Shown: positions 1 through 64,000 of the stretch, one piece after another | How the letters are laid out: each line of letters opens with the position of its first letter | Position numbering within the stretch: position 1 is the first letter of the stretch | Origin: a virus | DNA: 64,000 bases | IMG/VR virus record: IMGVR_UViG_3300031857_000111 | Location: 1 to 64,000 of that record | Direction: 5' to 3' (one strand) | Notes under the pieces: generated by a model | Told to the model about the DNA's origin: nothing | Database searches by the model: none | What the model saw: the letters and a program-made list of their open reading frames with translations, nothing else | Program-made: the position numbers and the translations under genes

Positions 1-792
1 CCCGGCTGGAATAGCCGCGACCTCACGACGCCCGAAAATGTGGAACATATCGAGGCGCTCGCGAAGTCCATCGCTGAAATCGGCGTACAGGAACCCCTGA
101 CCGTCTACATGGACGGTGACACGCCTATCCTGACGGATGGCCATTGCCGGCTCATGGCGACGTGCCTTGCCATTGAGGCTTACGGGGCTGAGATCAAGTC
201 CGTTCCTGTCAAGACGGAGCCCCGTGGCGCGGATGAACGCGACCGCCTTCTGTCTCAGCTTGTCCGTAACAGCGGCAAGCGCCTGACGCCGCTTGAACAG
301 GGCAACGTCTATAAGCGCCTGCTTGACCTTGGCTGGACTGAAGCCGAGATCGCCAAGAAGACGGGTGCAAACCCCCAGCTTGTGACCAAGTATCTTGACC
401 TCCGGGCAGCGCCTAGCGAAGTGCAGGCGATGGTGAGCAAGGGCGAAGTCAGCGCGACCTTTGCCATGCAGGTCATTGGCGAGCAGGGCGCCGCCAAGGC
501 GACGGCCATTCTTGGCGAGGCGGTTGCCGAAGCCAAGGCTAGCGGCAAGAAAAAGGCGACGGCCAAGACGGTTGAGAAGGTTGCGGGTGCTACGCCCCCT
601 GTCGCCAAGGTTAGCGGCAAGAAGGAAGCCCTCGCCCTTGAAGTCGTGCGCTCGCTTGTCAAGGCGCTCGATAGCCTTATGGTGCAGATGCCTGAATTTG
701 ACAGCGAAGAACATGTCGGCTTCCATCGCGCCTATGCCCAGGCGACCGATGCGCTGGCGGATGCTGAGAAGTTTCTTGAGGGAAAGGAGTAA
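1..792 (+). CDS. ParB/Srx-fold DNA-binding protein, 5' end outside window
   Basis: The reading frame is open from base 1. The residues before the first GTG (position 40) read PGWNSRDLTTPENVEHI, which matches the start of ParB N-terminal domains, so the true start lies upstream of the window. A GHCRLMA box near residue 44 of the visible part (counting from position 40) is the ParB/Srx phosphate-binding motif. A helix-turn-helix follows around residues 80-125 (LTPLEQGNVYKRLLDLGW..EIAKKTG). The C-terminus is Lys/Ala rich and then helical. ParB proteins bind centromere-like sites, but phage members also act as regulators or nucleases. No ParA is visible, so a partition role is unproven. Confidence 0.85.
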   Translation, partial: PGWNSRDLTTPENVEHIEALAKSIAEIGVQEPLTVYMDGDTPILTDGHCRLMATCLAIEAYGAEIKSVPVKTEPRGADERDRLLSQLVRNSGKRLTPLEQGNVYKRLLDLGWTEAEIAKKTGANPQLVTKYLDLRAAPSEVQAMVSKGEVSATFAMQVIGEQGAAKATAILGEAVAEAKASGKKKATAKTVEKVAGATPPVAKVSGKKEALALEVVRSLVKALDSLMVQMPEFDSEEHVGFHRAYAQATDALADAEKFLEGKE

Positions 793-1797
793 ATGGATAT
801 GTTCAAGGTAGGTGACAGGGTGCGGTGGATTGCGCCAAGTCAAAATGGTTTGACCAACGGGAAAGTTTATGAAATTGTAAAAACGAGCGAACATTGCGTT
901 TACATTGACGACGATAACGGCGGTAAGCGCATCCGCTCTATTTGCGAAGTCGAGAAGGTAATTGAAGCCACGCCTCGCGCCGTCTTCAAGCCGGGCGATA
1001 AGGTGCGGTGGATCGCTCCGAGCGAATGCGGTATAACCCAAGGCAATATCTATACGCTTCGGTATTGCCAGGGCGATTACGTCAAATTTATCAACGACAC
1101 CGGAGGTGTGTGCATTGAATTGCCGAGCAAAGTCGAAAAGGTAATTGAATACGTGCCCCCGCCGCCCAAGTCAGAAGAAGGCTACTCCGCGCGGTGGATC
1201 GGAGAGAACGAGCCCGGAATTACCAAGGGCAACATCTATTACGTCACGCACCCCGACGGCTGGGGGGTAGATTTTAAGGATGACGACGGCGACGTTCGCT
1301 ACCGTGACGCGCGACTTTTTGAACGTGTCGAATACCCTACCCATACTCTCGTCTCCGTCAATACCACATCGCCCGCCCCGCGCGTTCTGCCGAAGGTGGG
1401 GGATATGGTGCGATCGCTTATCTGCGATGTGGGTGTTGAAATGGATAAGGAGTATCTCGTTACCTACGTTTGCGACGATGGTGAAGTAAGCATCTGCGGC
1501 ACGATTGACGGACGACAAAGCCGCCTTTTCCGGGGCGAATACGAATACCCTGTCGCCCCACCGCCCAACACCCTAACCCTCAAGGCCAAGGTGATTTACT
1601 ACCCCCAAACCGGGCGTTACACGATCTATGGCACGAACGAAGCCGAAGCCACGGACCTCGTGATTGCCGACCTCGCGCACGACATTGAAGGCCACGGCCC
1701 CTATGTCATGTTTGAGGTAAATGCCGCCCTTCCCATCCCCGAAACCAAGGTCTATAACGTGACGGCAACGCCGCTTGAAGGAGACAATTATGACTAA
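793..1797 (+). CDS. Tandem SH3-like repeat protein (four modules)
   Basis: The start directly follows the ParB-like stop, with AAAGGAG just upstream. The 334-residue protein has four copies of a roughly 50-residue module of the type F-K-x-G-D-x-V-R-W-I, then G-(I/L)-T-x-G-x-x-Y, then an acidic loop and V-E-K-V-I-E. They lie near residues 4-58, 65-119, 129-181 and 200-252, the last most diverged. Proline-rich linkers (VPPPP near 121, APPP near 256) separate modules. Residues 260-334 form a different C-terminal domain. The pattern resembles KOW/SH3-like small barrels that bind proteins or nucleic acids. I do not recognise a named family, and the function is unknown. Confidence 0.75.
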   Translation: MDMFKVGDRVRWIAPSQNGLTNGKVYEIVKTSEHCVYIDDDNGGKRIRSICEVEKVIEATPRAVFKPGDKVRWIAPSECGITQGNIYTLRYCQGDYVKFINDTGGVCIELPSKVEKVIEYVPPPPKSEEGYSARWIGENEPGITKGNIYYVTHPDGWGVDFKDDDGDVRYRDARLFERVEYPTHTLVSVNTTSPAPRVLPKVGDMVRSLICDVGVEMDKEYLVTYVCDDGEVSICGTIDGRQSRLFRGEYEYPVAPPPNTLTLKAKVIYYPQTGRYTIYGTNEAEATDLVIADLAHDIEGHGPYVMFEVNAALPIPETKVYNVTATPLEGDNYD

Positions 1798-2095
1798 CCT
1801 CGCTATCTTTCCCCAATGGGAACCCGGCAGCTTTCACACTGTCGGCCCTTGCGCCCGGCGCTTCGCCGGTCGCCCTAACCGCCGCATCCTTTCGCTCAAG
1901 GTGCTTGGCGATTACGAATACACCTTGCACGCCACCAAGGGTATCCGCCGACGCCAGAATCCGAAGGGGACTAGCGGGCATATCCTCGCGGGGATCATGG
2001 CCAACCCCTACAAGCCTGACACGACGCCTCGCTATGCTGCTACGGTTGATCGTGCTGCCTATATGCGCGGCGGCAATTTCAAGAAGGGAGACTAA
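1790..2095 (+). CDS. Hypothetical basic protein
   Basis: This 101-residue product starts at ATG 1790, overlapping the end of the previous gene by 8 bases, with GAAGGAG 5' of it. It is Arg/Lys rich in the middle (GIRRRQNPKG) and carries no motif I recognise. It is co-oriented and tightly packed with its neighbours, so it is probably part of the same leftmost operon. Confidence 0.6.
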   Translation: MTNLAIFPQWEPGSFHTVGPCARRFAGRPNRRILSLKVLGDYEYTLHATKGIRRRQNPKGTSGHILAGIMANPYKPDTTPRYAATVDRAAYMRGGNFKKGD

Positions 2096-2099
2096 ACCA

Positions 2100-2300
2100 A
2101 TGAGTGAAATGCAAAACGTCCGTCGCGAGATCGCCGCCCTCGCTGTCCCGCGCAGCGACATGACCCCGCCCTGGCAGCGCGTGCATGACCACCTTCTCTC
2201 CCGTGGGTATGCTATTGCCGCGCACCACATGGGCCAGATGATTGCCTATATGCGACCTTCTGAATATTGGGCCAACAACGGCTTTAAGGTTGCAAAGTAG
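2100..2300 (+). CDS. Hypothetical protein, 66 aa
   Basis: The ATG at 2100 is preceded by AAGGGAG. The 66-residue product begins MSEMQNVRREIAALAVPR and is followed by a Met- and Tyr-containing C-terminus. No family recognised. Spacing to the previous stop is 4 bases, consistent with cotranslation. Confidence 0.55.
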   Translation: MSEMQNVRREIAALAVPRSDMTPPWQRVHDHLLSRGYAIAAHHMGQMIAYMRPSEYWANNGFKVAK

Positions 2301-2301
2301 A

Positions 2302-2370
2302 ATGGGGTATGTTTTGGTGTATGGGTATTTCGCCCTCTGCCTGCTTTGGGCGATTTTCGTGGGGAAGTAA
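2302..2370 (+). CDS. Possible 22-residue membrane micropeptide
   Basis: ATG 2302 opens a frame of 22 codons reading MGYVLVYGYFALCLLWAIFV then GK, a single uninterrupted hydrophobic segment. It lies one base after the previous stop and before the recombinase start at 2406. The Shine-Dalgarno is weak, so this could be chance, but the composition is unlike the surrounding DNA. Confidence 0.35.
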   Translation: MGYVLVYGYFALCLLWAIFVGK

Positions 2371-2405
2371 AACGCTTCCCCTTAAACCAGATTGGACGCC
2401 GCACC

Positions 2406-3305
2406 ATGATCGACGCTTTCCTTCAAGACCTCAAGACGCGACGCTATTCGGAAAACACAATCCGCGCCTATCGTCGCACTCTTGAGGAACTCATTAAGGT
2501 GACGGGGACCACCAATCCCCGCGACCTTACTCCCGGCGAGATACGCAAGTTTCTCGCCGCGCAAGGCGATATCAGCCCCGCCGCGAAGGCCCTGCACCTT
2601 TCGGCCATTCGCTCCTTCGCCAAGTCCTTCAACGATGTAAACGCACCCATCTACAAGGCTGCCAAGGCCGTCCGTGGGCCGCGTATTCAGCGCCCGCTAC
2701 CCAAGGCGCTGAGTGTTGACGAGTGCAAGTCTGTTGTGGCTCTTGCCTCACGTCCTACGAACACCAAGCCCCATTGGCAAGTGGCGCGGGATCGCGCCCT
2801 CATCTTGCTTCTGTATGGTTCGGGGCTGCGCTCGCATGAGGCTACAACCCTGGCCTTTGACGTTGACCTAAGCCAGCGCATCTTGCGCATCACAGGCAAG
2901 GGCAACAAAGAACGCCTAGTCCCCGTGCTGCCCATCGTGGCCCAAGCGGTTGAGACTTACCGCCGCTTGTATCGAGAGGTAGTTAGCGAGGTTCCCAAAT
3001 TGCTTTTCAGCGGCTTCTCTGACCGCGACTTGCGACGGTTGGTGCAGGGCTACCGCGAAACCTTGGGGTTGCCTTCCACGGCCTCCCCACACGCGCTACG
3101 GCACAGCTTTGCCACCCACATGCACCAGGGTGGTATTGACCTAGTACATCTGGCAGATTTGCTAGGTCATGCCTCAATCCGCACCACAGCGATTTATACG
3201 CGAGTGGATGAAAAGTCACTTGTGCGGGTTTTGGAAGGGTGCTATCCAGGGACATACGCCGCCGCCGTTGATGGTGGTGACAACAGACAGAAGGAGATTG
3301 CATAG
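2406..3305 (+). CDS. Tyrosine recombinase, XerC/XerD-like
   Basis: Site-specific recombinase of about 299 residues counted from ATG 2406 (MIDAFLQDLKTRRYSENTI). It has the SAM-like core-binding N-domain (LxDLxxRxxSxxTIxAYRRxL) and a catalytic C-domain with the Arg box (GSGLRSHE), the beta-hairpin Lys (GKGNKER), the HALRHSFATH box, the GHASIRTT box and the nucleophile Tyr in IYTRV. It resembles XerC/D more than typical phage integrases, which often carry an extra arm-binding domain. It could integrate the phage at a dif-like site or resolve dimers of an extrachromosomal form. No att site or excisionase is obvious nearby. Confidence 0.9.
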   Translation: MIDAFLQDLKTRRYSENTIRAYRRTLEELIKVTGTTNPRDLTPGEIRKFLAAQGDISPAAKALHLSAIRSFAKSFNDVNAPIYKAAKAVRGPRIQRPLPKALSVDECKSVVALASRPTNTKPHWQVARDRALILLLYGSGLRSHEATTLAFDVDLSQRILRITGKGNKERLVPVLPIVAQAVETYRRLYREVVSEVPKLLFSGFSDRDLRRLVQGYRETLGLPSTASPHALRHSFATHMHQGGIDLVHLADLLGHASIRTTAIYTRVDEKSLVRVLEGCYPGTYAAAVDGGDNRQKEIA

Positions 3306-3506
3306 ATGATCTACGCCCTACTCATTATGTTCACGGGAGCAACCTTCCCGCACATTAGCTGGCACGCCACCCCCGAAGCCTGTCAGGCTGCGGCGTTTGG
3401 TGCTATTGTCAAGGCCGAGCCCGCGCCTGTCGCCAACGCTGCTTGCGTGGGCGTGCGGACTTCGGACTTGATGACGATTAACCGTTTTGGGGTTTTGGGA
3501 GAATGA
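3306..3506 (+). CDS. Small protein with N-terminal hydrophobic segment
   Basis: It starts at ATG 3306 immediately after the recombinase stop, with AAGGAG upstream. The 66-residue product starts MIYALLIMFTGATFPH, which could be a signal peptide or a membrane anchor. Two Cys (CQAA and NAACVG) could form a disulfide if exported. No family recognised. Confidence 0.55.
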   Translation: MIYALLIMFTGATFPHISWHATPEACQAAAFGAIVKAEPAPVANAACVGVRTSDLMTINRFGVLGE

Positions 3507-3715
3507 GTGACGATGGCGGGCCGGCGTTTCCGGCTGCGGACATGATGGAAGCGCAGCGCGACGCGGCGCGGGCCGAGGTGGCGCGGCTGCGTGGGCTGGG
3601 TGAACGGTTGCTTGCCGAACTAGATTACTGCGCGCGTAAGATTGATGCCTGCGCTTATTTGAACGATGGGACGCTGCTGGCATTCCGCGCCGCCCTCGCG
3701 GAGCCGACGCCATGA
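3503..3715 (+). CDS. Small coiled-coil protein
   Basis: An ATGA overlap links it to the preceding gene. The 70 residues are dominated by a helix rich in Ala, Arg and Glu (AQRDAARAEVARLRGLGERL). Base composition is more GC-rich than in the upstream genes. Function unknown. Confidence 0.5.
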   Translation: MSDDGGPAFPAADMMEAQRDAARAEVARLRGLGERLLAELDYCARKIDACAYLNDGTLLAFRAALAEPTP

Positions 3716-4029
3716 CGCGCGCGGAACTGGTCGAGACGATGGCCATAGAGGCGCTGTACCGCCGGGGTTTCTGTTACTACACGGACCCAATGGAAGGCGG
3801 GCAGAACGCCTATGACTTGTCGTGCGAGGCTCGCGAGGAAGCTGAGGCGATGCTGGACCATCTCAAAGAGATCGGCATGGCTGTGGTGCCGAGGGAGCCA
3901 ACGAACGCAATGCGCGAAAAAGCAAGATCGGTGCGGATTAGCAACGCGCGATTTGGCGACGAAACCGACGCTGATGAATATTACCGCGCCATGATCGCCG
4001 CAAGCCCGGCGGAGGCAAGCAATGAGTGA
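3712..4029 (+). CDS. Hypothetical protein with VVPREPT motif
   Basis: An ATGA overlap joins it to the previous gene. The 105-residue product contains VVPREPTNAMREKA near residue 58 and a DEYYRAMIAASP tail. This combination recurs in small phage proteins of unknown function. No catalytic motif is visible. Confidence 0.55.
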   Translation: MTRAELVETMAIEALYRRGFCYYTDPMEGGQNAYDLSCEAREEAEAMLDHLKEIGMAVVPREPTNAMREKARSVRISNARFGDETDADEYYRAMIAASPAEASNE

Positions 4030-4273
4030 CGAATCTTGGCCTCAGAAGTATTTTAACACGCTAGAAGAAGCATTCGCTTTTTATACCGAATGCGCTCTTG
4101 CTACTGCTGAAGGATTAGAAATGCGCAAGACGGCGGCAAAGCACGAAAAGCGACGCGCGCGAGGAATTGCCGATAACATGGTAGACGCCTGCCGTCGCCA
4201 CGGCGTTAAACGCCCCGGAAGATTTGATCGGCTGCCTCGTTTGCGTGAGGCGATGGATGGCACAGACGAATAG
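4022..4273 (+). CDS. Hypothetical basic protein
   Basis: It starts 8 bases before the previous stop. The 83-residue product is rich in Lys, Arg and His in its C-terminal half (KHEKRRARGIADNMVDACRR). It could bind nucleic acid, but this rests on composition only. Confidence 0.5.
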   Translation: MSDESWPQKYFNTLEEAFAFYTECALATAEGLEMRKTAAKHEKRRARGIADNMVDACRRHGVKRPGRFDRLPRLREAMDGTDE

Positions 4274-4454
4274 CCTCCGTTCAACCCCCGTCTACCAAAA
4301 TGGCATCTTGACGGGCCGTACCGTTAGGTATAATGATTTTGAGGTTCACGCGATCCTTGTGCTTCCTGACAAGCCTTACGATAGGCACTTGGGAGTGTTT
4401 AAGGATCGCAAGAAGGCAACACAGGCGATAGAAAAGGAGATTGAGAATGGTTGA
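4257..4454 (+). CDS. Hypothetical protein, 65 aa
   Basis: The most likely start is ATG 4257 (MAQTNSLRSTPVYQNG), within the last 17 bases of the preceding gene. The product has alternating hydrophobic strands and a Lys-rich C-terminal helix (KKATQAIEKEIENG). A longer in-frame start exists at 4224 but would deepen the overlap. No family recognised. Confidence 0.5.
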   Translation: MAQTNSLRSTPVYQNGILTGRTVRYNDFEVHAILVLPDKPYDRHLGVFKDRKKATQAIEKEIENG

Positions 4455-4815
4455 TAACGTGGGCGGTTGGCCTGACCCAAACAAGCCGGGAGTGCCTTTG
4501 GAGCCTAATAGGCAAGGCGCACACGCCTTGCGAGACAAGACGGGCCTAACGCATATTCTCCTATGGACTAACCCGTGGTGGGCGGGGACGCTTACGCATT
4601 TTTCGCGCAAGCCGGAAGAGGCGGCATACGTTTTTGACTATCTCGGTCCCTGCCACACCCCCGCCGAAGTCGCTACGCTGGTCGAGGCTGCGCGGCGCGA
4701 GGAACGCGAGGCGTGCCTTGATATCTACGAAACTCTTGAGCCTATTTTACTCGATGACGAATTGGCGGGCGCGGGGTCTTACTACCGCGCCATTGAGGCG
4801 AGGAATAACCCATGA
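4447..4815 (+). CDS. WPDP-PGVPL family protein, copy 1
   Basis: The start at ATG 4447 is set by AAGGAG eight bases upstream. The N-terminus GGWPDPNKPGVPLEPN and a later YLGPCHTPAEVATLV box match three proteins at 62630-63690, defining a paralogous family in this genome. A further box, AARREEREAC, is shared with the next gene. The length is 122 residues. The repeated Trp, Pro and Gly positions suggest a small folded domain. Function unknown. Confidence 0.6.
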   Translation: MVDNVGGWPDPNKPGVPLEPNRQGAHALRDKTGLTHILLWTNPWWAGTLTHFSRKPEEAAYVFDYLGPCHTPAEVATLVEAARREEREACLDIYETLEPILLDDELAGAGSYYRAIEARNNP

Positions 4816-5093
4816 CCAAAGATGAAGGGGCCGAAGCCGCAGCCGATTGGGCATTTGAACACCTGGGCCTTGTGCTATCTCACGAGACTTCGGTGAATCT
4901 GGCAAACCGTTTGTCGGCTATTGAGGAAAACGCACGGCGCGAGGAACGCGAAGCGTGTGCCGCGATGGTCGAGACACACGCATATGTTTTCAGCAATGTG
5001 CGCGGCGGTTTCATGGAATTAGACCCTCGCGCACCACAAGACCAGCACCATCGCACTATTGCTGCCACCATCCGCGCAAGGAGCACCACATGA
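4812..5093 (+). CDS. Hypothetical protein with REEREAC box
   Basis: ATGA overlap with the preceding gene. The 93-residue product has ENARREEREACAAMVE in the middle and ends HHRTIAATIRARS. The REEREAC box also occurs in the upstream WPDP family gene and, as RERERCAQI, in the gene at 63027, so these proteins share a C-terminal helical element. Function unknown. Confidence 0.5.
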   Translation: MTKDEGAEAAADWAFEHLGLVLSHETSVNLANRLSAIEENARREEREACAAMVETHAYVFSNVRGGFMELDPRAPQDQHHRTIAATIRARSTT

Positions 5094-5383
5094 CCCGAGA
5101 CGAAGAGACTATGGCCCTTTGCGCCATCCGCTACACCATTGGTCGCATGTCTTACATTGTGTCTGACGGGCAGCGATGGGCGCTTGAATGGGGCGCAAAG
5201 TCTAAGCTGGTGCGCGACGTTATCATTCGGGATTTGGAGTGGCTGATCGAACAAGAAGATAGTTACTACCTACCCGAAGGTAAGGACATCAGTGGTTTAG
5301 GTTGTGTGCGCAGCGACTCTCTGGGTTGGCGTGAAGTCCATCGGCAACTTGTGGCGATGCGAGAGGAGGTAGGTGGTGAATAG
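5090..5383 (+). CDS. Hypothetical protein, 97 aa
   Basis: ATG 5090 overlaps the previous stop as ATGA. The product begins MTRDEETMALCAIRYTIGRM and continues with a Trp-rich helical region (WALEWGAKSKLVRDVI). A conserved-looking arrangement of helices is visible but no named family or catalytic motif. Confidence 0.5.
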   Translation: MTRDEETMALCAIRYTIGRMSYIVSDGQRWALEWGAKSKLVRDVIIRDLEWLIEQEDSYYLPEGKDISGLGCVRSDSLGWREVHRQLVAMREEVGGE

Positions 5384-5570
5384 CGGTTTTCGTTTTGTTG
5401 GGGAAGCGCGTGCCGTCACAATCCGCCGCTTCCGCAAAACCCGCTTCTTCCTTAGCCTAAAAGTGCAGTTGGCAAGACGCGCCCATTCTGCTAGGAATTG
5501 GGGCGTCGCTCAAAGCGTCCTATATTTCAAGAACCCGCACCAGTATTGGGAGTATGATGATGGCTTTTAA
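5376..5570 (+). CDS. Small basic protein before thyX
   Basis: GTG 5376 has GAGAGGAGG upstream; GTG 5373 is an alternative. The 64-residue product is strongly basic (RRFRKTRFF, LARRAHSARNW) and ends in YDDGF, overlapping the thyX start. Function unknown. Confidence 0.45.
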   Translation: MNSGFRFVGEARAVTIRRFRKTRFFLSLKVQLARRAHSARNWGVAQSVLYFKNPHQYWEYDDGF

Positions 5571-7365
5571 CCCCGACCTGTCCCCCGCCGTCCCCGTCCT
5601 TGACCACGGCTTTGTCCGTCTCATTGACGTGATGGGTAGCGACAAGGCTATTGTCGAAGCCGCTCGCGTGTCCTACGCGACCGGCACTAAGGTTACGCGC
5701 AAGGACCGCGATCTTATTCGTTATCTCCTTCGGCAACGTCACACCAGTCCGTTTGAAATGGCCGAAGTCAAGTTTATCATCAAGGCGCCAATCTTTGTTG
5801 CTCGTCAGTGGGTAAGGCATCGCACGGCATGTCTTTCGGGGGACACTGTTATCAATTTCGACCAACCTTCGCGGGTAAAGATCGGTCGTCGTAAGGCGTA
5901 TCCAGTTACAATCAAAGAAATTTACGATAGGTTTCAACCTACTCAGAACCTTACGCGGCCGGATAAGCAAGCCAATCCTTTTTTTAAGAGGGATCGACTT
6001 AAAGCGATGCTTCTGCGTTCTTGCGACGAAAGTAGTAACGTCCCTTACCACACGCGCATTGTCGATATTTGGCAGTCCGGCGTAAAACCTCTGATCCGAG
6101 TCAATTTTTCAAACGGGGATTTTATCCGCGCTACAGCGGATCATAGGTGTTATACAGATAAGGGGTGGTTGCCCCTTAAGGATGCGCTGGCCCAAAACGC
6201 ACGCTTTGCGCGCTTTGGCAAGAGCACGGGTTTTACGTCAGAAGCCCCCGTTTTCAGTGACGATGAAATCGCAAATGAAGTGTGGGTGCCCGCAAAGCAA
6301 ATGCTGGGTTACGAAGTGTCTTCTTTGGGTCGAGTGCGCTCTTTTAGAAAAAGAAGTCCTGTCCGTGGAAAAAACAACCCTACCCCTAAGATGAAGACTT
6401 TAACCGTGAACCCGCAGGGTTATTCGGTCGTGGGTTTTTCTGAAAACGGAAAGACGCTTGCTTTTCATGTATCTAGATTGGTTCTTGAATCTTTCGGCCA
6501 CGTTTGGCAAGAAGGGCAACAGTGTCGTCACCTAGATAATAATAGGCAAAACAACCGTTTGACAAATCTGGGCTTTGGGTCTGCAAAAGAAAACTGCGCT
6601 GATCGAATGACTACGGGCGTCGATCAGACGTTGGGAGTATTTTTTGAACACCCGTCTTCGCACTATGAAGATGGAGAGGAAATGACCTACGATATTTCGG
6701 TAAGCGGTCCCTACCATAACTTTTCGGCGGGTAACACTGTTGTTCACAATAGCGTCAACGAGAACAGTGGCCGCTACAGCGTCATGGACACTGAGTTCTT
6801 CACCCCTGACTACGAAGACATTGCCTACCAAAGCGCGACTAACAACCAGGGGAGAAGCGAACCACTTCCGCTCTGCCGCGCTATTCCAATCCGGCAGGCA
6901 ATCGCCTATTCATCCGAACAGTCTTTCGGCGCCTACAACAACATGCTTGTTGAAGATGTGGCCCGCGAAACTGCGCGCATCGTTCTTCCGCTCAACACAT
7001 ATACGTCTTGGGTGTGGAAGATCGACTTGCATAACCTATTGCACTTCCTGCAACTGCGCGCCGACCCGCACGCACAGAAGGAAATTCGCGACTATGCCGA
7101 AGTCATCATCGGCCTTCTTGCGCCGCTGTTCCCTGCGACCTTTGAGGCGTGGGAAGACTATGTGCGGCAGGCGGTTACGTTTTCGCGGATGGAAATGGAT
7201 TTGCTGGGGGCGGTGATGCGTCGGTTTACGTCGCCTTCAGCGTCGCTCTACGCGCTCATTGACGAGCACCGAGGTATTGATAACCTTGGTGCTGCCTATG
7301 GCATGTCGAAGCGCGAGATCAGGGAGTTCTTTGGTAAGGTGAAGGTGGTGGTGCCGCCTGATTAA
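5560..7365 (+). CDS. thyX: ThyX flavin-dependent thymidylate synthase, intein-containing
   Basis: ThyX makes dTMP from dUMP using methylene-tetrahydrofolate, FAD and NAD(P)H. GGGAG at 5548-5552 best serves ATG 5560, although ATGs at 5554 and 5557 are in frame. The N-extein ends in RHRTA and the C-extein resumes SVNENSGRYS, so splicing restores the ThyX signature R-H-R-x-x-S-x-N-E-x-S-x-R-Y. The exteins total about 294 residues, slightly above the usual length. The intein (5830-6750) sits inside the substrate-binding motif, so unspliced protein should be inactive. The stop overlaps that of the convergent terminase gene by two bases. The gene fits with the dCTP deaminase and ribonucleotide reductase genes elsewhere in the window. 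Confidence 0.95.
   Translation: MAFNPDLSPAVPVLDHGFVRLIDVMGSDKAIVEAARVSYATGTKVTRKDRDLIRYLLRQRHTSPFEMAEVKFIIKAPIFVARQWVRHRTACLSGDTVINFDQPSRVKIGRRKAYPVTIKEIYDRFQPTQNLTRPDKQANPFFKRDRLKAMLLRSCDESSNVPYHTRIVDIWQSGVKPLIRVNFSNGDFIRATADHRCYTDKGWLPLKDALAQNARFARFGKSTGFTSEAPVFSDDEIANEVWVPAKQMLGYEVSSLGRVRSFRKRSPVRGKNNPTPKMKTLTVNPQGYSVVGFSENGKTLAFHVSRLVLESFGHVWQEGQQCRHLDNNRQNNRLTNLGFGSAKENCADRMTTGVDQTLGVFFEHPSSHYEDGEEMTYDISVSGPYHNFSAGNTVVHNSVNENSGRYSVMDTEFFTPDYEDIAYQSATNNQGRSEPLPLCRAIPIRQAIAYSSEQSFGAYNNMLVEDVARETARIVLPLNTYTSWVWKIDLHNLLHFLQLRADPHAQKEIRDYAEVIIGLLAPLFPATFEAWEDYVRQAVTFSRMEMDLLGAVMRRFTSPSASLYALIDEHRGIDNLGAAYGMSKREIREFFGKVKVVVPPD
5830..6750 (+). mobile_element. ThyX intein with NUMOD4/HNH homing endonuclease
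   Basis: This is a 307-residue in-frame insertion. Block A begins with Cys1 (CLSGDTVI). Block B has ATADH with Thr and His. The C-terminal block (YDISVSGPYHNFSAGN) ends in His-Asn followed by Ser of the extein. Between them, EVWVPAKQMLGYEVSSLGRV is a NUMOD4 motif and HLDNNRQNNRLTNL is the HNH core, so this is an HNH-type rather than LAGLIDADG intein. All splicing residues are present, so it should be active. The DNA looks more AT-rich than the exteins, which suggests recent acquisition. Confidence 0.93.
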
Positions 7366-9110
7366 GCGCCTGTCAGCTTCACCATACCGCCCCTGAAGTT
7401 GCGCTTGATGATAGGTGCAAGTTGCATGACTGCGTAACCAAGAGCATCTGGCAAGTGCGTAAAGCGCGATTGCGCGATCTTGGCTACGCTACCGCCCTCG
7501 TCAAAGCCAAGACTTTCCAGAGCGGTAATAAGTTCTTTACAACGGGGGTGGATAAACAACTTGATTTTGTCATCCGCAGAGTGAAAAGCGCCGTTGACGG
7601 TATTAACTCGGTCTGTGATGGAGGGGTTTTTGCGGGGGTGAATAAGTTTGAACCCCATACCTCTCAACACACTATGGTTGGTGTTGCCTCCTGCGCTGGT
7701 GTGCTGCTGATTACCGGAAGCGTCGGGGTAAATGATGAGGTTGCGACCCGCAAAGCGGTCCCGAAGCAAGTCTGCATACCGCTGAATAGTGGCGTTAGGC
7801 ATAAGAATTTCGTCAATCGCGCATAGGCACTCATCACCGTCACCGTTAATGAATTTGACCATGAGCACGCCGCTCATCGGTGAGCGGTTAAAGTCGAGGC
7901 CCAAGTGTAGGTTGCACTTACCGTCGTCGTCAACGTAGGAGACAACGTGTTTGCTTCGTTGGAATGGCTGATAGACTTTACCCGTGGGGCTTTCCCATGA
8001 ATTGAAATTGTTGATCCCCGACTGGACAAGATACGAGCGGTCATGCGAATCGACGTGCATGTTCCACACTTCATCGTGACCACTTTCTTTGCACGATACG
8101 ACGAATACTTTTAGAGTTTTACGCTCCGCATCCCAACGCTCCGCAAGCCAATCAGGGAATAGCGGGAAAGATTTGCTGCATCGGATGGATACTTTCGGGG
8201 CGAGCAAGCTCGTGATCCGCGAAGTCTTCATACCGAACTGACGCCCGATTTCCGCGTCTGACGCTCCTTGATTACGAAGACGCAGTAGGGGTTCAATTTT
8301 CTTTTTCGCATCAAAAAGGTAAGCCTTTAGGTATTCCGACCACAACCAAAACTTAGTTTGTTTTTCTTGGCAATAGAGGCACCCTACGTCTGAGAGAAAA
8401 CGAACGATATTTTCTTTGTTCGAGTCAATGAGCAAAAGCCAGCAAGTATTGCCTCTTCGGCTATACTTAGAGACTTCACTTTTAATCCCTAGATCGGATA
8501 ACAAGGAGCGCATCTGACTAAAAAATGCGGAACCATCAACTCCCGGATGCTTCGTCATTTCTAGTTTAAGCGTTCGGCATCCGCGCTGATTAGCATTGCG
8601 CTTTAGCGCGGAAGGGCTGTCTTCACTTTTCGGGGCGCTACCTTCCGCACCCCATATTGCGGCCATAAAAGCGCGCTTAACTTCTAGGCTTTCATGGGAC
8701 ATAACCCAAGAGGGGACGCTAAACTCTTGCCCTACTTTTTTGCCAATGACAACCCCAGCCTCTAAGAGCTTTTCTGTCCCGCTACCGGCTGCCGTTACTA
8801 TGTAGTTGGACGCATACCCTGTTTTTTTGTGTTCATAGGGTTCTCTCATTTTTGGGATGATGCCACAGTCGAGCAAGTGTTTCGCGATCTTGTTCATGTC
8901 AGGCAACCCTTTCCCATAAAAAAAAGATTGCATGTCAACGTATTCACTTCCGCTTCGGCGCTTACGAACGACTTTACGGGCGTGCCCGTCCCCCAAATTA
9001 TACGCTACCAACGCCGCCAACTTAGCCTCTCGGCTTTGTGGTTCCCAATACACGGGGGTTTTCTCAAGATACTTAGCTTCTTGAAGGTTAACTACAGCCA
9101 TATTAAACAC
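7362..9110 (-). CDS. terL: Terminase large subunit, C-terminal gene: intein C-part plus nuclease C-extein
   Basis: Residues 1-370 are intein: LAGLIDADG motifs near 31-43 (LAALVAYNLGDG) and 144-157 (VKRAFMAAIWGAEG), an HTH-like segment near 280, and a terminal splicing block ending GINNFN. Residues 371-582 are the terminase nuclease C-extein (SWESPTGKVYQPF), with acidic sites in LGLDFN, IYPDASG and LPDALGYA. The gene starts at GTG 9110, overlapping the upstream gene end, or at ATG 9101, one base after its TAA. Neither has a strong Shine-Dalgarno, so termination-reinitiation or a frameshift is expected. The penultimate intein residue is Phe instead of the usual His, but Asn and the +1 Ser are present. 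Confidence 0.85.
   Translation of the reverse strand: MFNMAVVNLQEAKYLEKTPVYWEPQSREAKLAALVAYNLGDGHARKVVRKRRSGSEYVDMQSFFYGKGLPDMNKIAKHLLDCGIIPKMREPYEHKKTGYASNYIVTAAGSGTEKLLEAGVVIGKKVGQEFSVPSWVMSHESLEVKRAFMAAIWGAEGSAPKSEDSPSALKRNANQRGCRTLKLEMTKHPGVDGSAFFSQMRSLLSDLGIKSEVSKYSRRGNTCWLLLIDSNKENIVRFLSDVGCLYCQEKQTKFWLWSEYLKAYLFDAKKKIEPLLRLRNQGASDAEIGRQFGMKTSRITSLLAPKVSIRCSKSFPLFPDWLAERWDAERKTLKVFVVSCKESGHDEVWNMHVDSHDRSYLVQSGINNFNSWESPTGKVYQPFQRSKHVVSYVDDDGKCNLHLGLDFNRSPMSGVLMVKFINGDGDECLCAIDEILMPNATIQRYADLLRDRFAGRNLIIYPDASGNQQHTSAGGNTNHSVLRGMGFKLIHPRKNPSITDRVNTVNGAFHSADDKIKLFIHPRCKELITALESLGFDEGGSVAKIAQSRFTHLPDALGYAVMQLAPIIKRNFRGGMVKLTGA
8001..9110 (-). mobile_element. Terminase intein, C-terminal part with LAGLIDADG endonuclease
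   Basis: This is the larger portion of the intein in the terminase large subunit. It carries the rest of block B (NLQEAKYL), both LAGLIDADG motifs and the terminal splicing block. The last intein residue is Asn at codon 8003-8001, followed by Ser at 8000-7998. The break from the N-part falls inside block B, not at the endonuclease insertion point where most natural split inteins are broken. Confidence 0.85.
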
Positions 9111-10014
9111 CCACTTTCATTTTATGCTTCACAGAGGCGCGGAAAGTTTCACCTGTCTCAAGCGTGATTAGAGCGATTTGCTTATACCCCGTCTTACCAA
9201 CCGCTTTGACTTCTACGGGGACAACATCGCCAGCGTCAGTAAGATGGCATACTTTATTCCCAACCTCAATCTCTGAAATTGGTTTGAAACCGCCGCCGAA
9301 AAGGGGAACCTTGGTGCAACTTAGGTGGCACGCTTCAAACTCGGCCGCGAACGTATGTTTATCCATAGACTGTCGCGCTTCGTTGACTTCGGATTCAGGA
9401 ACAATACCCGCCTTGGCCGTAGTGATCGTAAACCCATAAATTCCTTTTTTGCCCGGATCAAGACCTTGGCAGTAAAGTTCGTAATACCACTTAGACCCCG
9501 CGCTAACTTTCGGGGTGCCCAGGAACAGAGCGTCACCCTGTTGATCCGCGAGTGCCGGACGAACAATCTTAGACCACATCGCCTCGTCAATGTCGGCGGC
9601 TTCGTCAAACACCGCAAACGAAATCGAGAGGCCGCGAAGGCGGTCAGGCACTTCCGCACCGAACAGGCGGATCATCGTTCCTGTGCGCTTAAGCACCAAC
9701 GACATATCCGTGCGGTTGATTTCGCTAATCACTTCAGGCGGGATCATGTCTAGCAACTGCCGCCACATGATTTGCTTGGCCATCTTCAGCGTAGGGGCGA
9801 TATAGACAACAAGCCCCTTCTCAACGCTATTGGCCGCCCGGTAAAGCTCGTGCATACAAAGGAACGACTTACCCGAACGTCGCCCCGCCGACACCACGCG
9901 ATAGCGGGCAGGATGTAGATAGACATGCGCCTGCCAAGGGAGAAGGCCAAGATTGGCGATTGCCCTATCCTTCTCCTCCGGTTCGGGCTGCCAATTCAGT
10001 TTATCAATCGACAT
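9103..10014 (-). CDS. terL: Terminase large subunit, N-terminal gene: ATPase plus intein N-part
   Basis: Residues 1-228 are the packaging ATPase: Walker A SAGRRSGKS (near 42-50), Walker B SFAVFDEAAD (near 132-141) and a coupling motif LFLGTP. After FEA comes Cys229 and an intein N-segment (CHLSCTKVPLFGGG, then FRASVKHKM) that ends at a TAA. Joining FEA to SWESPTGK of the next gene gives a normal terminase of about 440 residues. The start ATG 10014 overlaps the small-subunit stop as TAATG. It packages DNA into proheads through the portal. Confidence 0.92.
   Translation of the reverse strand: MSIDKLNWQPEPEEKDRAIANLGLLPWQAHVYLHPARYRVVSAGRRSGKSFLCMHELYRAANSVEKGLVVYIAPTLKMAKQIMWRQLLDMIPPEVISEINRTDMSLVLKRTGTMIRLFGAEVPDRLRGLSISFAVFDEAADIDEAMWSKIVRPALADQQGDALFLGTPKVSAGSKWYYELYCQGLDPGKKGIYGFTITTAKAGIVPESEVNEARQSMDKHTFAAEFEACHLSCTKVPLFGGGFKPISEIEVGNKVCHLTDAGDVVPVEVKAVGKTGYKQIALITLETGETFRASVKHKMKVGV
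9106..9330 (-). mobile_element. Terminase intein, N-terminal part (75 aa)
   Basis: This begins with Cys (codon 9330-9328) after extein Ala and holds block A and the first half of block B (ASVKHKMKV). It ends at TAA 9105-9103, and the following codons in the +1 frame continue the intein fold directly. It is either a natural split intein or one intein broken by a frameshift. Confidence 0.85.
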
Positions 10015-10712
10015 TAGACTTCGCCTTCGTCGTCATCCTCGCCCGCGTCAAGCTGGTCAAGGACCGCACGCTTCTTAACCAGAAGCGGCTTGACTGTATC
10101 CTTGTTCTTCATCAAAGGCGCGAGGTTGCGGTTGCGATGCTCTTCTTCATTGGCCCTGCCCACCGTGGTCGCCAACTGCCCAAGCGACTTGGTGAGACGA
10201 TTGAGGTTAAGGCGCACCAACTCTCGCTTACTATCGTCTTGTGACTCAATCTCTAGGTGCCCAATTTCGTTTTCCATAAGATCAGCAACCCGGTCAATGA
10301 TGCTATCGAGACGCTTGGTGCGGGCACGGATTTTCTTCAACCGTTCGGCCACTTCAGCGGCAGCCGTCAGCACAACCTCATCTTGGATTTGGGAGTTGCC
10401 GCGAAGCATCCGTAAAGCCTGCCTAGGCGTCTCATCCCCGTTAAGCATCAAGGCCCTTGCCGCATCGGCTACGCGAGGTTCTAAGTTTCTAGTCCACTTG
10501 TAACGGGAAATGCGATTTGAGATAGCTTGTGAGGTAATGCCCTTGGCTTCGGGGAGGGCAGCGATATCCTTCAGCGACCAACCAATTCTGTAATAGTATT
10601 CAAGGGTTTCCCAATCTGCACCCGAGCGATAAGCGCGCGTCTTTTTCTTCTTCCGCGAGACTTTCATCCCCGGCTTGATCGGAACTACTTTTGCGGCGCT
10701 ATCTTCGGACAT
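10014..10712 (-). CDS. terS: Terminase small subunit (putative)
   Basis: This 232-residue protein lies directly upstream of the terminase ATPase gene, with overlapping stop and start. A basic N-terminus (SRKKKKTR) precedes an HTH (WSLKDIAALPEAKGITSQAISNRISRYKW, residues 45-75). A long helical region (residues 110-200) follows, then an acidic tail (DAGEDDDEGEV). Small terminases recognise pac or cos DNA through an N-terminal HTH and form rings. The identification rests on architecture and position. Confidence 0.75.
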   Translation of the reverse strand: MSEDSAAKVVPIKPGMKVSRKKKKTRAYRSGADWETLEYYYRIGWSLKDIAALPEAKGITSQAISNRISRYKWTRNLEPRVADAARALMLNGDETPRQALRMLRGNSQIQDEVVLTAAAEVAERLKKIRARTKRLDSIIDRVADLMENEIGHLEIESQDDSKRELVRLNLNRLTKSLGQLATTVGRANEEEHRNRNLAPLMKNKDTVKPLLVKKRAVLDQLDAGEDDDEGEV

Positions 10713-10728
10713 ATAACAGTTTTCCTCA

Positions 10729-10755
10729 TTGACAATGTGTGACCTTGTGTATAAG
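10729..10755 (+). promoter_or_regulatory. Candidate rightward promoter
   Basis: TTGACA (10729-10734) and TATAAG (10750-10755) are separated by 15 bases, shorter than the 17-base optimum. It faces the portal gene. Two further -35-like boxes (TTGACT at 10788, TTGAAA at 10821) lie downstream, so the actual start site is uncertain. Confidence 0.4.
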
Positions 10756-10777
10756 AAACAAAATCCCCATAAATCAA
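10748..10777 (-). promoter_or_regulatory. Candidate leftward promoter for terS-terL
   Basis: On the minus strand TTGATT (10777-10772) and TATACA (10753-10748) are 18 bases apart, about 36 bases before the small-terminase start. Its -10 overlaps that of the rightward candidate, so the two could interfere. Confidence 0.5.
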
Positions 10778-10803
10778 GGGGTGGCTATTGACTTTACCCA
10801 TCG

Positions 10804-10842
10804 CACTCCACGATACACATTTGAAATACCTATCGTGGAGTG
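10804..10842. promoter_or_regulatory. 12-bp inverted repeat upstream of portal (possible operator)
   Basis: CACTCCACGATA (10804-10815) and TATCGTGGAGTG (10831-10842) are perfect inverted copies with a 15-base spacer. There is no T-tract, so it is not a typical terminator. It ends nine bases before the portal ATG and overlaps possible -10 sequences, as expected of a repressor site. A structure hiding the portal start is another possibility. Confidence 0.55.
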
Positions 10843-10851
10843 TATTGACAG

Positions 10852-12354
10852 ATGCCGGTAAACACGCCTTCAGAGTCCTATAAAGAACACGCCGACGATT
10901 GGCGGCTGATCCGCGATGTTATCGAAGGCGCTAAAGCGGTTCGGGCGGGGGGTGACAAGTATCTCCCTAAGCTTACCGGCATGGACTATATGGAATATGC
11001 CGCCTACGCTAATCGGGCGCAGTTCTTTAACGCCACGGCCCGCACCGTCAATGGTCTTGTTGGGGCGGTATTCCGCCGCGAACCTAAAATCATTCTAGGC
11101 GACGCAAACGAGTCTCTTCGCCCTTTGCTTGACCGCTGCACAATTGACAACCAATCCTTCCTCTCCTTCTCCCGCCACATTTTCCGCGAAACCCTTTCTA
11201 TGGGGCGAGTTGGCGCGCTTGTGGACGCCCCGGCCAATGGTGGCATCCCCTATTTCACGTCTTACCCGGCTGAAAGCATCACCAACTGGCGCGTAGTCAA
11301 GATGCCAGACGAGCGCGTGGTTGCCGATCAAGTCGTGCTTTGCGAATACCGTGCCGTGCCTGCCGCTGATGGTTTTGGTTCGGATGAAGAGAAATATTAC
11401 CGCGTTCTTTTCCTTGATAACGATGGGCGCTACGGGCAGCAAATTTATGTTGAACAAAAGTCTCTCGACGGGCGTTCTCAATACGCTTTGGTTGGCACAA
11501 CCTACCCCTCTCTCCCCGGTGCGGGCGGTTTCTACAACGATATGCCTTTTGTGTGCTTCAATGCTCGCGGAACGGGATTGAAGATTGAGAAGTCGCCTAT
11601 TCTCGATATTGCAGAACTTAACAAGCTGCATTTCCAGCGTTCGGCGCAACTTGCTCACGGCCAATTTTATACCGCAACCCCGACCTATTGGGCTATGGCT
11701 CCGGTCAATAACGACGACGTAACCTACCGCGTCGGCCCCAACACGGTTTGGCTTGTGGAGCAGCCCAACGGCTGCGGCATCCTTGAATACCGTGGCGAGG
11801 GCCTGAAATATCTTGAAAGTGCTTGCAACCAACTTGAACAGCAAATGTCCGGTCTAGGTGCTCGCCTCGTCAGTGATCGCAAGAACACGGCTGCCGAAGC
11901 CTCTGATGTGGCTGCGATGCGCGATAAGGGTGAGACTTCCCTTCTGCATGAGATTGTCTCGGCTATCGACACCGGCCTTACCGACCTTCTAAAGACTTGG
12001 GTGCGGTGGCAGGGCCGTAATCCCAAGGACGTGTCCGTTCGTCTCAACCGCGACTTCGTTGGTGCTGCCATCGAATACCGGACTTGGTTGCAGCTTGATC
12101 GCGCACACGAGAAGGGCGATATTGATGACGAGACTTACTATCAGGTTCTTTTTGAGGGCGAAATGTTGCCTGCATCGTTTACGCCCCAAGATATTCCTGA
12201 GTTGATTAAGAAGGCTGAAGCGAAGCGCGCCAAGATTAAGCGCGAAGAAGAAGCCGCCAAGATGCGCGAGATTGAAGCGAAGCGCGCAAAAACATCGTCG
12301 GATAGTAGTGGTGATAACAGCAACGACGATGACAAAGACGATAGCAACTCTTAA
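10852..12354 (+). CDS. Portal protein, DUF4055 type
   Basis: This 500-residue protein matches the DUF4055 portal family in length and pattern (YLPKLTGMDYMEYAAYANRA near 37-58, SRHIFRETLSMGRVGALVDAP near 105-125). Portals form the dodecameric ring through which DNA enters the head and to which the tail connects. The C-terminus is charged and then low complexity (SSDSSGDNSNDDDKDDSNS). Notably there is no Shine-Dalgarno before ATG 10852. Scaffold and coat genes follow in the same direction. Confidence 0.88.
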   Translation: MPVNTPSESYKEHADDWRLIRDVIEGAKAVRAGGDKYLPKLTGMDYMEYAAYANRAQFFNATARTVNGLVGAVFRREPKIILGDANESLRPLLDRCTIDNQSFLSFSRHIFRETLSMGRVGALVDAPANGGIPYFTSYPAESITNWRVVKMPDERVVADQVVLCEYRAVPAADGFGSDEEKYYRVLFLDNDGRYGQQIYVEQKSLDGRSQYALVGTTYPSLPGAGGFYNDMPFVCFNARGTGLKIEKSPILDIAELNKLHFQRSAQLAHGQFYTATPTYWAMAPVNNDDVTYRVGPNTVWLVEQPNGCGILEYRGEGLKYLESACNQLEQQMSGLGARLVSDRKNTAAEASDVAAMRDKGETSLLHEIVSAIDTGLTDLLKTWVRWQGRNPKDVSVRLNRDFVGAAIEYRTWLQLDRAHEKGDIDDETYYQVLFEGEMLPASFTPQDIPELIKKAEAKRAKIKREEEAAKMREIEAKRAKTSSDSSGDNSNDDDKDDSNS

Positions 12355-12365
12355 GGAGCGTTTGT

Positions 12366-13211
12366 ATGTCTAAGAATGAAATGAAGCTAATCAATCCGCA
12401 GCTTCCTTTTTTGCCTATGAATATCAAATACTCAGCCAGTTTGGGGCTGCCATTTCTTGAAGAGGGCAGTCTTTTCAAAAATAAAGGTGTGGTTGTGTGC
12501 GGCACCGCCCCTACGCTGGTTGAGCCCGCCACCATCCGCGAGATCAAGCGCCTTGCTGATGCTGGCTATGTAGTGTTCGCGGTCAAACAGGCTATTCGCT
12601 TGCTTAGCGAGCGCGGTGTGAAGGTGTCGTATAGTTTTGCTATGGACCCCGGCGAAAAGCAGATTAGGAAGACGCCAATCCAAGAAGGCGTTACCTACAT
12701 CGTCGCTTCGTCTTGCCACCCAGCGATGTTCGATTATCTCCGCGCCAACAAGGCCGATATTCGGATTTTCCATTCGGCGTGCGGCGCTACCGAAAACGGT
12801 TTGGGCGAAATGGACTTGTATGCCAAGTATTTCCCCGACCATAGCCAACCCGAGCATGTTGCGTGCGGTGGATATACTGTCGTCAATCGCGCGGTAGCAG
12901 CGGCGCAGTATATGGGCGCAAAGCGCATCTACATTGCCGGTGCCCCTTTTGGTTGGCGTGAAGGCGCAGAGTATTACGCCCCCGGTGTCAAGGAGCCGGC
13001 AGGCAATGCCTCTGGCCCGACGCTATATGACAAGAAAATGGTGGACGGTAAGGGTTGGTATTCTAAAGCCGACCTTCTGCCTTCCGCTGCGTCACTTGCT
13101 CGCAAGGCCAAGCGCGAACCCAACCGCTTCTTTTTTATTGGTGATTCGCTCGCCGCTAGTCTTGCAAAACACCCCGAGCACTTTCTACAGAAGGTGACTG
13201 AGGTAAACTAG
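12366..13211 (+). CDS. DUF115 / MptE-like protein between portal and scaffold
   Basis: AAGGAG precedes ATG 12366. The 281-residue product shows VVVCGTAPTLVEP near residue 43, VKVSYSFAMDPGEKQ near 85, a SSCHPAMFDYL segment and GGYTVVNRAVAAAQYMGAKR near 168, followed by IYIAGAPFGW. This resembles the DUF115/6-hydroxymethylpterin diphosphokinase MptE-like fold, which also occurs in flagellin-glycosylation Maf proteins. The assignment is by pattern only. Its position in the head operon could mean a role in virion modification, in line with the glycosyltransferases at 36-38 kb. Confidence 0.5.
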   Translation: MSKNEMKLINPQLPFLPMNIKYSASLGLPFLEEGSLFKNKGVVVCGTAPTLVEPATIREIKRLADAGYVVFAVKQAIRLLSERGVKVSYSFAMDPGEKQIRKTPIQEGVTYIVASSCHPAMFDYLRANKADIRIFHSACGATENGLGEMDLYAKYFPDHSQPEHVACGGYTVVNRAVAAAQYMGAKRIYIAGAPFGWREGAEYYAPGVKEPAGNASGPTLYDKKMVDGKGWYSKADLLPSAASLARKAKREPNRFFFIGDSLAASLAKHPEHFLQKVTEVN

Positions 13212-13281
13212 TTTTCGCGGGGCTGTGCCCTGCCCGAACCGCGACCCCGGTTAGTTGGTCGTTCCCTGTGGGAGATTTATT

Positions 13282-14082
13282 ATGCCTATCCGTTTTAATC
13301 GTGCTACTTTTGCCCCCGAAGATGGTGCTGGCGGCGGTGCTTCCGGTGCCGATATCAACGCCATGATCGAGGCTGCTGTCGCTAAGGCGGTGTCGGGCCT
13401 TTCGGCCAAGAACCAAGAACTGCTTGATGAAGCGAAGCGCGCCAAGCAAACCGCTCGCGACCTTGAGAACAAGCTGCGTTCGCTTGGTGATGAAGGCGAC
13501 ATTGAGAAGGCCCGCGCGCTTATGGAGCAGATGCAGGCCGATGCTGACCTTCGCATGATTGTCGAGGGAGGCAAGACGGCTTACGAAGAGGTCATCAATC
13601 GTCGCACCAAGTCGGTTGTGTCGCGCGTCGAGCAGGAAAAGATTGCTGCTGAAAACGCTGCCAAGGAAGCCGCTGCCCGCGCCGAGGCTATGCAGAACCG
13701 TTGGAAGCAGGAACGTCTTGCTACTGCGGTGAACACGGCTGTTGGTAAGGCCAAGGCCCTGCCTGAAGCGAGCGAATACATCTATATGAAGGCAGCGGCG
13801 CTGTTTGAGGTTGACGACGAAAAGGGCGAGCCTCGCCTTCGCGCCGATAAGGTCAACGATGTGATCGACCGTCAGGGCAACCCCCATACGCTTGATACGT
13901 TTGTTGATTCTCTGCGCGACACCAATCCGTTTTTCTTCGGCGTGCCGTCTGGTGGTGGCGCGAATGGCGGAACGGGTCGTGGTGGTCGCAATGAGCCGGC
14001 GCGTATCAACGCTGCCGATAGCGCCGCCGTGAGCAACAACCTTGAGGCGATTGCTTCCGGCAAGGTGGTTCTCGCCAGTTAA
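13282..14082 (+). CDS. Capsid scaffolding protein
   Basis: It begins at ATG 13282 after GGGAG. The 266 residues are mostly charged coiled coil (NQELLDEAKRAKQTARDLEN and similar), as expected for an internal scaffold. A Gly-rich segment (GGGANGGTGRGG) precedes the C-terminus, which in scaffolds contacts the coat protein. It lies between portal and coat genes, the usual place. No protease motif is visible. Confidence 0.8.
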   Translation: MPIRFNRATFAPEDGAGGGASGADINAMIEAAVAKAVSGLSAKNQELLDEAKRAKQTARDLENKLRSLGDEGDIEKARALMEQMQADADLRMIVEGGKTAYEEVINRRTKSVVSRVEQEKIAAENAAKEAAARAEAMQNRWKQERLATAVNTAVGKAKALPEASEYIYMKAAALFEVDDEKGEPRLRADKVNDVIDRQGNPHTLDTFVDSLRDTNPFFFGVPSGGGANGGTGRGGRNEPARINAADSAAVSNNLEAIASGKVVLAS

Positions 14083-14093
14083 GTAGTCAAAAC

Positions 14094-14147
14094 ATACGCG
14101 AGTATCTTGACTTTGTGGAGTTTGTTCCAATAAAGATACTCGTGTAT
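14094..14147 (+). promoter_or_regulatory. Coat gene promoter candidate within a 15-bp inverted repeat
   Basis: ATACGCGAGTATCTT (14094-14108) pairs with AAGATACTCGTGTAT (14133-14147) with one mismatch. TTGACT (14107-14112) and TAAAGA (14131-14136), 18 bases apart, overlap the two arms, so a protein binding the repeat could control a coat-gene promoter. Alternatively the arms form an mRNA hairpin. Confidence 0.5.
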
Positions 14148-14154
14148 AGTTTTC

Positions 14155-14171
14155 ATACCCCTGCGGGGTAT
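14155..14171 (+). promoter_or_regulatory. Short hairpin in coat gene leader
   Basis: ATACCCC-TGC-GGGGTAT is a perfect 7-bp stem with a 3-base loop. No T-run follows, so termination is unlikely. It is the second of three palindromes in the 191-base leader. Confidence 0.45.
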
Positions 14172-14178
14172 TGGAAGC

Positions 14179-14241
14179 ATCCCGCCGATGCTTGTGGCGT
14201 CAATGCGGACGTGGAAACATTTTGGTTTTCATCGGCGGGAT
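14179..14241 (+). promoter_or_regulatory. 12-bp inverted repeat in coat gene leader
   Basis: ATCCCGCCGATG (14179-14190) and CATCGGCGGGAT (14230-14241) are perfect complements with a 39-base loop. The stem ends 20 bases before the TAGGAGG ribosome-binding site at 14262-14268. It may stabilise the coat mRNA or tune translation. Confidence 0.5.
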
Positions 14242-14273
14242 TGCCGGTAAACCTTAACCCGTAGGAGGTTTCA

Positions 14274-15410
14274 ATGCCTAATAGCCTTTCCAATCTTGTT
14301 CCGAAGCTGCTTGCGCGTGGCCTCCTGGCCCTCCGCGAGCAGGCCGTTATGCCCCGTCTCGTCAATGGCGACTTCGGCGGCATGGGTGCGATGCGCGGCA
14401 CCACGATTGACGTGCCGGTGTCCAACACCTTCACGGCGACCGACGTGGCTCCGAGCGTGACGCCTAGCTCCGCGCAGGATAGCTCCCCGACGCTGGTGCA
14501 GATTCCGCTCGACCAGTGGAAGGAAGTGCCGTTCTTCATCACTGACAAGCAGCGTATGGAGATCGAGGCTTCCGAGTCGTTCATGCCTATGAACGTCTCT
14601 GAAGCCGTGCGCGCTCTGGCGAACTCGATGGACGGTCATATCCACTCTCAGTATGTGGACGTGTATGGTTACGTCGGCACCGCTGGCGCCACCCCGTTCT
14701 CGGCTACCGTTGCTGACGTTGTGAACGCCCGTAGCGTGCTCAACAAGCAGCTTGCTCCGATGGGCGAGCGTCGCATGGTCATCAATCCCGACGCCGAAGC
14801 CAATCTGCTTCAGGTGCCGGCGATGAGCGACCTTGAGCGCACGGGTGACGAAGCGGTGAAGATCGAGGGTCGCCTTGGTCGCAAGTTCGGGTTTGACTTC
14901 TTCCAGACCACGAACGTCCGCACCCACACGGCAGGCACGGCGGCTTCCATCACGGTTGCCTCCACCACGGCTGCTGGCGCTACCTCGCTTGAACTGATCG
15001 GTTCGGTGGGTGGCACCCTGGTTGTTGGCGATATCTTCTCCATTGCTGGCAACACGCAGACCTACGTTGTGACCGCTCAGGCTACCCTGTCGGGCACCAA
15101 GGCTGCGGTGTCGATCCGTCCGGCGTTGGTGGCGATTGCTTCGTCTGGTGCGGACGTTGCCAAGCGCGCGACCCATGTGGTCAACCTCGCCTTCAACCGC
15201 GAGGCGTTCGCCTTCGTCAATCGTCCGCTCGCGGGCGTGGGCAACGGCAACGAACTCGGCACCATGATTTCGCAGATGACGGACCCGGTTTCGGGCCTGA
15301 CGATGCGTATGGAAGTGTCGCGTCAGAACAAGCAGGAGAGGTTTGCGATGGATGTGCTGTATGGCGCAAAGACTATCCGTCCGCAGTTTGCTACCCGCAT
15401 CGCCGGCTAA
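14274..15410 (+). CDS. Major capsid protein, P22 coat-like
   Basis: A near-perfect Shine-Dalgarno (TAGGAGG) and long structured leader suggest high expression. The 378-residue protein resembles the P22 gene 5 coat family: N-terminal MPNSLSNLVPKLLARGLLALRE, a central DKQRMEIEASESFMPMNVSEAVRALANSMD helix region, KFGFDFFQTTNV near 205-216, then an inserted Ser/Thr/Ala-rich beta region (about 220-290). A C-terminal RMEVSRQNKQERFAMDVLYGAK closes the HK97 fold. It follows portal and scaffold and precedes a terminator. Confidence 0.88.
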   Translation: MPNSLSNLVPKLLARGLLALREQAVMPRLVNGDFGGMGAMRGTTIDVPVSNTFTATDVAPSVTPSSAQDSSPTLVQIPLDQWKEVPFFITDKQRMEIEASESFMPMNVSEAVRALANSMDGHIHSQYVDVYGYVGTAGATPFSATVADVVNARSVLNKQLAPMGERRMVINPDAEANLLQVPAMSDLERTGDEAVKIEGRLGRKFGFDFFQTTNVRTHTAGTAASITVASTTAAGATSLELIGSVGGTLVVGDIFSIAGNTQTYVVTAQATLSGTKAAVSIRPALVAIASSGADVAKRATHVVNLAFNREAFAFVNRPLAGVGNGNELGTMISQMTDPVSGLTMRMEVSRQNKQERFAMDVLYGAKTIRPQFATRIAG

Positions 15411-15435
15411 TCAGCCCAGGCGTTGCGCCTCTAAC

Positions 15436-15470
15436 ACCCCTAGGGCTTATGGCCCTAGGGGTTTTTCTTT
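15436..15470 (+). terminator. Rho-independent terminator after coat gene
   Basis: An 11-bp stem (ACCCCTAGGGC, 15436-15446, with GCCCTAGGGGT, 15452-15462), a 5-base loop and TTTTTCTTT directly after it. It ends the rightward head operon and lies just before the convergent tRNA cluster. Confidence 0.92.
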
Positions 15471-15474
15471 TGGC

Positions 15475-15544
15475 TGCCCTGGATGGGGTCGAACCACCGT
15501 GACGAGGGCCAAAACCTCGCATCCTACCGCTAGATGACAGGGCA
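15475..15544 (-). tRNA. tRNA-Gln (UUG)
   Basis: Cloverleaf on the minus strand: acceptor TGCCCTG/CAGGGCA, anticodon stem CGAGG/CCTCG with loop TTTTGGC giving anticodon TTG, and T-arm with TTCGACC. CCA is not encoded. It reads CAA. Confidence 0.85.
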
Positions 15545-15548
15545 AAAG

Positions 15549-15625
15549 TGGCGGGCCTAGAGGGATTTGAACCCCCAACCTACGAACTAGAACTTCGATG
15601 CACTATCCAGTTGTGCTATAGGCCC
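15549..15625 (-). tRNA. tRNA-Arg (UCU)
   Basis: Acceptor GGGCCTA/TAGGCCC, anticodon loop GTTCTAG giving TCT, T-loop TTCAAAT. The 3' CCA is encoded (15551-15549). One mismatch lies at the outer end of the anticodon stem. It reads AGA. Confidence 0.88.
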
Positions 15626-15627
15626 AT

Positions 15628-15701
15628 AGGACGCGGTGGGATTTGAACCCACAACCTTCCGCTTACAAGGCGGATGCACTAGCCGATTGTGCTACACGTC
15701 C
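15628..15701 (-). tRNA. tRNA-Thr (UGU)
   Basis: Acceptor GGACGTG/CGCGTCC with one G-U pair, anticodon stem TCCGC/GCGGA with loop CTTGTAA giving TGT, T-arm GTGGG TTCAAAT CCCAC. CCA is not encoded. It reads ACA. Confidence 0.88.
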
Positions 15702-15706
15702 GTAAT

Positions 15707-15781
15707 TGGTAGGCCCGGTGAGATTTGAACTCACGACCAAGAGATTAAAAGTCTCGTGCTCTACCTCTGAGCTACGGGCCT
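15707..15781 (-). tRNA. tRNA-Lys (UUU)
   Basis: Acceptor AGGCCCG/CGGGCCT, canonical D-arm (GCTCAGAGGTAGAGC), anticodon loop CTTTTAA giving TTT, T-arm GTGAG TTCAAAT CTCAC. Encoded ACCA end. It reads AAA. Confidence 0.9.
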
Positions 15782-15787
15782 ATGGTC

Positions 15788-15865
15788 TGGTGCGCGAGGT
15801 CAGATTCCAACTGACACTGGAAACGCTTTTAAGGCGTTCGCCTCTAGCATTTGGGCTACACGCGC
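15788..15865 (-). tRNA. Unusual tRNA, anticodon UAA (Leu-like)
   Basis: Acceptor GCGCGTG pairs with CTCGCGC except for one T-T mismatch. The anticodon stem AACGC/GCGTT is perfect, with loop CTTAAAA giving TAA (Leu, UUA). CCA is encoded. Oddities are the short 6-base variable loop where leucine tRNAs have a long arm, T-loop TTGGAAT instead of TTCRAAT, and no GG pair in the D-loop. It may be degenerate, or a compensated variant. Confidence 0.6.
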
Positions 15866-15870
15866 AAAAG

Positions 15871-16119
15871 TCACATACCTTCTTCTTCGTCATCCTCTGC
15901 GTCGGTAGTGAGATCACCACCAATCATCATATGCTCTGCAACCCGAAGCATGTAAACTGCTTCCGGCACAGAAGTTTCTTCCGTAATGGTAAGCCCTGTT
16001 TGGCTTTCCTTGTCAATGTAGATAATGACAGCCTTCAAGGCCCCATCTTCTACTGCCCGTTCGGCCATAGCCATGACCTGAGAACGGGCGAGCACAACTT
16101 CTGACTTCTTACGCGCCAA
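15871..16119 (-). CDS. Hypothetical acidic-tailed protein
   Basis: AGGAGT eight bases before TTG 16119 sets this start, giving 82 residues beginning MARKKSEVVLARSQV. A longer frame from TTG 16158 lacks a good ribosome site and overlaps the previous gene more. The C-terminus is very acidic (TTDAEDDEEEGM). It is the last protein gene before the tRNA cluster. Function unknown. Confidence 0.6.
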   Translation of the reverse strand: MARKKSEVVLARSQVMAMAERAVEDGALKAVIIYIDKESQTGLTITEETSVPEAVYMLRVAEHMMIGGDLTTDAEDDEEEGM

Positions 16120-16124
16120 GTGCT

Positions 16125-16322
16125 TTACTCCTGATAGGATCGGGGCTGCCAACCGCAAAGGCGGGCGCCGGTTTCGTTATGGGCAAGAATATCGTAAGCC
16201 GTGCCGCGAGAAAGCGTGTCGTGCGGCGTGATAAAGATGGGCCGGGCGGCTACGCAAAAAGCGTTAGTTTCCCGATTTACTCCAACGGGCGCGCAACTGA
16301 TCGCGAGGGTCGTCAGCGCCAT
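16125..16322 (-). CDS. Rz1-like outer-membrane spanin lipoprotein
   Basis: From ATG 16322 the product is 65 residues with a short hydrophobic signal and a lipobox (LAISC), predicting a lipid-anchored Cys. It starts inside the Rz-like gene in another frame, as in lambda Rz/Rz1. Outer-membrane spanins fuse with the inner-membrane partner to breach the outer membrane at lysis. The mature part is not Pro-rich like lambda Rz1, so this is an architectural call. Confidence 0.6.
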   Translation of the reverse strand: MALTTLAISCAPVGVNRETNAFCVAARPIFITPHDTLSRGTAYDILAHNETGARLCGWQPRSYQE

Positions 16323-16527
16323 TAGTGACAGCCATTTCCACCGCAGCGCGTTCTTGCGAGATTTCAAGTAGCCGTTGAGTATTCTGTGCATTCACTTCAC
16401 TCCTACCTTCGGCGCGCTGTTGAGCCCGCATCCCGAAGAACGCAATAACCGCAACCGCAGCAAGTGTCAACCACTGAAAGACCTTGGAGGCGCGAAAAGC
16501 CTCCCAAGCCAATATGAGCATAGGCAT
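16264..16527 (-). CDS. Rz-like inner-membrane spanin
   Basis: ATG 16527 gives 87 residues: one N-terminal transmembrane segment (VFQWLTLAAVAVIAFFGM) followed by a periplasmic helix rich in Glu, Arg and Gln (ISQERAAVEMAVTN). This is the i-spanin layout, and the gene overlaps the lipoprotein gene in a different frame. It lies just after the muramidase-like gene. Confidence 0.65.
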   Translation of the reverse strand: MPMLILAWEAFRASKVFQWLTLAAVAVIAFFGMRAQQRAEGRSEVNAQNTQRLLEISQERAAVEMAVTNGADDPRDQLRARWSKSGN

Positions 16528-16528
16528 C

Positions 16529-17170
16529 TTAATCCTTCCGTCGCTTGAGAACCACGAAGATCGCGATAGCCACCGCGCCGAGCACAAGGGCCACGCCCGT
16601 CCAGACAGGCAGGGCGCCGATAGCCTGGATTGCGGGGGCAGCAGCGGTGGCGGCAGCGGCGACCGCCCCTACCTCAATGGCGCCCCGCCCGGTGCCCGTA
16701 GAAGCGGCCTGGGCGACCGTGGTGACAGGCTTGCGGATGCCTGCCATACGGAGGCCCTCGTCAATCACAGACGCCGCGTAGGGCTGCCCGCCGAGTTCGT
16801 GGCGGATGATTGCCTCCACCAACGGACGCATATGCTCGTAGGTGTGGAGATTAATAGGATCATCCGGTTCAACACCAACAGCCTTGGCGACTGCCGTGAC
16901 GTAGGCCGACGTGTTGTTCTCGACCGGAGGCGCCCAACGGTTGATGATGCCCCGGACGGTCTTGAGGCCATGTCGGTCAAAGTAGGTGGTGAGAAGGACG
17001 GCGCCTGCACGGATGCCGTATTCATGCGTTTCAAATTCAGCGAAGCGTCGCTGGTTTTCGGGGAGCCAACGGTCCCCTAGGCCGACCTGCCCCGTCCAGG
17101 GGTTTCTGGGGTTGTAGTCGATATTCATGGGCGACTTGTTGCGGTAGCCACGGGAGTTAGTCACTGACAC
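16529..17170 (-). CDS. P5-like peptidoglycan-degrading protein with C-terminal membrane anchor
   Basis: GTG 17170 has GTAGGAG upstream. Residues 4-120 show the pattern of the 'structural protein P5' lysozyme-like family of phages (NSRGYRNKSPMNIDY, W.G, RFAEFETHEYGIRAGAVLL, GLKTVRGIINRWAPPVENNT). An Ala-rich linker leads to a C-terminal transmembrane segment (WTGVALVLGAVAIAIFVVL) and a KRRKD stop-transfer end. The adjacent spanin genes suggest lysis, and the family also occurs as virion muralytic proteins. The C-terminal anchor is unusual for a soluble endolysin. Confidence 0.65.
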   Translation of the reverse strand: MSVTNSRGYRNKSPMNIDYNPRNPWTGQVGLGDRWLPENQRRFAEFETHEYGIRAGAVLLTTYFDRHGLKTVRGIINRWAPPVENNTSAYVTAVAKAVGVEPDDPINLHTYEHMRPLVEAIIRHELGGQPYAASVIDEGLRMAGIRKPVTTVAQAASTGTGRGAIEVGAVAAAATAAAPAIQAIGALPVWTGVALVLGAVAIAIFVVLKRRKD

Positions 17171-17226
17171 GATTATCTCCTACAGAGAATAAGGGAACAC
17201 AACCCTCCCGCCCCGCCCCTATCGCC

Positions 17227-17868
17227 TCACGGCGATCGCGTTGCTTTGTTGAAAGCCATAGCCGCCACTCGGGGGCCGATGGTTTTCGCAAATTCGTCAG
17301 GTGAGGTATATGTGTTTTCGGCCTCAAAGTCAAAGGTGTAACCGTTAAGCGATCCTTCGCTTGCATGACCCTTACTACCGAACAACCGCTTCCACCAAGG
17401 CTTAGGTGGCTGCTCAATGCTTGGACGACGCACCCGCACCAGCAAACCGCCTGCGTTCTTGATTGCCTCATACTCATTGGGGAAACGCATATCGTCGCAC
17501 ACAACGGGTCGATCTTCTTCCCGCACCACAAACTGCTTTGTGATAAACGCCTTCACCCAAAAATCTTCGTCCATACACTTACGGCCCCATTCAGTGCCGA
17601 GTGTTTGCATAGTGTATCGCGGAGTGCGGCCCGCAAGGAGCATATTGGCTTCGTGCTTCTTAGCGCCCTCGATCAAATCGTGAATATCGTTCTCGGGCAT
17701 TCCGATGCCGCTCAGATAGGCACGAATCATAGTCTTGAGCGGATCGGCCATCTTGACCGTCTGAAAACCATATTCTTGCTCAAGAAACTTGGCAAGCGTG
17801 GACTTTCCGGCCTGTGGATAAGGGGCGTAGATACCAATAAGCGGCACGTTATCGACTAGGACTGTCAC
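17227..17868 (-). CDS. Deoxynucleoside monophosphate kinase
   Basis: A P-loop kinase of 213 residues: GIYAPYPQAGKSTLA (residues 12-26) is Walker A, followed by MADPLKTMIRAYL and DDMRFPNEYEAIKNAGG, both typical of the T4 gp1-like dNMP kinase family. It converts dNMPs to dNDPs for phage DNA synthesis, complementing ThyX, dCTP deaminase and ribonucleotide reductase. The start ATG overlaps the preceding gene's stop as ATGA. Confidence 0.8.
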   Translation of the reverse strand: MTVLVDNVPLIGIYAPYPQAGKSTLAKFLEQEYGFQTVKMADPLKTMIRAYLSGIGMPENDIHDLIEGAKKHEANMLLAGRTPRYTMQTLGTEWGRKCMDEDFWVKAFITKQFVVREEDRPVVCDDMRFPNEYEAIKNAGGLLVRVRRPSIEQPPKPWWKRLFGSKGHASEGSLNGYTFDFEAENTYTSPDEFAKTIGPRVAAMAFNKATRSP

Positions 17869-18113
17869 CGACGATTCCTTTCTTGTTCGGCGTTCAACAC
17901 ATATTGAAGTTGGGCATTTTCATCAATTAGTCCGTTCACTGTATCGACAAGATCGCGCAGGTATTCTGCTTGCCACCCATCCAGAATCCAAGTTCGCCCT
18001 GTATGTTTGCAAGAAAATCTTGCGCTGTGTTTACCTGAGAGACTAATAAGGAGAAAATGCGGGGGCAGTATTCCCTTCCACCAATCAACGTCTTGCTCAA
18101 ACTCGTCGTCCAC
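17865..18113 (-). CDS. Hypothetical protein, 82 aa
   Basis: GTG 18113 has AAGGAG at good spacing, and the frame ends exactly in an ATGA overlap with the dNMP kinase. The product is MDDEFEQDVDWWKGILPPHF followed by a C-terminal helix. An ATG in another frame (about 18118) shares the same ribosome site but gives a product ending inside this gene. Function unknown. Confidence 0.5.
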   Translation of the reverse strand: MDDEFEQDVDWWKGILPPHFLLISLSGKHSARFSCKHTGRTWILDGWQAEYLRDLVDTVNGLIDENAQLQYVLNAEQERNRR

Positions 18114-18114
18114 A

Positions 18115-19128
18115 TCAAATCTCCTTCTGCATCTTTGCCTTGACCCGCACACGCGGTTTTGCCGTAGCAATCGGCTCGCCCCGATACCACGCCACATTGG
18201 CATCGTCTACTTCCACCAACTCAGGCGGTTGTAGCACGCCGCCGCGCCATGTCAACACAACAAAGCCGGGACGGGCATAGGAAGGCGCGTCTTCGGCATA
18301 CTCAAACGCCGGGTGCTGCCGGTAGGAGAGGAAGCCGCACTCCACCCCGTAGCGGCGCCCCTGATAGTCCTCTACGGGCGTGCAGGTAAGGGCGTGCGTG
18401 TGCCCCGTCACGATATGCACACCAGCCGTCAGGGCGTTGTTACGGGCTGCCATGACGCCCTGACGGTGCTTGTGCTTAACGACTGTGTGCCCGCCTTGGA
18501 TACCGCTGTTGATGTGCAGCGCCCAACCATGCGTCCACCCAGGGAAGTGATCGAAGAGGCGCAGTCCTGCCATGTCGCGGAACTGATAGGCGGCTTGCGC
18601 AAGGGTATAGTCAAAACGCCTATCATGGTTTCCAACTGTCCAAAACTTCTGCGCGTTCGGGAGGCGGTAATCAAGAGACGCGATGAACTCCTTACACCCT
18701 TCAAGTTCCTGCGTCGCGTCAGGCTTGCGCTCCCACCCCAAAGGTGGATGCCGCCCCACATTGGCGCCGTCAAACAGGTCGCCGTTGAGGATGAAGATAT
18801 CGGGTTCTGCACGCTCTAGGAAAATGTGCAGGGCGCTCTCGGCGGGCGTGATGCCATCGCCGGGCCACTTGTGGCGGTCGCTGGCAATGACCGCCACGCC
18901 GTCATAGAGGGATACCTCTAGGCGTTGCGGATATGCAAAAGATGACATATCGGGCGTGTGCTTGATAGACGGCAATTCATATCCGTCTGCTACCATGCGA
19001 TCCCGGCGTGAATAGACGTTGCGCACGTCAATCCCGAGTGCTCGCGATACCCGTGCCGGTGAATTTCCGTTCTGCTTCCAAACCTCTACAAACTCTTCAG
19101 CACTTAGCGAGGAGAACGGGCGCATCAT
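18115..19128 (-). CDS. Calcineurin-like metallophosphatase with N-terminal HTH
   Basis: The N-terminus (SAEEFVEVWKQNGNSPARVSRALGI, residues 9-33) looks like a helix-turn-helix. The phosphatase domain has the metal motifs SDRH (about 83), NGDLFDG (about 115), GNHDRR (about 165) and TGHTH (about 240). Phage homologues of this layout are annotated as phosphoesterases, and the substrate is unknown. The stop is one base from the next start, and a good promoter lies upstream. Confidence 0.85.
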   Translation of the reverse strand: MMRPFSSLSAEEFVEVWKQNGNSPARVSRALGIDVRNVYSRRDRMVADGYELPSIKHTPDMSSFAYPQRLEVSLYDGVAVIASDRHKWPGDGITPAESALHIFLERAEPDIFILNGDLFDGANVGRHPPLGWERKPDATQELEGCKEFIASLDYRLPNAQKFWTVGNHDRRFDYTLAQAAYQFRDMAGLRLFDHFPGWTHGWALHINSGIQGGHTVVKHKHRQGVMAARNNALTAGVHIVTGHTHALTCTPVEDYQGRRYGVECGFLSYRQHPAFEYAEDAPSYARPGFVVLTWRGGVLQPPELVEVDDANVAWYRGEPIATAKPRVRVKAKMQKEI

Positions 19129-19155
19129 GTTCCTTCCGAGGGGAAAACCTGTTGG

Positions 19156-19184
19156 TGTCTAGCGAGACAAGATAGCCTTGTCAA
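19156..19184 (-). promoter_or_regulatory. Promoter for metallophosphatase-lysis genes
   Basis: On the minus strand TTGACA (19184-19179) and TAGACA (19161-19156) are exactly 17 bases apart, followed by GGAAGGAAC and the ATG at 19128. A full consensus -35 and optimal spacing make it one of the best promoters in the window. Confidence 0.65.
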
Positions 19185-19188
19185 CGAT

Positions 19189-19602
19189 TTATATGTCGTC
19201 GTCTAGGTCAAACTTGTTTGGCATGTCAGGCAAAGGAGCCCACCCCCTCTCAGGCGGTGTTGCGCGCGAGCGCGCCTCAAGCGTGTGCTGCAAAAGTTCG
19301 TGTGCCCAACGATACCATTTGTGGCCGCGAGTTTGAAGTTCTCTGATCTTGCTTTCGCAGCGCCGGATTTCCGCTTCGCACTCTGTCACCCGCGAACGCA
19401 AAGCCTCAATATCGGTTTGCATCCGCGTAAGCTGCGCGAGGGTAAGGCGCTCTGCGGCTTCCTCAAGGGTTTCTTCGCGCTTTTCCTTTAGTTCATCTTG
19501 TTTAGTAGATCGTCCCAACCACGCAACAAACGCCGTAGCCAACGCACCAAAGAGCGCGCTCCCTAGCGGGACGATGGCAGCGCCTATATCGACCCCCGAC
19601 AT
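19189..19602 (-). CDS. Membrane-anchored coiled-coil protein
   Basis: ATG 19602 overlaps the preceding stop (TAATG). One N-terminal transmembrane segment (AAIVPLGSALFGALATAFVAWL) precedes a long charged coiled coil (about 40-100), then a Pro/Asp-rich tail. The layout resembles an i-spanin or a holin-associated protein, but an Rz-like gene exists at 16264, so the role is open. Confidence 0.55.
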   Translation of the reverse strand: MSGVDIGAAIVPLGSALFGALATAFVAWLGRSTKQDELKEKREETLEEAAERLTLAQLTRMQTDIEALRSRVTECEAEIRRCESKIRELQTRGHKWYRWAHELLQHTLEARSRATPPERGWAPLPDMPNKFDLDDDI

Positions 19603-20015
19603 TACACGACATGCCAATTAAACGCACTGTTAAAAGTCGCCACGAGAGTTTGCATAGCCATTGCTCCGAAGAGGGCGCCACCCGGAGTGAAAAGCCCTGC
19701 GCTGAGAAAGAAACACAGGCTTATAGTAGATAGTGCGGCAAAAGAAAACAACCCTCCCACGATAGAAAGTGTCTTATGGCTCGCGCATAGCGTGTATGTG
19801 TAGAAGCACGCAATTAAGAAAAGCGCAATCGACCATTGTGTTTCGGTAGCTATATTAGCCATCATATCGTATGATTGGCTACGTTCAAAGACAGCCTCCG
19901 GTTGTATTAGAACAACCGACACAAAGAAAAGAATGCTGATTGCGCAGATGCGGATAAACGACCAAGGGTGGCCAAGTAGACTTGTAACACCCACCAAGGA
20001 TTTTTCTTTAATCAT
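19602..20015 (-). CDS. Four-helix membrane protein, holin candidate
   Basis: This 137-residue product has about four hydrophobic segments (FIRICAISILFFVSVVLI, WSIALFLIACFYTYTLC, VGGLFSFAALSTISLCFFLS, GALFGAMAMQTLVATF). Holins are small membrane proteins without conserved sequence, and it lies just before other membrane and lysis genes. It is coupled to the next gene by TAATG. The holin role is inferred from position only. Confidence 0.5.
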   Translation of the reverse strand: MIKEKSLVGVTSLLGHPWSFIRICAISILFFVSVVLIQPEAVFERSQSYDMMANIATETQWSIALFLIACFYTYTLCASHKTLSIVGGLFSFAALSTISLCFFLSAGLFTPGGALFGAMAMQTLVATFNSAFNWHVV

Positions 20016-20022
20016 TGCCTGA

Positions 20023-23000
20023 CTACCCTACGTTGGCGCCGATAGCGGGAATTTCCGCGTCTGTCACCGCGTAGTTAAGAAGCCGTAGTGATTGTATTTG
20101 GCCATAGAAAGGGGCCGAACCAGACGAGTTATTGCCGATACGGAAAATATTCATGTTAGCCGTGGGTCCACCTGTAACCGCCTGCACAGTCCCACCGTTT
20201 AGGCTTGCAGCGGCCCGCCCGGCACCGTCGATGGTCATAACAAGACGGAACAAGACGCCGGGCGTAATCGTGCCGAGCGACACAGAAGACGCAGCACCAG
20301 CAGTCACGCGATAGAGCGTAGCCGTGCTGGTAGAAGCATCGTTACGGATAAAGTAGCGGTTGTTAGCGGAGCCATCGTTGATTTCAAAGAAAGTCTGCGC
20401 ATCCGCCGACGAAACCGAAGTAACGGGGATGACGAAAGAGCCCGCAATCGTGCAAGCGCCCGTGCTCGCAATCTCAAACACTTCGGTAGAGGCGAAGAAG
20501 GAATCCGCACTTCTGGTAGAAGGCATAAGGTTGCCGACAGCAGGAAGAACCGGCGTGGTTGCAAAAGGCCCCGCCTCAAGTTGTGGGGCGGCGATTTCGA
20601 TGGCCGCGTTGACCACCACACCGGAAGAGGCTGTCGCATACCGCACATTGACGGCAGCGAATGCAGCACTAGCAGGGGAAACCAACACACCCGAATACCT
20701 AGTTGCCGTAGCGGAAGCAGAAGTCAAAGAGACAAAATTCGTGGTCGTCCCAACGGCTGTCCCACCCGAGTCCAACCAATCAACCGCGAGCGCAAAGGCA
20801 GAAAGCCCTGCCGTGCTGCCGCTGACTAGGCGGAAAATACCCGACGCGGTGTATGTAGTGTTGGGGGAGACAACCGCGTTAGAGGATATGGTGTAGCGCA
20901 CCGCCATCGCGGAAGTCGTTGACGCGCCAGATGGTGTTATTACGACACTAGGCAAACCCACCATTACACTACTAGAATAGGTGCGTGAAATGCCCCCGCT
21001 AGTGCCTCTAAGGCTCCACCCGGTAGGGGTGCCGCCCGCTACAATGCCCTCACCACGGGGATTGTCGAGCAAATTGGTTTTGGCCCCTTCAAAAGTAAAG
21101 CGAGCCATCCGACTACGAAAACGGGGGTCGTTGGCCCCGTATTCACGGTATGTAACGCCATCGGGACCGAGGACCACAGAAGTAGCAGAACTCGCTTGCG
21201 TCCGCGAGAAGTTAATGCGTGGGTCAATGTAGTTTGGAGCGATGATAGTGCCGGGAGCGGGCACACGAAGCGGCACCCATCCCGTAGTCGTCCCCGTGGT
21301 GCTAGAGCTACCGTATTGCTTATAGTAAAGATGCCCGCCTTGGTCTGTGCGGTTTGCGATATCCCCTACGTTACCAGACACCACAGTTTCAGGTGAGCCC
21401 GTAACGACGCCATTGACGATACCATTACCAACAAGCCCGGTTTCAGAGATAGCCGAGAAAAGGGTTTGCAAAGCGCGGGTGTGCGACACACCGCGAGGCG
21501 TCGATTTGGTGGAGCCGTTACCTCCGTAGAAGCCGACGCGGTGCCCGCTACCGCCGACGATGCTATGTCCGTTAAACTCAAAGGCATTGGTAAGGCCGGG
21601 AGTGTTAAACGCGGTGAACGTGCCTTGCGTCCACGAACCAGGGAAGTCAGTAGAAGTCGTGGTTTGGAATTGGCAATCAATAATCGTGGCGTCAAGCGAT
21701 GTACCCTGCTTACGAATGCCGTTCGCGCACTCGCGACCACGGAACCCTACGACGGTTCCGCGCTGCCCAAGAAGATACACAGCTTCAGCAACCGCGCCTT
21801 CTGCGGTGCATCCGATTATGCGGGTGTCGTCACCGTCGATATAGTAGCCCGAGTTGCAGAACTGTGCGTAACTTCCATCCACGAGAGCCGCTGTAGTGCT
21901 TGTCTGGACGTTAAAGCCGTCCCGAAGATTACGCGCGACGCAGTTAATGAACATGCTACCGGATTGGCTAGTGACAAATCCGATACCCGTAGAGGTATTG
22001 CCAATAGGCCCATATGCGCGGCAGTTGACAGCCGAAGGGTCGCGGCCACCCGTTTGCACGGTATAAGACGCAGACGAAAACCGAGCGGTAGAACCGTTAT
22101 CGAAATTCAGAATTTCATTCGTGGTAAAAACACCATCCACGCCACGAAGCGTAACCGTGGCCGTAGAGGCATTGGTGCTGCCCGTGACAATGCCTGTGGC
22201 GCCGCTAGAAGCGCCAGTGACAAAGGAGTTATTGATGATAGAACCAACCGCGCTTACGAACGTGAAATTGGCCTGTTCGTCCGGGCGGAACCGGAGGAAC
22301 GGCATGTTAGACGCATATCCGGTCACGTTCGTAAGATAGAACGTGCTGTCCGAAATGCGGACACCGCCACGGGTATCAAATGCCGCCTTCGGATCAGCGG
22401 GATTGCCACGACGCCAATCACTGATAAGCAGACGAGTGAACTGGTTACCGATATTGTTTGAGGTATTGTTCTTAACGTCGACACCATCGTTACCCGAACT
22501 AGTAACAGTGAGGTCTTCAAACGTGTTGTATAGAAAGGTGCCTACCTGAAGCCCGAGACCATAACCTACGGTATCTTGGATCGTCACGCGGCTAATCCGG
22601 CAGCGCGTGAGTTCGGCACCACGAATACCATGCACGTTAGAAGTCGTGCTCTGGTTCACGCGATTGCCATCGAGTTTAAGGTCCGAAATTACACAGTCCG
22701 TGCAACTCGCAAAGTTAAGGATACCGACATTGGCCGAAGATGCAATAGTAAGCGTAGTGGTTTTGTCACTTGCGCCGCGAAGCGTGATGCCCGTTTTGTC
22801 TCGGAAATGAACTGCATAGCCAACCCCCAAGGGGTCTGTGCTTTCAAAGCGGTAGTTACCTTCTGGAATGTAGATGGTCTTTTCGCCCGAAGCCAGCGCG
22901 CGGCGAAGAGAGGGGGCGTAGTCTGTTCCATCTGCGGAATCATAATAGTCGAGCATAGACACGCCAAAGGTGCCGATAACATCTTCACGAAGCGTAGACG

Positions 23001-23109
23001 CTTGGTTGGAAATAGCCTCAAAAATGCGCGGAAAATTAGTGGGATAAGTAAACGGCGTAAAATCCGTATCCCTGAAAACCTCCCCATCAATGCTAACGGA
23101 CCACGCCAT
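20023..23109 (-). CDS. Tailspike / receptor-binding protein with beta-helix
   Basis: 1028 residues. Residues 1-35 form a virion-attachment segment starting MAWSVSIDGEVF. From about 55 (DYAPSLRRALASGEKTIYIPEGNYRF) to about 540 is a right-handed parallel beta-helix of the pectate-lyase type, with repeated N, G and D turns. Residues 632-1028 form a separate module of beta-sandwich type ending in a LamG/concanavalin-like domain (ANNRYFIRND, GRAAASLNGG, FYGQIQSLRLLNYAVTDAEI). Such proteins bind and often cleave surface polysaccharide. The last module is shared with the tail protein at 23973. The start overlaps the upstream stop. Confidence 0.85.
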   Translation of the reverse strand: MAWSVSIDGEVFRDTDFTPFTYPTNFPRIFEAISNQASTLREDVIGTFGVSMLDYYDSADGTDYAPSLRRALASGEKTIYIPEGNYRFESTDPLGVGYAVHFRDKTGITLRGASDKTTTLTIASSANVGILNFASCTDCVISDLKLDGNRVNQSTTSNVHGIRGAELTRCRISRVTIQDTVGYGLGLQVGTFLYNTFEDLTVTSSGNDGVDVKNNTSNNIGNQFTRLLISDWRRGNPADPKAAFDTRGGVRISDSTFYLTNVTGYASNMPFLRFRPDEQANFTFVSAVGSIINNSFVTGASSGATGIVTGSTNASTATVTLRGVDGVFTTNEILNFDNGSTARFSSASYTVQTGGRDPSAVNCRAYGPIGNTSTGIGFVTSQSGSMFINCVARNLRDGFNVQTSTTAALVDGSYAQFCNSGYYIDGDDTRIIGCTAEGAVAEAVYLLGQRGTVVGFRGRECANGIRKQGTSLDATIIDCQFQTTTSTDFPGSWTQGTFTAFNTPGLTNAFEFNGHSIVGGSGHRVGFYGGNGSTKSTPRGVSHTRALQTLFSAISETGLVGNGIVNGVVTGSPETVVSGNVGDIANRTDQGGHLYYKQYGSSSTTGTTTGWVPLRVPAPGTIIAPNYIDPRINFSRTQASSATSVVLGPDGVTYREYGANDPRFRSRMARFTFEGAKTNLLDNPRGEGIVAGGTPTGWSLRGTSGGISRTYSSSVMVGLPSVVITPSGASTTSAMAVRYTISSNAVVSPNTTYTASGIFRLVSGSTAGLSAFALAVDWLDSGGTAVGTTTNFVSLTSASATATRYSGVLVSPASAAFAAVNVRYATASSGVVVNAAIEIAAPQLEAGPFATTPVLPAVGNLMPSTRSADSFFASTEVFEIASTGACTIAGSFVIPVTSVSSADAQTFFEINDGSANNRYFIRNDASTSTATLYRVTAGAASSVSLGTITPGVLFRLVMTIDGAGRAAASLNGGTVQAVTGGPTANMNIFRIGNNSSGSAPFYGQIQSLRLLNYAVTDAEIPAIGANVG

Positions 23110-23966
23110 TAGGTCAACTCCTCAAGGGTGATTTCCACCGAATACCGCTCAAAGCTAGACTCATTAATAACAGAAGTATCCACCAAAGCACAATACATGA
23201 CCCGCTGTTGCGCCATAGACGAGGGATCATCAATATCGTGCATATACATGACTTCTTTGCCTTTACCTAAGCGTTGCCATTGCCCGATGAATCCCCAGGC
23301 TTCATTTACTGTGGCAAACTCAAGCGAGAATGTTGCTTGTCTGTAGATAGGAAGGTTTTGCGTAAACCGTCGCCCGTAGGGTGTTCTGCGGACAATTGAG
23401 GGGTCAACGTATTGCCACGTTGCACCGTAGTTCATGTTGATCTCGGGTTGCCAATATGGCCCCGCAAGAAAACGCCCGATCTCGATAAACCCATCAGGAT
23501 TAGAGCGGTCAGTGATGTAAACAAACAGGTATCTGCCCGCGACGGCATCCGTCATGGTGTGCCGGATTACCGGAGGCGAAACCTCATCTTCGCTAGTGCC
23601 TTCCCAGCCAAAACCACCCCACGGATCGGCGCCCCACACCACAGTCGGTGTCCAGGCAGCGATGGGTCCGCTAGTATATTCACGAGCCGTGGTCACGTCT
23701 GTCGTGCTGTTAGTCACTACAAACTCGACCGTAGCCGAACTTGTCAAATTATGGCCAACAATGAAGAAGCAATTGAAATAGCGAGTCGCTGTAGTGCCTG
23801 TGTCCACGCTAAATTGCGTGCTAGTAGTGGAAGCGTTGGTGGTGCGGGCCTTCTCTTCTTGATCTTGAGTGCGAATGTTGGCAAGCGGAAGTGCAGCCGT
23901 CCAAGACCCGCCGCTTAGCGCCCCTCGGTCGCTCTCAATATGTCGAAGAATTGCGAGGTTGCCCAC
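23109..23966 (-). CDS. Tail protein between hub and tailspike
   Basis: A 285-residue beta-rich protein starting at GTG 23966 (MGNLAILRHIESDRGALSGG). It ends FERYSVEITLEELT and overlaps the tailspike start. Location between the large hub-like protein and the tailspike suggests a baseplate or tail-tip component that attaches the spike. Aromatic-rich segments (PWGGFGWEG, GPYWQPEINMNYG) stand out. No catalytic motif. Confidence 0.6.
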   Translation of the reverse strand: MGNLAILRHIESDRGALSGGSWTAALPLANIRTQDQEEKARTTNASTTSTQFSVDTGTTATRYFNCFFIVGHNLTSSATVEFVVTNSTTDVTTAREYTSGPIAAWTPTVVWGADPWGGFGWEGTSEDEVSPPVIRHTMTDAVAGRYLFVYITDRSNPDGFIEIGRFLAGPYWQPEINMNYGATWQYVDPSIVRRTPYGRRFTQNLPIYRQATFSLEFATVNEAWGFIGQWQRLGKGKEVMYMHDIDDPSSMAQQRVMYCALVDTSVINESSFERYSVEITLEELT

Positions 23967-23972
23967 CTACTA

Positions 23973-26900
23973 TTACCCCCAAACTGTAAAGGTGACGGCG
24001 CGAGAGATAGGTTCGCGAGATACGCGAAGCACACGGAAGTTCTTGCCACTAGTAAGTCCGAAGCGCGGATAGGTGATGTTTACAGTGCAGCCGGGGGTAA
24101 TATCAAGATTGTCCCCATAAAGCTCGATATCAAAAGACTGACGCATGGGGCCAAACAGCGCACCGCGCCTCTCAGCCTCAGACACCGCTGGCGTCTCGTA
24201 GACAAAAAGACTTTCAAGTACTTCATCACGCCAAGTCCGCGCCTCTGTTTGAGTAGAGGCATAGGTATAAATAACAGGGAAGAACGGTGCAGTAAGCGAA
24301 CGCTTGCTTACGTCTGTGACGGAACCCGAACATTCATCTTCGCCCAAGGGGCGCCACCGCTTCCCCCAATTTACGGTTTGCTTGTTGAGACGTAGATCGG
24401 CGGGACGCGGGGTGATGGTGAAAATGTCTCTCGCCACCACTATCGCATCGGCAGGATATTTCTCGACTACAGATATGATTTCGGCACTAGTAACCGTATA
24501 GGGAAGCACCTTAAACGATTCCACATCACCAAAAAGCGACTCGCCCCCGGTAGCGTTGTGGCCCACGCGAAGATGCTGCAATCCCGTAATCGCAGTTCCG
24601 GTTGCGGATTTTACTTCGCCACCTTCAACGTAAGAAATGATGTTGCCTGTGCCATCTATGGTCACGCCCCAAGTGAAAAACGAATTGGCTGTATGCGTGC
24701 TGGTCGCGCTTGCCGTAGTGGTTGAAGCGGCCTGAGTTCTACTTACGGTAAGGTTGGCCCCGCCCGCGCTGTTCTGAAAGCGGTAACGGTTATTCTCAGT
24801 TCCGTCATCCAGTTGGAAGATAACTTGGTTAATACCAGAAGGCGCGTTCTGTGGGATGCGCGAGCGACCAAGGATCGTGCAAACGCCTGTGCTGCTGATA
24901 CCAAACTTGGAAAGCGGAGCGGTCACTATATCCGCCCCCCGAGTGCTTTCCCCCGTTGATACCGCCGATGCGGGTAAGATCGGGGTTGATGCAAAAGAAC
25001 CAAGTTCAAGTTGGGGCCAAGAAATGCGTAGGGTTACGTCAGTGGCTACGGCAGAAGTTACTAAACCCAGCGCGACCTGAAAACTAACCGCTGATACCGT
25101 CGTAGTAGATACAGTGCGAGTTTGTGTGACTCGTGCGAATGCGCTAGACAGAGTGAAATTTACGTCCGACGTTACTAGCGCCGTACCGGCACCGTTACGC
25201 TCAACGATACGGTTTCGAGCGACTGAGACATTCGTGAGCGTCCCACCCACCAGTCGTGCGAATATCGAACTCGTCCACTGTTGATTTGCCGAAGCGGGAG
25301 CGTCAAGATTTCCACCAAACTGCAAAGTCCAAGTAAGCCCCGTAGGGGAACCAGCAGCACGAACATCAACAAAGGTTCTGCCCTCTTCCACACCCACGGA
25401 AGCGACCGAAGTGGACAAACCCGCCGCGTTCGTCACAACCCAACCAGTAGGCATCGTCCCAGGACTACCCACAACAGCGTTTAGTGCGCGCGGGTTTGCT
25501 ATCTCATTAGTCCGCTGCCCCTCGATCCGAAGAGTCGCGTCACTCCCATAGAACCGCGCCGTGTTGGCTGCATACTCCACCCAGGTAGAGCCGTTGCTGG
25601 CAAGCGCGGTCGCCGTCAAACTAGAAGTCTGCGTTCGCGTCAGGCTGAAGGAAGGTCCAAGGGTATTGGGCTCAATGTTGGTTTTACCCGGCGTATCAAA
25701 TCGCTGGACACGGAATTTGCCCGTCTCTACGTCGAAACTCCACCAAGCGCCGACGCTATTGGCGATATCCGTAAGCGCGTCGGCAACCTTCCGTTCGTCG
25801 CCGGCAGGCGTAAAGTATTGAAGAGCGGCACCTTGGATAGAGTTGAGCGCGGCGATATCGGCAGTTTCTATTTGCGCCGAAGTAAACCCACCGGGACGCG
25901 TCAACACCCAATCAAGCATATCCCCCGCGCGTGCAGGAAAGCGAAAGCACGTCATGCCTTCAAATGTGCCGCTAAAATTGGTCGAGACAGCAACACCTAT
26001 GGTCGCGGCGGTAGACGCTGCTTGGAAAGGGTGGGTGCCCGCCTTGCCGAGAATTTGGAATACATCTACCCCGTCAACACGCATGGCGACGTTACCAGCA
26101 GCGGTAGAGCAAGTGACACCAAACACATACCAATCACCGGCTGTGGTGGACACGGTTTGCAAAAGCGTGCCCGCCGTTCCTGCCGTCTTGCGGACGTTGC
26201 CCGTAACGGCGGATGCGGTCCATTCGCCCGTAGAACCCGTGGTCGTCCACCCCGTCAAGCCACTATCAAAGCTGCCGTTGGTTAGGAAGTCCGTGCCGTA
26301 TCGCATTCCCACAAAGTCAACAGTAAGAGGACCATCGGCGGGAGCCGCGAGGCGAAATAGGCCGAGCGTATCACACGTCGCGTAGTCGGCAGGAGTGATA
26401 GCCGCCGCGACCAAAGCAGAATAACTTGTCGTGTTGCCGCCTCTTGAAAGAAGCACACCGCGATCCCGCAATGCAATCACGCCGCCGACAATACCGGCGA
26501 GGTCATCGGTATATGCGTAGACGTTGTTAACCTCGTCAATAAGGTGAGGTTCAACCTGAAGGCACACGCCCAGCCCACGGGGCTTAGTTACGTCAGTCCA
26601 GTCTGCTGTGCCTTCCTCACTACCAGTGCCAGCAAAGCTATCCGTTTGGAAAGGGATAACCGTAAGATCACGCTTATCCACAATATCAATTTCAACTTCA
26701 TCACCAACCGTCAGGCTACGAATGACGCATTGTGCTACTAGGTCGAAATCAGAAAATACCGGATCAACAACATCGGTGTAATATACATCAATGTCGTGAC
26801 CATCCCAGCAAACGGACACGAACGTATCGAGTTCACCATCTTCGTTAGCGAGTGTGATCTTGCCAAATGAAGTCTGCGCGGCACCCGTGAGTGAGACGTT

Positions 26901-27068
26901 GTTGAAGATTTCTTGCGTGAACCCAGGTGGGGTGACAATCCGACGATCCCAATAGGTTACAGGCAACGGGTCGGCCAAGACTGTGCGAAAGCCAATGTCG
27001 CTAAAGTAATACGAAACAGTGCTTGAGAGGGTAACGTCGTACCCCTCCATGCGGATAAGCCATGCCAT
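23973..27068 (-). CDS. Tail hub-like protein with inserted carbohydrate-binding-type modules
   Basis: 1031 residues starting MAWLIRMEGYDV. Residues 1-255 and about 866-1031 look like parts of one tail-tip protein (TPGCTVNITYPRFGLTSGKNFRVLRVSREP near the end). Inside it, residues 258-377 resemble a small beta-sandwich module (TNGSFDSGLTGWT...). Residues 472-865 match the C-terminal module of the tailspike, including TPTGW-, PQLE-G-FA-TP-LPA and ENNRYRF-type segments. The stop overlaps no gene; the start overlaps the tape-measure stop (TAATG). It probably forms the tail tip and contributes to host contact. Confidence 0.7.
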   Translation of the reverse strand: MAWLIRMEGYDVTLSSTVSYYFSDIGFRTVLADPLPVTYWDRRIVTPPGFTQEIFNNVSLTGAAQTSFGKITLANEDGELDTFVSVCWDGHDIDVYYTDVVDPVFSDFDLVAQCVIRSLTVGDEVEIDIVDKRDLTVIPFQTDSFAGTGSEEGTADWTDVTKPRGLGVCLQVEPHLIDEVNNVYAYTDDLAGIVGGVIALRDRGVLLSRGGNTTSYSALVAAAITPADYATCDTLGLFRLAAPADGPLTVDFVGMRYGTDFLTNGSFDSGLTGWTTTGSTGEWTASAVTGNVRKTAGTAGTLLQTVSTTAGDWYVFGVTCSTAAGNVAMRVDGVDVFQILGKAGTHPFQAASTAATIGVAVSTNFSGTFEGMTCFRFPARAGDMLDWVLTRPGGFTSAQIETADIAALNSIQGAALQYFTPAGDERKVADALTDIANSVGAWWSFDVETGKFRVQRFDTPGKTNIEPNTLGPSFSLTRTQTSSLTATALASNGSTWVEYAANTARFYGSDATLRIEGQRTNEIANPRALNAVVGSPGTMPTGWVVTNAAGLSTSVASVGVEEGRTFVDVRAAGSPTGLTWTLQFGGNLDAPASANQQWTSSIFARLVGGTLTNVSVARNRIVERNGAGTALVTSDVNFTLSSAFARVTQTRTVSTTTVSAVSFQVALGLVTSAVATDVTLRISWPQLELGSFASTPILPASAVSTGESTRGADIVTAPLSKFGISSTGVCTILGRSRIPQNAPSGINQVIFQLDDGTENNRYRFQNSAGGANLTVSRTQAASTTTASATSTHTANSFFTWGVTIDGTGNIISYVEGGEVKSATGTAITGLQHLRVGHNATGGESLFGDVESFKVLPYTVTSAEIISVVEKYPADAIVVARDIFTITPRPADLRLNKQTVNWGKRWRPLGEDECSGSVTDVSKRSLTAPFFPVIYTYASTQTEARTWRDEVLESLFVYETPAVSEAERRGALFGPMRQSFDIELYGDNLDITPGCTVNITYPRFGLTSGKNFRVLRVSREPISRAVTFTVWG

Positions 27069-30000
27069 TAGGCCCGCGCCCCCACCCGCTCACGAGGCGC
27101 TTGCGTGACCATGCGGCGATTGCTGTCAGCCGTATCTTCAGTGGCTTCGGCGGTGCGCAAAGTGGTTTTCACGAGTTCCTTCTTCATGCTTGCGACTTCT
27201 TGACGGAGAGCAATGTTGTCTTCACGAAGGCCACGGATTTCGGCAACAACAGCTTGCATATTGCCGCCGCCCATCGCCACGCCAAGGTCGCCGTTTGACA
27301 TGCGACGGAGAGGGACAATGGCTTCGCGACCTGCTTCCCCAAACATCGCCATAGAGGCGATGTGCGGCTCAGAAACCACGTCGGGGATACCACCCTTGGC
27401 AAACTTGGTGATGCTCAGTTCACCAAGCGTGGATTGAATATAGTCGCGAACAGCCTTCCATTGGAAGCTACTGGCGAAGTTGTCGCGTGCAGCGTTAAGC
27501 AGCGTCTCCGCACGGCCCGTAAGGCCCTCAAGCGCGCCCCTATCGCCGCCGCGTGCGGCAGCAAGGTCACGGTCATAGAATTGGCGTGCAGAGGCAAGCC
27601 GGTCAGGCGCCGAGTAGCCACCAAGGTCGGAAGTGCGAAGCCCCTCAAGGAAGTCTTTAATGTTGTTTTGGAGGTCGCTAAACACGCGCTTGGTTTCGCG
27701 GTCTATAAGGTTGCCATAGTTCTCAACAAACGGGGCAATTTGTTCGGCGGTATAACCCATTTGCTCAAGATCTTGGGTCAGCGCCTTAATCTGTTGCGCG
27801 CGATTGATAGACGCTTCAAGTTCGTCAGCCATAGCGTCCTTACCTTCAAGGCGCCAGCCGCGAATCTTGATCTCATCACTAATGGTCTGAAGACGAAGCT
27901 GCCGTTCGCTATACATAAGGTCGATTTGCTTCTTGCGTTCGGCAGCGATTTCCGCTTCACCGAACCCAAGACGCTGCGCTTGCCTCGTGTATTCATCGAA
28001 GTTAGCGTTGAGTTGCTTCATCGCGTCGTTAAATTCGCTCGACGGCTTGCCGATGTTATCGAGAACATCGGAGAGCGCCGTAGCTTCTTGGACGACAGCG
28101 ACTAGGTTATCAAAGCTGCTGATCTCAACTGTGTTGAGGGCAGTCTGCACACGCGAATTATTGCTGGACAGACGGCGGAATGCTCCGCTCTTGGCAAATG
28201 CCTCTTCAAGAGAACGGGGGCCTGTGCTTTCGCCACCGCCGACAGAGCCGAAGCCAAACTGGTCTTGCGCCTTAAAGTCCTTACCGTTAAACCACAGCCC
28301 AAGGCTCTGTAGGGTTTGGTTAATCTGGTCGGCCTGTTGGCGCGTCTGCTGTGCGATTTCGCTAGTGTCAAACCCCTTGCCAGCCGCGCCATCGAATCGC
28401 AGCATACCACGCTCGTCAAGCTGCACCCAAGCGTCGCCGCCAGAGAAACCCTTCTTGGGACCGATAAGACCACCAAGAAGACCGCCGCCCGCGCCACCGA
28501 TCAAACCGGCTGCCAACAGGCCGACAGGACCACCGAACGCTGCGGCCAGCCCCACGCCAGCCAAAGCGCCTGCTCCCGAGCCAATCATGCTGTTGGTCTT
28601 GCGGGCGGGGCTATTGCCAGCAACCATACCACCCAGGAGGCTGCCAAGCGCGAACCCGCCGCCGACGCCGCCAAGGGCGCCCATGAGCGTAGTGCCCCCA
28701 AACAGGCTACCAGCGGACGCCGCGCCGGGCATGGATACCCCGCCAGCCGTCGCGATAGAGGCGGGTGCGCCGCTGCTGAAAATGCTGGGGAACGCGGACG
28801 CGCCCCAAGAGTTAATGCTTGCACCAATGCCGCTAAAACCACCCCCCGGCAGAAGGTTAGAAAGGCCGCTCAGTTGCCCGATAGAGCCAAGGAAGCCCAT
28901 CCCGCCACCACCCCCGCCGCCACCGCCCCCAGCGGCGTCTACGAGCCCCCCAAGCGTCGCACGGGTGCCTCCGAAGATGCCATTGAGGATTGGGTTGACG
29001 ACAGCCATGCGCAGAGCCGTTTGCGCCACCGACGACATGACCGCACGAGCAATGTCACCAAATCGAATGCTGCTAATCTCACCCTTGGCGAAGGCTTCGG
29101 TAATAGCGTCGCCAATCGTTTCAAATGCACGTTCGCCAGAGCGGGCAAGTTCATCCCACGAATTGCGAACTTGCTCAGTGCGGCTTCGGGCAACGCCGAG
29201 AGCGCGGATAGACACTTCAAGTTCGGGCGTAAACGCGGCGCCGTATTGCTGACGTGCGCGAAGCAAAGCAATTTCGATTTCACGCTGTTCGACAGTCGCG
29301 GTGACAAGTTCGCGCTCACGTTCAAGGACGGCAATTTCGTCGTTGTTCTGCGCGGTTTGTCGGCCAGCGGCCAACAGACGTTCCGATCTCTCAACACGAC
29401 CGAGGACACGAACAAATTTTTCCAGAGCGACGGCGTGTTCTTGTGTTCCGGGGATGGCATACTTGGTTGCTTCTGCGTATGCGCGGACGCTCAGTTCCGC
29501 TTGGCGACCAGCTTCTGAGGATTGAAAATACCCATCCGCAATGCGGTTATTATCCGCAATGGTCCTTTCATTTTGCGACAGAACTTCTTCCATTTCTCTC
29601 GCGAGGCGACGCAAGGTGAGTTCTTGAACACGCAGCAAATCATTTTCAATGTTAACTTGCTGTCCTGCGTTACGGGCCGCGTCGCGAAGCCGGTCTTGGG
29701 CGTCAGCAACCTCTCGGGTAGCGCCAGCGGCTACGGGCGAACGGTTAGCGACGCGCTCAAGGTCATCAAGAAACTCTTTGACCGCGTTTTGGGCGCCCCT
29801 GCCTCCCCGGTCGTTATTGGCGCCAGGAACCGCAGGCGCATTCGGGGGCGGAAGGGGGATAGTATCGTTGGGGTTTGGTAAGGGCGCGTCGCCCGCATAC
29901 CCCCGCATAGTCGCTATTTGCGAAGCAAGCGCGGCTACTTCCGTTCGCAAAGTGACGGCGGTTACAATCGCGGTGTTAAAATCGCCGTTAACGGAGGCTT

Positions 30001-32254
30001 TAGACAACTCTTCCGCAAGCGCGGCAACACTCGGAACTAGATCGCGAATATTCTCGGGGAGGCCATTGGGGCCGCCGAATTGTTCGCGCAGTTGCCTTGC
30101 TGCATCTTCTGCCGTGGTGAGCCCATTAATGACAGCACGGATCGGGGCCAACACGGACTGTAGGTTATCCAATCGAGATTGCGTAGCAGCAATCGCCTCC
30201 GGGTTCGGGCGGAAAGCCTCTTGTTGCGAACGCAAACCTCTCTGCAACATGCTATCCGCACCGGAGAGATTTCTAAAACTTGGAGACATCGCGCCATAAA
30301 GCTGCGGAAGTGCAGCTTCCGCCTCGCGAAGCCGGCTTCTAGCGATGTTGGCTTGCGCTTCCATAATGACAAGCGACGACTGTGCTGCTTTGCGAGCCGC
30401 GACTTCAAACGAATCCCCGAGCCGCGTATACACCGTAATAAGTTTGTCGGTTTCGGTAGCAGCCGATCCAGTGATCGCAAAACCCCGTTCAAGGATAGTT
30501 TGGAAGTTTTCGCTTTCTTGCTTAACTTTATCGACAGCGCGAGACGTGTCTGCCGCAGAGGAGCGGAAACGATCCATCGCACGGCCCGCAACGTCCGTGC
30601 TGCTCCCCACCAAAACCGCCCCCGCAGAAACGGCAAGAAACCCGGCATGAATAAGTCGAAGTTGTGGGATAAACGCTGCAAATGACACCAACAAGCGAAC
30701 AATAGCGAGGGAAGACAACGCAATAATTGCGGCAGCAAAAGTGTTTATGTGGGTTGCGGCAACTTCAAAAGCCGTGCCTAGTGCGTCAACAACTCCGCTT
30801 TCACGGGCAAACTCAAGCAGCCGCCGAAGATTTTCCGTAGCGATAATTACCGCATTAGAGAATCCAGATTCCCCGAGTTCTGCCGTCGTGCGGGAAAATT
30901 CGGTCCCCAACCTACCAAACGACGCCGCCATAGTATTAGACGTGCGGGACAGTGTTTCCGCGCCACCAGACATAATATTGATTTGCCGGATAAACTCTTC
31001 GGCATATCGAGCAACGTCTAGCGTGCCCTCTTCAAACCGCTTATTAAGATCAACTTGCGCACCATCAACTTCGTTAACGGCTCGTTGAAGGGCAGCCATC
31101 GCAATAGGTAGTCGGTCGCCCATCTGGTTACGAATTTCTTCAGCCATGAACTTGCCCTTAGACATGGACTGTTCAAGAGCACGCATAATACCCATCGTAT
31201 CCGCAGAGCTAAGACCAAAGTTACGAGACGCCTCTGAAAGCTGAGTAAAGGCGTCACGAGTTTGTTCGGTCGTAAATCCAGCCCCTTGCATAGCAAGCGA
31301 AAGACGAGCAAACGAATTACCTACTTCACCAACAGAGAAGCCGATGCGGTTTGCCTCGTTAAAGAGGAAGTTAAGATCAGATGCGAATTGCCCCGCGCTA
31401 CCCGACACTGTACGAAGGGTATTCGTGAATCGCTCAAACTCCATAATGCTTTGCGTGATTTCACGCAGAGCAAGGGTGCCAACTAGAGCTTGAAGTGCTG
31501 CATTAGTCGAAAACACAAGTCGGCCAAAACCGCCCATACTAGAATTGGCAGCGCCGAAGGCAGCGGCAGTCGTGCGAGCGTTGTCGTTAAGTGTGCGCAG
31601 CAGGCCGCCTTGACGCGCGATCTCACCGCTCGCGGTTTGCGTGGACCGTGTGAATACACCATGCGCGCGAGTCGCTTCGACAGAACCGACGCCGAATTGG
31701 CGAATGACGGCTTGGTATTGGGTTAAATCTTTCCGGGCTTGAGAGATTACTTGTGATGCTTCATATGTTGGGAGTTGACGATTAGCCCGGCCTTGGATGC
31801 CCGTAAACCGCGATTGAGAGTTCTGTAGTGCGCGTTCCAAGGCGATTTGACGATTGACGAATTGCCGATGTTCTTGCTCTTCTTTCTTTTGATTTCTAAG
31901 CCGCTGTCTTTGCACCAATTCATATGCCCGCGCTTGTTCTTTCGTCGCGCGTTCTACATCACGAGTCTGATCGGTGAGCGATTTTTGTCGCATCCGCGCC
32001 ATGCGAACGATAGCCTGAATTTCGGCACGCTCTTGATTGAAAAGTAGTTGACGTTGCTGCTTTGCAACCTTTTCCGCATTACGCAACTCACGCTCTTGCG
32101 CGCTTATCCGCTTCTTACCGCCATCTTCCGCAGCCTTAGTCTGACGCTTCTCGACCGAATCTGCCTTGGCCACAAGGCCGTCAAGGGCCTGCATCGCGCC
32201 CTTTACGGACGCGATGTTGACCTTGATTTCAAGATTGGCGATTGAGTCGGACAC
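27068..32254 (-). CDS. Tail tape measure protein
   Basis: 1728 residues. It opens with a long charged coiled coil (about 20-200), has hydrophobic segments in the middle (IAALSSLAIVRLLVSFAAFI) and a Gly/Ala-rich region with GG runs around 1150-1290. The C-terminus contains MFGEAGREAIVPLRRMSNGD, a very common tape-measure ending. The length sets tail length, so a long flexible or moderately long siphovirus tail is expected. GTG 32254 has AGGAG upstream and follows the chaperone frame by two bases. Confidence 0.92.
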   Translation of the reverse strand: MSDSIANLEIKVNIASVKGAMQALDGLVAKADSVEKRQTKAAEDGGKKRISAQERELRNAEKVAKQQRQLLFNQERAEIQAIVRMARMRQKSLTDQTRDVERATKEQARAYELVQRQRLRNQKKEEQEHRQFVNRQIALERALQNSQSRFTGIQGRANRQLPTYEASQVISQARKDLTQYQAVIRQFGVGSVEATRAHGVFTRSTQTASGEIARQGGLLRTLNDNARTTAAAFGAANSSMGGFGRLVFSTNAALQALVGTLALREITQSIMEFERFTNTLRTVSGSAGQFASDLNFLFNEANRIGFSVGEVGNSFARLSLAMQGAGFTTEQTRDAFTQLSEASRNFGLSSADTMGIMRALEQSMSKGKFMAEEIRNQMGDRLPIAMAALQRAVNEVDGAQVDLNKRFEEGTLDVARYAEEFIRQINIMSGGAETLSRTSNTMAASFGRLGTEFSRTTAELGESGFSNAVIIATENLRRLLEFARESGVVDALGTAFEVAATHINTFAAAIIALSSLAIVRLLVSFAAFIPQLRLIHAGFLAVSAGAVLVGSSTDVAGRAMDRFRSSAADTSRAVDKVKQESENFQTILERGFAITGSAATETDKLITVYTRLGDSFEVAARKAAQSSLVIMEAQANIARSRLREAEAALPQLYGAMSPSFRNLSGADSMLQRGLRSQQEAFRPNPEAIAATQSRLDNLQSVLAPIRAVINGLTTAEDAARQLREQFGGPNGLPENIRDLVPSVAALAEELSKASVNGDFNTAIVTAVTLRTEVAALASQIATMRGYAGDAPLPNPNDTIPLPPPNAPAVPGANNDRGGRGAQNAVKEFLDDLERVANRSPVAAGATREVADAQDRLRDAARNAGQQVNIENDLLRVQELTLRRLAREMEEVLSQNERTIADNNRIADGYFQSSEAGRQAELSVRAYAEATKYAIPGTQEHAVALEKFVRVLGRVERSERLLAAGRQTAQNNDEIAVLERERELVTATVEQREIEIALLRARQQYGAAFTPELEVSIRALGVARSRTEQVRNSWDELARSGERAFETIGDAITEAFAKGEISSIRFGDIARAVMSSVAQTALRMAVVNPILNGIFGGTRATLGGLVDAAGGGGGGGGGGMGFLGSIGQLSGLSNLLPGGGFSGIGASINSWGASAFPSIFSSGAPASIATAGGVSMPGAASAGSLFGGTTLMGALGGVGGGFALGSLLGGMVAGNSPARKTNSMIGSGAGALAGVGLAAAFGGPVGLLAAGLIGGAGGGLLGGLIGPKKGFSGGDAWVQLDERGMLRFDGAAGKGFDTSEIAQQTRQQADQINQTLQSLGLWFNGKDFKAQDQFGFGSVGGGESTGPRSLEEAFAKSGAFRRLSSNNSRVQTALNTVEISSFDNLVAVVQEATALSDVLDNIGKPSSEFNDAMKQLNANFDEYTRQAQRLGFGEAEIAAERKKQIDLMYSERQLRLQTISDEIKIRGWRLEGKDAMADELEASINRAQQIKALTQDLEQMGYTAEQIAPFVENYGNLIDRETKRVFSDLQNNIKDFLEGLRTSDLGGYSAPDRLASARQFYDRDLAAARGGDRGALEGLTGRAETLLNAARDNFASSFQWKAVRDYIQSTLGELSITKFAKGGIPDVVSEPHIASMAMFGEAGREAIVPLRRMSNGDLGVAMGGGNMQAVVAEIRGLREDNIALRQEVASMKKELVKTTLRTAEATEDTADSNRRMVTQAPRERVGARA

Positions 32255-32256
32255 GC

Positions 32257-32730
32257 CTATCTCCTAGCCGGGGCCTTACGGGGCGGCGCCGATGCCTGTT
32301 GCGGGAGATTTGCTGGCTTGCTGGTGGCTTTAGCCGCCTTTGCAAGATTTGACTGTGCCGTAAGATATGCACCGTCAATAATCGTTATACCGTCAACCTC
32401 ATACGAAAGCAATACTCGGCGGGTGAGCCGAATATAGGCATCAATTTCGCTGTATGAAATTGGGTTAGAACCAAACCCGCTAGACCCGCGTTGTGCGTGA
32501 AGATCACCAAACACTTTCCAAGTGTCTGTGTATTCTTCAGGAAAGTCAGGAAGTGTTAACTTCCCCTCAATCTCTACACGCTTGGCTTCCCACGTCGGGC
32601 CTTTGCGATTAGCGATTTGGTCTAGGGCACGATTGAGACTATCCGCCTCGCTCGTGCCGTCTTCTTTCTTAAGATGCAGAGCGAAGTATCGCTCTGCATA
32701 TTGCTTTAGAAGGTCTTGACCTTCCTCAAG
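32257..32730 (-). CDS. Tail assembly chaperone, T-part (frameshift extension)
   Basis: This is the downstream half of a G/GT-type pair. The frame from CTT 32730 to TAG 32257 encodes 157 residues (LEEGQDLLKQYAERYFALHL...) without an ATG near its start, so it is probably made only as an extension of the upstream protein. It ends in a basic Pro/Ala-rich tail (APPRKAPARR). The fusion would be about 291 residues. Tail chaperones coat the tape measure during assembly. Confidence 0.72.
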   Translation of the reverse strand, partial: LEEGQDLLKQYAERYFALHLKKEDGTSEADSLNRALDQIANRKGPTWEAKRVEIEGKLTLPDFPEEYTDTWKVFGDLHAQRGSSGFGSNPISYSEIDAYIRLTRRVLLSYEVDGITIIDGAYLTAQSNLAKAAKATSKPANLPQQASAPPRKAPARR

Positions 32731-33133
32731 AAAACGTAGCCGGGTCGTCAAGCGCCTCGCTAACCTGATCGCGAATCCAAGCGAAACGCAGGTCGGTATA
32801 AAGCGTGCGAGCGTTCTCGGGCGTAAACGGAACGTCCAGCTTCGACCCGTCATTGGGGTTAACGAGATACCACCCCTTAGTCGCGGCCACGAACGTCTCA
32901 GCACGCTCTGCCTCAAGTTCATCCGCCGTCATGGTCGCGCGGCCACGGGCCTTCAGGCGCTTGTTGATCGCGGCCTTCTGCACCTTCTGCACTTCGGGGC
33001 TGGTCAGGGGCAGGAGGTCGATATGCGCCTCCTTGCCTTCCGCATCGCGGATCGGCTGGCGGGTCTTCGGATGGAGGATAGGCACGAGCACAGAAGCGGT
33101 GTTGTCAACCGCGAGGGCATCAAAAGCAGACAT
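32726..33133 (-). CDS. Tail assembly chaperone, G-part
   Basis: 135 residues (MSAFDALAVDNTASVLVPIL) immediately upstream of the tape measure, the standard place for the tail assembly chaperone. It ends PATFS followed by TGA, just where the downstream frame continues. GGAG precedes the ATG, and a terminator lies upstream of it after the tail tube gene. Confidence 0.75.
   Translation of the reverse strand: MSAFDALAVDNTASVLVPILHPKTRQPIRDAEGKEAHIDLLPLTSPEVQKVQKAAINKRLKARGRATMTADELEAERAETFVAATKGWYLVNPNDGSKLDVPFTPENARTLYTDLRFAWIRDQVSEALDDPATFS
32728..32737 (-). other. Probable +1 ribosomal frameshift site
   Basis: The minus-strand sequence ACG TTT TCT TGA ends the G frame. A +1 shift after TTT lets the Phe tRNA re-pair perfectly within TTTT and continue CTT GAG in the T frame. 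G/GT tail genes usually shift -1, so the direction is noteworthy. A -2 shift is formally possible, with poorer re-pairing. Confidence 0.6.
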
Positions 33134-33218
33134 TCAGGATTTCTCCGAGAGGTTGTGTTCAAGTCCGCAATAGCGCGGGTGTAGGATACCTATTCGATTG
33201 CGTTGGCAAATGCAATAC

Positions 33219-33257
33219 AAAAAATGCGACGCGGGCACATTTCTATGCCCGCGTCGC
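33219..33257 (-). terminator. Rho-independent terminator after tail tube gene
   Basis: GCGACGCGGGCA (33257-33246) pairs perfectly over 12 bp with TGCCCGCGTCGC (33237-33226), with an 8-base loop and then TTTTTT on the minus strand. It should reduce readthrough from the tail tube gene into chaperone and tape measure. Confidence 0.92.
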
Positions 33258-33266
33258 TGCTAGTGG

Positions 33267-34466
33267 TTAGGTGTTGCTGCGCTGGATCACGATGGACGAA
33301 GTGCCCTGCGCGGTGTTAGCCGCGAGCGGCTTCAGCGCAATGAACGGCATCGTCACCGTAATCCCGGTGTCGGGGCTGTCGTCAATAGCACCGCCCGTGT
33401 ACTTGATGCGCGGCAGCGTAACCTGAATGAACGCCGTGCTCGACGTGAGGCTCGACACGTCCTGAAGGCGAAGGATCAGAGACGACTCGGTTTCGTTGAC
33501 GAACTTGTTATGGGCAGTCGCGTCAACGAACAGCACGCTAATCGTGCCCGTAACGTCAACGTAGCGGCCCCACAGCATGTCAACATAAGTCTCGCGACCC
33601 ACCGTCTGCGGCCCGGCCATGTTGTTGTTGATGGTGATTTCAGCCGAAGTCACCACGCCGAGGACCGAACCACCTTCATACAGTTCACCATTCACGGCGG
33701 CGAACGGCGTGGTCTGCACCTGAGCCGTGTAAGTCGAAGCGACCGTGCTACCAGCAAAGCCCGTGCCGTCCTGGCCCATAACCGAGAAGGTAATGCCGAC
33801 CATGCCGGAAGCCGGCACGTTAATCGTCATCTGGTTAAAGCGAATACCACGGAACTGCTGATACAGGGTCTTGTCGGTCAGCCAACGCTCGATGGTGAAG
33901 GAGCGGTAGGTATTTCCAACCGACACCTTGCGGCCAAAGGTGGCGATGACGCACGAGCCAGTAACCGTGGTGCCGATGGTGCCCGGCTCAACCTCAATCG
34001 TGCTCACGCCAACCGACAGCGCCGTGAACAGGCGGTCATGCAGGCCGGCAACGGCGGGCGTACCAGTCACAGCAAATACATCGCCAACGCGGAAACCATT
34101 GGTGGGGAAGTTAGCCGAAGTCACGGTAAAGCGGCTAGTGCCGCTGTTGGCGACAACCGACGTGAAGTTGGACGAAGCGCCAGCGGCCCAGGTGCCACCC
34201 ATGATCGCTTCGATAAAAGCATCCCACGACTGCGCGGAAAGTTCGCCCGTAATGTCGCCCGTCACCGAACGATAGCCGTGGCGCACGTCCTGACGCATAC
34301 GGTCGGAGCGGCGCTCTTCGGACTGGTAAGTTTCCTTTTCGAGATTCAGGTTGAAAGCAACGTCGCGGATAGACTGGAAAGCCGTGCTAACCGGGGTCGT
34401 GCCGAACGTCGATTCCGCAAGGAAGCCAATATCGACCAACGAACCAACAGCAATCGTGCCACTCAT
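33267..34466 (-). CDS. Major tail tube protein
   Basis: Start at ATG 34466 (MSGTIAVGSLVDIGFLAEST) is set by GGAGA. 399 residues, beta-rich, with RSDRMRQDVRHGYRSVTGDITGEL near 55-80 and EITINNNMAGPQTVGRETYVDM in the second half, as in tail tube proteins of the siphovirus type. A promoter upstream and terminator downstream isolate it as a single-gene unit, in keeping with high expression. Confidence 0.82.
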   Translation of the reverse strand: MSGTIAVGSLVDIGFLAESTFGTTPVSTAFQSIRDVAFNLNLEKETYQSEERRSDRMRQDVRHGYRSVTGDITGELSAQSWDAFIEAIMGGTWAAGASSNFTSVVANSGTSRFTVTSANFPTNGFRVGDVFAVTGTPAVAGLHDRLFTALSVGVSTIEVEPGTIGTTVTGSCVIATFGRKVSVGNTYRSFTIERWLTDKTLYQQFRGIRFNQMTINVPASGMVGITFSVMGQDGTGFAGSTVASTYTAQVQTTPFAAVNGELYEGGSVLGVVTSAEITINNNMAGPQTVGRETYVDMLWGRYVDVTGTISVLFVDATAHNKFVNETESSLILRLQDVSSLTSSTAFIQVTLPRIKYTGGAIDDSPDTGITVTMPFIALKPLAANTAQGTSSIVIQRSNT

Positions 34467-34527
34467 TGTGCGTCTCCATGCCAAAAAGCAGCGAGCGACC
34501 GCCGCAGATTACAAAACTACAACTAGT

Positions 34528-34557
34528 CTAGTAATCGAGACGCACTAAGAAAGTCAA
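34528..34557 (-). promoter_or_regulatory. Candidate tail tube gene promoter
   Basis: TTGACT (34557-34552) and TACTAG (34533-34528) are 18 bases apart on the minus strand. The -35 and spacing match the coat gene candidate at 14107, suggesting a shared late promoter type. Confidence 0.45.
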
Positions 34558-34964
34558 GACGCGGCAGGGATATACGCAAAGTAGGGCACAATTACGCGGG
34601 ATCGCCAGAATGGGCCTTCGCGCTGCCCTGTAGCCTCACTAGGGGTCTGTTCAATGTGTGCGACCGTGGTGGAAGCGGTTAGGCGCAACCCCCGATAAAA
34701 ATGTGCTTTAATACTTTTCACCAAAGCATCTGCCGCAGCCGTGCCTTGATTCTGCGGAACGTAAATATCAATCTGATATTCACCGGATTCAAAATCCAAG
34801 GCGCTTCTGTGGTTAGCGGCTGCTCGCGTGCGTGCGGGAAGAAAAGACACGCGAACGTGCGACCTATCGGCAGGGGGCGTAAAGGAGACGTTCTCCCAAG
34901 CGATAGGGAGGGTCGCGTCAAGTTCCGAGAGTTTCTTGTTGAGGATATTGCGGATCACGGTCAT
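34554..34964 (-). CDS. Tail terminator-like protein (DUF4128 type)
   Basis: 136 residues starting MTVIRNILNKKLSELDATLP. A segment YQIDIYVPQNQGTAAADALVKSIKAHF is typical of the DUF4128 tail completion family, which caps the tail tube. It is connected by ATGA to the preceding gene and lies directly upstream of the tail tube gene, as in many siphoviruses. Confidence 0.75.
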   Translation of the reverse strand: MTVIRNILNKKLSELDATLPIAWENVSFTPPADRSHVRVSFLPARTRAAANHRSALDFESGEYQIDIYVPQNQGTAAADALVKSIKAHFYRGLRLTASTTVAHIEQTPSEATGQREGPFWRSRVIVPYFAYIPAAS

Positions 34965-35461
34965 GCGCGGATACTCCTTGCTTCAAAGACTGCATCCTTA
35001 ACATATTGCTTCCAACTCTTTGTGTGAATGCGGACCATACCTTGCGGCGCCTGCCAGCTAAAACCTTCGGCAGTCGTTTTGATCGGCTCACGGAAATCAT
35101 ACCCGCCGAATTCAAGCAGCCCGATATAGGGCGCGCTGTTGGCTAGGTAAATAGCGTCGTGATTGCGTGGCCGGTATGACTTATAGACAGCCCAAGCCTT
35201 GCGGGTAGTAGCTTGACCATCGCGGTCTAGCGCACTCATGGCGCGGGGCACGTTAAGACCCGCTACCCAACTACCGCGCGCCTGCCCCACACTATTCGGA
35301 TCATACCAAACAGGAAATTCCCCGCCGGGGCCTACTTCAGAATCAACCGGGGTCTTAAAAATGATGTCTTCAGTCAAGTAACCGACAGAATTTTGGACAA
35401 CAACATTCAGTCGCTTCTCAACCAAGTTGACAAACTTCTGCACATCGTCCTTGAACGTCAT
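34961..35461 (-). CDS. Tail completion protein, HK97 gp10-like
   Basis: 166 residues (MTFKDDVQKFVNLVEKRLNV). A central IYLANSAPYIGLLEFGGYD is the usual signature of gp10-like neck proteins. It has ATGA overlaps on both sides and lies in the standard order between head closure and tail terminator. Confidence 0.75.
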   Translation of the reverse strand: MTFKDDVQKFVNLVEKRLNVVVQNSVGYLTEDIIFKTPVDSEVGPGGEFPVWYDPNSVGQARGSWVAGLNVPRAMSALDRDGQATTRKAWAVYKSYRPRNHDAIYLANSAPYIGLLEFGGYDFREPIKTTAEGFSWQAPQGMVRIHTKSWKQYVKDAVFEARSIRA

Positions 35462-35832
35462 TTCTTTGCCAAGATACGATACATAACTACTGTGCCGCTT
35501 TTTGGAATTGGGAACACTTGCGTAATCTGCAATCCGGTGGAAGCCGTAGTCGGGGTTTTGATGGACATACCGGGGAGAGGGGCGAAAACGATACCGCGAG
35601 CCGCAAGATAGATTTCCGTATCTTCGGTCCCCACCATTTCACCACGGTCGAAAGCATCGCCGCGAGAAAACGCTTTGCCGAGAATGTCCTGCGTTTCGGT
35701 GCTCGCCGTCACCGTGCCTGTCTCGGGGTCGAAAGTGGTGTTGGCGCTTCGCGTAATGCGAAACGCCTCCCCGTAGCGAGTGAGCATATTGAAAACAGTA
35801 TTGTCGCGGATATTGGTATAGAAGGCGCTCAC
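35458..35832 (-). CDS. Head-tail joining (head closure) protein
   Basis: 124 residues from GTG 35832. The N-terminal FNMLTRYGEAFRITRS and later PLPGMSIKTPTTASTGLQIT suit the beta-barrel head-closure family. Placement after the adaptor supports this. The sequence alone gives only a moderate match. Confidence 0.65.
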   Translation of the reverse strand: MSAFYTNIRDNTVFNMLTRYGEAFRITRSANTTFDPETGTVTASTETQDILGKAFSRGDAFDRGEMVGTEDTEIYLAARGIVFAPLPGMSIKTPTTASTGLQITQVFPIPKSGTVVMYRILAKK

Positions 35833-36317
35833 GTCCGCACCACCTTGCCCGCGCGCATGGGAGAGACGATGTTGCGAAGAATAAGTTCAACATCGCGGAA
35901 GACAGTCACAACAGGCGCGTAGTTGGCATACTTGACGCGGATAGGACCAACCTCTTCCTCAATCGCCGCGCTGTTGCGGGTGATATCGGGGTTGAGGTCG
36001 CTGTTAATGGCACGGATAGCCAACGCGCTAACCGCATCTTTCAGTTCCTTCGGGATTTCGTTTTGGTAGATAGACCAGCCGTCTTGGCGTTCTGCAAAAG
36101 ACCGAGGCCATTGAAGGGCTTGGGCTTCTGAATACTTAACACCAACCCAACGTCCAAAGTATGCGCCCTCGATGTAGCGCATAGCCTGCATGATGTGGCC
36201 TTCGGTCAAGCCGGTAGCCGAAAGGCCATAGAGCGAAGCATACGCCGTGACTTCCGCCGTAGAGACGTAGGTTTGCGCGTCGGCCTTAGCCGTGCCATCC
36301 TCAACGATAAGTGCCAC
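35829..36317 (-). CDS. Head-tail adaptor (DnaT-like phage family)
   Basis: 162 residues from GTG 36317 with GGGAG upstream (MALIVEDGTAKADAQTYVS). The AxxYVS.AE....YGL and ALQWPR segments are typical of the phage proteins called 'DnaT-like', which sit at the adaptor position and are thought to bind the portal. First of four overlapping connector genes. Confidence 0.7.
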   Translation of the reverse strand: MALIVEDGTAKADAQTYVSTAEVTAYASLYGLSATGLTEGHIMQAMRYIEGAYFGRWVGVKYSEAQALQWPRSFAERQDGWSIYQNEIPKELKDAVSALAIRAINSDLNPDITRNSAAIEEEVGPIRVKYANYAPVVTVFRDVELILRNIVSPMRAGKVVRT

Positions 36318-36363
36318 GCCTTAACTCCCTATTGCGAGAGGGGAAAGGCTTTCTATAACACGA

Positions 36364-37080
36364 TTAGGCTTGACTTTCTAGGTATGCCTTATGCTCGGCC
36401 AACCATACGGCGTCGGCTTCCTCACCATTGGTGCCGCCAAGCCAAGGGCCACCCAAGGTGAAGTGAGCAATCTTAGCCGTGTCAATGTCATACCCATGCT
36501 CACCGACAAGGCAGTTCCATTCCTTCGGCAAGTCGCCAATTTCGTGATCCTGAAGCCAGAAGAAGCGATGAAGGTCGCGGCCCGGCACCGAATTGACTAC
36601 TTCGGTCGTAAGCGCGGCATTGCTCGGGTGATCGCAGTTGAACAACATAACCGACGACCAATTCTTGCGGTTGTAGAGCGTCTGTGCTTGCGAATCCATC
36701 TTCAACCCATCGCGCGGCTTGTAGTTGTGCTTGACGCACATAACCGCATATTGAGGGTCGGCAAGATCAAACAAATTCTTCACATCATCCAAGAACAGCA
36801 CGTCGCAATCTGCGAATAAAGCCCAACCTTGTTCCTGAATGATTGGGGTAAGGAAGCGCGAAATCGCAAACTCCGTCGATTGGGGCGCCTCAGAGATCAC
36901 GTCCCACATCTGGCCCTGCTGATAAACCACGGTGCGCCAAAGCAACCCCAACTCGGATAGGTGCCGCGCTTCAAGCGGTGTCACTTGCACGTCTTCGCTC
37001 GCCCGCGCCAAAAGGCTGTGCTCGGCAACCTTGAAAGCAATATCTTCCCGTGGATCATAACCGAGATAGACGTTAAGCAT
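36364..37080 (-). CDS. GT-A glycosyltransferase, GT8-like
   Basis: 238 residues (MLNVYLGYDPREDIAFKVAE). The WALFADCDVLFLDD segment near 86-99 holds a D-x-D metal-sugar motif, and HFTLGGPW near 210 fits the C-terminal part of such enzymes. It is probably a nucleotide-sugar-dependent transferase acting in the host cytoplasm. It is first to last in a row with an FkbM methyltransferase and a second transferase. Confidence 0.75.
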   Translation of the reverse strand: MLNVYLGYDPREDIAFKVAEHSLLARASEDVQVTPLEARHLSELGLLWRTVVYQQGQMWDVISEAPQSTEFAISRFLTPIIQEQGWALFADCDVLFLDDVKNLFDLADPQYAVMCVKHNYKPRDGLKMDSQAQTLYNRKNWSSVMLFNCDHPSNAALTTEVVNSVPGRDLHRFFWLQDHEIGDLPKEWNCLVGEHGYDIDTAKIAHFTLGGPWLGGTNGEEADAVWLAEHKAYLESQA

Positions 37081-37083
37081 GTG

Positions 37084-37797
37084 TCACTCCCAAATCAAAA
37101 TGAAATCATCCACTACGCGGTGAACAGGCTTCGCGCCCCAACCCATGAGAATCTTGATCGCCTCATACTGTTCCCAGCCGTAGAAGTCGTGCGGCTTCTG
37201 CTCGATACAGATGATCGGCTTGTGGCGGCGGATGGTGTTCTCGGCCCCACGAAGAACGGCGGGCTCATACCCTTCCACGTCAATCTTGATCGCGTCGATA
37301 CTGCGATCAAGACCAAACTCATTCGCCAGATACCCGTCAAGCGTCACGGCTTGTGCGGGCAAATGAGCCGCGCCGGCAATCTTTTCGCCTGACAGCGGAG
37401 CAACGTGGGTGTGGCCTGAATTGTCGCGCTCAAACGAAATCTCGACAGGGCCTTCAAAATCGGAAAGCGCGACCTTGTGCAGAACCACGTTGCGGCAGGG
37501 TTTAGTGGGGTGGTTGAGCACATTGAGGCCAAAGCATTCCTGCATTACCTCAGTGGGCTCAAACGCCTCCACACGCTTGAATAGTCGGCTAAGGTGCATA
37601 GACCAAAGACCGACATGTGCCCCCACGTCAATGACCGTATCACGTCGGTCGGAAGGCACAAAGTTCATAAACTCCGCGAGCGTCTGAAGCTGATAACTGC
37701 CAACTCCGCTTTGCGACTTAGCCGCAGTTCGCTCGATCACCGGGATCAAATGTGTTTCGTCATTCGGCAACCAAATGCCGGCTACTTGCTTCACCAT
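37084..37797 (-). CDS. FkbM-family methyltransferase
   Basis: ATG 37797 forms an ATGA overlap with the upstream gene, giving 237 residues. The SAM motif TVIDVGAHVGLWSMHLS lies near 54-70, the post-I acidic residue in RVEAFEPT, and the FkbM signature IDAIKIDVEGYEPAVLRGA near 168-186. FkbM enzymes O-methylate sugars and other hydroxyls. Neighbouring glycosyltransferases suggest a methylated glycan. Confidence 0.85.
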   Translation of the reverse strand: MVKQVAGIWLPNDETHLIPVIERTAAKSQSGVGSYQLQTLAEFMNFVPSDRRDTVIDVGAHVGLWSMHLSRLFKRVEAFEPTEVMQECFGLNVLNHPTKPCRNVVLHKVALSDFEGPVEISFERDNSGHTHVAPLSGEKIAGAAHLPAQAVTLDGYLANEFGLDRSIDAIKIDVEGYEPAVLRGAENTIRRHKPIICIEQKPHDFYGWEQYEAIKILMGWGAKPVHRVVDDFILIWE

Positions 37798-38585
37798 CAC
37801 TCTGCGGCCTTTACAATATCGGATTCATACGAAGCGCCGTTCTGCTTACGGGCGCCCTTAAGATGGTCAACGTAAGCAAACCATTCGCTATTCACGATGG
37901 GGTGCTGTGTGCCGTGCGATACGTCATCCCCAAGGTTGCGGACCCGCAAGAAGCCGTCTCGCGTAGCACCAGCAAGCATCACGTCGAGAACGTGGCAATC
38001 CGTCCAGGCGGGAAGGGCGAACACCTGATCGTGGAGATATGCTTCCCACATGAGGCGGATGAATACGCGAACATTTTCTTCGCTAATACGGAAAGCGATG
38101 ATGCCGCCCTCCATATGGTTATCCTTGCGCGGGAAATGCCCGACATGCGACCAAGACGGGAATTGCTGCTCAAAAAACTCAAGGGTGAACGGCTGCTTGA
38201 ACACCGTATCGCCGTCAAGCCAAAGCAGGACTTCGGGGGAAATGTCTGCCGAGTCGTTTACAATCTGCAAAGCGGCTGCAATAGACGCAGGCTTGTGGCT
38301 GAAGCGAACCGCGTCCATGCGATAATCATATGTCTGCCCCAACTGCCCATGACAGATGGGAGACTGGTGGCGGCGCTCAAACTCAAGCTGGCTAGGCATG
38401 GCCTTGTCCAGCGCGTAGTAAGCGACGCGCGGACTGTGGTTTGATACGTCTTCAAGAATCTTATCGCTGAAAACAAAAAGACCGAAGTTCTCGTCGGTGT
38501 TAGCGAGGAAACTATCGACCATCTTGCGACCATAGAGTTCGTAGCCGCCCTGGCTAAAGGACGTTACAGCAAGCACCTTGGGCAT
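37797..38585 (-). CDS. Putative glycosyltransferase with DxD motif
   Basis: 262 residues (MPKVLAVTSFSQGGYELYGRKM). EVLLWLDGDTVFKQPF near 117-132 is a D-x-D motif in a GT-A-like context, and HMEGGIIAFRI follows as an acceptor-site segment. Less typical than the transferase at 36364. It overlaps the methyltransferase start, implying coupled expression. Confidence 0.65.
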   Translation of the reverse strand: MPKVLAVTSFSQGGYELYGRKMVDSFLANTDENFGLFVFSDKILEDVSNHSPRVAYYALDKAMPSQLEFERRHQSPICHGQLGQTYDYRMDAVRFSHKPASIAAALQIVNDSADISPEVLLWLDGDTVFKQPFTLEFFEQQFPSWSHVGHFPRKDNHMEGGIIAFRISEENVRVFIRLMWEAYLHDQVFALPAWTDCHVLDVMLAGATRDGFLRVRNLGDDVSHGTQHPIVNSEWFAYVDHLKGARKQNGASYESDIVKAAE

Positions 38586-38595
38586 AAGTATCTCC

Positions 38596-38799
38596 TTAGA
38601 TAGTAGTGGAATCTTCGGTTTCGACGTGCCTATCGCGAATAGCGGCGCTCAGACGCCCGCGCACAGACTTAATCTCGTCGGGCAGCGCACGCACCGAAGC
38701 GCGCACCCGATTGACCTGACCAAGCATCTTGATGTGGTCGCCCGCAATGGCCAAAAGATCGTTGAGTGCGTCGGCGTCAACAGTAACTCGCGTTGTCAT
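38596..38799 (-). CDS. Hypothetical helical protein, 67 aa
   Basis: Starts MTTRVTVDADALNDLLAIAG with a helical centre and a charged tail. Coupled to the preceding gene by TAATG. No family recognised. Confidence 0.5.
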   Translation of the reverse strand: MTTRVTVDADALNDLLAIAGDHIKMLGQVNRVRASVRALPDEIKSVRGRLSAAIRDRHVETEDSTTI

Positions 38800-39236
38800 T
38801 ACAGAACTTCCTGGGTTTGCTTCTTAGCCGAAGGCGGTCGGCCGCGCATCTTGACGGTCTGAGTGCCGCCAATAGTGGGCACTTCGCGCGTCACAGAAGG
38901 TGGCTCAGGCGGGGCGACAACAGCCGTAGCCGTCGTGTGCTCGGGCTCGACTACAGGCGCGGCAGGGGCGTTCGTGACCGTGGTGATTGCGCGATCTTCA
39001 TAGGCGCGCTGCGCGTCCTTGGAAGCAGGCGACCGGGGGTTATGCTCGCGGATGCGCTCGATTTCCTCTTGCTGCTTGGCAAACACCACTTCAGCATCCG
39101 TAGCGTTGCCGCCTCGCATAGAGATAATCGTCCAGTCATCCCACGCGCCGAGATTGGCTGCGTAGACAGTTTGATTCACGATGCGGGTCGCGCCTGTGCG
39201 CTTGTTCCGCAGCTTGACGGTAGGGAGAACGCTCAC
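38799..39236 (-). CDS. Hypothetical protein with disordered Pro-rich tail
   Basis: 145 residues from GTG 39236. Residues 1-45 form a small ordered part (VKLRNKRTGATRIVNQTVYA), then a charged linker, a Pro/Ala/Val-rich region and an AT-hook-like MRGRPPSAKK end. Position among head genes is compatible with a decoration or DNA-binding role, which remains a guess. Confidence 0.5.
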   Translation of the reverse strand: MSVLPTVKLRNKRTGATRIVNQTVYAANLGAWDDWTIISMRGGNATDAEVVFAKQQEEIERIREHNPRSPASKDAQRAYEDRAITTVTNAPAAPVVEPEHTTATAVVAPPEPPSVTREVPTIGGTQTVKMRGRPPSAKKQTQEVL

Positions 39237-39484
39237 TTCTTCTTACCGCCCTTCTTAGTGCCCTTCATGTAGGCATTGCGGACGGCTTCGCTCGGGATAT
39301 AGGCTTGGGCCACTACACGATCCTCCTCATGGCGGTGCATCAGAATGATGCGCTTGGCGTAGGCGAAATCTCGCGCCTCGCTAACGGTGAAGGGCGCGTC
39401 AGGAAACGTCACCCACATAGGCAAATCCGAGTAGCGCACTCGGTAGCCAATGTCAACCCACTTATCGCGCGGAATGTAATTCAT
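39233..39484 (-). CDS. Hypothetical protein, 83 aa
   Basis: Starts MNYIPRDKWVDIGYRVRYSD and ends in a Lys-rich stretch (KGTKKGGKKK). Overlaps both neighbours by 4 bases. Function unknown. Confidence 0.5.
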   Translation of the reverse strand: MNYIPRDKWVDIGYRVRYSDLPMWVTFPDAPFTVSEARDFAYAKRIILMHRHEEDRVVAQAYIPSEAVRNAYMKGTKKGGKKK

Positions 39485-39792
39485 ATTTCAAAATCTCCTA
39501 TCGTGCTTGAAGCATTGGTTAACTTCTCCCGGCAGCGGTCGCACATTCGGTTGTGCGGCCCGTCACTCTCAAATGGGGTAGTGCAAGTAATGCACTTGCG
39601 AACGGCTTTGGGCAGAACAGCAAGCCCAAAGCCATCATCATCCCACTTGTTCTGGACCTTATCTACTTCCTTACCAAGCGCCTTGGCAATAGCAGAAATA
39701 GAAAAACCTACGCGCTTCCATTCACGAGCCTGTGATAGATCGCGCTCAGTCCAGAACCCCACGTCGGGCGGCGGCTTCTTATGCCGCGCCAT
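39481..39792 (-). CDS. GcrA-like HTH / zinc-ribbon regulator
   Basis: 103 residues. WTERDLSQAREWKRVGFSIS followed by AIAKALGKEVDKV (residues 14-46) looks like the GcrA-type HTH. The C-terminal CITC...FESDGPHNRMCDRC (residues 66-88) is a zinc ribbon seen in alphaproteobacterial regulators. GcrA works with sigma70 at CcrM-methylated promoters. If homologous, it may steer host transcription to the phage. The match is partial. Confidence 0.5.
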   Translation of the reverse strand: MARHKKPPPDVGFWTERDLSQAREWKRVGFSISAIAKALGKEVDKVQNKWDDDGFGLAVLPKAVRKCITCTTPFESDGPHNRMCDRCREKLTNASSTIGDFEI

Positions 39793-39798
39793 TAAAAG

Positions 39799-40623
39799 CT
39801 ACTCGGCGGCGAGAATATACCTGTGGTCATGCACGGGATATGGGTCATAGAAGGCGGGTGTGTCAACCAAAATCGTATCATTTTTGGGAGTCTGTGCGCT
39901 TTTATTGTCAAACGCCTTCACCCAGGCAGCGCACAACTTGCTGCGTACAACGTCTTCATTGCCGAAGTTGCAGATGGAGGCGGGGATGCCGTGCTTGCTC
40001 ACCATCTTCATAAGAGTATTAAGGCCGCTATTCTTGATATCCGCCTGTTGCGGATCGCCAGACACGATACAGCGGCAATCGCCAAGCCGGGTGACAAATA
40101 GCTTAAGCTGCTCGATAGAGCAATTTTGTGCTTCATCCAGCAACACGATTGCGCCTTCGTGGAAGGTGCGTCCCCGCACCATCTGAAAAGGCGCAAACTC
40201 GATAGCGCCGGTCTTGAGCCAATCAGCAGTCTTGACCTTGCCGATAAGGCGCTCGATTACGTCCATGATAGGTAGCGCCCAAGGGCCAAACTTTTCGGCA
40301 AGATTGCCGGGGAGATAGCCAAGGCTTTCAGACTTGTCAGAACTCACCATCGGGCGGGTAATGATGATCTTGTCGGCCTTCTTGTCCAAGACCTGTTGCA
40401 CCGCCCAATGCACCGCAACATAGGTCTTGCCAGTGCCGGCGGGGCCAATGCCAAACACTTGTGCGAAGTTATTGAGAGAGTGCAAGTAATGCCGCTGCGC
40501 CGCATTACGGGGCACAAGAGGCGGGATAGAAATTAGTGGCGGCGCTTTTTGTTTTTGATCTGTTAGCTTGATGGCTTTCCGGGCTTGACGTTTCGCTGTC
40601 TTGGAAGCTCGGATAGCGGCCAT
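39799..40623 (-). CDS. phoH: PhoH-like ATPase
   Basis: 274 residues with Walker A GIGPAGTGKTYVAV (about 58-71), ITRPMVSSDKSESLGYLPG and Walker B IVLLDEAQNCS. The order and the RP.V..GE.LG-like segment are typical of PhoH. The role in phages is unclear. The N-terminus is Lys-rich. The 72-base gap upstream contains no strong signal. Confidence 0.88.
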   Translation of the reverse strand: MAAIRASKTAKRQARKAIKLTDQKQKAPPLISIPPLVPRNAAQRHYLHSLNNFAQVFGIGPAGTGKTYVAVHWAVQQVLDKKADKIIITRPMVSSDKSESLGYLPGNLAEKFGPWALPIMDVIERLIGKVKTADWLKTGAIEFAPFQMVRGRTFHEGAIVLLDEAQNCSIEQLKLFVTRLGDCRCIVSGDPQQADIKNSGLNTLMKMVSKHGIPASICNFGNEDVVRSKLCAAWVKAFDNKSAQTPKNDTILVDTPAFYDPYPVHDHRYILAAE

Positions 40624-40695
40624 ACAAATACTCCAAAGGTGTCAGGAGGAAGTGAACGTAGATAGATGTATCACTCGGTTGGGGTGGTTTTCAAC

Positions 40696-41304
40696 TTAGG
40701 GGCGTAGGGCGCCAATCTCCAATACCAACTTCTTGCGAATCGCTCGCATCCAATCAGACCAACTATTAGCCTCAACCACAAAACCGTCGCTTGTGACAAG
40801 GTAATCGCGTGCCCATTGCGCCGGATCGTCATGCCCTGCTTGAGTCATAACGGTTACAGCATTAATCGTAACACCAAGTTCATGCGCGCGGTCGCGCATA
40901 TGTTCGGGGCGTTCACCAAAATTGCTTTGCCCGTCTGTCGCCACGTCGATAATCACGCGCTCACAACCTAGGCGTTCGGTGTCCGCTTCAATAGTCCGCA
41001 GCACGAGGTCAATAGCATCCCCGGTTGCCGTCCATTGCGGAACGCGGTCGCGCTCTACTGCGGAAACGAGATTTGCCGCCGCAGCGATATCGCGTTGTGA
41101 ACGTAGCACTGTCCAATCAATCTCGGCTCGTGGCTGATCCTCGATCACCACGAGGCGAATAGCAAGCCCTTCTGTAGCGGCTTGGTTGACCACAGAGGGC
41201 TCGCTAAGGGCTGCGGCGTGCGCCTCGGCCATACGCTTAAAAACTTCGGGAGGGACGCTACCGCTACCGTCAAGCAAAAGGGCGAGGCACACGCCGATAG
41301 ACAT
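40696..41304 (-). CDS. DUF1194 von Willebrand A-domain protein
   Basis: 202 residues. LALLLDGSGSV near 7-17 is the MIDAS D-x-S-x-S, and DVATDGQSNF holds the second metal-site Asp. DUF1194 proteins are mostly alphaproteobacterial secreted vWA proteins, but no signal peptide is visible here. vWA domains mediate metal-dependent protein contacts. Linked to the GapR gene by TAATG. Confidence 0.75.
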   Translation of the reverse strand: MSIGVCLALLLDGSGSVPPEVFKRMAEAHAAALSEPSVVNQAATEGLAIRLVVIEDQPRAEIDWTVLRSQRDIAAAANLVSAVERDRVPQWTATGDAIDLVLRTIEADTERLGCERVIIDVATDGQSNFGERPEHMRDRAHELGVTINAVTVMTQAGHDDPAQWARDYLVTSDGFVVEANSWSDWMRAIRKKLVLEIGALRP

Positions 41305-41573
41305 TACAGGATACCCACGGCCTGAAGGTAAAGATCGCGAAGGGCGCGCTGCTCTTCGCGGTCAGCCTCGTCCATAGCGCGCTCCTTGATGACCTGTCGG
41401 ATCACCTTGGGATCAAAGCCCGCACCTTTGGCTTCAGCGAAAATATCGCTGATGTCGCTAGACAGCGCCTTCTTCTCTTCATTGAGACGTTCAATACGCT
41501 CGATGATGGACATGAGGCGGTCGGCGGCAATACCGCCGACTTCGGCAGCAGAGTTATGGCCGATGGTGGACAT
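41304..41573 (-). CDS. gapR: GapR-family (DUF2312) DNA-binding protein
   Basis: ATG 41573 gives MSTIGHNSAAEVGG, the common opening of this family, then ADRLMSIIERIERLNEEKKA and DIFAEAKGAGFDPKVIRQVI. At 89 residues it is the normal length. In Caulobacter GapR encircles overtwisted DNA and helps replication and transcription. A phage copy may manage supercoiling during replication or compete with the host protein. It strongly suggests an alphaproteobacterial host. Confidence 0.88.
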   Translation of the reverse strand: MSTIGHNSAAEVGGIAADRLMSIIERIERLNEEKKALSSDISDIFAEAKGAGFDPKVIRQVIKERAMDEADREEQRALRDLYLQAVGIL

Positions 41574-41595
41574 TACACAGTCTCCTTGTTGGTGG

Positions 41596-41718
41596 TTAAT
41601 AAAGAAAAAGCAAAACGAGGCCAAGCCAAGCATATCCGCCAGCGCCGAGATACAAGGCGCCTAGGATAAGCACAACGGTCAAAGTCGCGATAGCGACGTT
41701 AGAGAGGTTATTTGGCAT
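41596..41718 (-). CDS. 40-residue membrane micropeptide
   Basis: ATG 41718 overlaps the preceding stop as ATGA. The product MPNNLSNVAIATLTVVLILG continues with ALYLGAGGYAWLGLVLLFLY, two short hydrophobic stretches split by Gly-rich turns. It fills the gap between two tightly packed genes, so it is likely translated. It could be a small holin-like or membrane-modulating peptide. Below usual gene-caller length limits. Confidence 0.55.
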   Translation of the reverse strand: MPNNLSNVAIATLTVVLILGALYLGAGGYAWLGLVLLFLY

Positions 41719-41912
41719 CAATCATCCTTTTCTTCGTGTGGGTCAGGCAAACCTGCCGCCTGCCGAATTGCGCGGGCGCAAGAGGCGCAAGCAAATCGTT
41801 CGGCAAAGCTGCTCATGGGTTGGCCAGCGGCGTAGCGCGGATCACGGAAAATTTTAATCTGCTTTTCGCAGATACGCGCGGCTTGTTCAAAAATCTGTTG
41901 CTCGGGGGTCAT
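41718..41912 (-). CDS. Hypothetical protein, 64 aa
   Basis: ATG 41912 overlaps the previous stop as ATGA. The product MTPEQQIFEQAARICEKQIK has a CASC pair and a charged tail (PDPHEEKDD). It may bind a metal through its Cys residues, but only three or four are present. Function unknown. Confidence 0.5.
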   Translation of the reverse strand: MTPEQQIFEQAARICEKQIKIFRDPRYAAGQPMSSFAERFACASCARAIRQAAGLPDPHEEKDD

Positions 41913-42334
41913 TAAAACGATTCCCCCAAATGGGGGTGGCTTTGATCGGACTCGTTTTGTAGGTGTCCAATACAAAGATCAATGTAGCGGGCAATCCTAG
42001 GCGCGCGGGTAGGCAACTCTGAGAGTCCGGTGCCAAGACCGTCTTCGGGGATCACTACGTCCTTGCCGAAAAGCAGCCACGCCTCGCAAACCCAAAATGG
42101 ATATTCGATGGCGTCCAGCACCTTCTCCCAATCACTATCCGAGAAAAACGCCTTGTCGCCCATATGCGGGGACCACTTGGTAGGCACCCCGAGTGCGTTG
42201 GGCTCGCCGCGCATTTCGGCGGCTTGCCCACCAAAACCGCTGCGCTGCATGTTATCCCCGAACAGGTAGATGGTGTTGGGGAAGTTGTCTCGCACGTCCT
42301 TGCGAGTGATAAACTTCTGTCGGATGAGAGGCAT
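41912..42334 (-). CDS. DUF7831-like phage protein
   Basis: AAAGGAA sets the ATG at 42334, giving 140 residues (MPLIRQKFITRKDVRDNFPN). The segment IYLFGDNMQRSGFGGQAAEM then EPNALGVPTKWSP defines a widespread conserved phage and bacterial family of unknown function. Trp, Asp and Gly conservation suggests a binding pocket. The name is from memory of the family pattern. Confidence 0.55.
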   Translation of the reverse strand: MPLIRQKFITRKDVRDNFPNTIYLFGDNMQRSGFGGQAAEMRGEPNALGVPTKWSPHMGDKAFFSDSDWEKVLDAIEYPFWVCEAWLLFGKDVVIPEDGLGTGLSELPTRAPRIARYIDLCIGHLQNESDQSHPHLGESF

Positions 42335-42394
42335 AAGGTTCCTTTCGTGTTGGTGGTGTGGGGCCTTGGTATAGGACCGATGGGGGTGTGTCAA

Positions 42395-44431
42395 CTACTT
42401 TTTATAGCGGAAATTGCGCCAGCCTTCTGCCTTAATAGGGAGGCCGGGAGCCCACTTAGGCACTCGGGCTACGATACGTTCAAACTCCTCGACGCTACCC
42501 AGGTGCGCGAGGATTTCCGCGATAAGTTCATCATGCACCGTCAGAAGAACGTCGTAGCCGTATTCTTCAGCGCGGAACATGGCTTCAACCATTACGTCCC
42601 GCGCTACCGCTTGGGTCGCATTCTCGGCAAGAATACCTGGGGTAAGAGTAGCATCTTCCCACTTGCGCGTAAGGGTGTTTTGCGCCTTGATTACTACGCT
42701 ATCTTTTTGCTCGCCCCAAGGGGTTGTTGTTCGCTCGATACGGGCGTTTGGGTAATTAAGGACGCGCCCCGATGGCAGCCGCATACGCAAATTGCCGTCG
42801 CGCATCTTAAACTTTAGATGACCTAGTGTAATCGTGGAATTAGGATTACGAACGGCGCGGATCGCTGCTTTCTCGATGTTCCACCAGAACGACGAGATTT
42901 TGGAGTAGGTAGAGCGATAGAGTTTAACGATGCGTGCCGCCTCTTCGTCAGAGACAACGATATTTTCTTTCGTGCAAGACACCTTAAACTTACTTGCACC
43001 CATCTGAAAGCCTAGGCCGAGAACACATAATTTCCCTAGCTGTCTAGCTTTTGGATCAACTTTCTTATCAATCTTGCGACCGTAAATCTTAGAAGCAAAA
43101 TCGACATAAATATCTGCTTCATTAATGAAGCCCTCAAGCAAGTCATTCTGCCCCGCCAACCAAGCGAGAACGCGAACCTCGATTTGCGAGAAGTCTGCGG
43201 CGTAAAGCACTTTGCCTTCCGCCGCTGTGACCATACTACGAATTGTATCGGCAACGATGACGAAGGGTGGGCCGAATACCAAGTCGATTTCATCGTCATC
43301 CCCTTTAAGAATATACGGAATAACGTCTTCGGGTTCGATATAGATAGGAGCCTTTGGATTGCCTAAGATTTCTGGCTTCGGGAGGTTCTGCAACTGCACG
43401 CCACGTCCCGAGAACCGTCCCGTGGTCGCACCGTGATAAAGCAGGTTGCCGTGGATGCGCCCGTGCTCATCCGCTTGCTCAAGTATCTTTTTCAGCTTGG
43501 CCGTGCTTGACTTGCCACCAACCTGACGGGCGTAAAGGACTTGGCGCACGTCATGGGGCAAGTCCTTCATCGCCAATTCTGCGGCGACGTTCTGCTTGTC
43601 CAATGACAGCATCGTAATGCCGCGACTAGCGCACCACTCAATAATCTTGTCGCGCTGGTTAAGCGACGTTACCGCACCTTTGGTGATGCGGGCAACCTGC
43701 TTCTCTAATTTGGCGGATGCCTTCTCGATGATCTTGATAGCTGCCTTGACCGCCTTGAGGTCAACGCTAATGCCACGATCATTGATACGCTGGTCAAGCA
43801 GGTATACCTCGCGCTCTTCAGGCGAGAGAGGATAAAGGTGCTTCTCGGCAAGGCGTTCTGTCTCTACATCGTTGATGCAGTATGCGTAAAGACCTTCAAG
43901 CCGCTCATTGAATTTGGCGACTTGCTTATCCTTGGTTTCTTGCTTCTTGCCCGTAATTTCAAGCGTGTCCCACCACCTAACGCCATCTTCGTCAACGGCG
44001 CGGGGCTTGGACATTTTGAGCATAAGGCGGCTGCCCGCCATGTCCTTCTGGATAGGCAGCTTCAGGGCAGCCCCGAGCCCGTCCAGTGACCTAGGGAGGG
44101 CCATAGCGGCTGCCATAGCCGCCGTGCAATACCATTGCTCTAGCGCCACCGGAGGACAGCCGTAGCGGGGTGTGGTGATGTATTGGGTAATCAGCCGTTC
44201 AAACTGCGCGTTGTGTGCGTAGATCGGGTAACCGTTCTTGATGTGCTCCGCGATTTCTTGCGGAAAAGGAAAGTCGGGCGTCCAAAGCCGAACAGGATCA
44301 TCTCCGAAGGCATAGGCCATACAGAGAATGTCTGTCGTCGGGCTTTGGGCATAGCGATAGGCCCCGCACTTGGTAAGGTCAACTGCGGATTTGGTTTCGT
44401 AGTCTAGGTGGAGGATTGGCGTGTCAGTCAT
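42395..44431 (-). CDS. Family A DNA polymerase with 3'-5' exonuclease
   Basis: ATG 44431 with GGAG upstream is favoured over 44446, giving 678 residues. Exonuclease motif I is LDYETKS (about 9-15), with further exo motifs YAHNAQFE and YCINDVE. Polymerase motif A is ADFSQIEVRVLAWLAG, motif B RQLGKLCVLGLGFQMG and motif C LTVHDELIAE. There is no 5'-3' exonuclease domain. It should be the replicative polymerase. A terminator lies between it and the DUF2815 gene upstream. Confidence 0.95.
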   Translation of the reverse strand: MTDTPILHLDYETKSAVDLTKCGAYRYAQSPTTDILCMAYAFGDDPVRLWTPDFPFPQEIAEHIKNGYPIYAHNAQFERLITQYITTPRYGCPPVALEQWYCTAAMAAAMALPRSLDGLGAALKLPIQKDMAGSRLMLKMSKPRAVDEDGVRWWDTLEITGKKQETKDKQVAKFNERLEGLYAYCINDVETERLAEKHLYPLSPEEREVYLLDQRINDRGISVDLKAVKAAIKIIEKASAKLEKQVARITKGAVTSLNQRDKIIEWCASRGITMLSLDKQNVAAELAMKDLPHDVRQVLYARQVGGKSSTAKLKKILEQADEHGRIHGNLLYHGATTGRFSGRGVQLQNLPKPEILGNPKAPIYIEPEDVIPYILKGDDDEIDLVFGPPFVIVADTIRSMVTAAEGKVLYAADFSQIEVRVLAWLAGQNDLLEGFINEADIYVDFASKIYGRKIDKKVDPKARQLGKLCVLGLGFQMGASKFKVSCTKENIVVSDEEAARIVKLYRSTYSKISSFWWNIEKAAIRAVRNPNSTITLGHLKFKMRDGNLRMRLPSGRVLNYPNARIERTTTPWGEQKDSVVIKAQNTLTRKWEDATLTPGILAENATQAVARDVMVEAMFRAEEYGYDVLLTVHDELIAEILAHLGSVEEFERIVARVPKWAPGLPIKAEGWRNFRYKK

Positions 44432-44445
44432 GTCGCTCCGATACA

Positions 44446-44483
44446 AAACAGAAAAGGGCGCGGCGCTCGTAGTCGCCGCGCCC
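44446..44483 (-). terminator. Terminator / attenuator between DUF2815 and polymerase genes
   Basis: On the minus strand GGGCGCGGCG pairs over 10 bp with CGCCGCGCCC (arms 44483-44474 and 44465-44456), followed by TTTTCTGTTTTG. It would lower polymerase expression relative to the binding protein. The T-run is interrupted, so partial readthrough is likely. Confidence 0.8.
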
Positions 44484-44517
44484 CCTACTTCTAACCCCTC
44501 ATAAACGGGACAAAAGG

Positions 44518-45093
44518 TTAGAAGATATCGCTCGCGTCGCCTTCGCTGACGTTCTTGCCGCCCGCGTCCTCAAAATCATCCTCGGCACGCGAAGCGCCGC
44601 CGCCAGAACCAAGGCGCTCGCCATCGTCAAGGAACTGGACGTTGTTGAGGCCGAACGAAACGCCACGGTTGCCGTTGTTATCGTAACCGTAGGCGTTAAG
44701 CGAGGCTCGCACATAACAGCCGGGATAAACCTTATCCTCGTCCGTAATCTGCGGGAAGGCGCCATTCACCTTGTTGCGGTCCACAACCTTCGGCTGCTTC
44801 TTCGCGGACACGGTAATGAACACGCAACCGTCGTCAAACCCGGCCACGTCTTCCTTCTCGGAAGCGTCGCGGAAAGGGTTACGCAGGTTCTTGGGCGGCT
44901 TGTCGCCAAACTTTGCTTTGAGGGCAGTCTTGGCGGCTTCCTTCATCTTGGCATACTCGGGCGTCGCCTGAGCTTCCTTGTCGAAAATCAGAACCGCCGA
45001 AAACTTCGGGGTCTGACCATTGAAGCCCCGTGCCTCAAACAGCGCCGGGAAAGCGAGTCGAGCCTTGGGGGTAGTCACCTTGGTTTCGCTCAT
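44518..45093 (-). CDS. DUF2815 single-strand DNA-binding-type protein
   Basis: From ATG 45093 the product is 191 residues (MSETKVTTPKARLAFPALFE). FSAVLIFDK, NPFRDASEKED and YPGCYVRASLNAYGYDN are typical of DUF2815, whose OB-like fold serves as phage ssDNA-binding protein. The acidic end DDFEDAGGKN...ASDIF matches SSB-type tails that recruit partners. Adjacent DUF2800 gene and polymerase support a replication role. Confidence 0.82.
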   Translation of the reverse strand: MSETKVTTPKARLAFPALFEARGFNGQTPKFSAVLIFDKEAQATPEYAKMKEAAKTALKAKFGDKPPKNLRNPFRDASEKEDVAGFDDGCVFITVSAKKQPKVVDRNKVNGAFPQITDEDKVYPGCYVRASLNAYGYDNNGNRGVSFGLNNVQFLDDGERLGSGGGASRAEDDFEDAGGKNVSEGDASDIF

Positions 45094-45127
45094 TGCGAAC
45101 AATCTCCATACGGAGCCGGGTTAACGC

Positions 45128-45182
45128 ATTCCCCCGCGAGAAGCGCCATAGCCCGGCCATAAGTATTAGGGTGCGGGGGAAT
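45128..45182. promoter_or_regulatory. 10-bp inverted repeat upstream of DUF2815 gene
   Basis: ATTCCCCCGC (45128-45137) and GCGGGGGAAT (45173-45182) are perfect complements around a 35-base loop, in the gap between DUF2800 stop and DUF2815 start. No T-run. It could be an mRNA structure or a protein-binding site. Confidence 0.4.
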
Positions 45183-45184
45183 CT

Positions 45185-46423
45185 TTATTCAAAATTGCGA
45201 TCTTGAAACCCATCGGCTTCAAGCGCGTCAATATCATCAAACTCATCGCCCGTCAACGACAAAACAACAGCCGGGCGCTTGTCAGACAAGGGCGCGATGG
45301 TGTTGCCAGTCGAGACAGCATTAATAAGCGGGGCGAGACGATCCTTGATCGCCTTCTTCTTACCCAACTTCTCTTCCGCCTGTGCCGGTGATAGCAACTT
45401 GCGGACGTAGATATCATCTTCATCCAGGCCCATCTGTTCAAGCAGGCCGACAGCTTGCTCTTCGTCGTTCCACTTCCGAGTTGCCCGTTTGGCGACCAAC
45501 TTAAAGCCTGGGATTACGCCACCGCTTTCAAGGCGGGAAGCGGCGTAAGCCTGCACCGAGTTGACCCACCCCTTAAACACATCTGCCTTCTTCAGAATGT
45601 CGGCAATCTGCGTATCGGTAAGTGTCTCGGGAGCGGGTGGGCTAAATCCGTCGTCAAACTCACTCTGCGCGGCTGCTAGGGCCTGTTGGTGCAAGAGAGG
45701 GCACTTGGCTTGGGCAGGGCAGAAACGGCACCAGTCGCCTTCCTGAAGCGGCGCGCTAGGGTCTAGCGTGCGATGAGCATAACCCATAAGGTCTTCAGCC
45801 CACTCGGAACGCAGCGTATAGGCGTCGATAGTGAAAGTGCGAACGGGACCATCGGCATGTCGGTATCGGGGCTGCACAATCACCATACGCACAACACGGG
45901 GTAGATAGCCGTGCTTCTCCATTTCTAGCATAGCGCCAAGGGCGTAGTAGGAAAGCTGCGGAGAGTTCTCCACCTTGACCGACACACCCGCGCCATACTT
46001 GAGGTCCATGACAGTAAGAACCTTGTCCTTGGCGTCCCAAACCACAGCGTCGGCGGTGCCAAACATCGGAACAGGCGGATTGAGCGGCGCAAGCGAAAAC
46101 CGTTGCTCGATAAATAGTTCATTGCCTTCGGCAGCTTCGTTTACCGCATCAACGTAAATCTGCACGGCTTCGGCCATATCTTCGTCAACCGTAAAACCTT
46201 CAATCTCTTCGTCAAGAAAGGAGATTGTGGGCTTCTTGGTAGCAAGACAGCGTTCGGCCAATTCGTGCGCCGCCGTGCCCTCGCGGGCGAAGTCGGAGGA
46301 AGTGTTAGGCATCCCCTCAGACATGCGGACGGAGCCGGGGCAGTTGATCCAGCGGCTTGCGCTACTCGCGCCCAAAGTAGCATGGGCGCGAGTGTTATGG
46401 GCGACGAGGGAAGTGTTAGTCAT
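45185..46423 (-). CDS. DUF2800 PD-(D/E)XK-type nuclease
   Basis: 412 residues. ASSASRWINCPGSVRM near the N-terminus, FGTADAVVWD and VMDLKYGAG form the Asp and D-x-K core. WCRFCPAQAKCPLL holds a Cys cluster as in RecB/Cas4-like iron-sulfur nucleases. DUF2800 genes regularly accompany DUF2815 genes and probably act in recombination or end processing. Coupled by an 8-base overlap to the gene upstream. Confidence 0.82.
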   Translation of the reverse strand: MTNTSLVAHNTRAHATLGASSASRWINCPGSVRMSEGMPNTSSDFAREGTAAHELAERCLATKKPTISFLDEEIEGFTVDEDMAEAVQIYVDAVNEAAEGNELFIEQRFSLAPLNPPVPMFGTADAVVWDAKDKVLTVMDLKYGAGVSVKVENSPQLSYYALGAMLEMEKHGYLPRVVRMVIVQPRYRHADGPVRTFTIDAYTLRSEWAEDLMGYAHRTLDPSAPLQEGDWCRFCPAQAKCPLLHQQALAAAQSEFDDGFSPPAPETLTDTQIADILKKADVFKGWVNSVQAYAASRLESGGVIPGFKLVAKRATRKWNDEEQAVGLLEQMGLDEDDIYVRKLLSPAQAEEKLGKKKAIKDRLAPLINAVSTGNTIAPLSDKRPAVVLSLTGDEFDDIDALEADGFQDRNFE

Positions 46424-47018
46424 TAAACGAAATCACATACTTGTGGAGTTCTTCCACGCCGCAATCGGAAATGCGAACGCGCCCCGTCACTTCCTTGATG
46501 CGCTCACGCGCGGCATCAACACCGCCATCGCTCATGTGCTTGCTGGCGAGTTGCAGCGCGCGCTCCTTCGCAGCGCCGGGATTTGCCTTAAACCACTCAA
46601 GCGAATCGGTGTCTTCGGGAGCGGGCGGGCCTTCCTCTTCGGGCTCAGGCTCAGGCGCGCTCTCGATGACTTCCTCGACGGGAAGGACGGCTTCGGGCTC
46701 AACGGCGGGCGGCGCTTCAACCTCTTCGGCGTTCTTGCGCGGACGACCACGCTTCTTCTTTTCACCATCGGCAGCCGTGCTTGCGGGCGTAAGAAGAGCA
46801 TCTGCCTTCTCGGCAAGCGCGACATTGTTTTCCGAAACGCGATCAACCGCTTCGTTAAACGCCGTAGTGAACTCAGGCGAAAGGGTCGAAAGACCTTCCG
46901 TTCCAACAAGTTCCTCTGACCATCCGCTATCCAGCTTATCAATGGCGTCTAGCGCCATAAGCCGGATATTCTCAGCGGCGTTAAGAACGATCTCAACGAT
47001 TGCGGTATTGCGATCCAT
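46416..47018 (-). CDS. Hypothetical protein with AT-hook and acidic linker
   Basis: 200 residues. Helical N-domain (1-75), an AT-hook-like KKKRGRPRKN near 87-96, then a Pro/Glu-rich linker (PEPEPEEEGPPAP), then a C-terminal domain (SLEWFKANPGAAKERALQLA...). AT-hooks bind the minor groove of AT-rich DNA. It lies between a helicase and a nuclease gene, so a DNA-linked role is plausible. Confidence 0.55.
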   Translation of the reverse strand: MDRNTAIVEIVLNAAENIRLMALDAIDKLDSGWSEELVGTEGLSTLSPEFTTAFNEAVDRVSENNVALAEKADALLTPASTAADGEKKKRGRPRKNAEEVEAPPAVEPEAVLPVEEVIESAPEPEPEEEGPPAPEDTDSLEWFKANPGAAKERALQLASKHMSDGGVDAARERIKEVTGRVRISDCGVEELHKYVISFND

Positions 47019-47027
47019 GTTTGTCTC

Positions 47028-49490
47028 CTAAATCATAATCTGCGAAATAGACTCAGTTTTGCGTTTGATAACGCGGGTGATATCCTCGTCAATGCTACCC
47101 GCCAAGGTAATGAACCTAGCGAGCACAGAGTCGCTCTTTTGCCCCATCCGGTGCGCCCTGGCCGCAGCCTGGACGTTCTCGGCAGGTATCCAAGACGGCT
47201 CCATGATTAGCACATTGCTTGAGGCTGTCAAGGTAATTGCTGAGTTGGCGGCGGTAATTTGGCCGATAAAAATGAGCGTGTCTTCGTCGTTTTGGAAGTC
47301 ATCAATCGCCTTCTGCCGCTGCGGCTTGCTCGTGTCTCCCGTCACCACAACAGGCTTATACGCCTTGAGGGCTTCCGCGAGTTGGGCGATGACTTCCTTG
47401 TGATAGGCGAATAGGATGATCTTGCCTTGGTTGGTTGCCTCCATTTCACTTTCGATAAACTCTACAACGGGGGCGACCTTCGCCAACCCCACAATGCGGC
47501 GCATGGTGGCGAGGGCAGTTGCGTTGTTTTGGGACAGTAGCGTGTCCGCGAGCAAAGCATCCTTCTCAAAATGCTTTGCCGAAGCTGCCGCAAGCACCGC
47601 CTGGATTTGCTTAACCTTCGGGTCTTTCTCAGCATCCTTGATTTGCTTGGCGGCACCTTTGGGGGGTTCAAGCACCACCGTTCCCCATTGCAGAGGCGGC
47701 AGTTCGGTCAGCACGTCTTCCTTGCGGCGTCGAATATACCACCCCTTCAAGCGTTCCTTTAATTCAGGGATATTCTTGTTACCCCGGATACGCTCAACCG
47801 TTCGCATACCGAAGTGCATAACGTCCACTTGGCAGAACCGATGGATGAATTGAGCATAGGTGAGGCGCCCGTTTTCTGTTTCAAGCCGCTTGGGCGCAAG
47901 GGCTCTTAAGTGGGTATAGAACTCCCCGGAGTTGTTGGGATTGGGGGTGCCGGTGAGCAAGATAACGCTGTTGACGTTAGAGATAATTCCACCTTGACCG
48001 TTAAGCCGTTCGCCGTAAAGTGCTTTTGTCCGCAGAGCCGTTCGGTTCTTAAAACAATGCGCTTCATCAACAATAAGCAAGTCAAACTCGGGGGCGTTAA
48101 GGATTGCTTCCTTAACGTGCTTGTTAGAGAGCATGTCGTGACTAACAATCACCACGTCGGCGGTATTGGGGATTGGCGACTTGATGGTTTGCTGGACATG
48201 GATCGTGCGGGACAGAAGGCCAAATGTCTCAAACTCGCGCGACCAGTTGATGCGGGCGATGGCGGGACAAGCGACAAGGATGCGGTGGAAACTAAGCCTG
48301 TCGCCTGTGCGAATAGCCTGAATTGTGTTGTGCGTAACAATGTAGTCGTCAGTAACATACAACCTATCATCGGCGCTTACGCTAATACACACCGCTTCTT
48401 CTTCTCCACATGGTATAATCTCGGATATGTATTTCCGAGGCTTATACTTTGTGTTTGCCCTAAACTTCTTGCTTTTGCGACTAACAAAAAATGGGTTATA
48501 CCCCTCTGGCATATTTAGCGTGGTGCAGTAGTGATTCTTTCCGGACGCGCTAATCTTTTGACTTTGGCGGGTTGTGCCACCCAAAGACCGAACAATCTCT
48601 ACCACCCCATCGACAAGGGCTTTAGAATTAGACGTGAACTGCATAGTCGGTTCATCGTTGATATATCCATCCGTGTCCATTAGACCCCTAAGTAAATCGA
48701 GCCGCTGGCGAACGGAACCGCGCAAGTATATCTCGGGGATAAATTTATCGTCCGAACCTTTGCCGCGAAGCCCGAGTTGCCTAATAGCATGAGTCAAATG
48801 CCCTCCTTTTGAACTATTTCGATATGTAAAATAATAGGTTGTTGCTTTGCTACTCTCTCGATGATGCTCTCGGTAAAAAACACCGCAAGTGTTCCTCCTT
48901 TTGACTTCTTCGATGATTTCGGAATCCATAGTTGTAATGCCGGTGCCGCCATACTTGATGCTTCCGTCCCCGAGAATTACACCGAGAACGTAAGGGTCAA
49001 TCGGCAAGGGTTTTTCCGTGAACAGGATAGGTTTCACTTGTGGCACAAAATACTTCGGCGCCCCAACGTATTCTACTGACTTAAATCGAATGTCGTCAGA
49101 AATCTCGGAAAGGCCCATAACAAAGAAACCATTTCCACGGGCGTGTCTTACCTGCGTATTAACCAGCCACAAGTGTTCCGCGCAGCATTTAGTCTCTGTT
49201 TTATCGTTAAAAACAACACGATAAATTGGTTTCTTCCCTTGAGGAAAAACACCAGTGACTTGCGTCAATTCTCCGTTTTGACCAAAGATATAATCCCCGA
49301 CTTTCAGGCTACCTATATTAACCCACCCCCCGTCCGTCAAAACTTTGCTATCGAGCGGCTGTGCTTTCCCAAGCCCCGGCTCGTCAAAATTGGCGGGGTG
49401 GTTTTCAAGAGTGATTTGTTGGGAGAGAAAGTCCACGCCTTCGATTTGGTAGGTGCGGAGTCCTTTTTGCCAATCAACCGTTTTGTTCAT
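47028..49490 (-). CDS. SNF2/DEAD-type helicase, intein-containing
   Basis: 820 residues, 474 after splicing. N-extein ends DEPGLGK and the C-extein continues TIQAIRT, restoring the P-loop GLGKT. Later motifs are ILVACP (Ia), LLIVDEAHCFKN (II), VILLTGTPNPN (III) and, in the C-domain, GDTSKPQRQKAI, ITAANSAITLTASSNVLIME and AAARAHRMGQK (VI). This is the compact SNF2-like helicase common in phage replication modules next to DUF2800/DUF2815. The start overlaps the methylase end by 17 bases. Confidence 0.93.
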   Translation of the reverse strand: MNKTVDWQKGLRTYQIEGVDFLSQQITLENHPANFDEPGLGKAQPLDSKVLTDGGWVNIGSLKVGDYIFGQNGELTQVTGVFPQGKKPIYRVVFNDKTETKCCAEHLWLVNTQVRHARGNGFFVMGLSEISDDIRFKSVEYVGAPKYFVPQVKPILFTEKPLPIDPYVLGVILGDGSIKYGGTGITTMDSEIIEEVKRRNTCGVFYREHHRESSKATTYYFTYRNSSKGGHLTHAIRQLGLRGKGSDDKFIPEIYLRGSVRQRLDLLRGLMDTDGYINDEPTMQFTSNSKALVDGVVEIVRSLGGTTRQSQKISASGKNHYCTTLNMPEGYNPFFVSRKSKKFRANTKYKPRKYISEIIPCGEEEAVCISVSADDRLYVTDDYIVTHNTIQAIRTGDRLSFHRILVACPAIARINWSREFETFGLLSRTIHVQQTIKSPIPNTADVVIVSHDMLSNKHVKEAILNAPEFDLLIVDEAHCFKNRTALRTKALYGERLNGQGGIISNVNSVILLTGTPNPNNSGEFYTHLRALAPKRLETENGRLTYAQFIHRFCQVDVMHFGMRTVERIRGNKNIPELKERLKGWYIRRRKEDVLTELPPLQWGTVVLEPPKGAAKQIKDAEKDPKVKQIQAVLAAASAKHFEKDALLADTLLSQNNATALATMRRIVGLAKVAPVVEFIESEMEATNQGKIILFAYHKEVIAQLAEALKAYKPVVVTGDTSKPQRQKAIDDFQNDEDTLIFIGQITAANSAITLTASSNVLIMEPSWIPAENVQAAARAHRMGQKSDSVLARFITLAGSIDEDITRVIKRKTESISQIMI
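48327..49364 (-). mobile_element. Class 3-type LAGLIDADG intein in the helicase P-loop
   Basis: 346 residues replacing nothing between Lys and Thr of Walker A. Residue 1 is Ala, not Cys or Ser. Trp in AEHLWLV (block B, protein residue 108), Cys in AVCISVS (block F, residue 368) and +1 Thr (389) match the W-C-T triad of class 3 inteins. The C-terminus is IVTHN. LAGLIDADG motifs are YVLGVILGDGSI (167-178) and LLRGLMDTDGYI (266-277). AT-richer than the exteins. Confidence 0.9.
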
Positions 49491-50178
49491 ACAGCACTTC
49501 CATACTCACGCCACTACGACCCGACCCGTGTGTGGCTTTCTGCGCTAAAAAAGGCTTAAAATCCAACCAATCGGCGCCTTCGTTTTCACACACCAGCACT
49601 TGCCCGTTCCTAGATTTACACCACTCTCCAAGATGTTGGAAATCTATATTTGTTGAAGAGCATCGGTAGTCTTTACCCGCCTTTTGGTAAGGTGGATCGA
49701 CAAACCACGTTGCGTTGTGGAACGAACATACATCGACATATGGTCTGTGGTAACATTTCCAGTGGCGTATCCCTTCAACTTGAGACGCAATGCGGTTACG
49801 GATTACTTCTCCCCAAAAACTGTTAGTGTGGGTGCCTTTTCGCATCCACGCGGACGGCGTTTTACATGGTTGGGCAGCACCCTTATTAAGCCAAAACCCG
49901 ATCAACCACTTTGCCTCTTGCGGGACTTTGAGAGCATCTACCCCTTCTGACACATCAAGGGGTAGGTTACTAATCTCGGGGGCAGGAGTCCTAATAAGGT
50001 AATCCCACACCCCGATAACTTTTTCGTCTAAATCATACAAGAACACGTTGCGCGCGCTGTGTCTGACGGAGTACCCCGCACTCCCCGCGAATGGTTCTAC
50101 GATGATATTGTGGCCGGGCAAAGGGTATCTTGGCGCAGAGCGCCACTTACCTCCGAAATATGTAAAAAACGGTTTCAT
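49474..50178 (-). CDS. D12-class DNA adenine methylase, Dam-like
   Basis: 234 residues. TYFGGKWRSAPRYP is the N-terminal G-G-K motif, IIVEPFAGSAGYS the SAM motif and TWFVDPPYQKAG the DPPY catalytic motif, giving the alpha class order of Dam-type N6-adenine methylases. It may protect phage DNA from restriction or alter gene control. Overlaps RuvC (ATGA) and the helicase (17 bases). No partner endonuclease is adjacent. Confidence 0.85.
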   Translation of the reverse strand: MKPFFTYFGGKWRSAPRYPLPGHNIIVEPFAGSAGYSVRHSARNVFLYDLDEKVIGVWDYLIRTPAPEISNLPLDVSEGVDALKVPQEAKWLIGFWLNKGAAQPCKTPSAWMRKGTHTNSFWGEVIRNRIASQVEGIRHWKCYHRPYVDVCSFHNATWFVDPPYQKAGKDYRCSSTNIDFQHLGEWCKSRNGQVLVCENEGADWLDFKPFLAQKATHGSGRSGVSMEVLYEQNG

Positions 50179-50648
50179 CGAGTCGCCCCATACAACGCAA
50201 TCAAGGCTGCCTCCGCGCGACCATCATCCTTAACCCGCTTAAACGAGTCTGCCCATTCAGGAAAGCGCGCCATAGCGGCTAGACGCGCCCCACCCTTGTC
50301 AGCGGGGACGCCCATCGCCTTCTTCCATGTCGCGGGGTGAACAGTCGTGAGAGGCAGGTCAAGACCAGCCGCAATGCCGTGGATGATACCGACGCCAAAG
50401 CCAAAACTGAAGGCCCCCACAGCGCCCTCGCTTGGCCTTGGGCCTACGTTCTCAACGATGATGTGCGAGGCAGGATGGGTTTTGAGTAGATTAACAAGAA
50501 GGGCGGGCGCGATCTTGCGCCTTTCCTTCTTGTTGATCGTGACCGTGACTGTAGGCATGTCGAAAATGTTTAGGATTTTTTGGGTTTCTTGGTTTAGGAA
50601 AACGATGGCGCCGGATAGGCCGGGGTCAATGCCGATGATGTGGGTCAT
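50175..50648 (-). CDS. RuvC-like Holliday junction resolvase
   Basis: 157 residues. IIGIDPGLSGAIVFL carries the first catalytic Asp, HIIVENVG the Glu, and KDDGRAEAALIALYG the terminal Asp pair, the RNase H-fold layout of RuvC. It processes branched DNA before packaging. ATGA overlaps on both sides. Confidence 0.88.
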   Translation of the reverse strand: MTHIIGIDPGLSGAIVFLNQETQKILNIFDMPTVTVTINKKERRKIAPALLVNLLKTHPASHIIVENVGPRPSEGAVGAFSFGFGVGIIHGIAAGLDLPLTTVHPATWKKAMGVPADKGGARLAAMARFPEWADSFKRVKDDGRAEAALIALYGATR

Positions 50649-51469
50649 TCTGAGGGTGTGTCCTTTTTAGGAGGCGGGTTTTTAGGAATCCAATCGTTGG
50701 GGTGTTTGTCGCCTTTAGAGCAATTACAGGACGCGCACAAGAGTTGAATGTTATGGGGTTCGTTTGAACCTCCTAATTTAAGGGGAAGTATGTGGTCGAT
50801 ATGGTATGTTACTTCTTTCAAGTCCGCGCTACAACCTAGGCACAAATGGTCTTGCTCTTGCAACATGCGAAATATGTCTTCCGAGCAGAATTTACCTTTA
50901 GCGTTGCGTTTCCGAGCACGATACGAAGCGTTTAATGCACGTTTAGCCTCTGGTTTATCTTTTCGGTATTGTTTGGCCCTGCGTGAAATCGCTTCTCGGT
51001 GCCTTTCGTATAGACGCCTATTTTGCTCCCTAAAAAGAGAAGGAAAATCTTTACGCCTTTGTCGCTCTCGTTCAAGGATACTTTCTTTTTTCTCATTATA
51101 TCTTCTGGATGACTTTTGCATAATGTGTTCTCTATTACGAAGGTAATACTCTGCTTTCTTTGCTTTCAGCACATCTGAGTTTTCTTTATGGTATCGGCGT
51201 TTGTCGGCCAAAACTCTTTCTTTATTAGCGTTTGCATATTCACGAACGCGGGCACAAATTTGATCTCTGTTTTTTGCGTATCCTTGTGCCGCGCGTTCAC
51301 TTGAGCATTGCGCGCAAAAGTTTGATTTGACATACCTGTCAGAAAGGTGGCCGTGCGAGCACGGGTGTCCGTTAAAAAACCGAACGTCCCCGTCCTCACG
51401 CGCTTGTTCCCTCGTTTTAACGACCTCGCACGTCAAATAGTTTTTAGGTTTTTGGCTAGAAGGCGTCAT
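50645..51469 (-). CDS. Free-standing HNH endonuclease
   Basis: Preferred start ATG 51469 (MTPSSQKPKNYLTCEVVKTR), 14 bases inside the nrdB end; the frame remains open to 51556. A Cys-containing N-domain (C...HGH and CAQC) precedes a long run of Arg/Lys/Tyr-rich repeats of the type Y-x-x-N/R-R-E, then the HNH domain: CLGC, YHIDHILPLKLGGSNEPHNI, CASCNCSKGD. The AT-richer base composition and position inside a compact operon suggest a homing endonuclease gene. Confidence 0.82.
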   Translation of the reverse strand: MTPSSQKPKNYLTCEVVKTREQAREDGDVRFFNGHPCSHGHLSDRYVKSNFCAQCSSERAAQGYAKNRDQICARVREYANANKERVLADKRRYHKENSDVLKAKKAEYYLRNREHIMQKSSRRYNEKKESILERERQRRKDFPSLFREQNRRLYERHREAISRRAKQYRKDKPEAKRALNASYRARKRNAKGKFCSEDIFRMLQEQDHLCLGCSADLKEVTYHIDHILPLKLGGSNEPHNIQLLCASCNCSKGDKHPNDWIPKNPPPKKDTPSE

Positions 51470-52415
51470 TCCAATTACCACGAGTCGCGGCGCGAGAATA
51501 CTCGGTAGCGCGCGTCTCAAAAAACGATTCGTGTGCGACGTTATTAAGCAACTCATCCAACCACGGAAGGGGGTTCTTCTTTACGCCATAGATAGGCGCG
51601 AACCCAAGTTGAAGCAAGCGACGATCCGCGATGTAGCGAACGTATGCTTTAATTTCTTCTGCCGTGAGGCCCTGCACTGGACCCATTTCAAACGCAAGGT
51701 CGATAAACGCATCCTCGTGTTCAACGGTAGTGCGGCAAATCTCGATGATCTCTTGACGAAGCGAATCATCAAGAAGGCCGGGGTTTTCCTCACAAAGCGT
51801 GTGGAACAGTCGGATCATAGACAAGCAATGGAGCGTTTCATCGCGGACAGACCAAGCGATAATCTGCCCGACCCCCTTCATCTTTCCGAACCGCTGAAAG
51901 CTAATCAAGATCGAAAAGCTACTAAAGAGCGCCAACCCCTCGGTAAAAGCGCCAAACGCGGCGAGCGTTTTAGCAATTTCGCGAGTATCGTTGGCGTTGA
52001 ATGATTTGAAGAAATCCGCTTTTGCACGCATTTCAGCGTATTGAAGGAAGGCCGTGTATTCAGTTTCCGGCATCCCCAAAGTGTCGATTAGGTGGCTATA
52101 ACTATGAACGTGGTTGGCTTCGCTTGCCGTAAACGCGGCCAGCATCATGCAAATCTCGACGGGGCGGAATACCGGCATGTAGTGGAGCATGTAGTTAGAC
52201 GCCACTTCAATGTCACCTTGCGTAAAGAACCGCAAAATCTGAGTGAGAAGGTTCTTTTCGGCAGGCGTGAGGTTCTTCTGCCAATCCTTCACGTCATCAG
52301 CCATCGGCACTTCTTCAGGCAACCAATGGATGCGCTGCTGTTGCTGATAAGCCTCAAAAGCCCATTCGTAACGAAAAGGCTTGTACCCCACAGAGGGTGT
52401 CATCAAATTGCTCAT
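51456..52415 (-). CDS. nrdB: Ribonucleotide reductase beta subunit
   Basis: 319 residues. Diiron ligands are visible in ASEANHVHSYSHLI (E..H), FASFGAFTEG-like LAAFGAFTEGLALF and VRDETLHCLSMI (E..H). The protein generates the tyrosyl (or related) radical for the alpha subunit. The C-terminus is EYSRAATRGNWNDAF. It is separated from nrdA by three small genes. An HNH gene abuts its 3' end. Confidence 0.93.
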   Translation of the reverse strand: MSNLMTPSVGYKPFRYEWAFEAYQQQQRIHWLPEEVPMADDVKDWQKNLTPAEKNLLTQILRFFTQGDIEVASNYMLHYMPVFRPVEICMMLAAFTASEANHVHSYSHLIDTLGMPETEYTAFLQYAEMRAKADFFKSFNANDTREIAKTLAAFGAFTEGLALFSSFSILISFQRFGKMKGVGQIIAWSVRDETLHCLSMIRLFHTLCEENPGLLDDSLRQEIIEICRTTVEHEDAFIDLAFEMGPVQGLTAEEIKAYVRYIADRRLLQLGFAPIYGVKKNPLPWLDELLNNVAHESFFETRATEYSRAATRGNWNDAF

Positions 52416-52418
52416 AGG

Positions 52419-52523
52419 TTAATCCTTCCACCCATCGAGGTTTGCGAAGGCCATGCCAATCGCGATAAGGACGGCGATAGCACCGCCCCAAGAGACGAGG
52501 GTAAAGAGAGTATCAACGGACAT
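52419..52523 (-). CDS. 34-residue membrane micropeptide before nrdB
   Basis: ATG 52523 overlaps the preceding stop (TAATG). The product MSVDTLFTLVSWGGAIAVLI continues AIGMAFANLDGWKD: a single transmembrane segment with a short charged tail. It ends three bases before the nrdB start. Tight coupling on both sides favours a real gene. Function unknown. Confidence 0.55.
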   Translation of the reverse strand: MSVDTLFTLVSWGGAIAVLIAIGMAFANLDGWKD

Positions 52524-52807
52524 TACCAAACGCCTTTCATCTGTTCGATGCCGCGCGCATATCCTGTTTCGCGCCCAGAGTTAAATCCTTCTGACTGCCC
52601 AAGACGGCGACCTTCGTTAAAGCCGCGCTGAAATCCTGCAACGTCGCCTTCTTCATACTTTAGGTCAGCAAGCCGAGTAATGAATCGCGCCAAAAGTCGT
52701 GCCTTGAGCGGATGCGCGTCGGGGTAAAAATTACTAACTAGGTTAGTTACTTGCTGCTGTTCGTCCGCAGTAAGGTGAGAAAATTCGTCAGTCATCGTGG
52801 CGTTCAT
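52523..52807 (-). CDS. Hypothetical protein with Gly-rich repeated helix
   Basis: ATG 52807 with GGGAG upstream; 94 residues. The C-terminal half repeats an x-G-x-x-x-G pattern (GFQRGFNEGRRLGQSEGFNS), similar to the end of the next gene upstream. Lies in the nrd operon. Function unknown. Confidence 0.55.
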   Translation of the reverse strand: MNATMTDEFSHLTADEQQQVTNLVSNFYPDAHPLKARLLARFITRLADLKYEEGDVAGFQRGFNEGRRLGQSEGFNSGRETGYARGIEQMKGVW

Positions 52808-53051
52808 AGTTGATCTCCCTTTCCTTGTCTGCACGACCTGCTTGATAGCCTTCTTCGTAAACCGTATCCCACTTCAGTTGGCCCAATTCGCCTTCAAAGC
52901 CCTCCATGTAAGCATCTTCGCATTCACGGGCCAAAAGATTGCCAATCTCAACCGCGAGGCTGGCGCGCTCGTCCATATTGAGTTTGTAAGTCTCCCGAAT
53001 AATTAGCATCTCAATTTCAGCCAAGTCAGGTTTGTAATTGTAGCGACCCAT
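52788..53051 (-). CDS. Hypothetical protein in nrd operon
   Basis: ATG 53051 (MGRYNYKPDLAEIEMLIIRE) is supported by AAAGGAG; the ATG at 53069 lies within that ribosome site and the nrdA stop. 87 residues ending in EGYQAGRADKEREINYERHD. Acidic and helical. Function unknown. Confidence 0.55.
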   Translation of the reverse strand: MGRYNYKPDLAEIEMLIIRETYKLNMDERASLAVEIGNLLARECEDAYMEGFEGELGQLKWDTVYEEGYQAGRADKEREINYERHDD

Positions 53052-53068
53052 AAACGTTCTCCTTTCCA

Positions 53069-54898
53069 TTACTGACAAGCAAGGCATTCGTCATACTTCT
53101 TCTCGCCTGCCCCGTCAACAGGCTTCTGCGCGATCTTCTCGCTAACAGTCTCGGCACGCTGCACGGACAGGCTACGGCAGTAGTAGAGGCCCTTTACACC
53201 CTTCTTCCATGCCATCATGTGAACCGCGTTAATGTCCTTCTTATGGGCATCTGCCGCGAAGAACAAATTGAGGCTTTGGCCCTGGTCGATAAAGGGCGTG
53301 CGGTCGGCAGCGTGCTCAATCAACCAACGCTGATCCAACTCAATCGCGGTCTTGAACACGTCACGCTCTTGGTCAGTCAGGAAGTCAAGGTGCTGCACGC
53401 TACCTTTGCGCGCCCCAATGTCCACCCACGTCTCTTGGTCGTCCCGGCCATACTTGGCAAGCACGGCCTTAAGGTGAGGGTTGCGCACAACATGGCTGCC
53501 TGAGAGGGTCTTCTGGACGTAGCTGTTAGCCGCAGAAGGCTCAATGCCGGGGCTCGCACCACCGCAGATAATGGAGATAGACGCGGTAGGGGCTACAGCC
53601 GTCTTGTTGGCGAACCGCTCCATAATGCCAGCGTCAGCCGCGTCGGGGCACGGCCCCTTCTCGTGAGCAAGGGCAACGCTTGCCTCGTCTACCTTGGCCT
53701 TGATGTGCTTGAACATCTTGAGGTTCCACGACTTCGCAATGGCGCTCTCAAAAGGCACACCCATCTTCTGAAGGAAGCTATGGAAGCCCATGACGCCAAG
53801 ACCCACGCTGCGCTCACGCATGGCGCTGTAGCGGGCGCGCGACATGCTGTCGGGGGCGCGGTCGATAAAGTCCTGCATCACGTTATCAAGGAAGCGCATA
53901 ACGTCTTCAATGAACGTGGGGTGCAGCGACCAATCAAGGAAATAGTCGAGGTTAAGGGACGAGAGGCAGCACACGTTAGTCCGGTGATTGCCAAATTGAT
54001 CCGTTCCTGTAACGAGAGTCACTTCGCAGCACAAGTTACTGGTTTTGACTTCAAGATTGTTCTTCTTATACGTCTCGGGCGCAAGATTGTTAACCGTGTC
54101 AATGAACAGAATATACGGCTCGCCAGTCTCAATACGCGCGGTAAGCAACTTGATCCAAAGGTCACGCGCGCTCACGCTCTTCTGCACAGACCCATCGCGC
54201 GGGCTGACAAGGTTCCACCCCTGATCGTTCTCAACAGCACGCATGAAGGCGTCTGTAACCACAACCCCGTGGTGCAGATTGAGGCTGCGGCGATTGGGGT
54301 CGCCACCAGTCGGGCGGCGCATGTCGATAAATTCTTCGATTTCAGGGTGGTCAATACGAAGATAAGTCGCCGCGCTACCACGACGAAGATTCCCCTGCGC
54401 CACCGCAAGGGTTTGGCTGTCCATCATCTTAACAAACGGCATGATGCCGCTGGTTTCACCAACAAGGCCCACCTTCTCCCCGATACTGCGGACATTAGAC
54501 CAGTCGGTGCCGATGCCGCCGCCACGAGCGGCAAGCCAGAAATTCTCGCGGAAAGTAGCGTCAATCCCCTCAAGTGAATCAGGAACCTCGTTCAAATAAC
54601 AACTGATGGGCAGCCCGCGCGTCGTCCCGCCATTCGCCAACACAGGCGTAGCAGGCATGAACCAAAGCAGGCTCATATATGTATAAAGCCGCTGCGCGTG
54701 ATCGGCGTTGTCGGCATAGGCGCACGCAACACGCGCGAAAAGGTCTTGGTAGGATTCACCCGGCAACAGGTAGCGGTCCTTTAGGGTTTCCTTGCCAAAA
54801 TGCGTCAGAAGTTCATCGCGGCTGCGGTCAATGGTGATAGCAAAACGCAGAGCGGCGCAAGCAGGCGCGGACGCGCCAGCATCGGTGTTGGAAAGCAT
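53069..54898 (-). CDS. nrdA: Ribonucleotide reductase alpha subunit
   Basis: 609 residues. FMPATPVLANGGTTRGLPISCYL holds an active-site Cys, SNLCCEVTL the second, and PSASISIICGGASPGIEP the conserved loop. The C-terminus YDECLACQ carries the CxxC that is re-reduced by thioredoxin or glutaredoxin. No ATP-cone is visible at the short N-terminus, so allosteric activity control is probably missing. It reduces NDPs to dNDPs. A promoter is present upstream. Confidence 0.93.
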   Translation of the reverse strand: MLSNTDAGASAPACAALRFAITIDRSRDELLTHFGKETLKDRYLLPGESYQDLFARVACAYADNADHAQRLYTYMSLLWFMPATPVLANGGTTRGLPISCYLNEVPDSLEGIDATFRENFWLAARGGGIGTDWSNVRSIGEKVGLVGETSGIMPFVKMMDSQTLAVAQGNLRRGSAATYLRIDHPEIEEFIDMRRPTGGDPNRRSLNLHHGVVVTDAFMRAVENDQGWNLVSPRDGSVQKSVSARDLWIKLLTARIETGEPYILFIDTVNNLAPETYKKNNLEVKTSNLCCEVTLVTGTDQFGNHRTNVCCLSSLNLDYFLDWSLHPTFIEDVMRFLDNVMQDFIDRAPDSMSRARYSAMRERSVGLGVMGFHSFLQKMGVPFESAIAKSWNLKMFKHIKAKVDEASVALAHEKGPCPDAADAGIMERFANKTAVAPTASISIICGGASPGIEPSAANSYVQKTLSGSHVVRNPHLKAVLAKYGRDDQETWVDIGARKGSVQHLDFLTDQERDVFKTAIELDQRWLIEHAADRTPFIDQGQSLNLFFAADAHKKDINAVHMMAWKKGVKGLYYCRSLSVQRAETVSEKIAQKPVDGAGEKKYDECLACQ

Positions 54899-54942
54899 TT
54901 TTGGTGGTTCCTAGAAAGGGGTGGAGAAGTTGCGGGTCGGCG

Positions 54943-54971
54943 GTTATATATTAGAGCGGCATGGTGAGCAA
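54943..54971 (-). promoter_or_regulatory. Candidate nrd operon promoter
   Basis: TTGCTC (54971-54966) and TATAAC (54948-54943) are exactly 17 bases apart on the minus strand, in the 88-base gap before nrdA. An AT-rich ATATATAAC gives a strong -10. Confidence 0.55.
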
Positions 54972-54986
54972 GGGCTTGACAGCGAT

Positions 54987-55304
54987 TTAGTCATAGTCCG
55001 TGGGGTCATTGCGTAGCGGACCTTTACGCATGTCATAAGCGTGATCTCTTGTAATACGAAAGCATTCGCTTTCGCTCACGATATGGTCGGGGAAAAAACT
55101 TTTAGCGTAATATCCCGACTCGTGCCACCCACAATCCGCACACACGAAGTAAGGCGGCATATTGCCCATATGCTTCATGGGCATGTATGGAGCAACGCAA
55201 ATGTCTTCGTGCTTGCACGTCGCTTGGACTTCGGCAACTGCTTGGTCTAGCGCGGCTTGAGCGGCCTTGAGGCGATTAACTGCTTTTTCTATTTTCTTGT
55301 GCAT
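54987..55304 (-). CDS. Hypothetical protein with possible zinc site
   Basis: 105 residues. A coiled-coil N-terminus (HKKIEKAVNRLKAAQAALDQ) is followed by TCKHED and FVCADCGWHE, a C-x-H and C-x-x-C-x-x-H arrangement that could bind zinc. Function unknown. Confidence 0.55.
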   Translation of the reverse strand: MHKKIEKAVNRLKAAQAALDQAVAEVQATCKHEDICVAPYMPMKHMGNMPPYFVCADCGWHESGYYAKSFFPDHIVSESECFRITRDHAYDMRKGPLRNDPTDYD

Positions 55305-55313
55305 GTGTTTTCC

Positions 55314-55643
55314 TTAAATCGGATCGACGCTCTTACTCACCTTACCAAGCGACGACTGATACCTTTCATACCCTTCAATCGCACCTTGCATAAATCGCAC
55401 GGTATCTCGTTCAATAGGCGCACCCATTTCATGCAGATTGAGACAAGTTTTATACGTCTCAATCGTCAACCGTGCTGCATCCGCAATGCCAGCCGTATAT
55501 GCGCCCGTAACGGCCTCGCGCAGATACAGGATTTCCCGATACAGGGCTGCAATATCGTCCTTGGGGATAAGGACAATATGCGGGCCTTGTTCCGCGAGGG
55601 CGGCGTATTCTTCAAGTTTGTCGTTTGAAAGCATGTTAATCAT
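55314..55643 (-). CDS. Hypothetical helical protein, 109 aa
   Basis: Starts MINMLSNDKLEEYAALAEQG; ATG 55634 is a possible alternative. It is helical, with AVTGAYTAGIADAARLTIET in the middle, which resembles a part of the next upstream gene (EAYIAGAIDSIKCLQEIARN). The two may be distant paralogues. Function unknown. Confidence 0.55.
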   Translation of the reverse strand: MINMLSNDKLEEYAALAEQGPHIVLIPKDDIAALYREILYLREAVTGAYTAGIADAARLTIETYKTCLNLHEMGAPIERDTVRFMQGAIEGYERYQSSLGKVSKSVDPI

Positions 55644-55939
55644 GCCTCATCCTCCTGCCCGTCAATCCCCTGCCGATACTTGGCAATAACGCCTTCAGCG
55701 GCTTGGCTGATAGCAATGGCGGCGCACAGCAAAGCGCGGCGTTGGGGTTCGTCAATCTCCTTAGAGTTGCGAGCGATTTCCTGCAAACACTTAATCGAGT
55801 CGATTGCGCCTGCGATGTAGGCTTCGTGAAAAACTTGGTTCATTTCGGCTGTGACCTCACTGATGATCGTAATTTGGTCAATCGGGCCGAGTTTGTGGAT
55901 GGGGTGGTTGGTAGGGAAGTCGCTGAGTGCGCTGTTCAA
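55640..55939 (-). CDS. Hypothetical helical protein, TTG start
   Basis: TTG 55939 with AGGAG upstream; 99 residues beginning MNSALSDFPTNHPIHKLGPI. ATGA overlap with the next gene. Helical with a conserved-looking YIAGAIDSIKCL. Function unknown. Confidence 0.55.
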   Translation of the reverse strand: MNSALSDFPTNHPIHKLGPIDQITIISEVTAEMNQVFHEAYIAGAIDSIKCLQEIARNSKEIDEPQRRALLCAAIAISQAAEGVIAKYRQGIDGQEDEA

Positions 55940-55951
55940 TGTCTGGTTCTC

Positions 55952-57436
55952 CTAAATGCGAATGTGAAGGGTGTCTGCGGCGCGGGATACGGCGACGTAA
56001 CATGCGGCCTGTCTATCATCAGCATCACGGATCGTCAATAGATTTGGCCAATCGACGAAGCACGCTTGGTAGGTGGAGCCTTGAGCCTTGTGTGCCGTGG
56101 ATGCGTGTTCATAGAGAAGCACCGCGAATTGCTGCTTCCAACCAAAGTAGTCCTTGGCCCACACGAGGCCCTTAAGCGACGCCCAAGACCCCTTCACGGG
56201 CTTGAAGCCGTCTAGGGTAGGGCGCACCCAATTTGACTTGTAAGAGGCATTAGCGACGATCCAGGCGATCTCATCCTCATTGAAATAGTCAGACAGCCCA
56301 GCCTCGCTAATCTCCCCAATGTCGTCACGCGAAATCGCCTCAAGCCGCTTAGTGAACATGCGGGTGTTCTTGAGCACATCTTCTAGCATTGGCTTCAGGT
56401 TATTAACGTATTCGTCGTAGGTGAGAGCCTTAGCGTCAAACTCCAAAGCCGTCTCGGGGTTACGCAGGCGCAGCATAGTTGAGTGGACGTAACCTTCGGC
56501 AAAGGCATTGCCATCTTCGCAACGGATGCCGCTATCAAGCACAACCAACTGGTCGTTGTTGTCAGCTACCTTGACGCTTTCCCACTTACCACCGTAGTTC
56601 TTGCGAACAAAAAACGGTTGCTCTGTCAGAATGACCGTTTCGTTCGGCATGAATGGCTTTAGCTTGTCGCCGTAAATGGCTTTGCGCTTCAGATGGTTCA
56701 ATTCGGCAACGCGCTTGTTGGTGTAGGCGACAGCGACAGCACCTTCAGTAGCGACAAAGGCTTCCTCAAACTTCTTGCTGTCGTTGTAGATAAAGACGTT
56801 CTGGTTATCTACGGCATCAAGATCAATGTCGCCGGTAACGCGGACAGACTTCGATACCGCGACAATGCCTTTTGACCCGGAACGCATGACCTCTGCCAGC
56901 TTGAAGCGGACAGGCACCTTCTCCATTGCGTCTTGGATAGAAGCATCCTTGACTGGACGCAACTGTGCAAAATCACCAGAGAAAATGACTTGCGAATTAT
57001 TACGCTTAACAACCTTTTGGATTGCCTTAGCATCGGTGATACCAACCATGCTGACTTCATCAACGATGAGCAAGGTGTCGGGCTCAAGAGCGCCAGAGTC
57101 GCTACGCAGCCATTGTGGATTGCCCTCGTCGTCAGGGTCATCCGTAGTGGACGGGGCCTTGCCGATAAGGGCGGATACTGTGGTCGCGTTGACGCTAATG
57201 CCGTAGCGGGCAAGAGCGTTCACCAAGACCTTTTTCGCTTTATGTGTCGGAGTAGCAACGACAACCTTGCGGTCTGGATTGGTTTCCTGCAACGCCTTAA
57301 TGACAGCGGCTACTGTGAAAGTCTTACCGCTTCCGGCAGGCCCTTCCAAAAGGGCGAACATATGTTCGCGCGTCTGCGCGAACTCGATCAGACCTTCAAT
57401 CGCTTGAGTTTGAAGGGGGTTGGGTTGAGGGGTCAA
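55952..57436 (-). CDS. Dda/Pif1-like SF1B helicase
   Basis: 494 residues, probably from TTG 57436 with AAAGGAA upstream. Walker A is LLEGPAGSGKTFTV (near 29-42), motif Ia VVATPTHKAKK, motif II LLIVDEVSMV, motif III VIFSGDFAQLRPV and, near the end, EHASTAHKAQGSTYQACFVD and YVAVSRAADTLHIRI as motifs V and VI. This is a RecD2/Dda-type 5'-3' helicase that loads or clears proteins in replication and recombination. Confidence 0.9.
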   Translation of the reverse strand: MTPQPNPLQTQAIEGLIEFAQTREHMFALLEGPAGSGKTFTVAAVIKALQETNPDRKVVVATPTHKAKKVLVNALARYGISVNATTVSALIGKAPSTTDDPDDEGNPQWLRSDSGALEPDTLLIVDEVSMVGITDAKAIQKVVKRNNSQVIFSGDFAQLRPVKDASIQDAMEKVPVRFKLAEVMRSGSKGIVAVSKSVRVTGDIDLDAVDNQNVFIYNDSKKFEEAFVATEGAVAVAYTNKRVAELNHLKRKAIYGDKLKPFMPNETVILTEQPFFVRKNYGGKWESVKVADNNDQLVVLDSGIRCEDGNAFAEGYVHSTMLRLRNPETALEFDAKALTYDEYVNNLKPMLEDVLKNTRMFTKRLEAISRDDIGEISEAGLSDYFNEDEIAWIVANASYKSNWVRPTLDGFKPVKGSWASLKGLVWAKDYFGWKQQFAVLLYEHASTAHKAQGSTYQACFVDWPNLLTIRDADDRQAACYVAVSRAADTLHIRI

Positions 57437-57456
57437 TGTGGGGTTCCTTTTCCATA

Positions 57457-57915
57457 TTAAACATCGTGCTTGCCCGCCACGGGGCGGTCAGGCTGATCCT
57501 GATAGGCGCCGTCATAGCCCGCTTCTAGCGGCGCGTCAAGCACATGAAAAATGACTTGGGCGATAGGTTGACCTGCCTTGAGATACAGCGTCTCATACCC
57601 ACGGTTGGCAAGTTCCAAGGTTAAGAAGCCCGACCAATTCGGCTCCGCAACGGTGTTGAACACGCTAAGCCCCCGCCGTGCGAGGCTAGATTTATCATGC
57701 ACAATCGCTACACAATCAATCGGCATATTGAACTTCTCTACCGTGCTTGCAAGCGAAAACGCGCCGGGGAGGAGCGTAATATCCTGCTTGAGCCGCACGT
57801 CATAGCCTGCATAGCTTGAGCCATAAGTCATGCCCGTAGGCTCATGCACGGTCCGCACAGTCGCGGGGCTAAAGATGCCCCGCGCCAAAATCTGCCTGCC
57901 AGTGAGGACAGTCAT
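57457..57915 (-). CDS. dcd: dCTP deaminase
   Basis: 152 residues. The signature HDKSSLARRGLSVFNTVAEP with NWSGFLTLELANRG includes the catalytic Glu of Dcd enzymes. It turns dCTP into dUTP, feeding dUMP to ThyX. The protein is shorter than cellular Dcd (about 190). Coupled by TAATG to the preceding gene. Confidence 0.88.
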   Translation of the reverse strand: MTVLTGRQILARGIFSPATVRTVHEPTGMTYGSSYAGYDVRLKQDITLLPGAFSLASTVEKFNMPIDCVAIVHDKSSLARRGLSVFNTVAEPNWSGFLTLELANRGYETLYLKAGQPIAQVIFHVLDAPLEAGYDGAYQDQPDRPVAGKHDV

Positions 57916-58157
57916 TAACCACCAGCCTCCGTAATCTTAACTGCAACCACATCAAGCGCCCGACTATAAAGTGTGGTAAGCCTGCTAAACTCGCGGTCGT
58001 GCTCGCGCAATGAGGCAATTTCGCTGTTGCTGAAAAGCGCGAACTGCGATTCATCAATCAGCGAAAGCGCGGCCTTGGTCGCCGCATGGAGCGCGGCGGC
58101 TGTCGAGTAACCGGCCGTAAGATCGTTTTCCAAAAGCCATAAATCTTCCAAAGTCAT
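57915..58157 (-). CDS. Hypothetical helical protein, 80 aa
   Basis: Starts MTLEDLWLLENDLTAGYSTA. Fully helical, acidic in the first half. Overlaps dcd start. No family recognised. Confidence 0.5.
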   Translation of the reverse strand: MTLEDLWLLENDLTAGYSTAAALHAATKAALSLIDESQFALFSNSEIASLREHDREFSRLTTLYSRALDVVAVKITEAGG

Positions 58158-58172
58158 GTGCCTATCTCCTTG

Positions 58173-59165
58173 TTAAACCCGATGCCGCTTCATGTCTGCG
58201 GACACCATTTCCTCAATCAGATTATCAATGTTTGCTTCTGGCACCCAACCGAGCCGCGCCTTCGCTTTACTTGCATCCCCAAGAAGATGATGCACTTCGG
58301 CAGGACGCATCAACTCAACGCTGTCGTGCTTAACATACTGCCTCCAATCAAGTCCAACACAATCGAACGCCTTGGCTGCGAAATCCATAACAGAAATCGA
58401 CTTGCCAGTGGCAATCACATAGTCGCTAGGTTCATCCCTCTGTAGCATCATCCACATCGCACGGACGTAATCGCGTGCGTGGCCCCAATCGCGGGTGGCA
58501 TGGATATTGCCGAGAGGCAGATGCATTGCCTTACCTGTAGCGATCTTTGCTACCCCGTCCGTGATCTTACGGGTAACAAACTCAATACCACGAAGGGGAG
58601 ATTCGTGGTTAAATAGAATGCCGCAACTTGCGTGCATGTCAAACGATTCTCGGTAGTTAATCGTCATCTGATGTGCATAAACCTTGGACACGCCGTAGGG
58701 GCTGCGCGGGTAGAAAGGCGTGTTTTCATTTTGGGCGTGCGCGAACACCTTACCAAACATTTCAGAAGACGAGGCTTGATAGAAGCGTGACGAGGGAGAG
58801 GCCATGCGCAACGCCTCAAGCATGTTGTGGGCACCAATCGCCGTCACATCGGCCGTGAGAAGCGGCTGTGACCAGCTAAGACCGACAAACGACTGTGCGG
58901 CTAGGTTATACACTTCGTCGGGCTGCAATGCCTCTAGCACCCGCACCAAGCCCGTGAGGTCGGTAATGTCACCTTCTACGAGGTTCACGCGGTCGGTGAT
59001 TTGCAGGTAGTCGAGGCGCCAAAGCGGAGCGTTGCTAGACGAACGCCGAGTGAGGCCGAAGACCTGATACCCCTTCGTCAGAAGAAATTGGGCGAGGTAA
59101 GCACCATCTTGGCCGGTGATGCCGGTGATAAGGGCGCGCTTATTCAATTTAGCCTCCATACCCAT
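58173..59165 (-). CDS. gmd: GDP-mannose 4,6-dehydratase
   Basis: 330 residues of extended SDR type. ALITGITGQDGAYLAQFLL is the NAD(P)-binding loop, LEGDITDL-like VEGDITDLTGL the acidic adenine site, and SSSEMFGKV plus YPRSPYGVSKVYAHQM the catalytic Ser/Thr, Glu and Y-x-x-x-K. FVTRKITDGVAKIATG completes the GMD pattern. It makes GDP-4-keto-6-deoxymannose, the precursor of fucose, rhamnose or perosamine sugars. Probably supplies the glycosyltransferases at 36-38 kb or alters host surface glycans. Start may be ATG 59159. Confidence 0.9.
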   Translation of the reverse strand: MGMEAKLNKRALITGITGQDGAYLAQFLLTKGYQVFGLTRRSSSNAPLWRLDYLQITDRVNLVEGDITDLTGLVRVLEALQPDEVYNLAAQSFVGLSWSQPLLTADVTAIGAHNMLEALRMASPSSRFYQASSSEMFGKVFAHAQNENTPFYPRSPYGVSKVYAHQMTINYRESFDMHASCGILFNHESPLRGIEFVTRKITDGVAKIATGKAMHLPLGNIHATRDWGHARDYVRAMWMMLQRDEPSDYVIATGKSISVMDFAAKAFDCVGLDWRQYVKHDSVELMRPAEVHHLLGDASKAKARLGWVPEANIDNLIEEMVSADMKRHRV

Positions 59166-59355
59166 AAGACTCGTTTACCTTAAGTCTATAGGCAACGTGG
59201 TGTCCATCTGCGATCAGGAATACGATAGACCATTCTTCGGTGCAAGTTTTGGATGCCTCGATTGAGTAGGTTGGTCCGTAAAGCATTCTTACGTCAGGAC
59301 GGGTTGCCCAATGCTCGGGGAGAATGGGTATTTTGCGAATGGGAGTGGTTTTCAT
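59149..59355 (-). CDS. Hypothetical protein, 68 aa
   Basis: ATG 59355 preceded by AAGGAA; product MKTTPIRKIPILPEHWATRP, beta-rich, ending NESYGYGG. It overlaps gmd by 17 bases. Function unknown. Confidence 0.5.
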   Translation of the reverse strand: MKTTPIRKIPILPEHWATRPDVRMLYGPTYSIEASKTCTEEWSIVFLIADGHHVAYRLKVNESYGYGG

Positions 59356-59416
59356 TGCGGCTGTTCCTTGTTTGATTTGATGGGGGTTTTCCAGTAAAGG
59401 GTGGTTTTCTGATTGC

Positions 59417-59749
59417 TCACTTTGCGAACCTCCTGGCAGACGGGACGCCGAAAGCGTCGCCCACATCCTCGATGACGCATTGACGGGTCAGCACCTCCGG
59501 GATCGCCATCACGGATGCCTGCACGCCGTTGGACGTGATGCCGGGCTGATGAGAGACGTTCTCAACCTCGATCAGGCTTTCAGTCCATCGCCCGTCTGCA
59601 CGCTGCCCGCCAAGGCACACCGCCAACACGCGCCAGCGGTGAACCACATGGGGAAAAATCGGGCATTGCCAGCGCAGCACATCGCCGGGGCTAAGCTGGT
59701 GGTGCGGGATGGGCGCGGTCGTATTCGGACTAGTTGTCACAGTTTCCAC
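59417..59749 (-). CDS. Hypothetical protein, GC-rich
   Basis: 110 residues from GTG 59749. LSPGDVLRWQCPIFPHVVHRWRVL looks like a small beta barrel. Base composition is more GC-rich than gmd or nrd genes, along with the next gene, hinting at a separate origin. Function unknown. Confidence 0.5.
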   Translation of the reverse strand: METVTTSPNTTAPIPHHQLSPGDVLRWQCPIFPHVVHRWRVLAVCLGGQRADGRWTESLIEVENVSHQPGITSNGVQASVMAIPEVLTRQCVIEDVGDAFGVPSARRFAK

Positions 59750-59979
59750 CCTCTCAATTCGTGCAGAGCGCGCACCATGCCGGCCACGTCGCCCGCCGCC
59801 ATAGCGCGAGCCGCCGCGTCGAGATCAAACCGCATCGAGCCCAGCGCCCATACGCCAGCCGGCCCGATGGCTGCGTATGCGGGCATGATCTCATCACGCA
59901 CCCGCGCCATCGCGCGGGGCAGTGCGTCACCCACCGTCTCGGTGGTTTTCTGGACACCGCTATTCTCTGTCACACACAT
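59737..59979 (-). CDS. Hypothetical Ala-rich protein
   Basis: 80 residues, helical, rich in Ala, Met and Arg (AAARAMAAGDVAGMVRALHE). Overlaps the next gene by 13 bases. GC-rich. Function unknown. Confidence 0.5.
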   Translation of the reverse strand: MCVTENSGVQKTTETVGDALPRAMARVRDEIMPAYAAIGPAGVWALGSMRFDLDAAARAMAAGDVAGMVRALHELRGWKL

Positions 59980-59983
59980 TCTC

Positions 59984-60196
59984 CTATCCTGTCAAATCGT
60001 TAAAGCGCCTACGCAAAATCTCAATGCCGCTACTCAACTGGTGAGCGTGGCCGTCTTCAATTCCGCCCAACAGCGTTCCTACTTCGCCATTAGGCTCAAC
60101 AATCACCAACGCTATAGCCCTTACGTCGCGTGTCCGCAAGACATTTTTAGCGTTGGCGATTGCTGCCAAGGTATCGCGCCCAGGCCCGGTGGGCAT
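59984..60196 (-). CDS. Hypothetical protein, 70 aa
   Basis: ATG 60196 (MPTGPGRDTLAAIANAKNVL) avoids overlap with the upstream gene; ATG 60271 would add 25 residues and overlap by 47 bases. VRAIALVIVEPNGEVGTLLG is beta-rich. Function unknown. Confidence 0.5.
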   Translation of the reverse strand: MPTGPGRDTLAAIANAKNVLRTRDVRAIALVIVEPNGEVGTLLGGIEDGHAHQLSSGIEILRRRFNDLTG

Positions 60197-60224
60197 GAGG
60201 CGCAGATTACCTTTGTTGCGCCGT

Positions 60225-60527
60225 TTAGGCGACAACGCGCACCACCGGGGCGGTAGGGTCGGAAGGCTCATCTACCATGAGGGGCACCACGTCCTGCAAC
60301 CACTCAAGAAGAGCGTTGGCTTGGCGTGTGTTTAGGTAAAACATGGAGTAATCATCGCCGCTTTCGCGGAAATAGATACGGTTTGGCGTATCGTGTTCGC
60401 TGTTGAACATAATGTCGAGGTCGCCAAAGTCATCCAATGAGACCATCCGCAGCGTGTGCGCGCGAGGCTTAGGGGGCTTGGCAGCGGCCGTAGTCGTGGG
60501 GGTAGCAGGCTTCTTCTTAGCGGTCAT
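60225..60527 (-). CDS. Hypothetical protein with Lys/Pro-rich N-terminus
   Basis: 100 residues. MTAKKKPATPTTTAAAKPPK is a disordered basic lead, followed by an ordered acidic part (DDFGDLDIMFNSEHDTPNRI). Function unknown. Confidence 0.55.
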   Translation of the reverse strand: MTAKKKPATPTTTAAAKPPKPRAHTLRMVSLDDFGDLDIMFNSEHDTPNRIYFRESGDDYSMFYLNTRQANALLEWLQDVVPLMVDEPSDPTAPVVRVVA

Positions 60528-60553
60528 GGGTATTCTCCTTGTTGCAAGAACGG

Positions 60554-60877
60554 TTAAAGGTGCTTCTCGATGAGGTTAGCGATTTGGTTGAAGTCTGCGT
60601 CGGAAAAATCATTCCAACTGGACAGTGCTCGTCCCTCTACGACAGGATCATAGTCGTCCAAACCAACATCACAAGATACCATATAGGACAAACACCCGTC
60701 TTTTGGCCGCGACCCAACGTAATCGCTGCCCCACGCATACCCGTTTTCTTTGATGTAAAGGTCGGTCAGCACGCCAAGGCAACAGAAAGCATCGCCGTCC
60801 GTAAGCTGATGCTTACCCTGCTTATACTCCCCTGACCGAAGAGCCTCGACCCACTTACGCTTCCATTCTGCGTCCAT
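60554..60877 (-). CDS. Conserved phage protein, KQGK-CCLGVL family
   Basis: 107 residues. KWVEALRSGEYKQGKHQLTD followed by FCCLGVLTDLY is a pattern seen in many small phage proteins of unknown function; C-terminal WNDFSDADFNQIANLIEKHL is shared too. It is the first gene of the long leftward region, next to the divergent promoter region. Confidence 0.6.
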   Translation of the reverse strand: MDAEWKRKWVEALRSGEYKQGKHQLTDGDAFCCLGVLTDLYIKENGYAWGSDYVGSRPKDGCLSYMVSCDVGLDDYDPVVEGRALSSWNDFSDADFNQIANLIEKHL

Positions 60878-60911
60878 ATCTCATGTCTCCTTCTGTGCGC
60901 TGTTTTTCGCC

Positions 60912-60940
60912 TTGACACCAAGGCGCGGTGGGTTCATACA
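60912..60940 (+). promoter_or_regulatory. Candidate promoter for rightward genes
   Basis: TTGACA (60912-60917) matches the -35 consensus. At 17 bases lies CATACA (60935-60940), a weak -10. It sits in the 106-base gap between divergent gene blocks, where a promoter is required. Confidence 0.5.
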
Positions 60941-60983
60941 GGGTCGGCGCGATGGGCGCAAGTGGAAAATTAGGAGAAAAGAT

Positions 60984-61328
60984 ATGGGTTGGCAGATTAA
61001 GTGCCTCGTGAATGGGTTGGTTATACCTATCAACACCGCGCAGGAGATCGAAGAACGAGCCAAAAAGGAAAAGTGGCCCGTCGATTATGAACCCGTAAAT
61101 TGGTATCGGGGGCAGGCATATTTGCGCTTTGATTCCGACCGCCAAGAGCACATGGACTTTCTGTGGCAGACTGACATTCAGAAGTTTCTGCTTAAGGGTG
61201 GTTGCCGGGGGCAAGTGTGCTTCGGCTCGCTTGATGGCGACAACAGTGGCGAGTTTTGGGGCTATTCTTTTACGGATGGCGGCGTAAAGAATATGGTTGG
61301 GTGCCTTGAGTGGGACGAGGAAGAATAA
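60984..61328 (+). CDS. Hypothetical protein, 114 aa
   Basis: TTAGGAG supports ATG 60984 (MGWQIKCLVNGLVIPINTAQ). IEERAKKEKWPVDYEPVNWY and GGVKNMVGCLEWDEEE follow. Trp-rich. First gene of the rightward cluster. Function unknown. Confidence 0.55.
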   Translation: MGWQIKCLVNGLVIPINTAQEIEERAKKEKWPVDYEPVNWYRGQAYLRFDSDRQEHMDFLWQTDIQKFLLKGGCRGQVCFGSLDGDNSGEFWGYSFTDGGVKNMVGCLEWDEEE

Positions 61329-61329
61329 G

Positions 61330-61530
61330 ATGGCACGGTATCGAGTGAAACATGCGGGGCCGTTTGTGTATGTAGTGGAGAGAGCAAGGGTCATAGAGAG
61401 GGCTTTTGGCCCCGTCACACATTGGGAGGATATTTTTACCGCCGCTTCTCAAGAAGCCGCTGTAAACTATGCTAATATGTTGATAGCTGCGGAAAACTTT
61501 AAGCCCAGCATTGTTTGGGAGTCTGAGTGA
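61330..61530 (+). CDS. Hypothetical protein, 66 aa
   Basis: MARYRVKHAGPFVYVVERAR starts one base after the preceding stop. A C-terminal helix (ASQEAAVNYANMLIAAENF) follows a beta-strand part. Function unknown. Confidence 0.5.
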   Translation: MARYRVKHAGPFVYVVERARVIERAFGPVTHWEDIFTAASQEAAVNYANMLIAAENFKPSIVWESE

Positions 61531-61531
61531 T

Positions 61532-61999
61532 ATGGCACTTAACATCACCTTTTCCTATTGGAACCACGACCCGCAGAAGTGGTTGCCGTTTGTCCGCAAC
61601 CATATCGAGCCAGAAGCGGTTTACGTTGCTGACCTCGCCCTTCAGGCCAAGGACGGTCTGTGGTCAAACCCCTACAGCGTCTTCTACACTCCCTCGCCAC
61701 GAAACGGCATTCATCAAAACCGCTACTTCGGGCTGCGTTTTAACCCACACCAGAACGAATATACTATCGCCAACGCCGATACCGTCGCCTACGACACCCG
61801 TTGGATGGCCATTCAAGTCATGGAAACGGGAGAGATTATCTTCTCTCAGTGGCGACGTGACTTTAAGCAGGCAAAGACAGCGGACGTGTTTGTTGATGGT
61901 GGGCAAGATTACTTCAGGCGCGGTGGTAATTTTGATGGGTGCCAGCCGGTGTGCTTGAAGATTGTTGATGGGGTGTTTGAAATTGACACAGAAAGTTGA
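61532..61999 (+). CDS. Hypothetical protein, 155 aa
   Basis: MALNITFSYWNHDPQKWLPF, with many aromatic and Asp/Asn residues and no recognised motif. Starts one base after the previous stop. Function unknown. Confidence 0.55.
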   Translation: MALNITFSYWNHDPQKWLPFVRNHIEPEAVYVADLALQAKDGLWSNPYSVFYTPSPRNGIHQNRYFGLRFNPHQNEYTIANADTVAYDTRWMAIQVMETGEIIFSQWRRDFKQAKTADVFVDGGQDYFRRGGNFDGCQPVCLKIVDGVFEIDTES

Positions 62000-62135
62000 T
62001 TTCGTGCGCAGCGCGCTAGAAGCTGGTGTGCCTGTTGAGAATGTTCTTCTTTGGGGCGCCGTCAAATACGGATGGGCCGCAATGCAGATCGACGGTGGAT
62101 ATTGGTTAGTTTTCAAACGGAAGGAGAATGGTTGA
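61983..62135 (+). CDS. Possible 50-residue gene with TTG start
   Basis: A TTG at 61983 (or GTG 62004) opens a frame read as TQKVDFVRSALEAGVPVENV and ending WLVFKRKENG, which fills the gap between two genes. Its stop overlaps the next ATG as TGATG. No strong ribosome site. Confidence 0.4.
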   Translation: MTQKVDFVRSALEAGVPVENVLLWGAVKYGWAAMQIDGGYWLVFKRKENG

Positions 62136-62365
62136 TGGCTGATCGAGAAGTTTGCGACGGCTGCGGGCGTAGTTTTCTCTATATGTCTTTTAATCGAGAC
62201 ACGGCTGCTGCCAGTTATTGCCCGCTCTGCATTGACAAGGAGCGGCATTTTGAGGATCGCATATCTGGCCGCAAGTGGAAAGCTGAAGCCCTCGCACCGA
62301 TTGAAAAGCAAAATAACAAATCGTTTTCTGCTGAAGAATGGCTGGGGTTTGGCCATGAGCACTAA
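62135..62365 (+). CDS. Zinc-ribbon protein, 76 aa
   Basis: GGAGAATGG precedes ATG 62135. VCDGCGRSF and YCPLCIDKE supply two CxxC pairs 20 residues apart, a probable zinc ribbon. C-terminal half is basic. Function unknown. Confidence 0.6.
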   Translation: MADREVCDGCGRSFLYMSFNRDTAAASYCPLCIDKERHFEDRISGRKWKAEALAPIEKQNNKSFSAEEWLGFGHEH

Positions 62366-62633
62366 GCAGCTTCGCAAAATGATTAAGAGAATGGGCGCTT
62401 ATGGTGCTGAAGCCGAAAAAGAACTTGAAGATTTGCTCAAAAAGTGCGAAGAAGCGGACTATAGCCACGGCATACTGTTAGAGGCTATGAAATATGCTAT
62501 TGGTCCGGTTAATCGGCGCGGAGACGACGTAGTTACTTGGCTGAAAGACTGGATGGAGGGGGATGAAGACACAATGCGCGAACTTTGCGATTGGATGCAA
62601 AGCGACATTTTTAAGGGAGGAAAGATTGTATGA
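62355..62633 (+). CDS. Hypothetical helical protein, 92 aa
   Basis: ATG 62355 overlaps the previous gene by 11 bases. MSTKQLRKMIKRMGAYGAEA continues as charged helix; a Trp/Asp-rich C-terminal half (WLKDWMEGDEDTMRELCDWM). Function unknown. Confidence 0.5.
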   Translation: MSTKQLRKMIKRMGAYGAEAEKELEDLLKKCEEADYSHGILLEAMKYAIGPVNRRGDDVVTWLKDWMEGDEDTMRELCDWMQSDIFKGGKIV

Positions 62634-63037
62634 GCAATTCTTGGCCTAATCCTGAGAAGCCTGGGGTGCCACTTAATCCTGAGAAAAATGGATGGCATTG
62701 GCTAAAAGAGAGCGGCGACGATCCTGCGCCGTATTACTGGTGCCCCGGCTTTAATAACTGGCACCTTCGCGGCGGCGACGATTATGGTGGTGGTTGGCAG
62801 ACTCCAGAGTTTACGTCAGGGTATTATTCTTACGTCGGCCCTTGCCTAACGCCCGCCAAAATTGATGCCCTTGTAGAACTCTCTATTAAAGTAGGCAAAC
62901 AGAACGCCTACGAACGCGCCGCCGCGATTGCTAGGGGTGCGCCGAATAACATGCCTTTTGAAATAGAAAGGCTTGTTTCAGCTTGCGAGTGGGTTGCTAA
63001 AGAGATTAAGAAGGAGATTATGAACAATGACCGATAA
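62630..63037 (+). CDS. WPDP-PGVPL family protein, copy 2
   Basis: ATGA overlap with the previous gene. 135 residues: SWPNPEKPGVPLNPEKNGWH at the N-terminus, an aromatic Gly-rich centre (YWCPGFNNWHLRGGDDYGGG), then YVGPCLTPAKIDALV and a helical end finishing KKEIMNNDR. It has the same two conserved boxes as the gene at 4447 and is followed by two more copies. Confidence 0.62.
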   Translation: MSNSWPNPEKPGVPLNPEKNGWHWLKESGDDPAPYYWCPGFNNWHLRGGDDYGGGWQTPEFTSGYYSYVGPCLTPAKIDALVELSIKVGKQNAYERAAAIARGAPNNMPFEIERLVSACEWVAKEIKKEIMNNDR

Positions 63038-63101
63038 CTCTTGGCCTGACCCCGAACTTCCCGGCGTCCCGCTTAATCCCGAGAAGGATGGGTGGCATTG
63101 G
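63011..63101 (+). repeat. 91-bp direct repeat, copy A
   Basis: Matches 63336-63426 at 87 of 91 positions by eye. It spans the end of one family gene (KEIMNNDR stop), the ribosome site and the first 25 codons of the next, so the duplication unit is the gene junction. Confidence 0.9.
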
Positions 63102-63362
63102 GTTGGTGGCGAACCTATTTTTTGGCAGTCAGACGGCGAACAGTGGCTCGTATACGATTGTTATTTTCAATGGAAAGAATGTGGGCATAAGGAGTATCTT
63201 GGCCCATGCCTAACGCCAGCCGAAGTTTTTGAGTTTGCTTCTAGCGTCGCTATGCGTGAGCGTGAGCGGTGTGCCCAAATTGCTTCGATTTTTGGGCAGG
63301 GTAAGGCTGGAATTGAAGCATCTAAGATTATTGAAAAGGAGATTATGAACAATGACCGATAA
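63027..63362 (+). CDS. WPDP-PGVPL family protein, copy 3
   Basis: Start at ATG 63027, 11 bases inside the previous gene, with AAGGAG upstream. 111 residues: SWPDPELPGVPLNPEKDGWH, centre reduced (WQSDGEQWLVYDCYFQW), then YLGPCLTPAEVFEFA and MRERERCAQIASIFG, and again ends EKEIMNNDR. Function unknown. Confidence 0.62.
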   Translation: MTDNSWPDPELPGVPLNPEKDGWHWVGGEPIFWQSDGEQWLVYDCYFQWKECGHKEYLGPCLTPAEVFEFASSVAMRERERCAQIASIFGQGKAGIEASKIIEKEIMNNDR

Positions 63363-63426
63363 CTCTTGGCCCGACCCCGAACGCCCCGGCGTCCCACTTA
63401 ATCCCGAGAAGGATGGGTGGCATTGG
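63336..63426 (+). repeat. 91-bp direct repeat, copy B
   Basis: Second copy of the junction repeat, four substitutions from 63011-63101, again covering a gene end, ribosome site and start of the next family member. Confidence 0.9.
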
Positions 63427-63690
63427 CTGCGCAAGAATAACGGAACTATTGGTGTATGCGAGTGGCGTGGCAATGGCTGGTGGGTTTCGCCTCCTGGCTT
63501 TGAGGGTTGTACTTCACCAAAAACAACCGACCCCGTGCGCTCGGCGCTCGACACCCTATGGGCAGACCTGCCCTACCTGATGGGGCGCGCGTCCCTGGAA
63601 GGCCACGCAGTCGGGCAGGCGCTCGCACAGGAATGGCGGGCGAAGATCGACGCCGCCATCAAGGAGGCGGCTGATGGCAAGCAAGTCTGA
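63352..63690 (+). CDS. WPDP-PGVPL family protein, copy 4 (chimeric)
   Basis: 112 residues. The N-terminus (SWPDPERPGVPLNPEKDGWH) is nearly identical to copy 3, but after about residue 60 the sequence changes to an unrelated GC-rich helical region (SALDTLWADLPYLMGRASLE). The YVGPC box is absent here and appears at the start of the next gene. A recombinant gene is likely. Confidence 0.6.
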   Translation: MTDNSWPDPERPGVPLNPEKDGWHWLRKNNGTIGVCEWRGNGWWVSPPGFEGCTSPKTTDPVRSALDTLWADLPYLMGRASLEGHAVGQALAQEWRAKIDAAIKEAADGKQV

Positions 63691-63958
63691 AACCACGGCA
63701 AATTGGAACTCGTATGTCGGGCCGTGCCCGTCGCCTGTCGAACTGCAAAACCTAAAGGCGCTGGCGATTGAGGCTGCCGAAGATATTGAAGCCCACATTG
63801 GCGCCGAATATGGCACTCCGACCCACCCCGCTCTTAAACGTCGCTACGAGCGTGATATGGACATTGTTTATCGCTTGCGCGCGGCGGCTGGGTGGAGTAG
63901 GGAGAAGCGCGCTGCGGCTTTGGGCGATTTGGCAAAACAAGATGGAGAATTGCTGTGA
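63674..63958 (+). CDS. Protein with family C-terminal box (YVGPC)
   Basis: 94 residues. Its beginning NWNSYVGPCPSPVELQNLKA is the second box of the WPDP family without the N-terminal box. The rest is helical (RRYERDMDIVYRLRAAAGWS). It overlaps the chimeric gene by 17 bases and may be its displaced C-terminal half. Confidence 0.5.
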   Translation: MASKSETTANWNSYVGPCPSPVELQNLKALAIEAAEDIEAHIGAEYGTPTHPALKRRYERDMDIVYRLRAAAGWSREKRAAALGDLAKQDGELL

Positions 63959-64000
63959 CTGAAAAACTAATCCCACTTGACGACGTTCTAGCGATTTTGG
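63955..64000 (+). CDS. Partial gene at window end
   Basis: GTG 63955 overlaps the previous stop as GTGA and opens MTEKLIPLDDVLAIL before the window ends. Too short to identify. Confidence 0.45.
   Translation, partial: MTEKLIPLDDVLAIL

Follow-up and report, generated by a model that had tools for sequence, protein, structure and literature searches.

A tailed-phage gene for an SNF2-family helicase is very probably interrupted by a full-length, mobile class 3 intein, inserted between the Lys and the Thr of the helicase Walker A motif. Judged from its anatomy, an empty site in a relative, its signature residues, its predicted fold and its base composition, the insert looks both functional and mobile. 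The window, i.e. the whole 64,000-nucleotide stretch that was analysed, belongs to a viral record of 71,521 bases (IMG/VR IMGVR_UViG_3300031857_000111), and since portal and tape-measure proteins are among the genes scanned in that record, the helicase gene is a tailed-phage gene. Its features, all on the minus strand, are as follows.

47028..49490 (-): SNF2-family helicase precursor, 820 aa (open reading frame and Pfam domains)
49365..49490 (-): N-extein, 42 aa, ending with Walker A ...DEPGLGK (translation, alignment)
48327..49364 (-): class 3 intein, 346 aa, with a Hint splicing domain and a LAGLIDADG endonuclease (sequence, alignment, model)
47028..48326 (-): C-extein including the stop codon, first residues TIQAI (translation)
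codon 48324-48326 (-): Thr+1, which is the Walker A Thr (start of the C-extein)
49362..49364 (-): Ala1, the non-nucleophilic residue 1 of the intein (sequence)
49167..49187 (-): block B, CCAEHLW, with Cys60 (B:6), Cys61 (B:7), His64 (B:10) and Trp66 (B:12)
48957..48995 (-): LAGLIDADG motif 1 (block C), PYVLGVILGDGSI, with Asp133 (alignment)
48660..48701 (-): LAGLIDADG motif 2 (block E), LDLLRGLMDTDGYI, with Asp232 (alignment)
48387..48389 (-): Cys326, block F:4, the predicted initiating nucleophile (alignment)
48327..48347 (-): block G, DYIVTHN, with Thr344 (G:5), His345 (G:6) and Asn346 (G:7)

The intein occupies residues 43-388 of the precursor (...FDEPGLGK / AQPLDS...DDYIVTHN / TIQAIR...), in which Pfam recognizes SNF2-rel_dom (8e-16), Helicase_C (2e-13) and, within the insert, LAGLIDADG_3 (1.7e-09). 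A first-pass annotation made from the letters alone had placed the insert at 48327-49364, which is exact to the base (first codon GCA, 49364-49362; last codon AAC, 48329-48327), and between the Lys and Thr of GLGK/T, which agrees with the translation and with an intein-free relative described below (L175). The residues that it had pointed out, Ala1, the HLW of block B (His64, Trp66), the AVCISV of block F (Cys326) and Thr+1, are all present.

Class 3 inteins carry a triad of Trp at B:12, Cys at F:4 and Thr at G:5, need no nucleophile at residue 1 and usually have Ser or Thr at +1 (PMC5222942; PMC3196547). In the window intein the triad is Trp66/Cys326/Thr344, in the company of Ala1, His64, His345, Asn346 and Thr+1. 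The class 3 assignment of the first-pass annotation is thus upheld by the sequence itself, by its alignment with class 3 inteins of known structure (sequence matches to 6bs8 and 6rix) and by structure prediction. Its Trp and Cys were the right residues, but it had taken Thr+1 for the third member of the triad, which is instead Thr344 in VTHN; Thr+1, also common among class 3 inteins, lies outside the triad. The LAGLIDADG endonuclease, the intein-free relative and the Snf2 intein of Deinococcus radiodurans do not figure in that annotation.

These residues were followed through an alignment of 171 rows consisting of the window intein and 170 relatives, namely 10 phage inteins hand-chosen from 775 phage records with a match, 80 from viral contigs (the best 80 of 590 loci) and 80 from genomes (the best 80 of 507). 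Likeness to the window intein decided the ranking of the viral and genome rows, and the highest identity to it of any aligned relative is 45% (L097). His64, Trp66, Cys326, Thr344, His345 and Asn346 are invariant throughout, so that B:12 is Trp and F:4 is Cys in 171/171 rows and Cys326 sits at the conserved position. The viral scan selected on endonuclease motifs rather than on signature residues, whereas the genome scan partly used a THN pattern, which makes its 80 rows circular for block G. With these discounted, Thr G:5 is found in 10/10 phage rows and 80/80 viral rows (best 80 of 590), and a signature kept to this extent is not due to chance. Residue 1 is less constrained: it is Ser or Cys in 14 of the 171 rows (starts were extrapolated where the match began later), meaning that this position, Ala in the window, is not fixed in the family. 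Two relatives, the Phrappuccino terminase intein (L012) and L056, combine the full class 3 signature with Cys+1, a combination recorded for one intein only as of 2016 in the account given by PMC5222942.

Ala1 would equally suit a class 2 intein, whose members also do without a first-residue nucleophile and in which Thr+1 would attack the N-terminal junction directly, leaving Cys326 dispensable. We give this reading practically no credence, since class 2 as described consists of KlbA orthologues with Ser at G:6, in which Asp F:4 matters (PMC4031507), whereas the window intein lies in an SNF2 helicase and has His345 at G:6 and, like every aligned row, Cys at F:4.

The AlphaFold2 model of the window intein, built with 69 relatives, has a pLDDT of 94.1 and a pTM of 0.93. 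Its top match in VIA-align is PI-SceI, the class 1 intein of the yeast vacuolar ATPase (Z 27.4, 331/346 residues), followed by other endonuclease-bearing inteins, by the class 3 DnaB mini-inteins and by gp41-1. The predicted fold in this way confirms, at the level of a model, the Hint plus LAGLIDADG architecture. Among the class 3 structures, the M. smegmatis (Msm) DnaB intein 6bs8 superposes with Z 19.2 and an rmsd of 1.5 over 123 residues, and 6riy and 6rix score 18.9 and 18.8. The scores for gp41-1, 18.1-18.2, are so close to these that classes 3 and 1 cannot be told apart by the fold alone. One gp41-1 entry, 6riz, was considered as a sign that W-C-T is not class-specific; this was ruled out because the entry is, by its title, the engineered variant C1A/F65W/D107C. 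An attempt to convert gp41-1 to class 3 is reported to have failed (PMC12245125), and the W-C-T signature does not by itself guarantee splicing.

By analogy with its homologues, the window intein would splice as follows. Cys326, aided by His64 and Thr344, would attack the Lys(-1)-Ala1 bond to form the block F branched intermediate, from which the N-extein would be transferred to Thr+1; Asn346, aided by His345, would then cyclize and free the intein, and an acyl shift would join the exteins and restore GLGKT. The Walker A Thr would on this scheme serve first as the splice nucleophile and then again in the ATP-binding loop. Since Thr+1 is the Walker A Thr, unspliced precursor should be without ATPase activity, and the first-pass view that ATP hydrolysis has to wait for splicing is reasonable as an expectation. 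A P-loop intein in RadA is described as disrupting ATPase function (PMC6195587).

Proof that the segment is an insertion comes from L175, a viral contig (IMG/VR 3300037189_008376) recovered in a search with the joined extein. Its helicase is 97% identical to that of the window and runs uninterrupted across the site (...DEPGLGKTIQAI...), GGAAAG being followed directly by ACC, so that it lacks the insert exactly at the K/T point. The two extein genes differ at 149 of 471 codons, with 134 of these changes synonymous, which indicates strong constraint on the helicase (the comparison covers the extein only). A second contig, L002, shares 11,038 identical bases with the window and has the intein. 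When 20 loci from a helicase-profile search, including the contigs of L175 and L002, were judged by pattern, 17 had an uninterrupted Walker A, one (L178, the contig of L002) had an intein and two (L183 and L195) gave no pattern match. With both LAGLIDADG Asp residues, Asp133 and Asp232, intact in the window intein, homing into L175-like alleles is plausible: the endonuclease would cut intein-free alleles at the conserved site, for which the empty site of L175, around 2617, is the candidate target, and repair would copy the intein in.

The base composition fits such a history. The intein has a G+C content of 45.6% against 52.8% for the extein (47.1% against 63.1% at third positions), and only one of 630 sliding windows of intein length across the 64 kb is as low, consistent with arrival by transfer. 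A co-conversion footprint was looked for and rejected: junction codons 41-46 differ from L175 at five of six positions, yet 15 of 466 six-codon windows also reach five, and the 20-nt junction window has four differences, a count equally high in 295 of 1393 windows. Compared with L175 against all windows, there is accordingly no footprint beside the junction. A megablast search with positions 39000-58000 of the window found no nucleotide relative among named phages, and in the search for a second intein in the record profile A2 gave one real match, the other hit (6049-6147) having an E-value of 0.006 and 11 bits.

The neighbourhood of the helicase gene differs between the two phages in other respects. 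Upstream lies a gene (49474-50178, minus strand, G+C 49%) with weak likeness to D12-class methyltransferases, which has no counterpart in L175, where a RuvC-like match and the helicase match are 12 bases apart; it is a second difference between the window phage and the L175 phage adjoining the intein gene. Further upstream, an HNH endonuclease gene (50645-51556, minus strand, G+C 45%) overlaps the ribonucleotide reductase small-subunit gene at its end; the ORF that L175 carries at this position (1189-2022) is a different one, though it may be related.

The same K/T site is occupied in the SNF2 helicase of Mesorhizobium phage Cp1R7A-A1 (L013, 2522 onward) by an intein that keeps W, C and THN but has lost its LAGLIDADG motifs. 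Empty in L175, full in the window and decayed in the Mesorhizobium phage, the site thus exists in all three states in different phages. The decayed copy lends some colour to the idea that the window intein is itself splice-dead or decaying and is tolerated in a helicase that is dispensable. Precedent for a dead intein of this class also exists in PMC3196547, where Arsp-FB24, which phylogeny places in class 3, lacks Cys F:4 and is dead. Against this, the window intein has an open frame with all splicing residues and both endonuclease Asp residues intact, and its helicase is under the constraint noted above, so we hold decay to be very unlikely and a working, mobile class 3 intein to be much the better account.

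The block B cysteines bear on another proposal, that the intein is kept for regulation and works as a redox-sensitive switch of splicing that delays the helicase, as claimed for Msm DnaBi1. In the latter, a class 3 intein inserted in a P-loop, Cys48 and Cys118 form a disulfide (PMC6195587). In the window intein, Cys60 and Cys61 are adjacent (49182-49187, minus strand), and these are the columns in which Cys is most frequent after F:4 (B:6 in 91/119 and B:7 in 60/119 non-redundant rows). Class 3 block B is described as DxxH (PMC12245125), with Asp in DnaBi1 (PMC6195587), while CxxH (60/119) outnumbers DxxH (30/119) in the non-redundant rows; the papers listed by a literature search for CxxH in inteins, three in all, deal with other subjects. 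The position of Msm Cys48, however, corresponds in the 6rix alignment to Ile47 of the window intein and is Cys in 1/119 rows, and a switch of the Msm type was rejected because this partner Cys is absent. According to the alignment, gp41-1 too has a Cys at B:6, a residue that may thus be structural. A regulatory role of this kind is very unlikely, if slightly less so than decay, and a redox function for the B:6 and B:7 cysteines is only a suggestion from their distribution. A mobile intein that splices by the class 3 route remains the preferred reading.

Related inteins are found well beyond SNF2 helicases. Under a loose pattern that asks for [GA]K ahead of the insertion and T or S behind it (it also takes in GK/T in DNA polymerase A of L067 and L081, not a Walker A), a Walker-A-like GK/T flanks the insertion in 9/10 phage rows, 67/80 viral rows (best 80 of 590) and 41/80 genome rows (best 80 of 507). 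The strict pattern GxxxxGK is met with in 2/10, 13/80 and 21/80 rows of the same samples, low counts that reflect variation of the first Gly in many helicase Walker A loops. Among the other 39 of these best 80 genome rows, 38 are bacterial PhoH-cluster inteins inserted at MRGR/T, outside Walker A (L109, L118 and 36 more), whose non-redundant members, 10 in number, make up a single starred clade on the tree. A Pfam scan of 39 selected precursors identified SNF2, RecG, UvrD-like, AAA_30, PhoH, DnaB, RecA, AAA_24, AAA_25, ClpB, terminase and other hosts, and several precursors gave no host-domain match.

Host families were mapped on a quick tree, made with no bootstrap, of 119 inteins (the 171 rows thinned at 72% identity), all with the signature and with no class 1 or class 2 outgroup. 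The host labels are single-linkage BLAST clusters, partly checked with Pfam, and for L101, labelled SF2, a methylase domain came up instead. On this tree 20 changes are needed for the label 'SF2', at least nine of them on starred branches. Clade 98* holds SF2 (4), AAA_30 (2), AAA_24 (1) and UvrD (1), clade 99* holds SF2 (3), PhoH (2), DnaB (1), ClpB (1) and another host (1), and the neighbour of the window intein is L028 (SF2, support 85). Host families are nonetheless clustered far more than shuffled labels, which makes within-family homing the commoner event. Taken together, the sequences suggest that Walker A GK/T serves as insertion site for related inteins in several families of NTPases and that these inteins have moved repeatedly from one family to another, which is the sole part of the analysis with some novelty. 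It is conceivable, but in our estimate rather less than an even bet, that LAGLIDADG class 3 inteins are one promiscuous pool, moved repeatedly among distantly related NTPases (SNF2, RecG, UvrD-/RecD-type helicases, PhoH, DnaB, RecA, AAA, ClpB), mostly at Walker A G-K/T codons, with the short motif common to these genes, and not their homology, as the target and the window intein as one product.

Taken singly, the window intein matters little, since class 3 inteins, their association with phages, insertion at P-loop K/T and an Snf2 example are already in print. Paired with the 97%-identical intein-free allele of L175, it offers a clean natural pair for measuring splicing, cutting and homing, and with the surveyed NTPase sites it could be decided whether class 3 inteins home to Walker A itself.

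Several known systems bracket the window intein. PI-SceI, the Sce VMA intein, shares its Hint domain and two-motif LAGLIDADG endonuclease but is longer (454 against 346 aa). Msm DnaBi1 and M. chimaera DnaB1 (6bs8, 6rix) have the same splicing fold, His/Trp/Cys/Thr active site and P-loop insertion, but they are mini-inteins without endonuclease, lie in DnaB and carry the Cys48 that is Ile47 in the window. PMC5222942 places the class 3 inteins of DnaB in M. smegmatis and M. leprae at GVGK/S. The mycobacteriophage TerL1-a intein, lying between the invariant P-loop Lys and Thr at what is called a 'classic' site (PMC5050341), is likewise phage-borne and at K/T, but its host is a terminase rather than an SNF2 helicase, and the likeness drawn here is one of site. 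A close parallel is the Snf2 intein of D. radiodurans (Dra), described as a class 3 intein that splices in a model precursor (PMC3196547; PMC11219805), for which PMC7664689 gives cloning primers and mentions a nested endonuclease. Translated here, these primers give junctions LGK/AQ and THN/TLQ, the junction motif of the window in the same SNF2 family. The Dra intein lies on a bacterial chromosome and its C-extein begins TLQ, whereas that of the phage-borne window intein begins TIQ, and the likeness is drawn from the primer-derived junctions only. With this junction match and the P-loop K/T precedents, the window intein is not a new kind of element but an ordinary further example of one already described.
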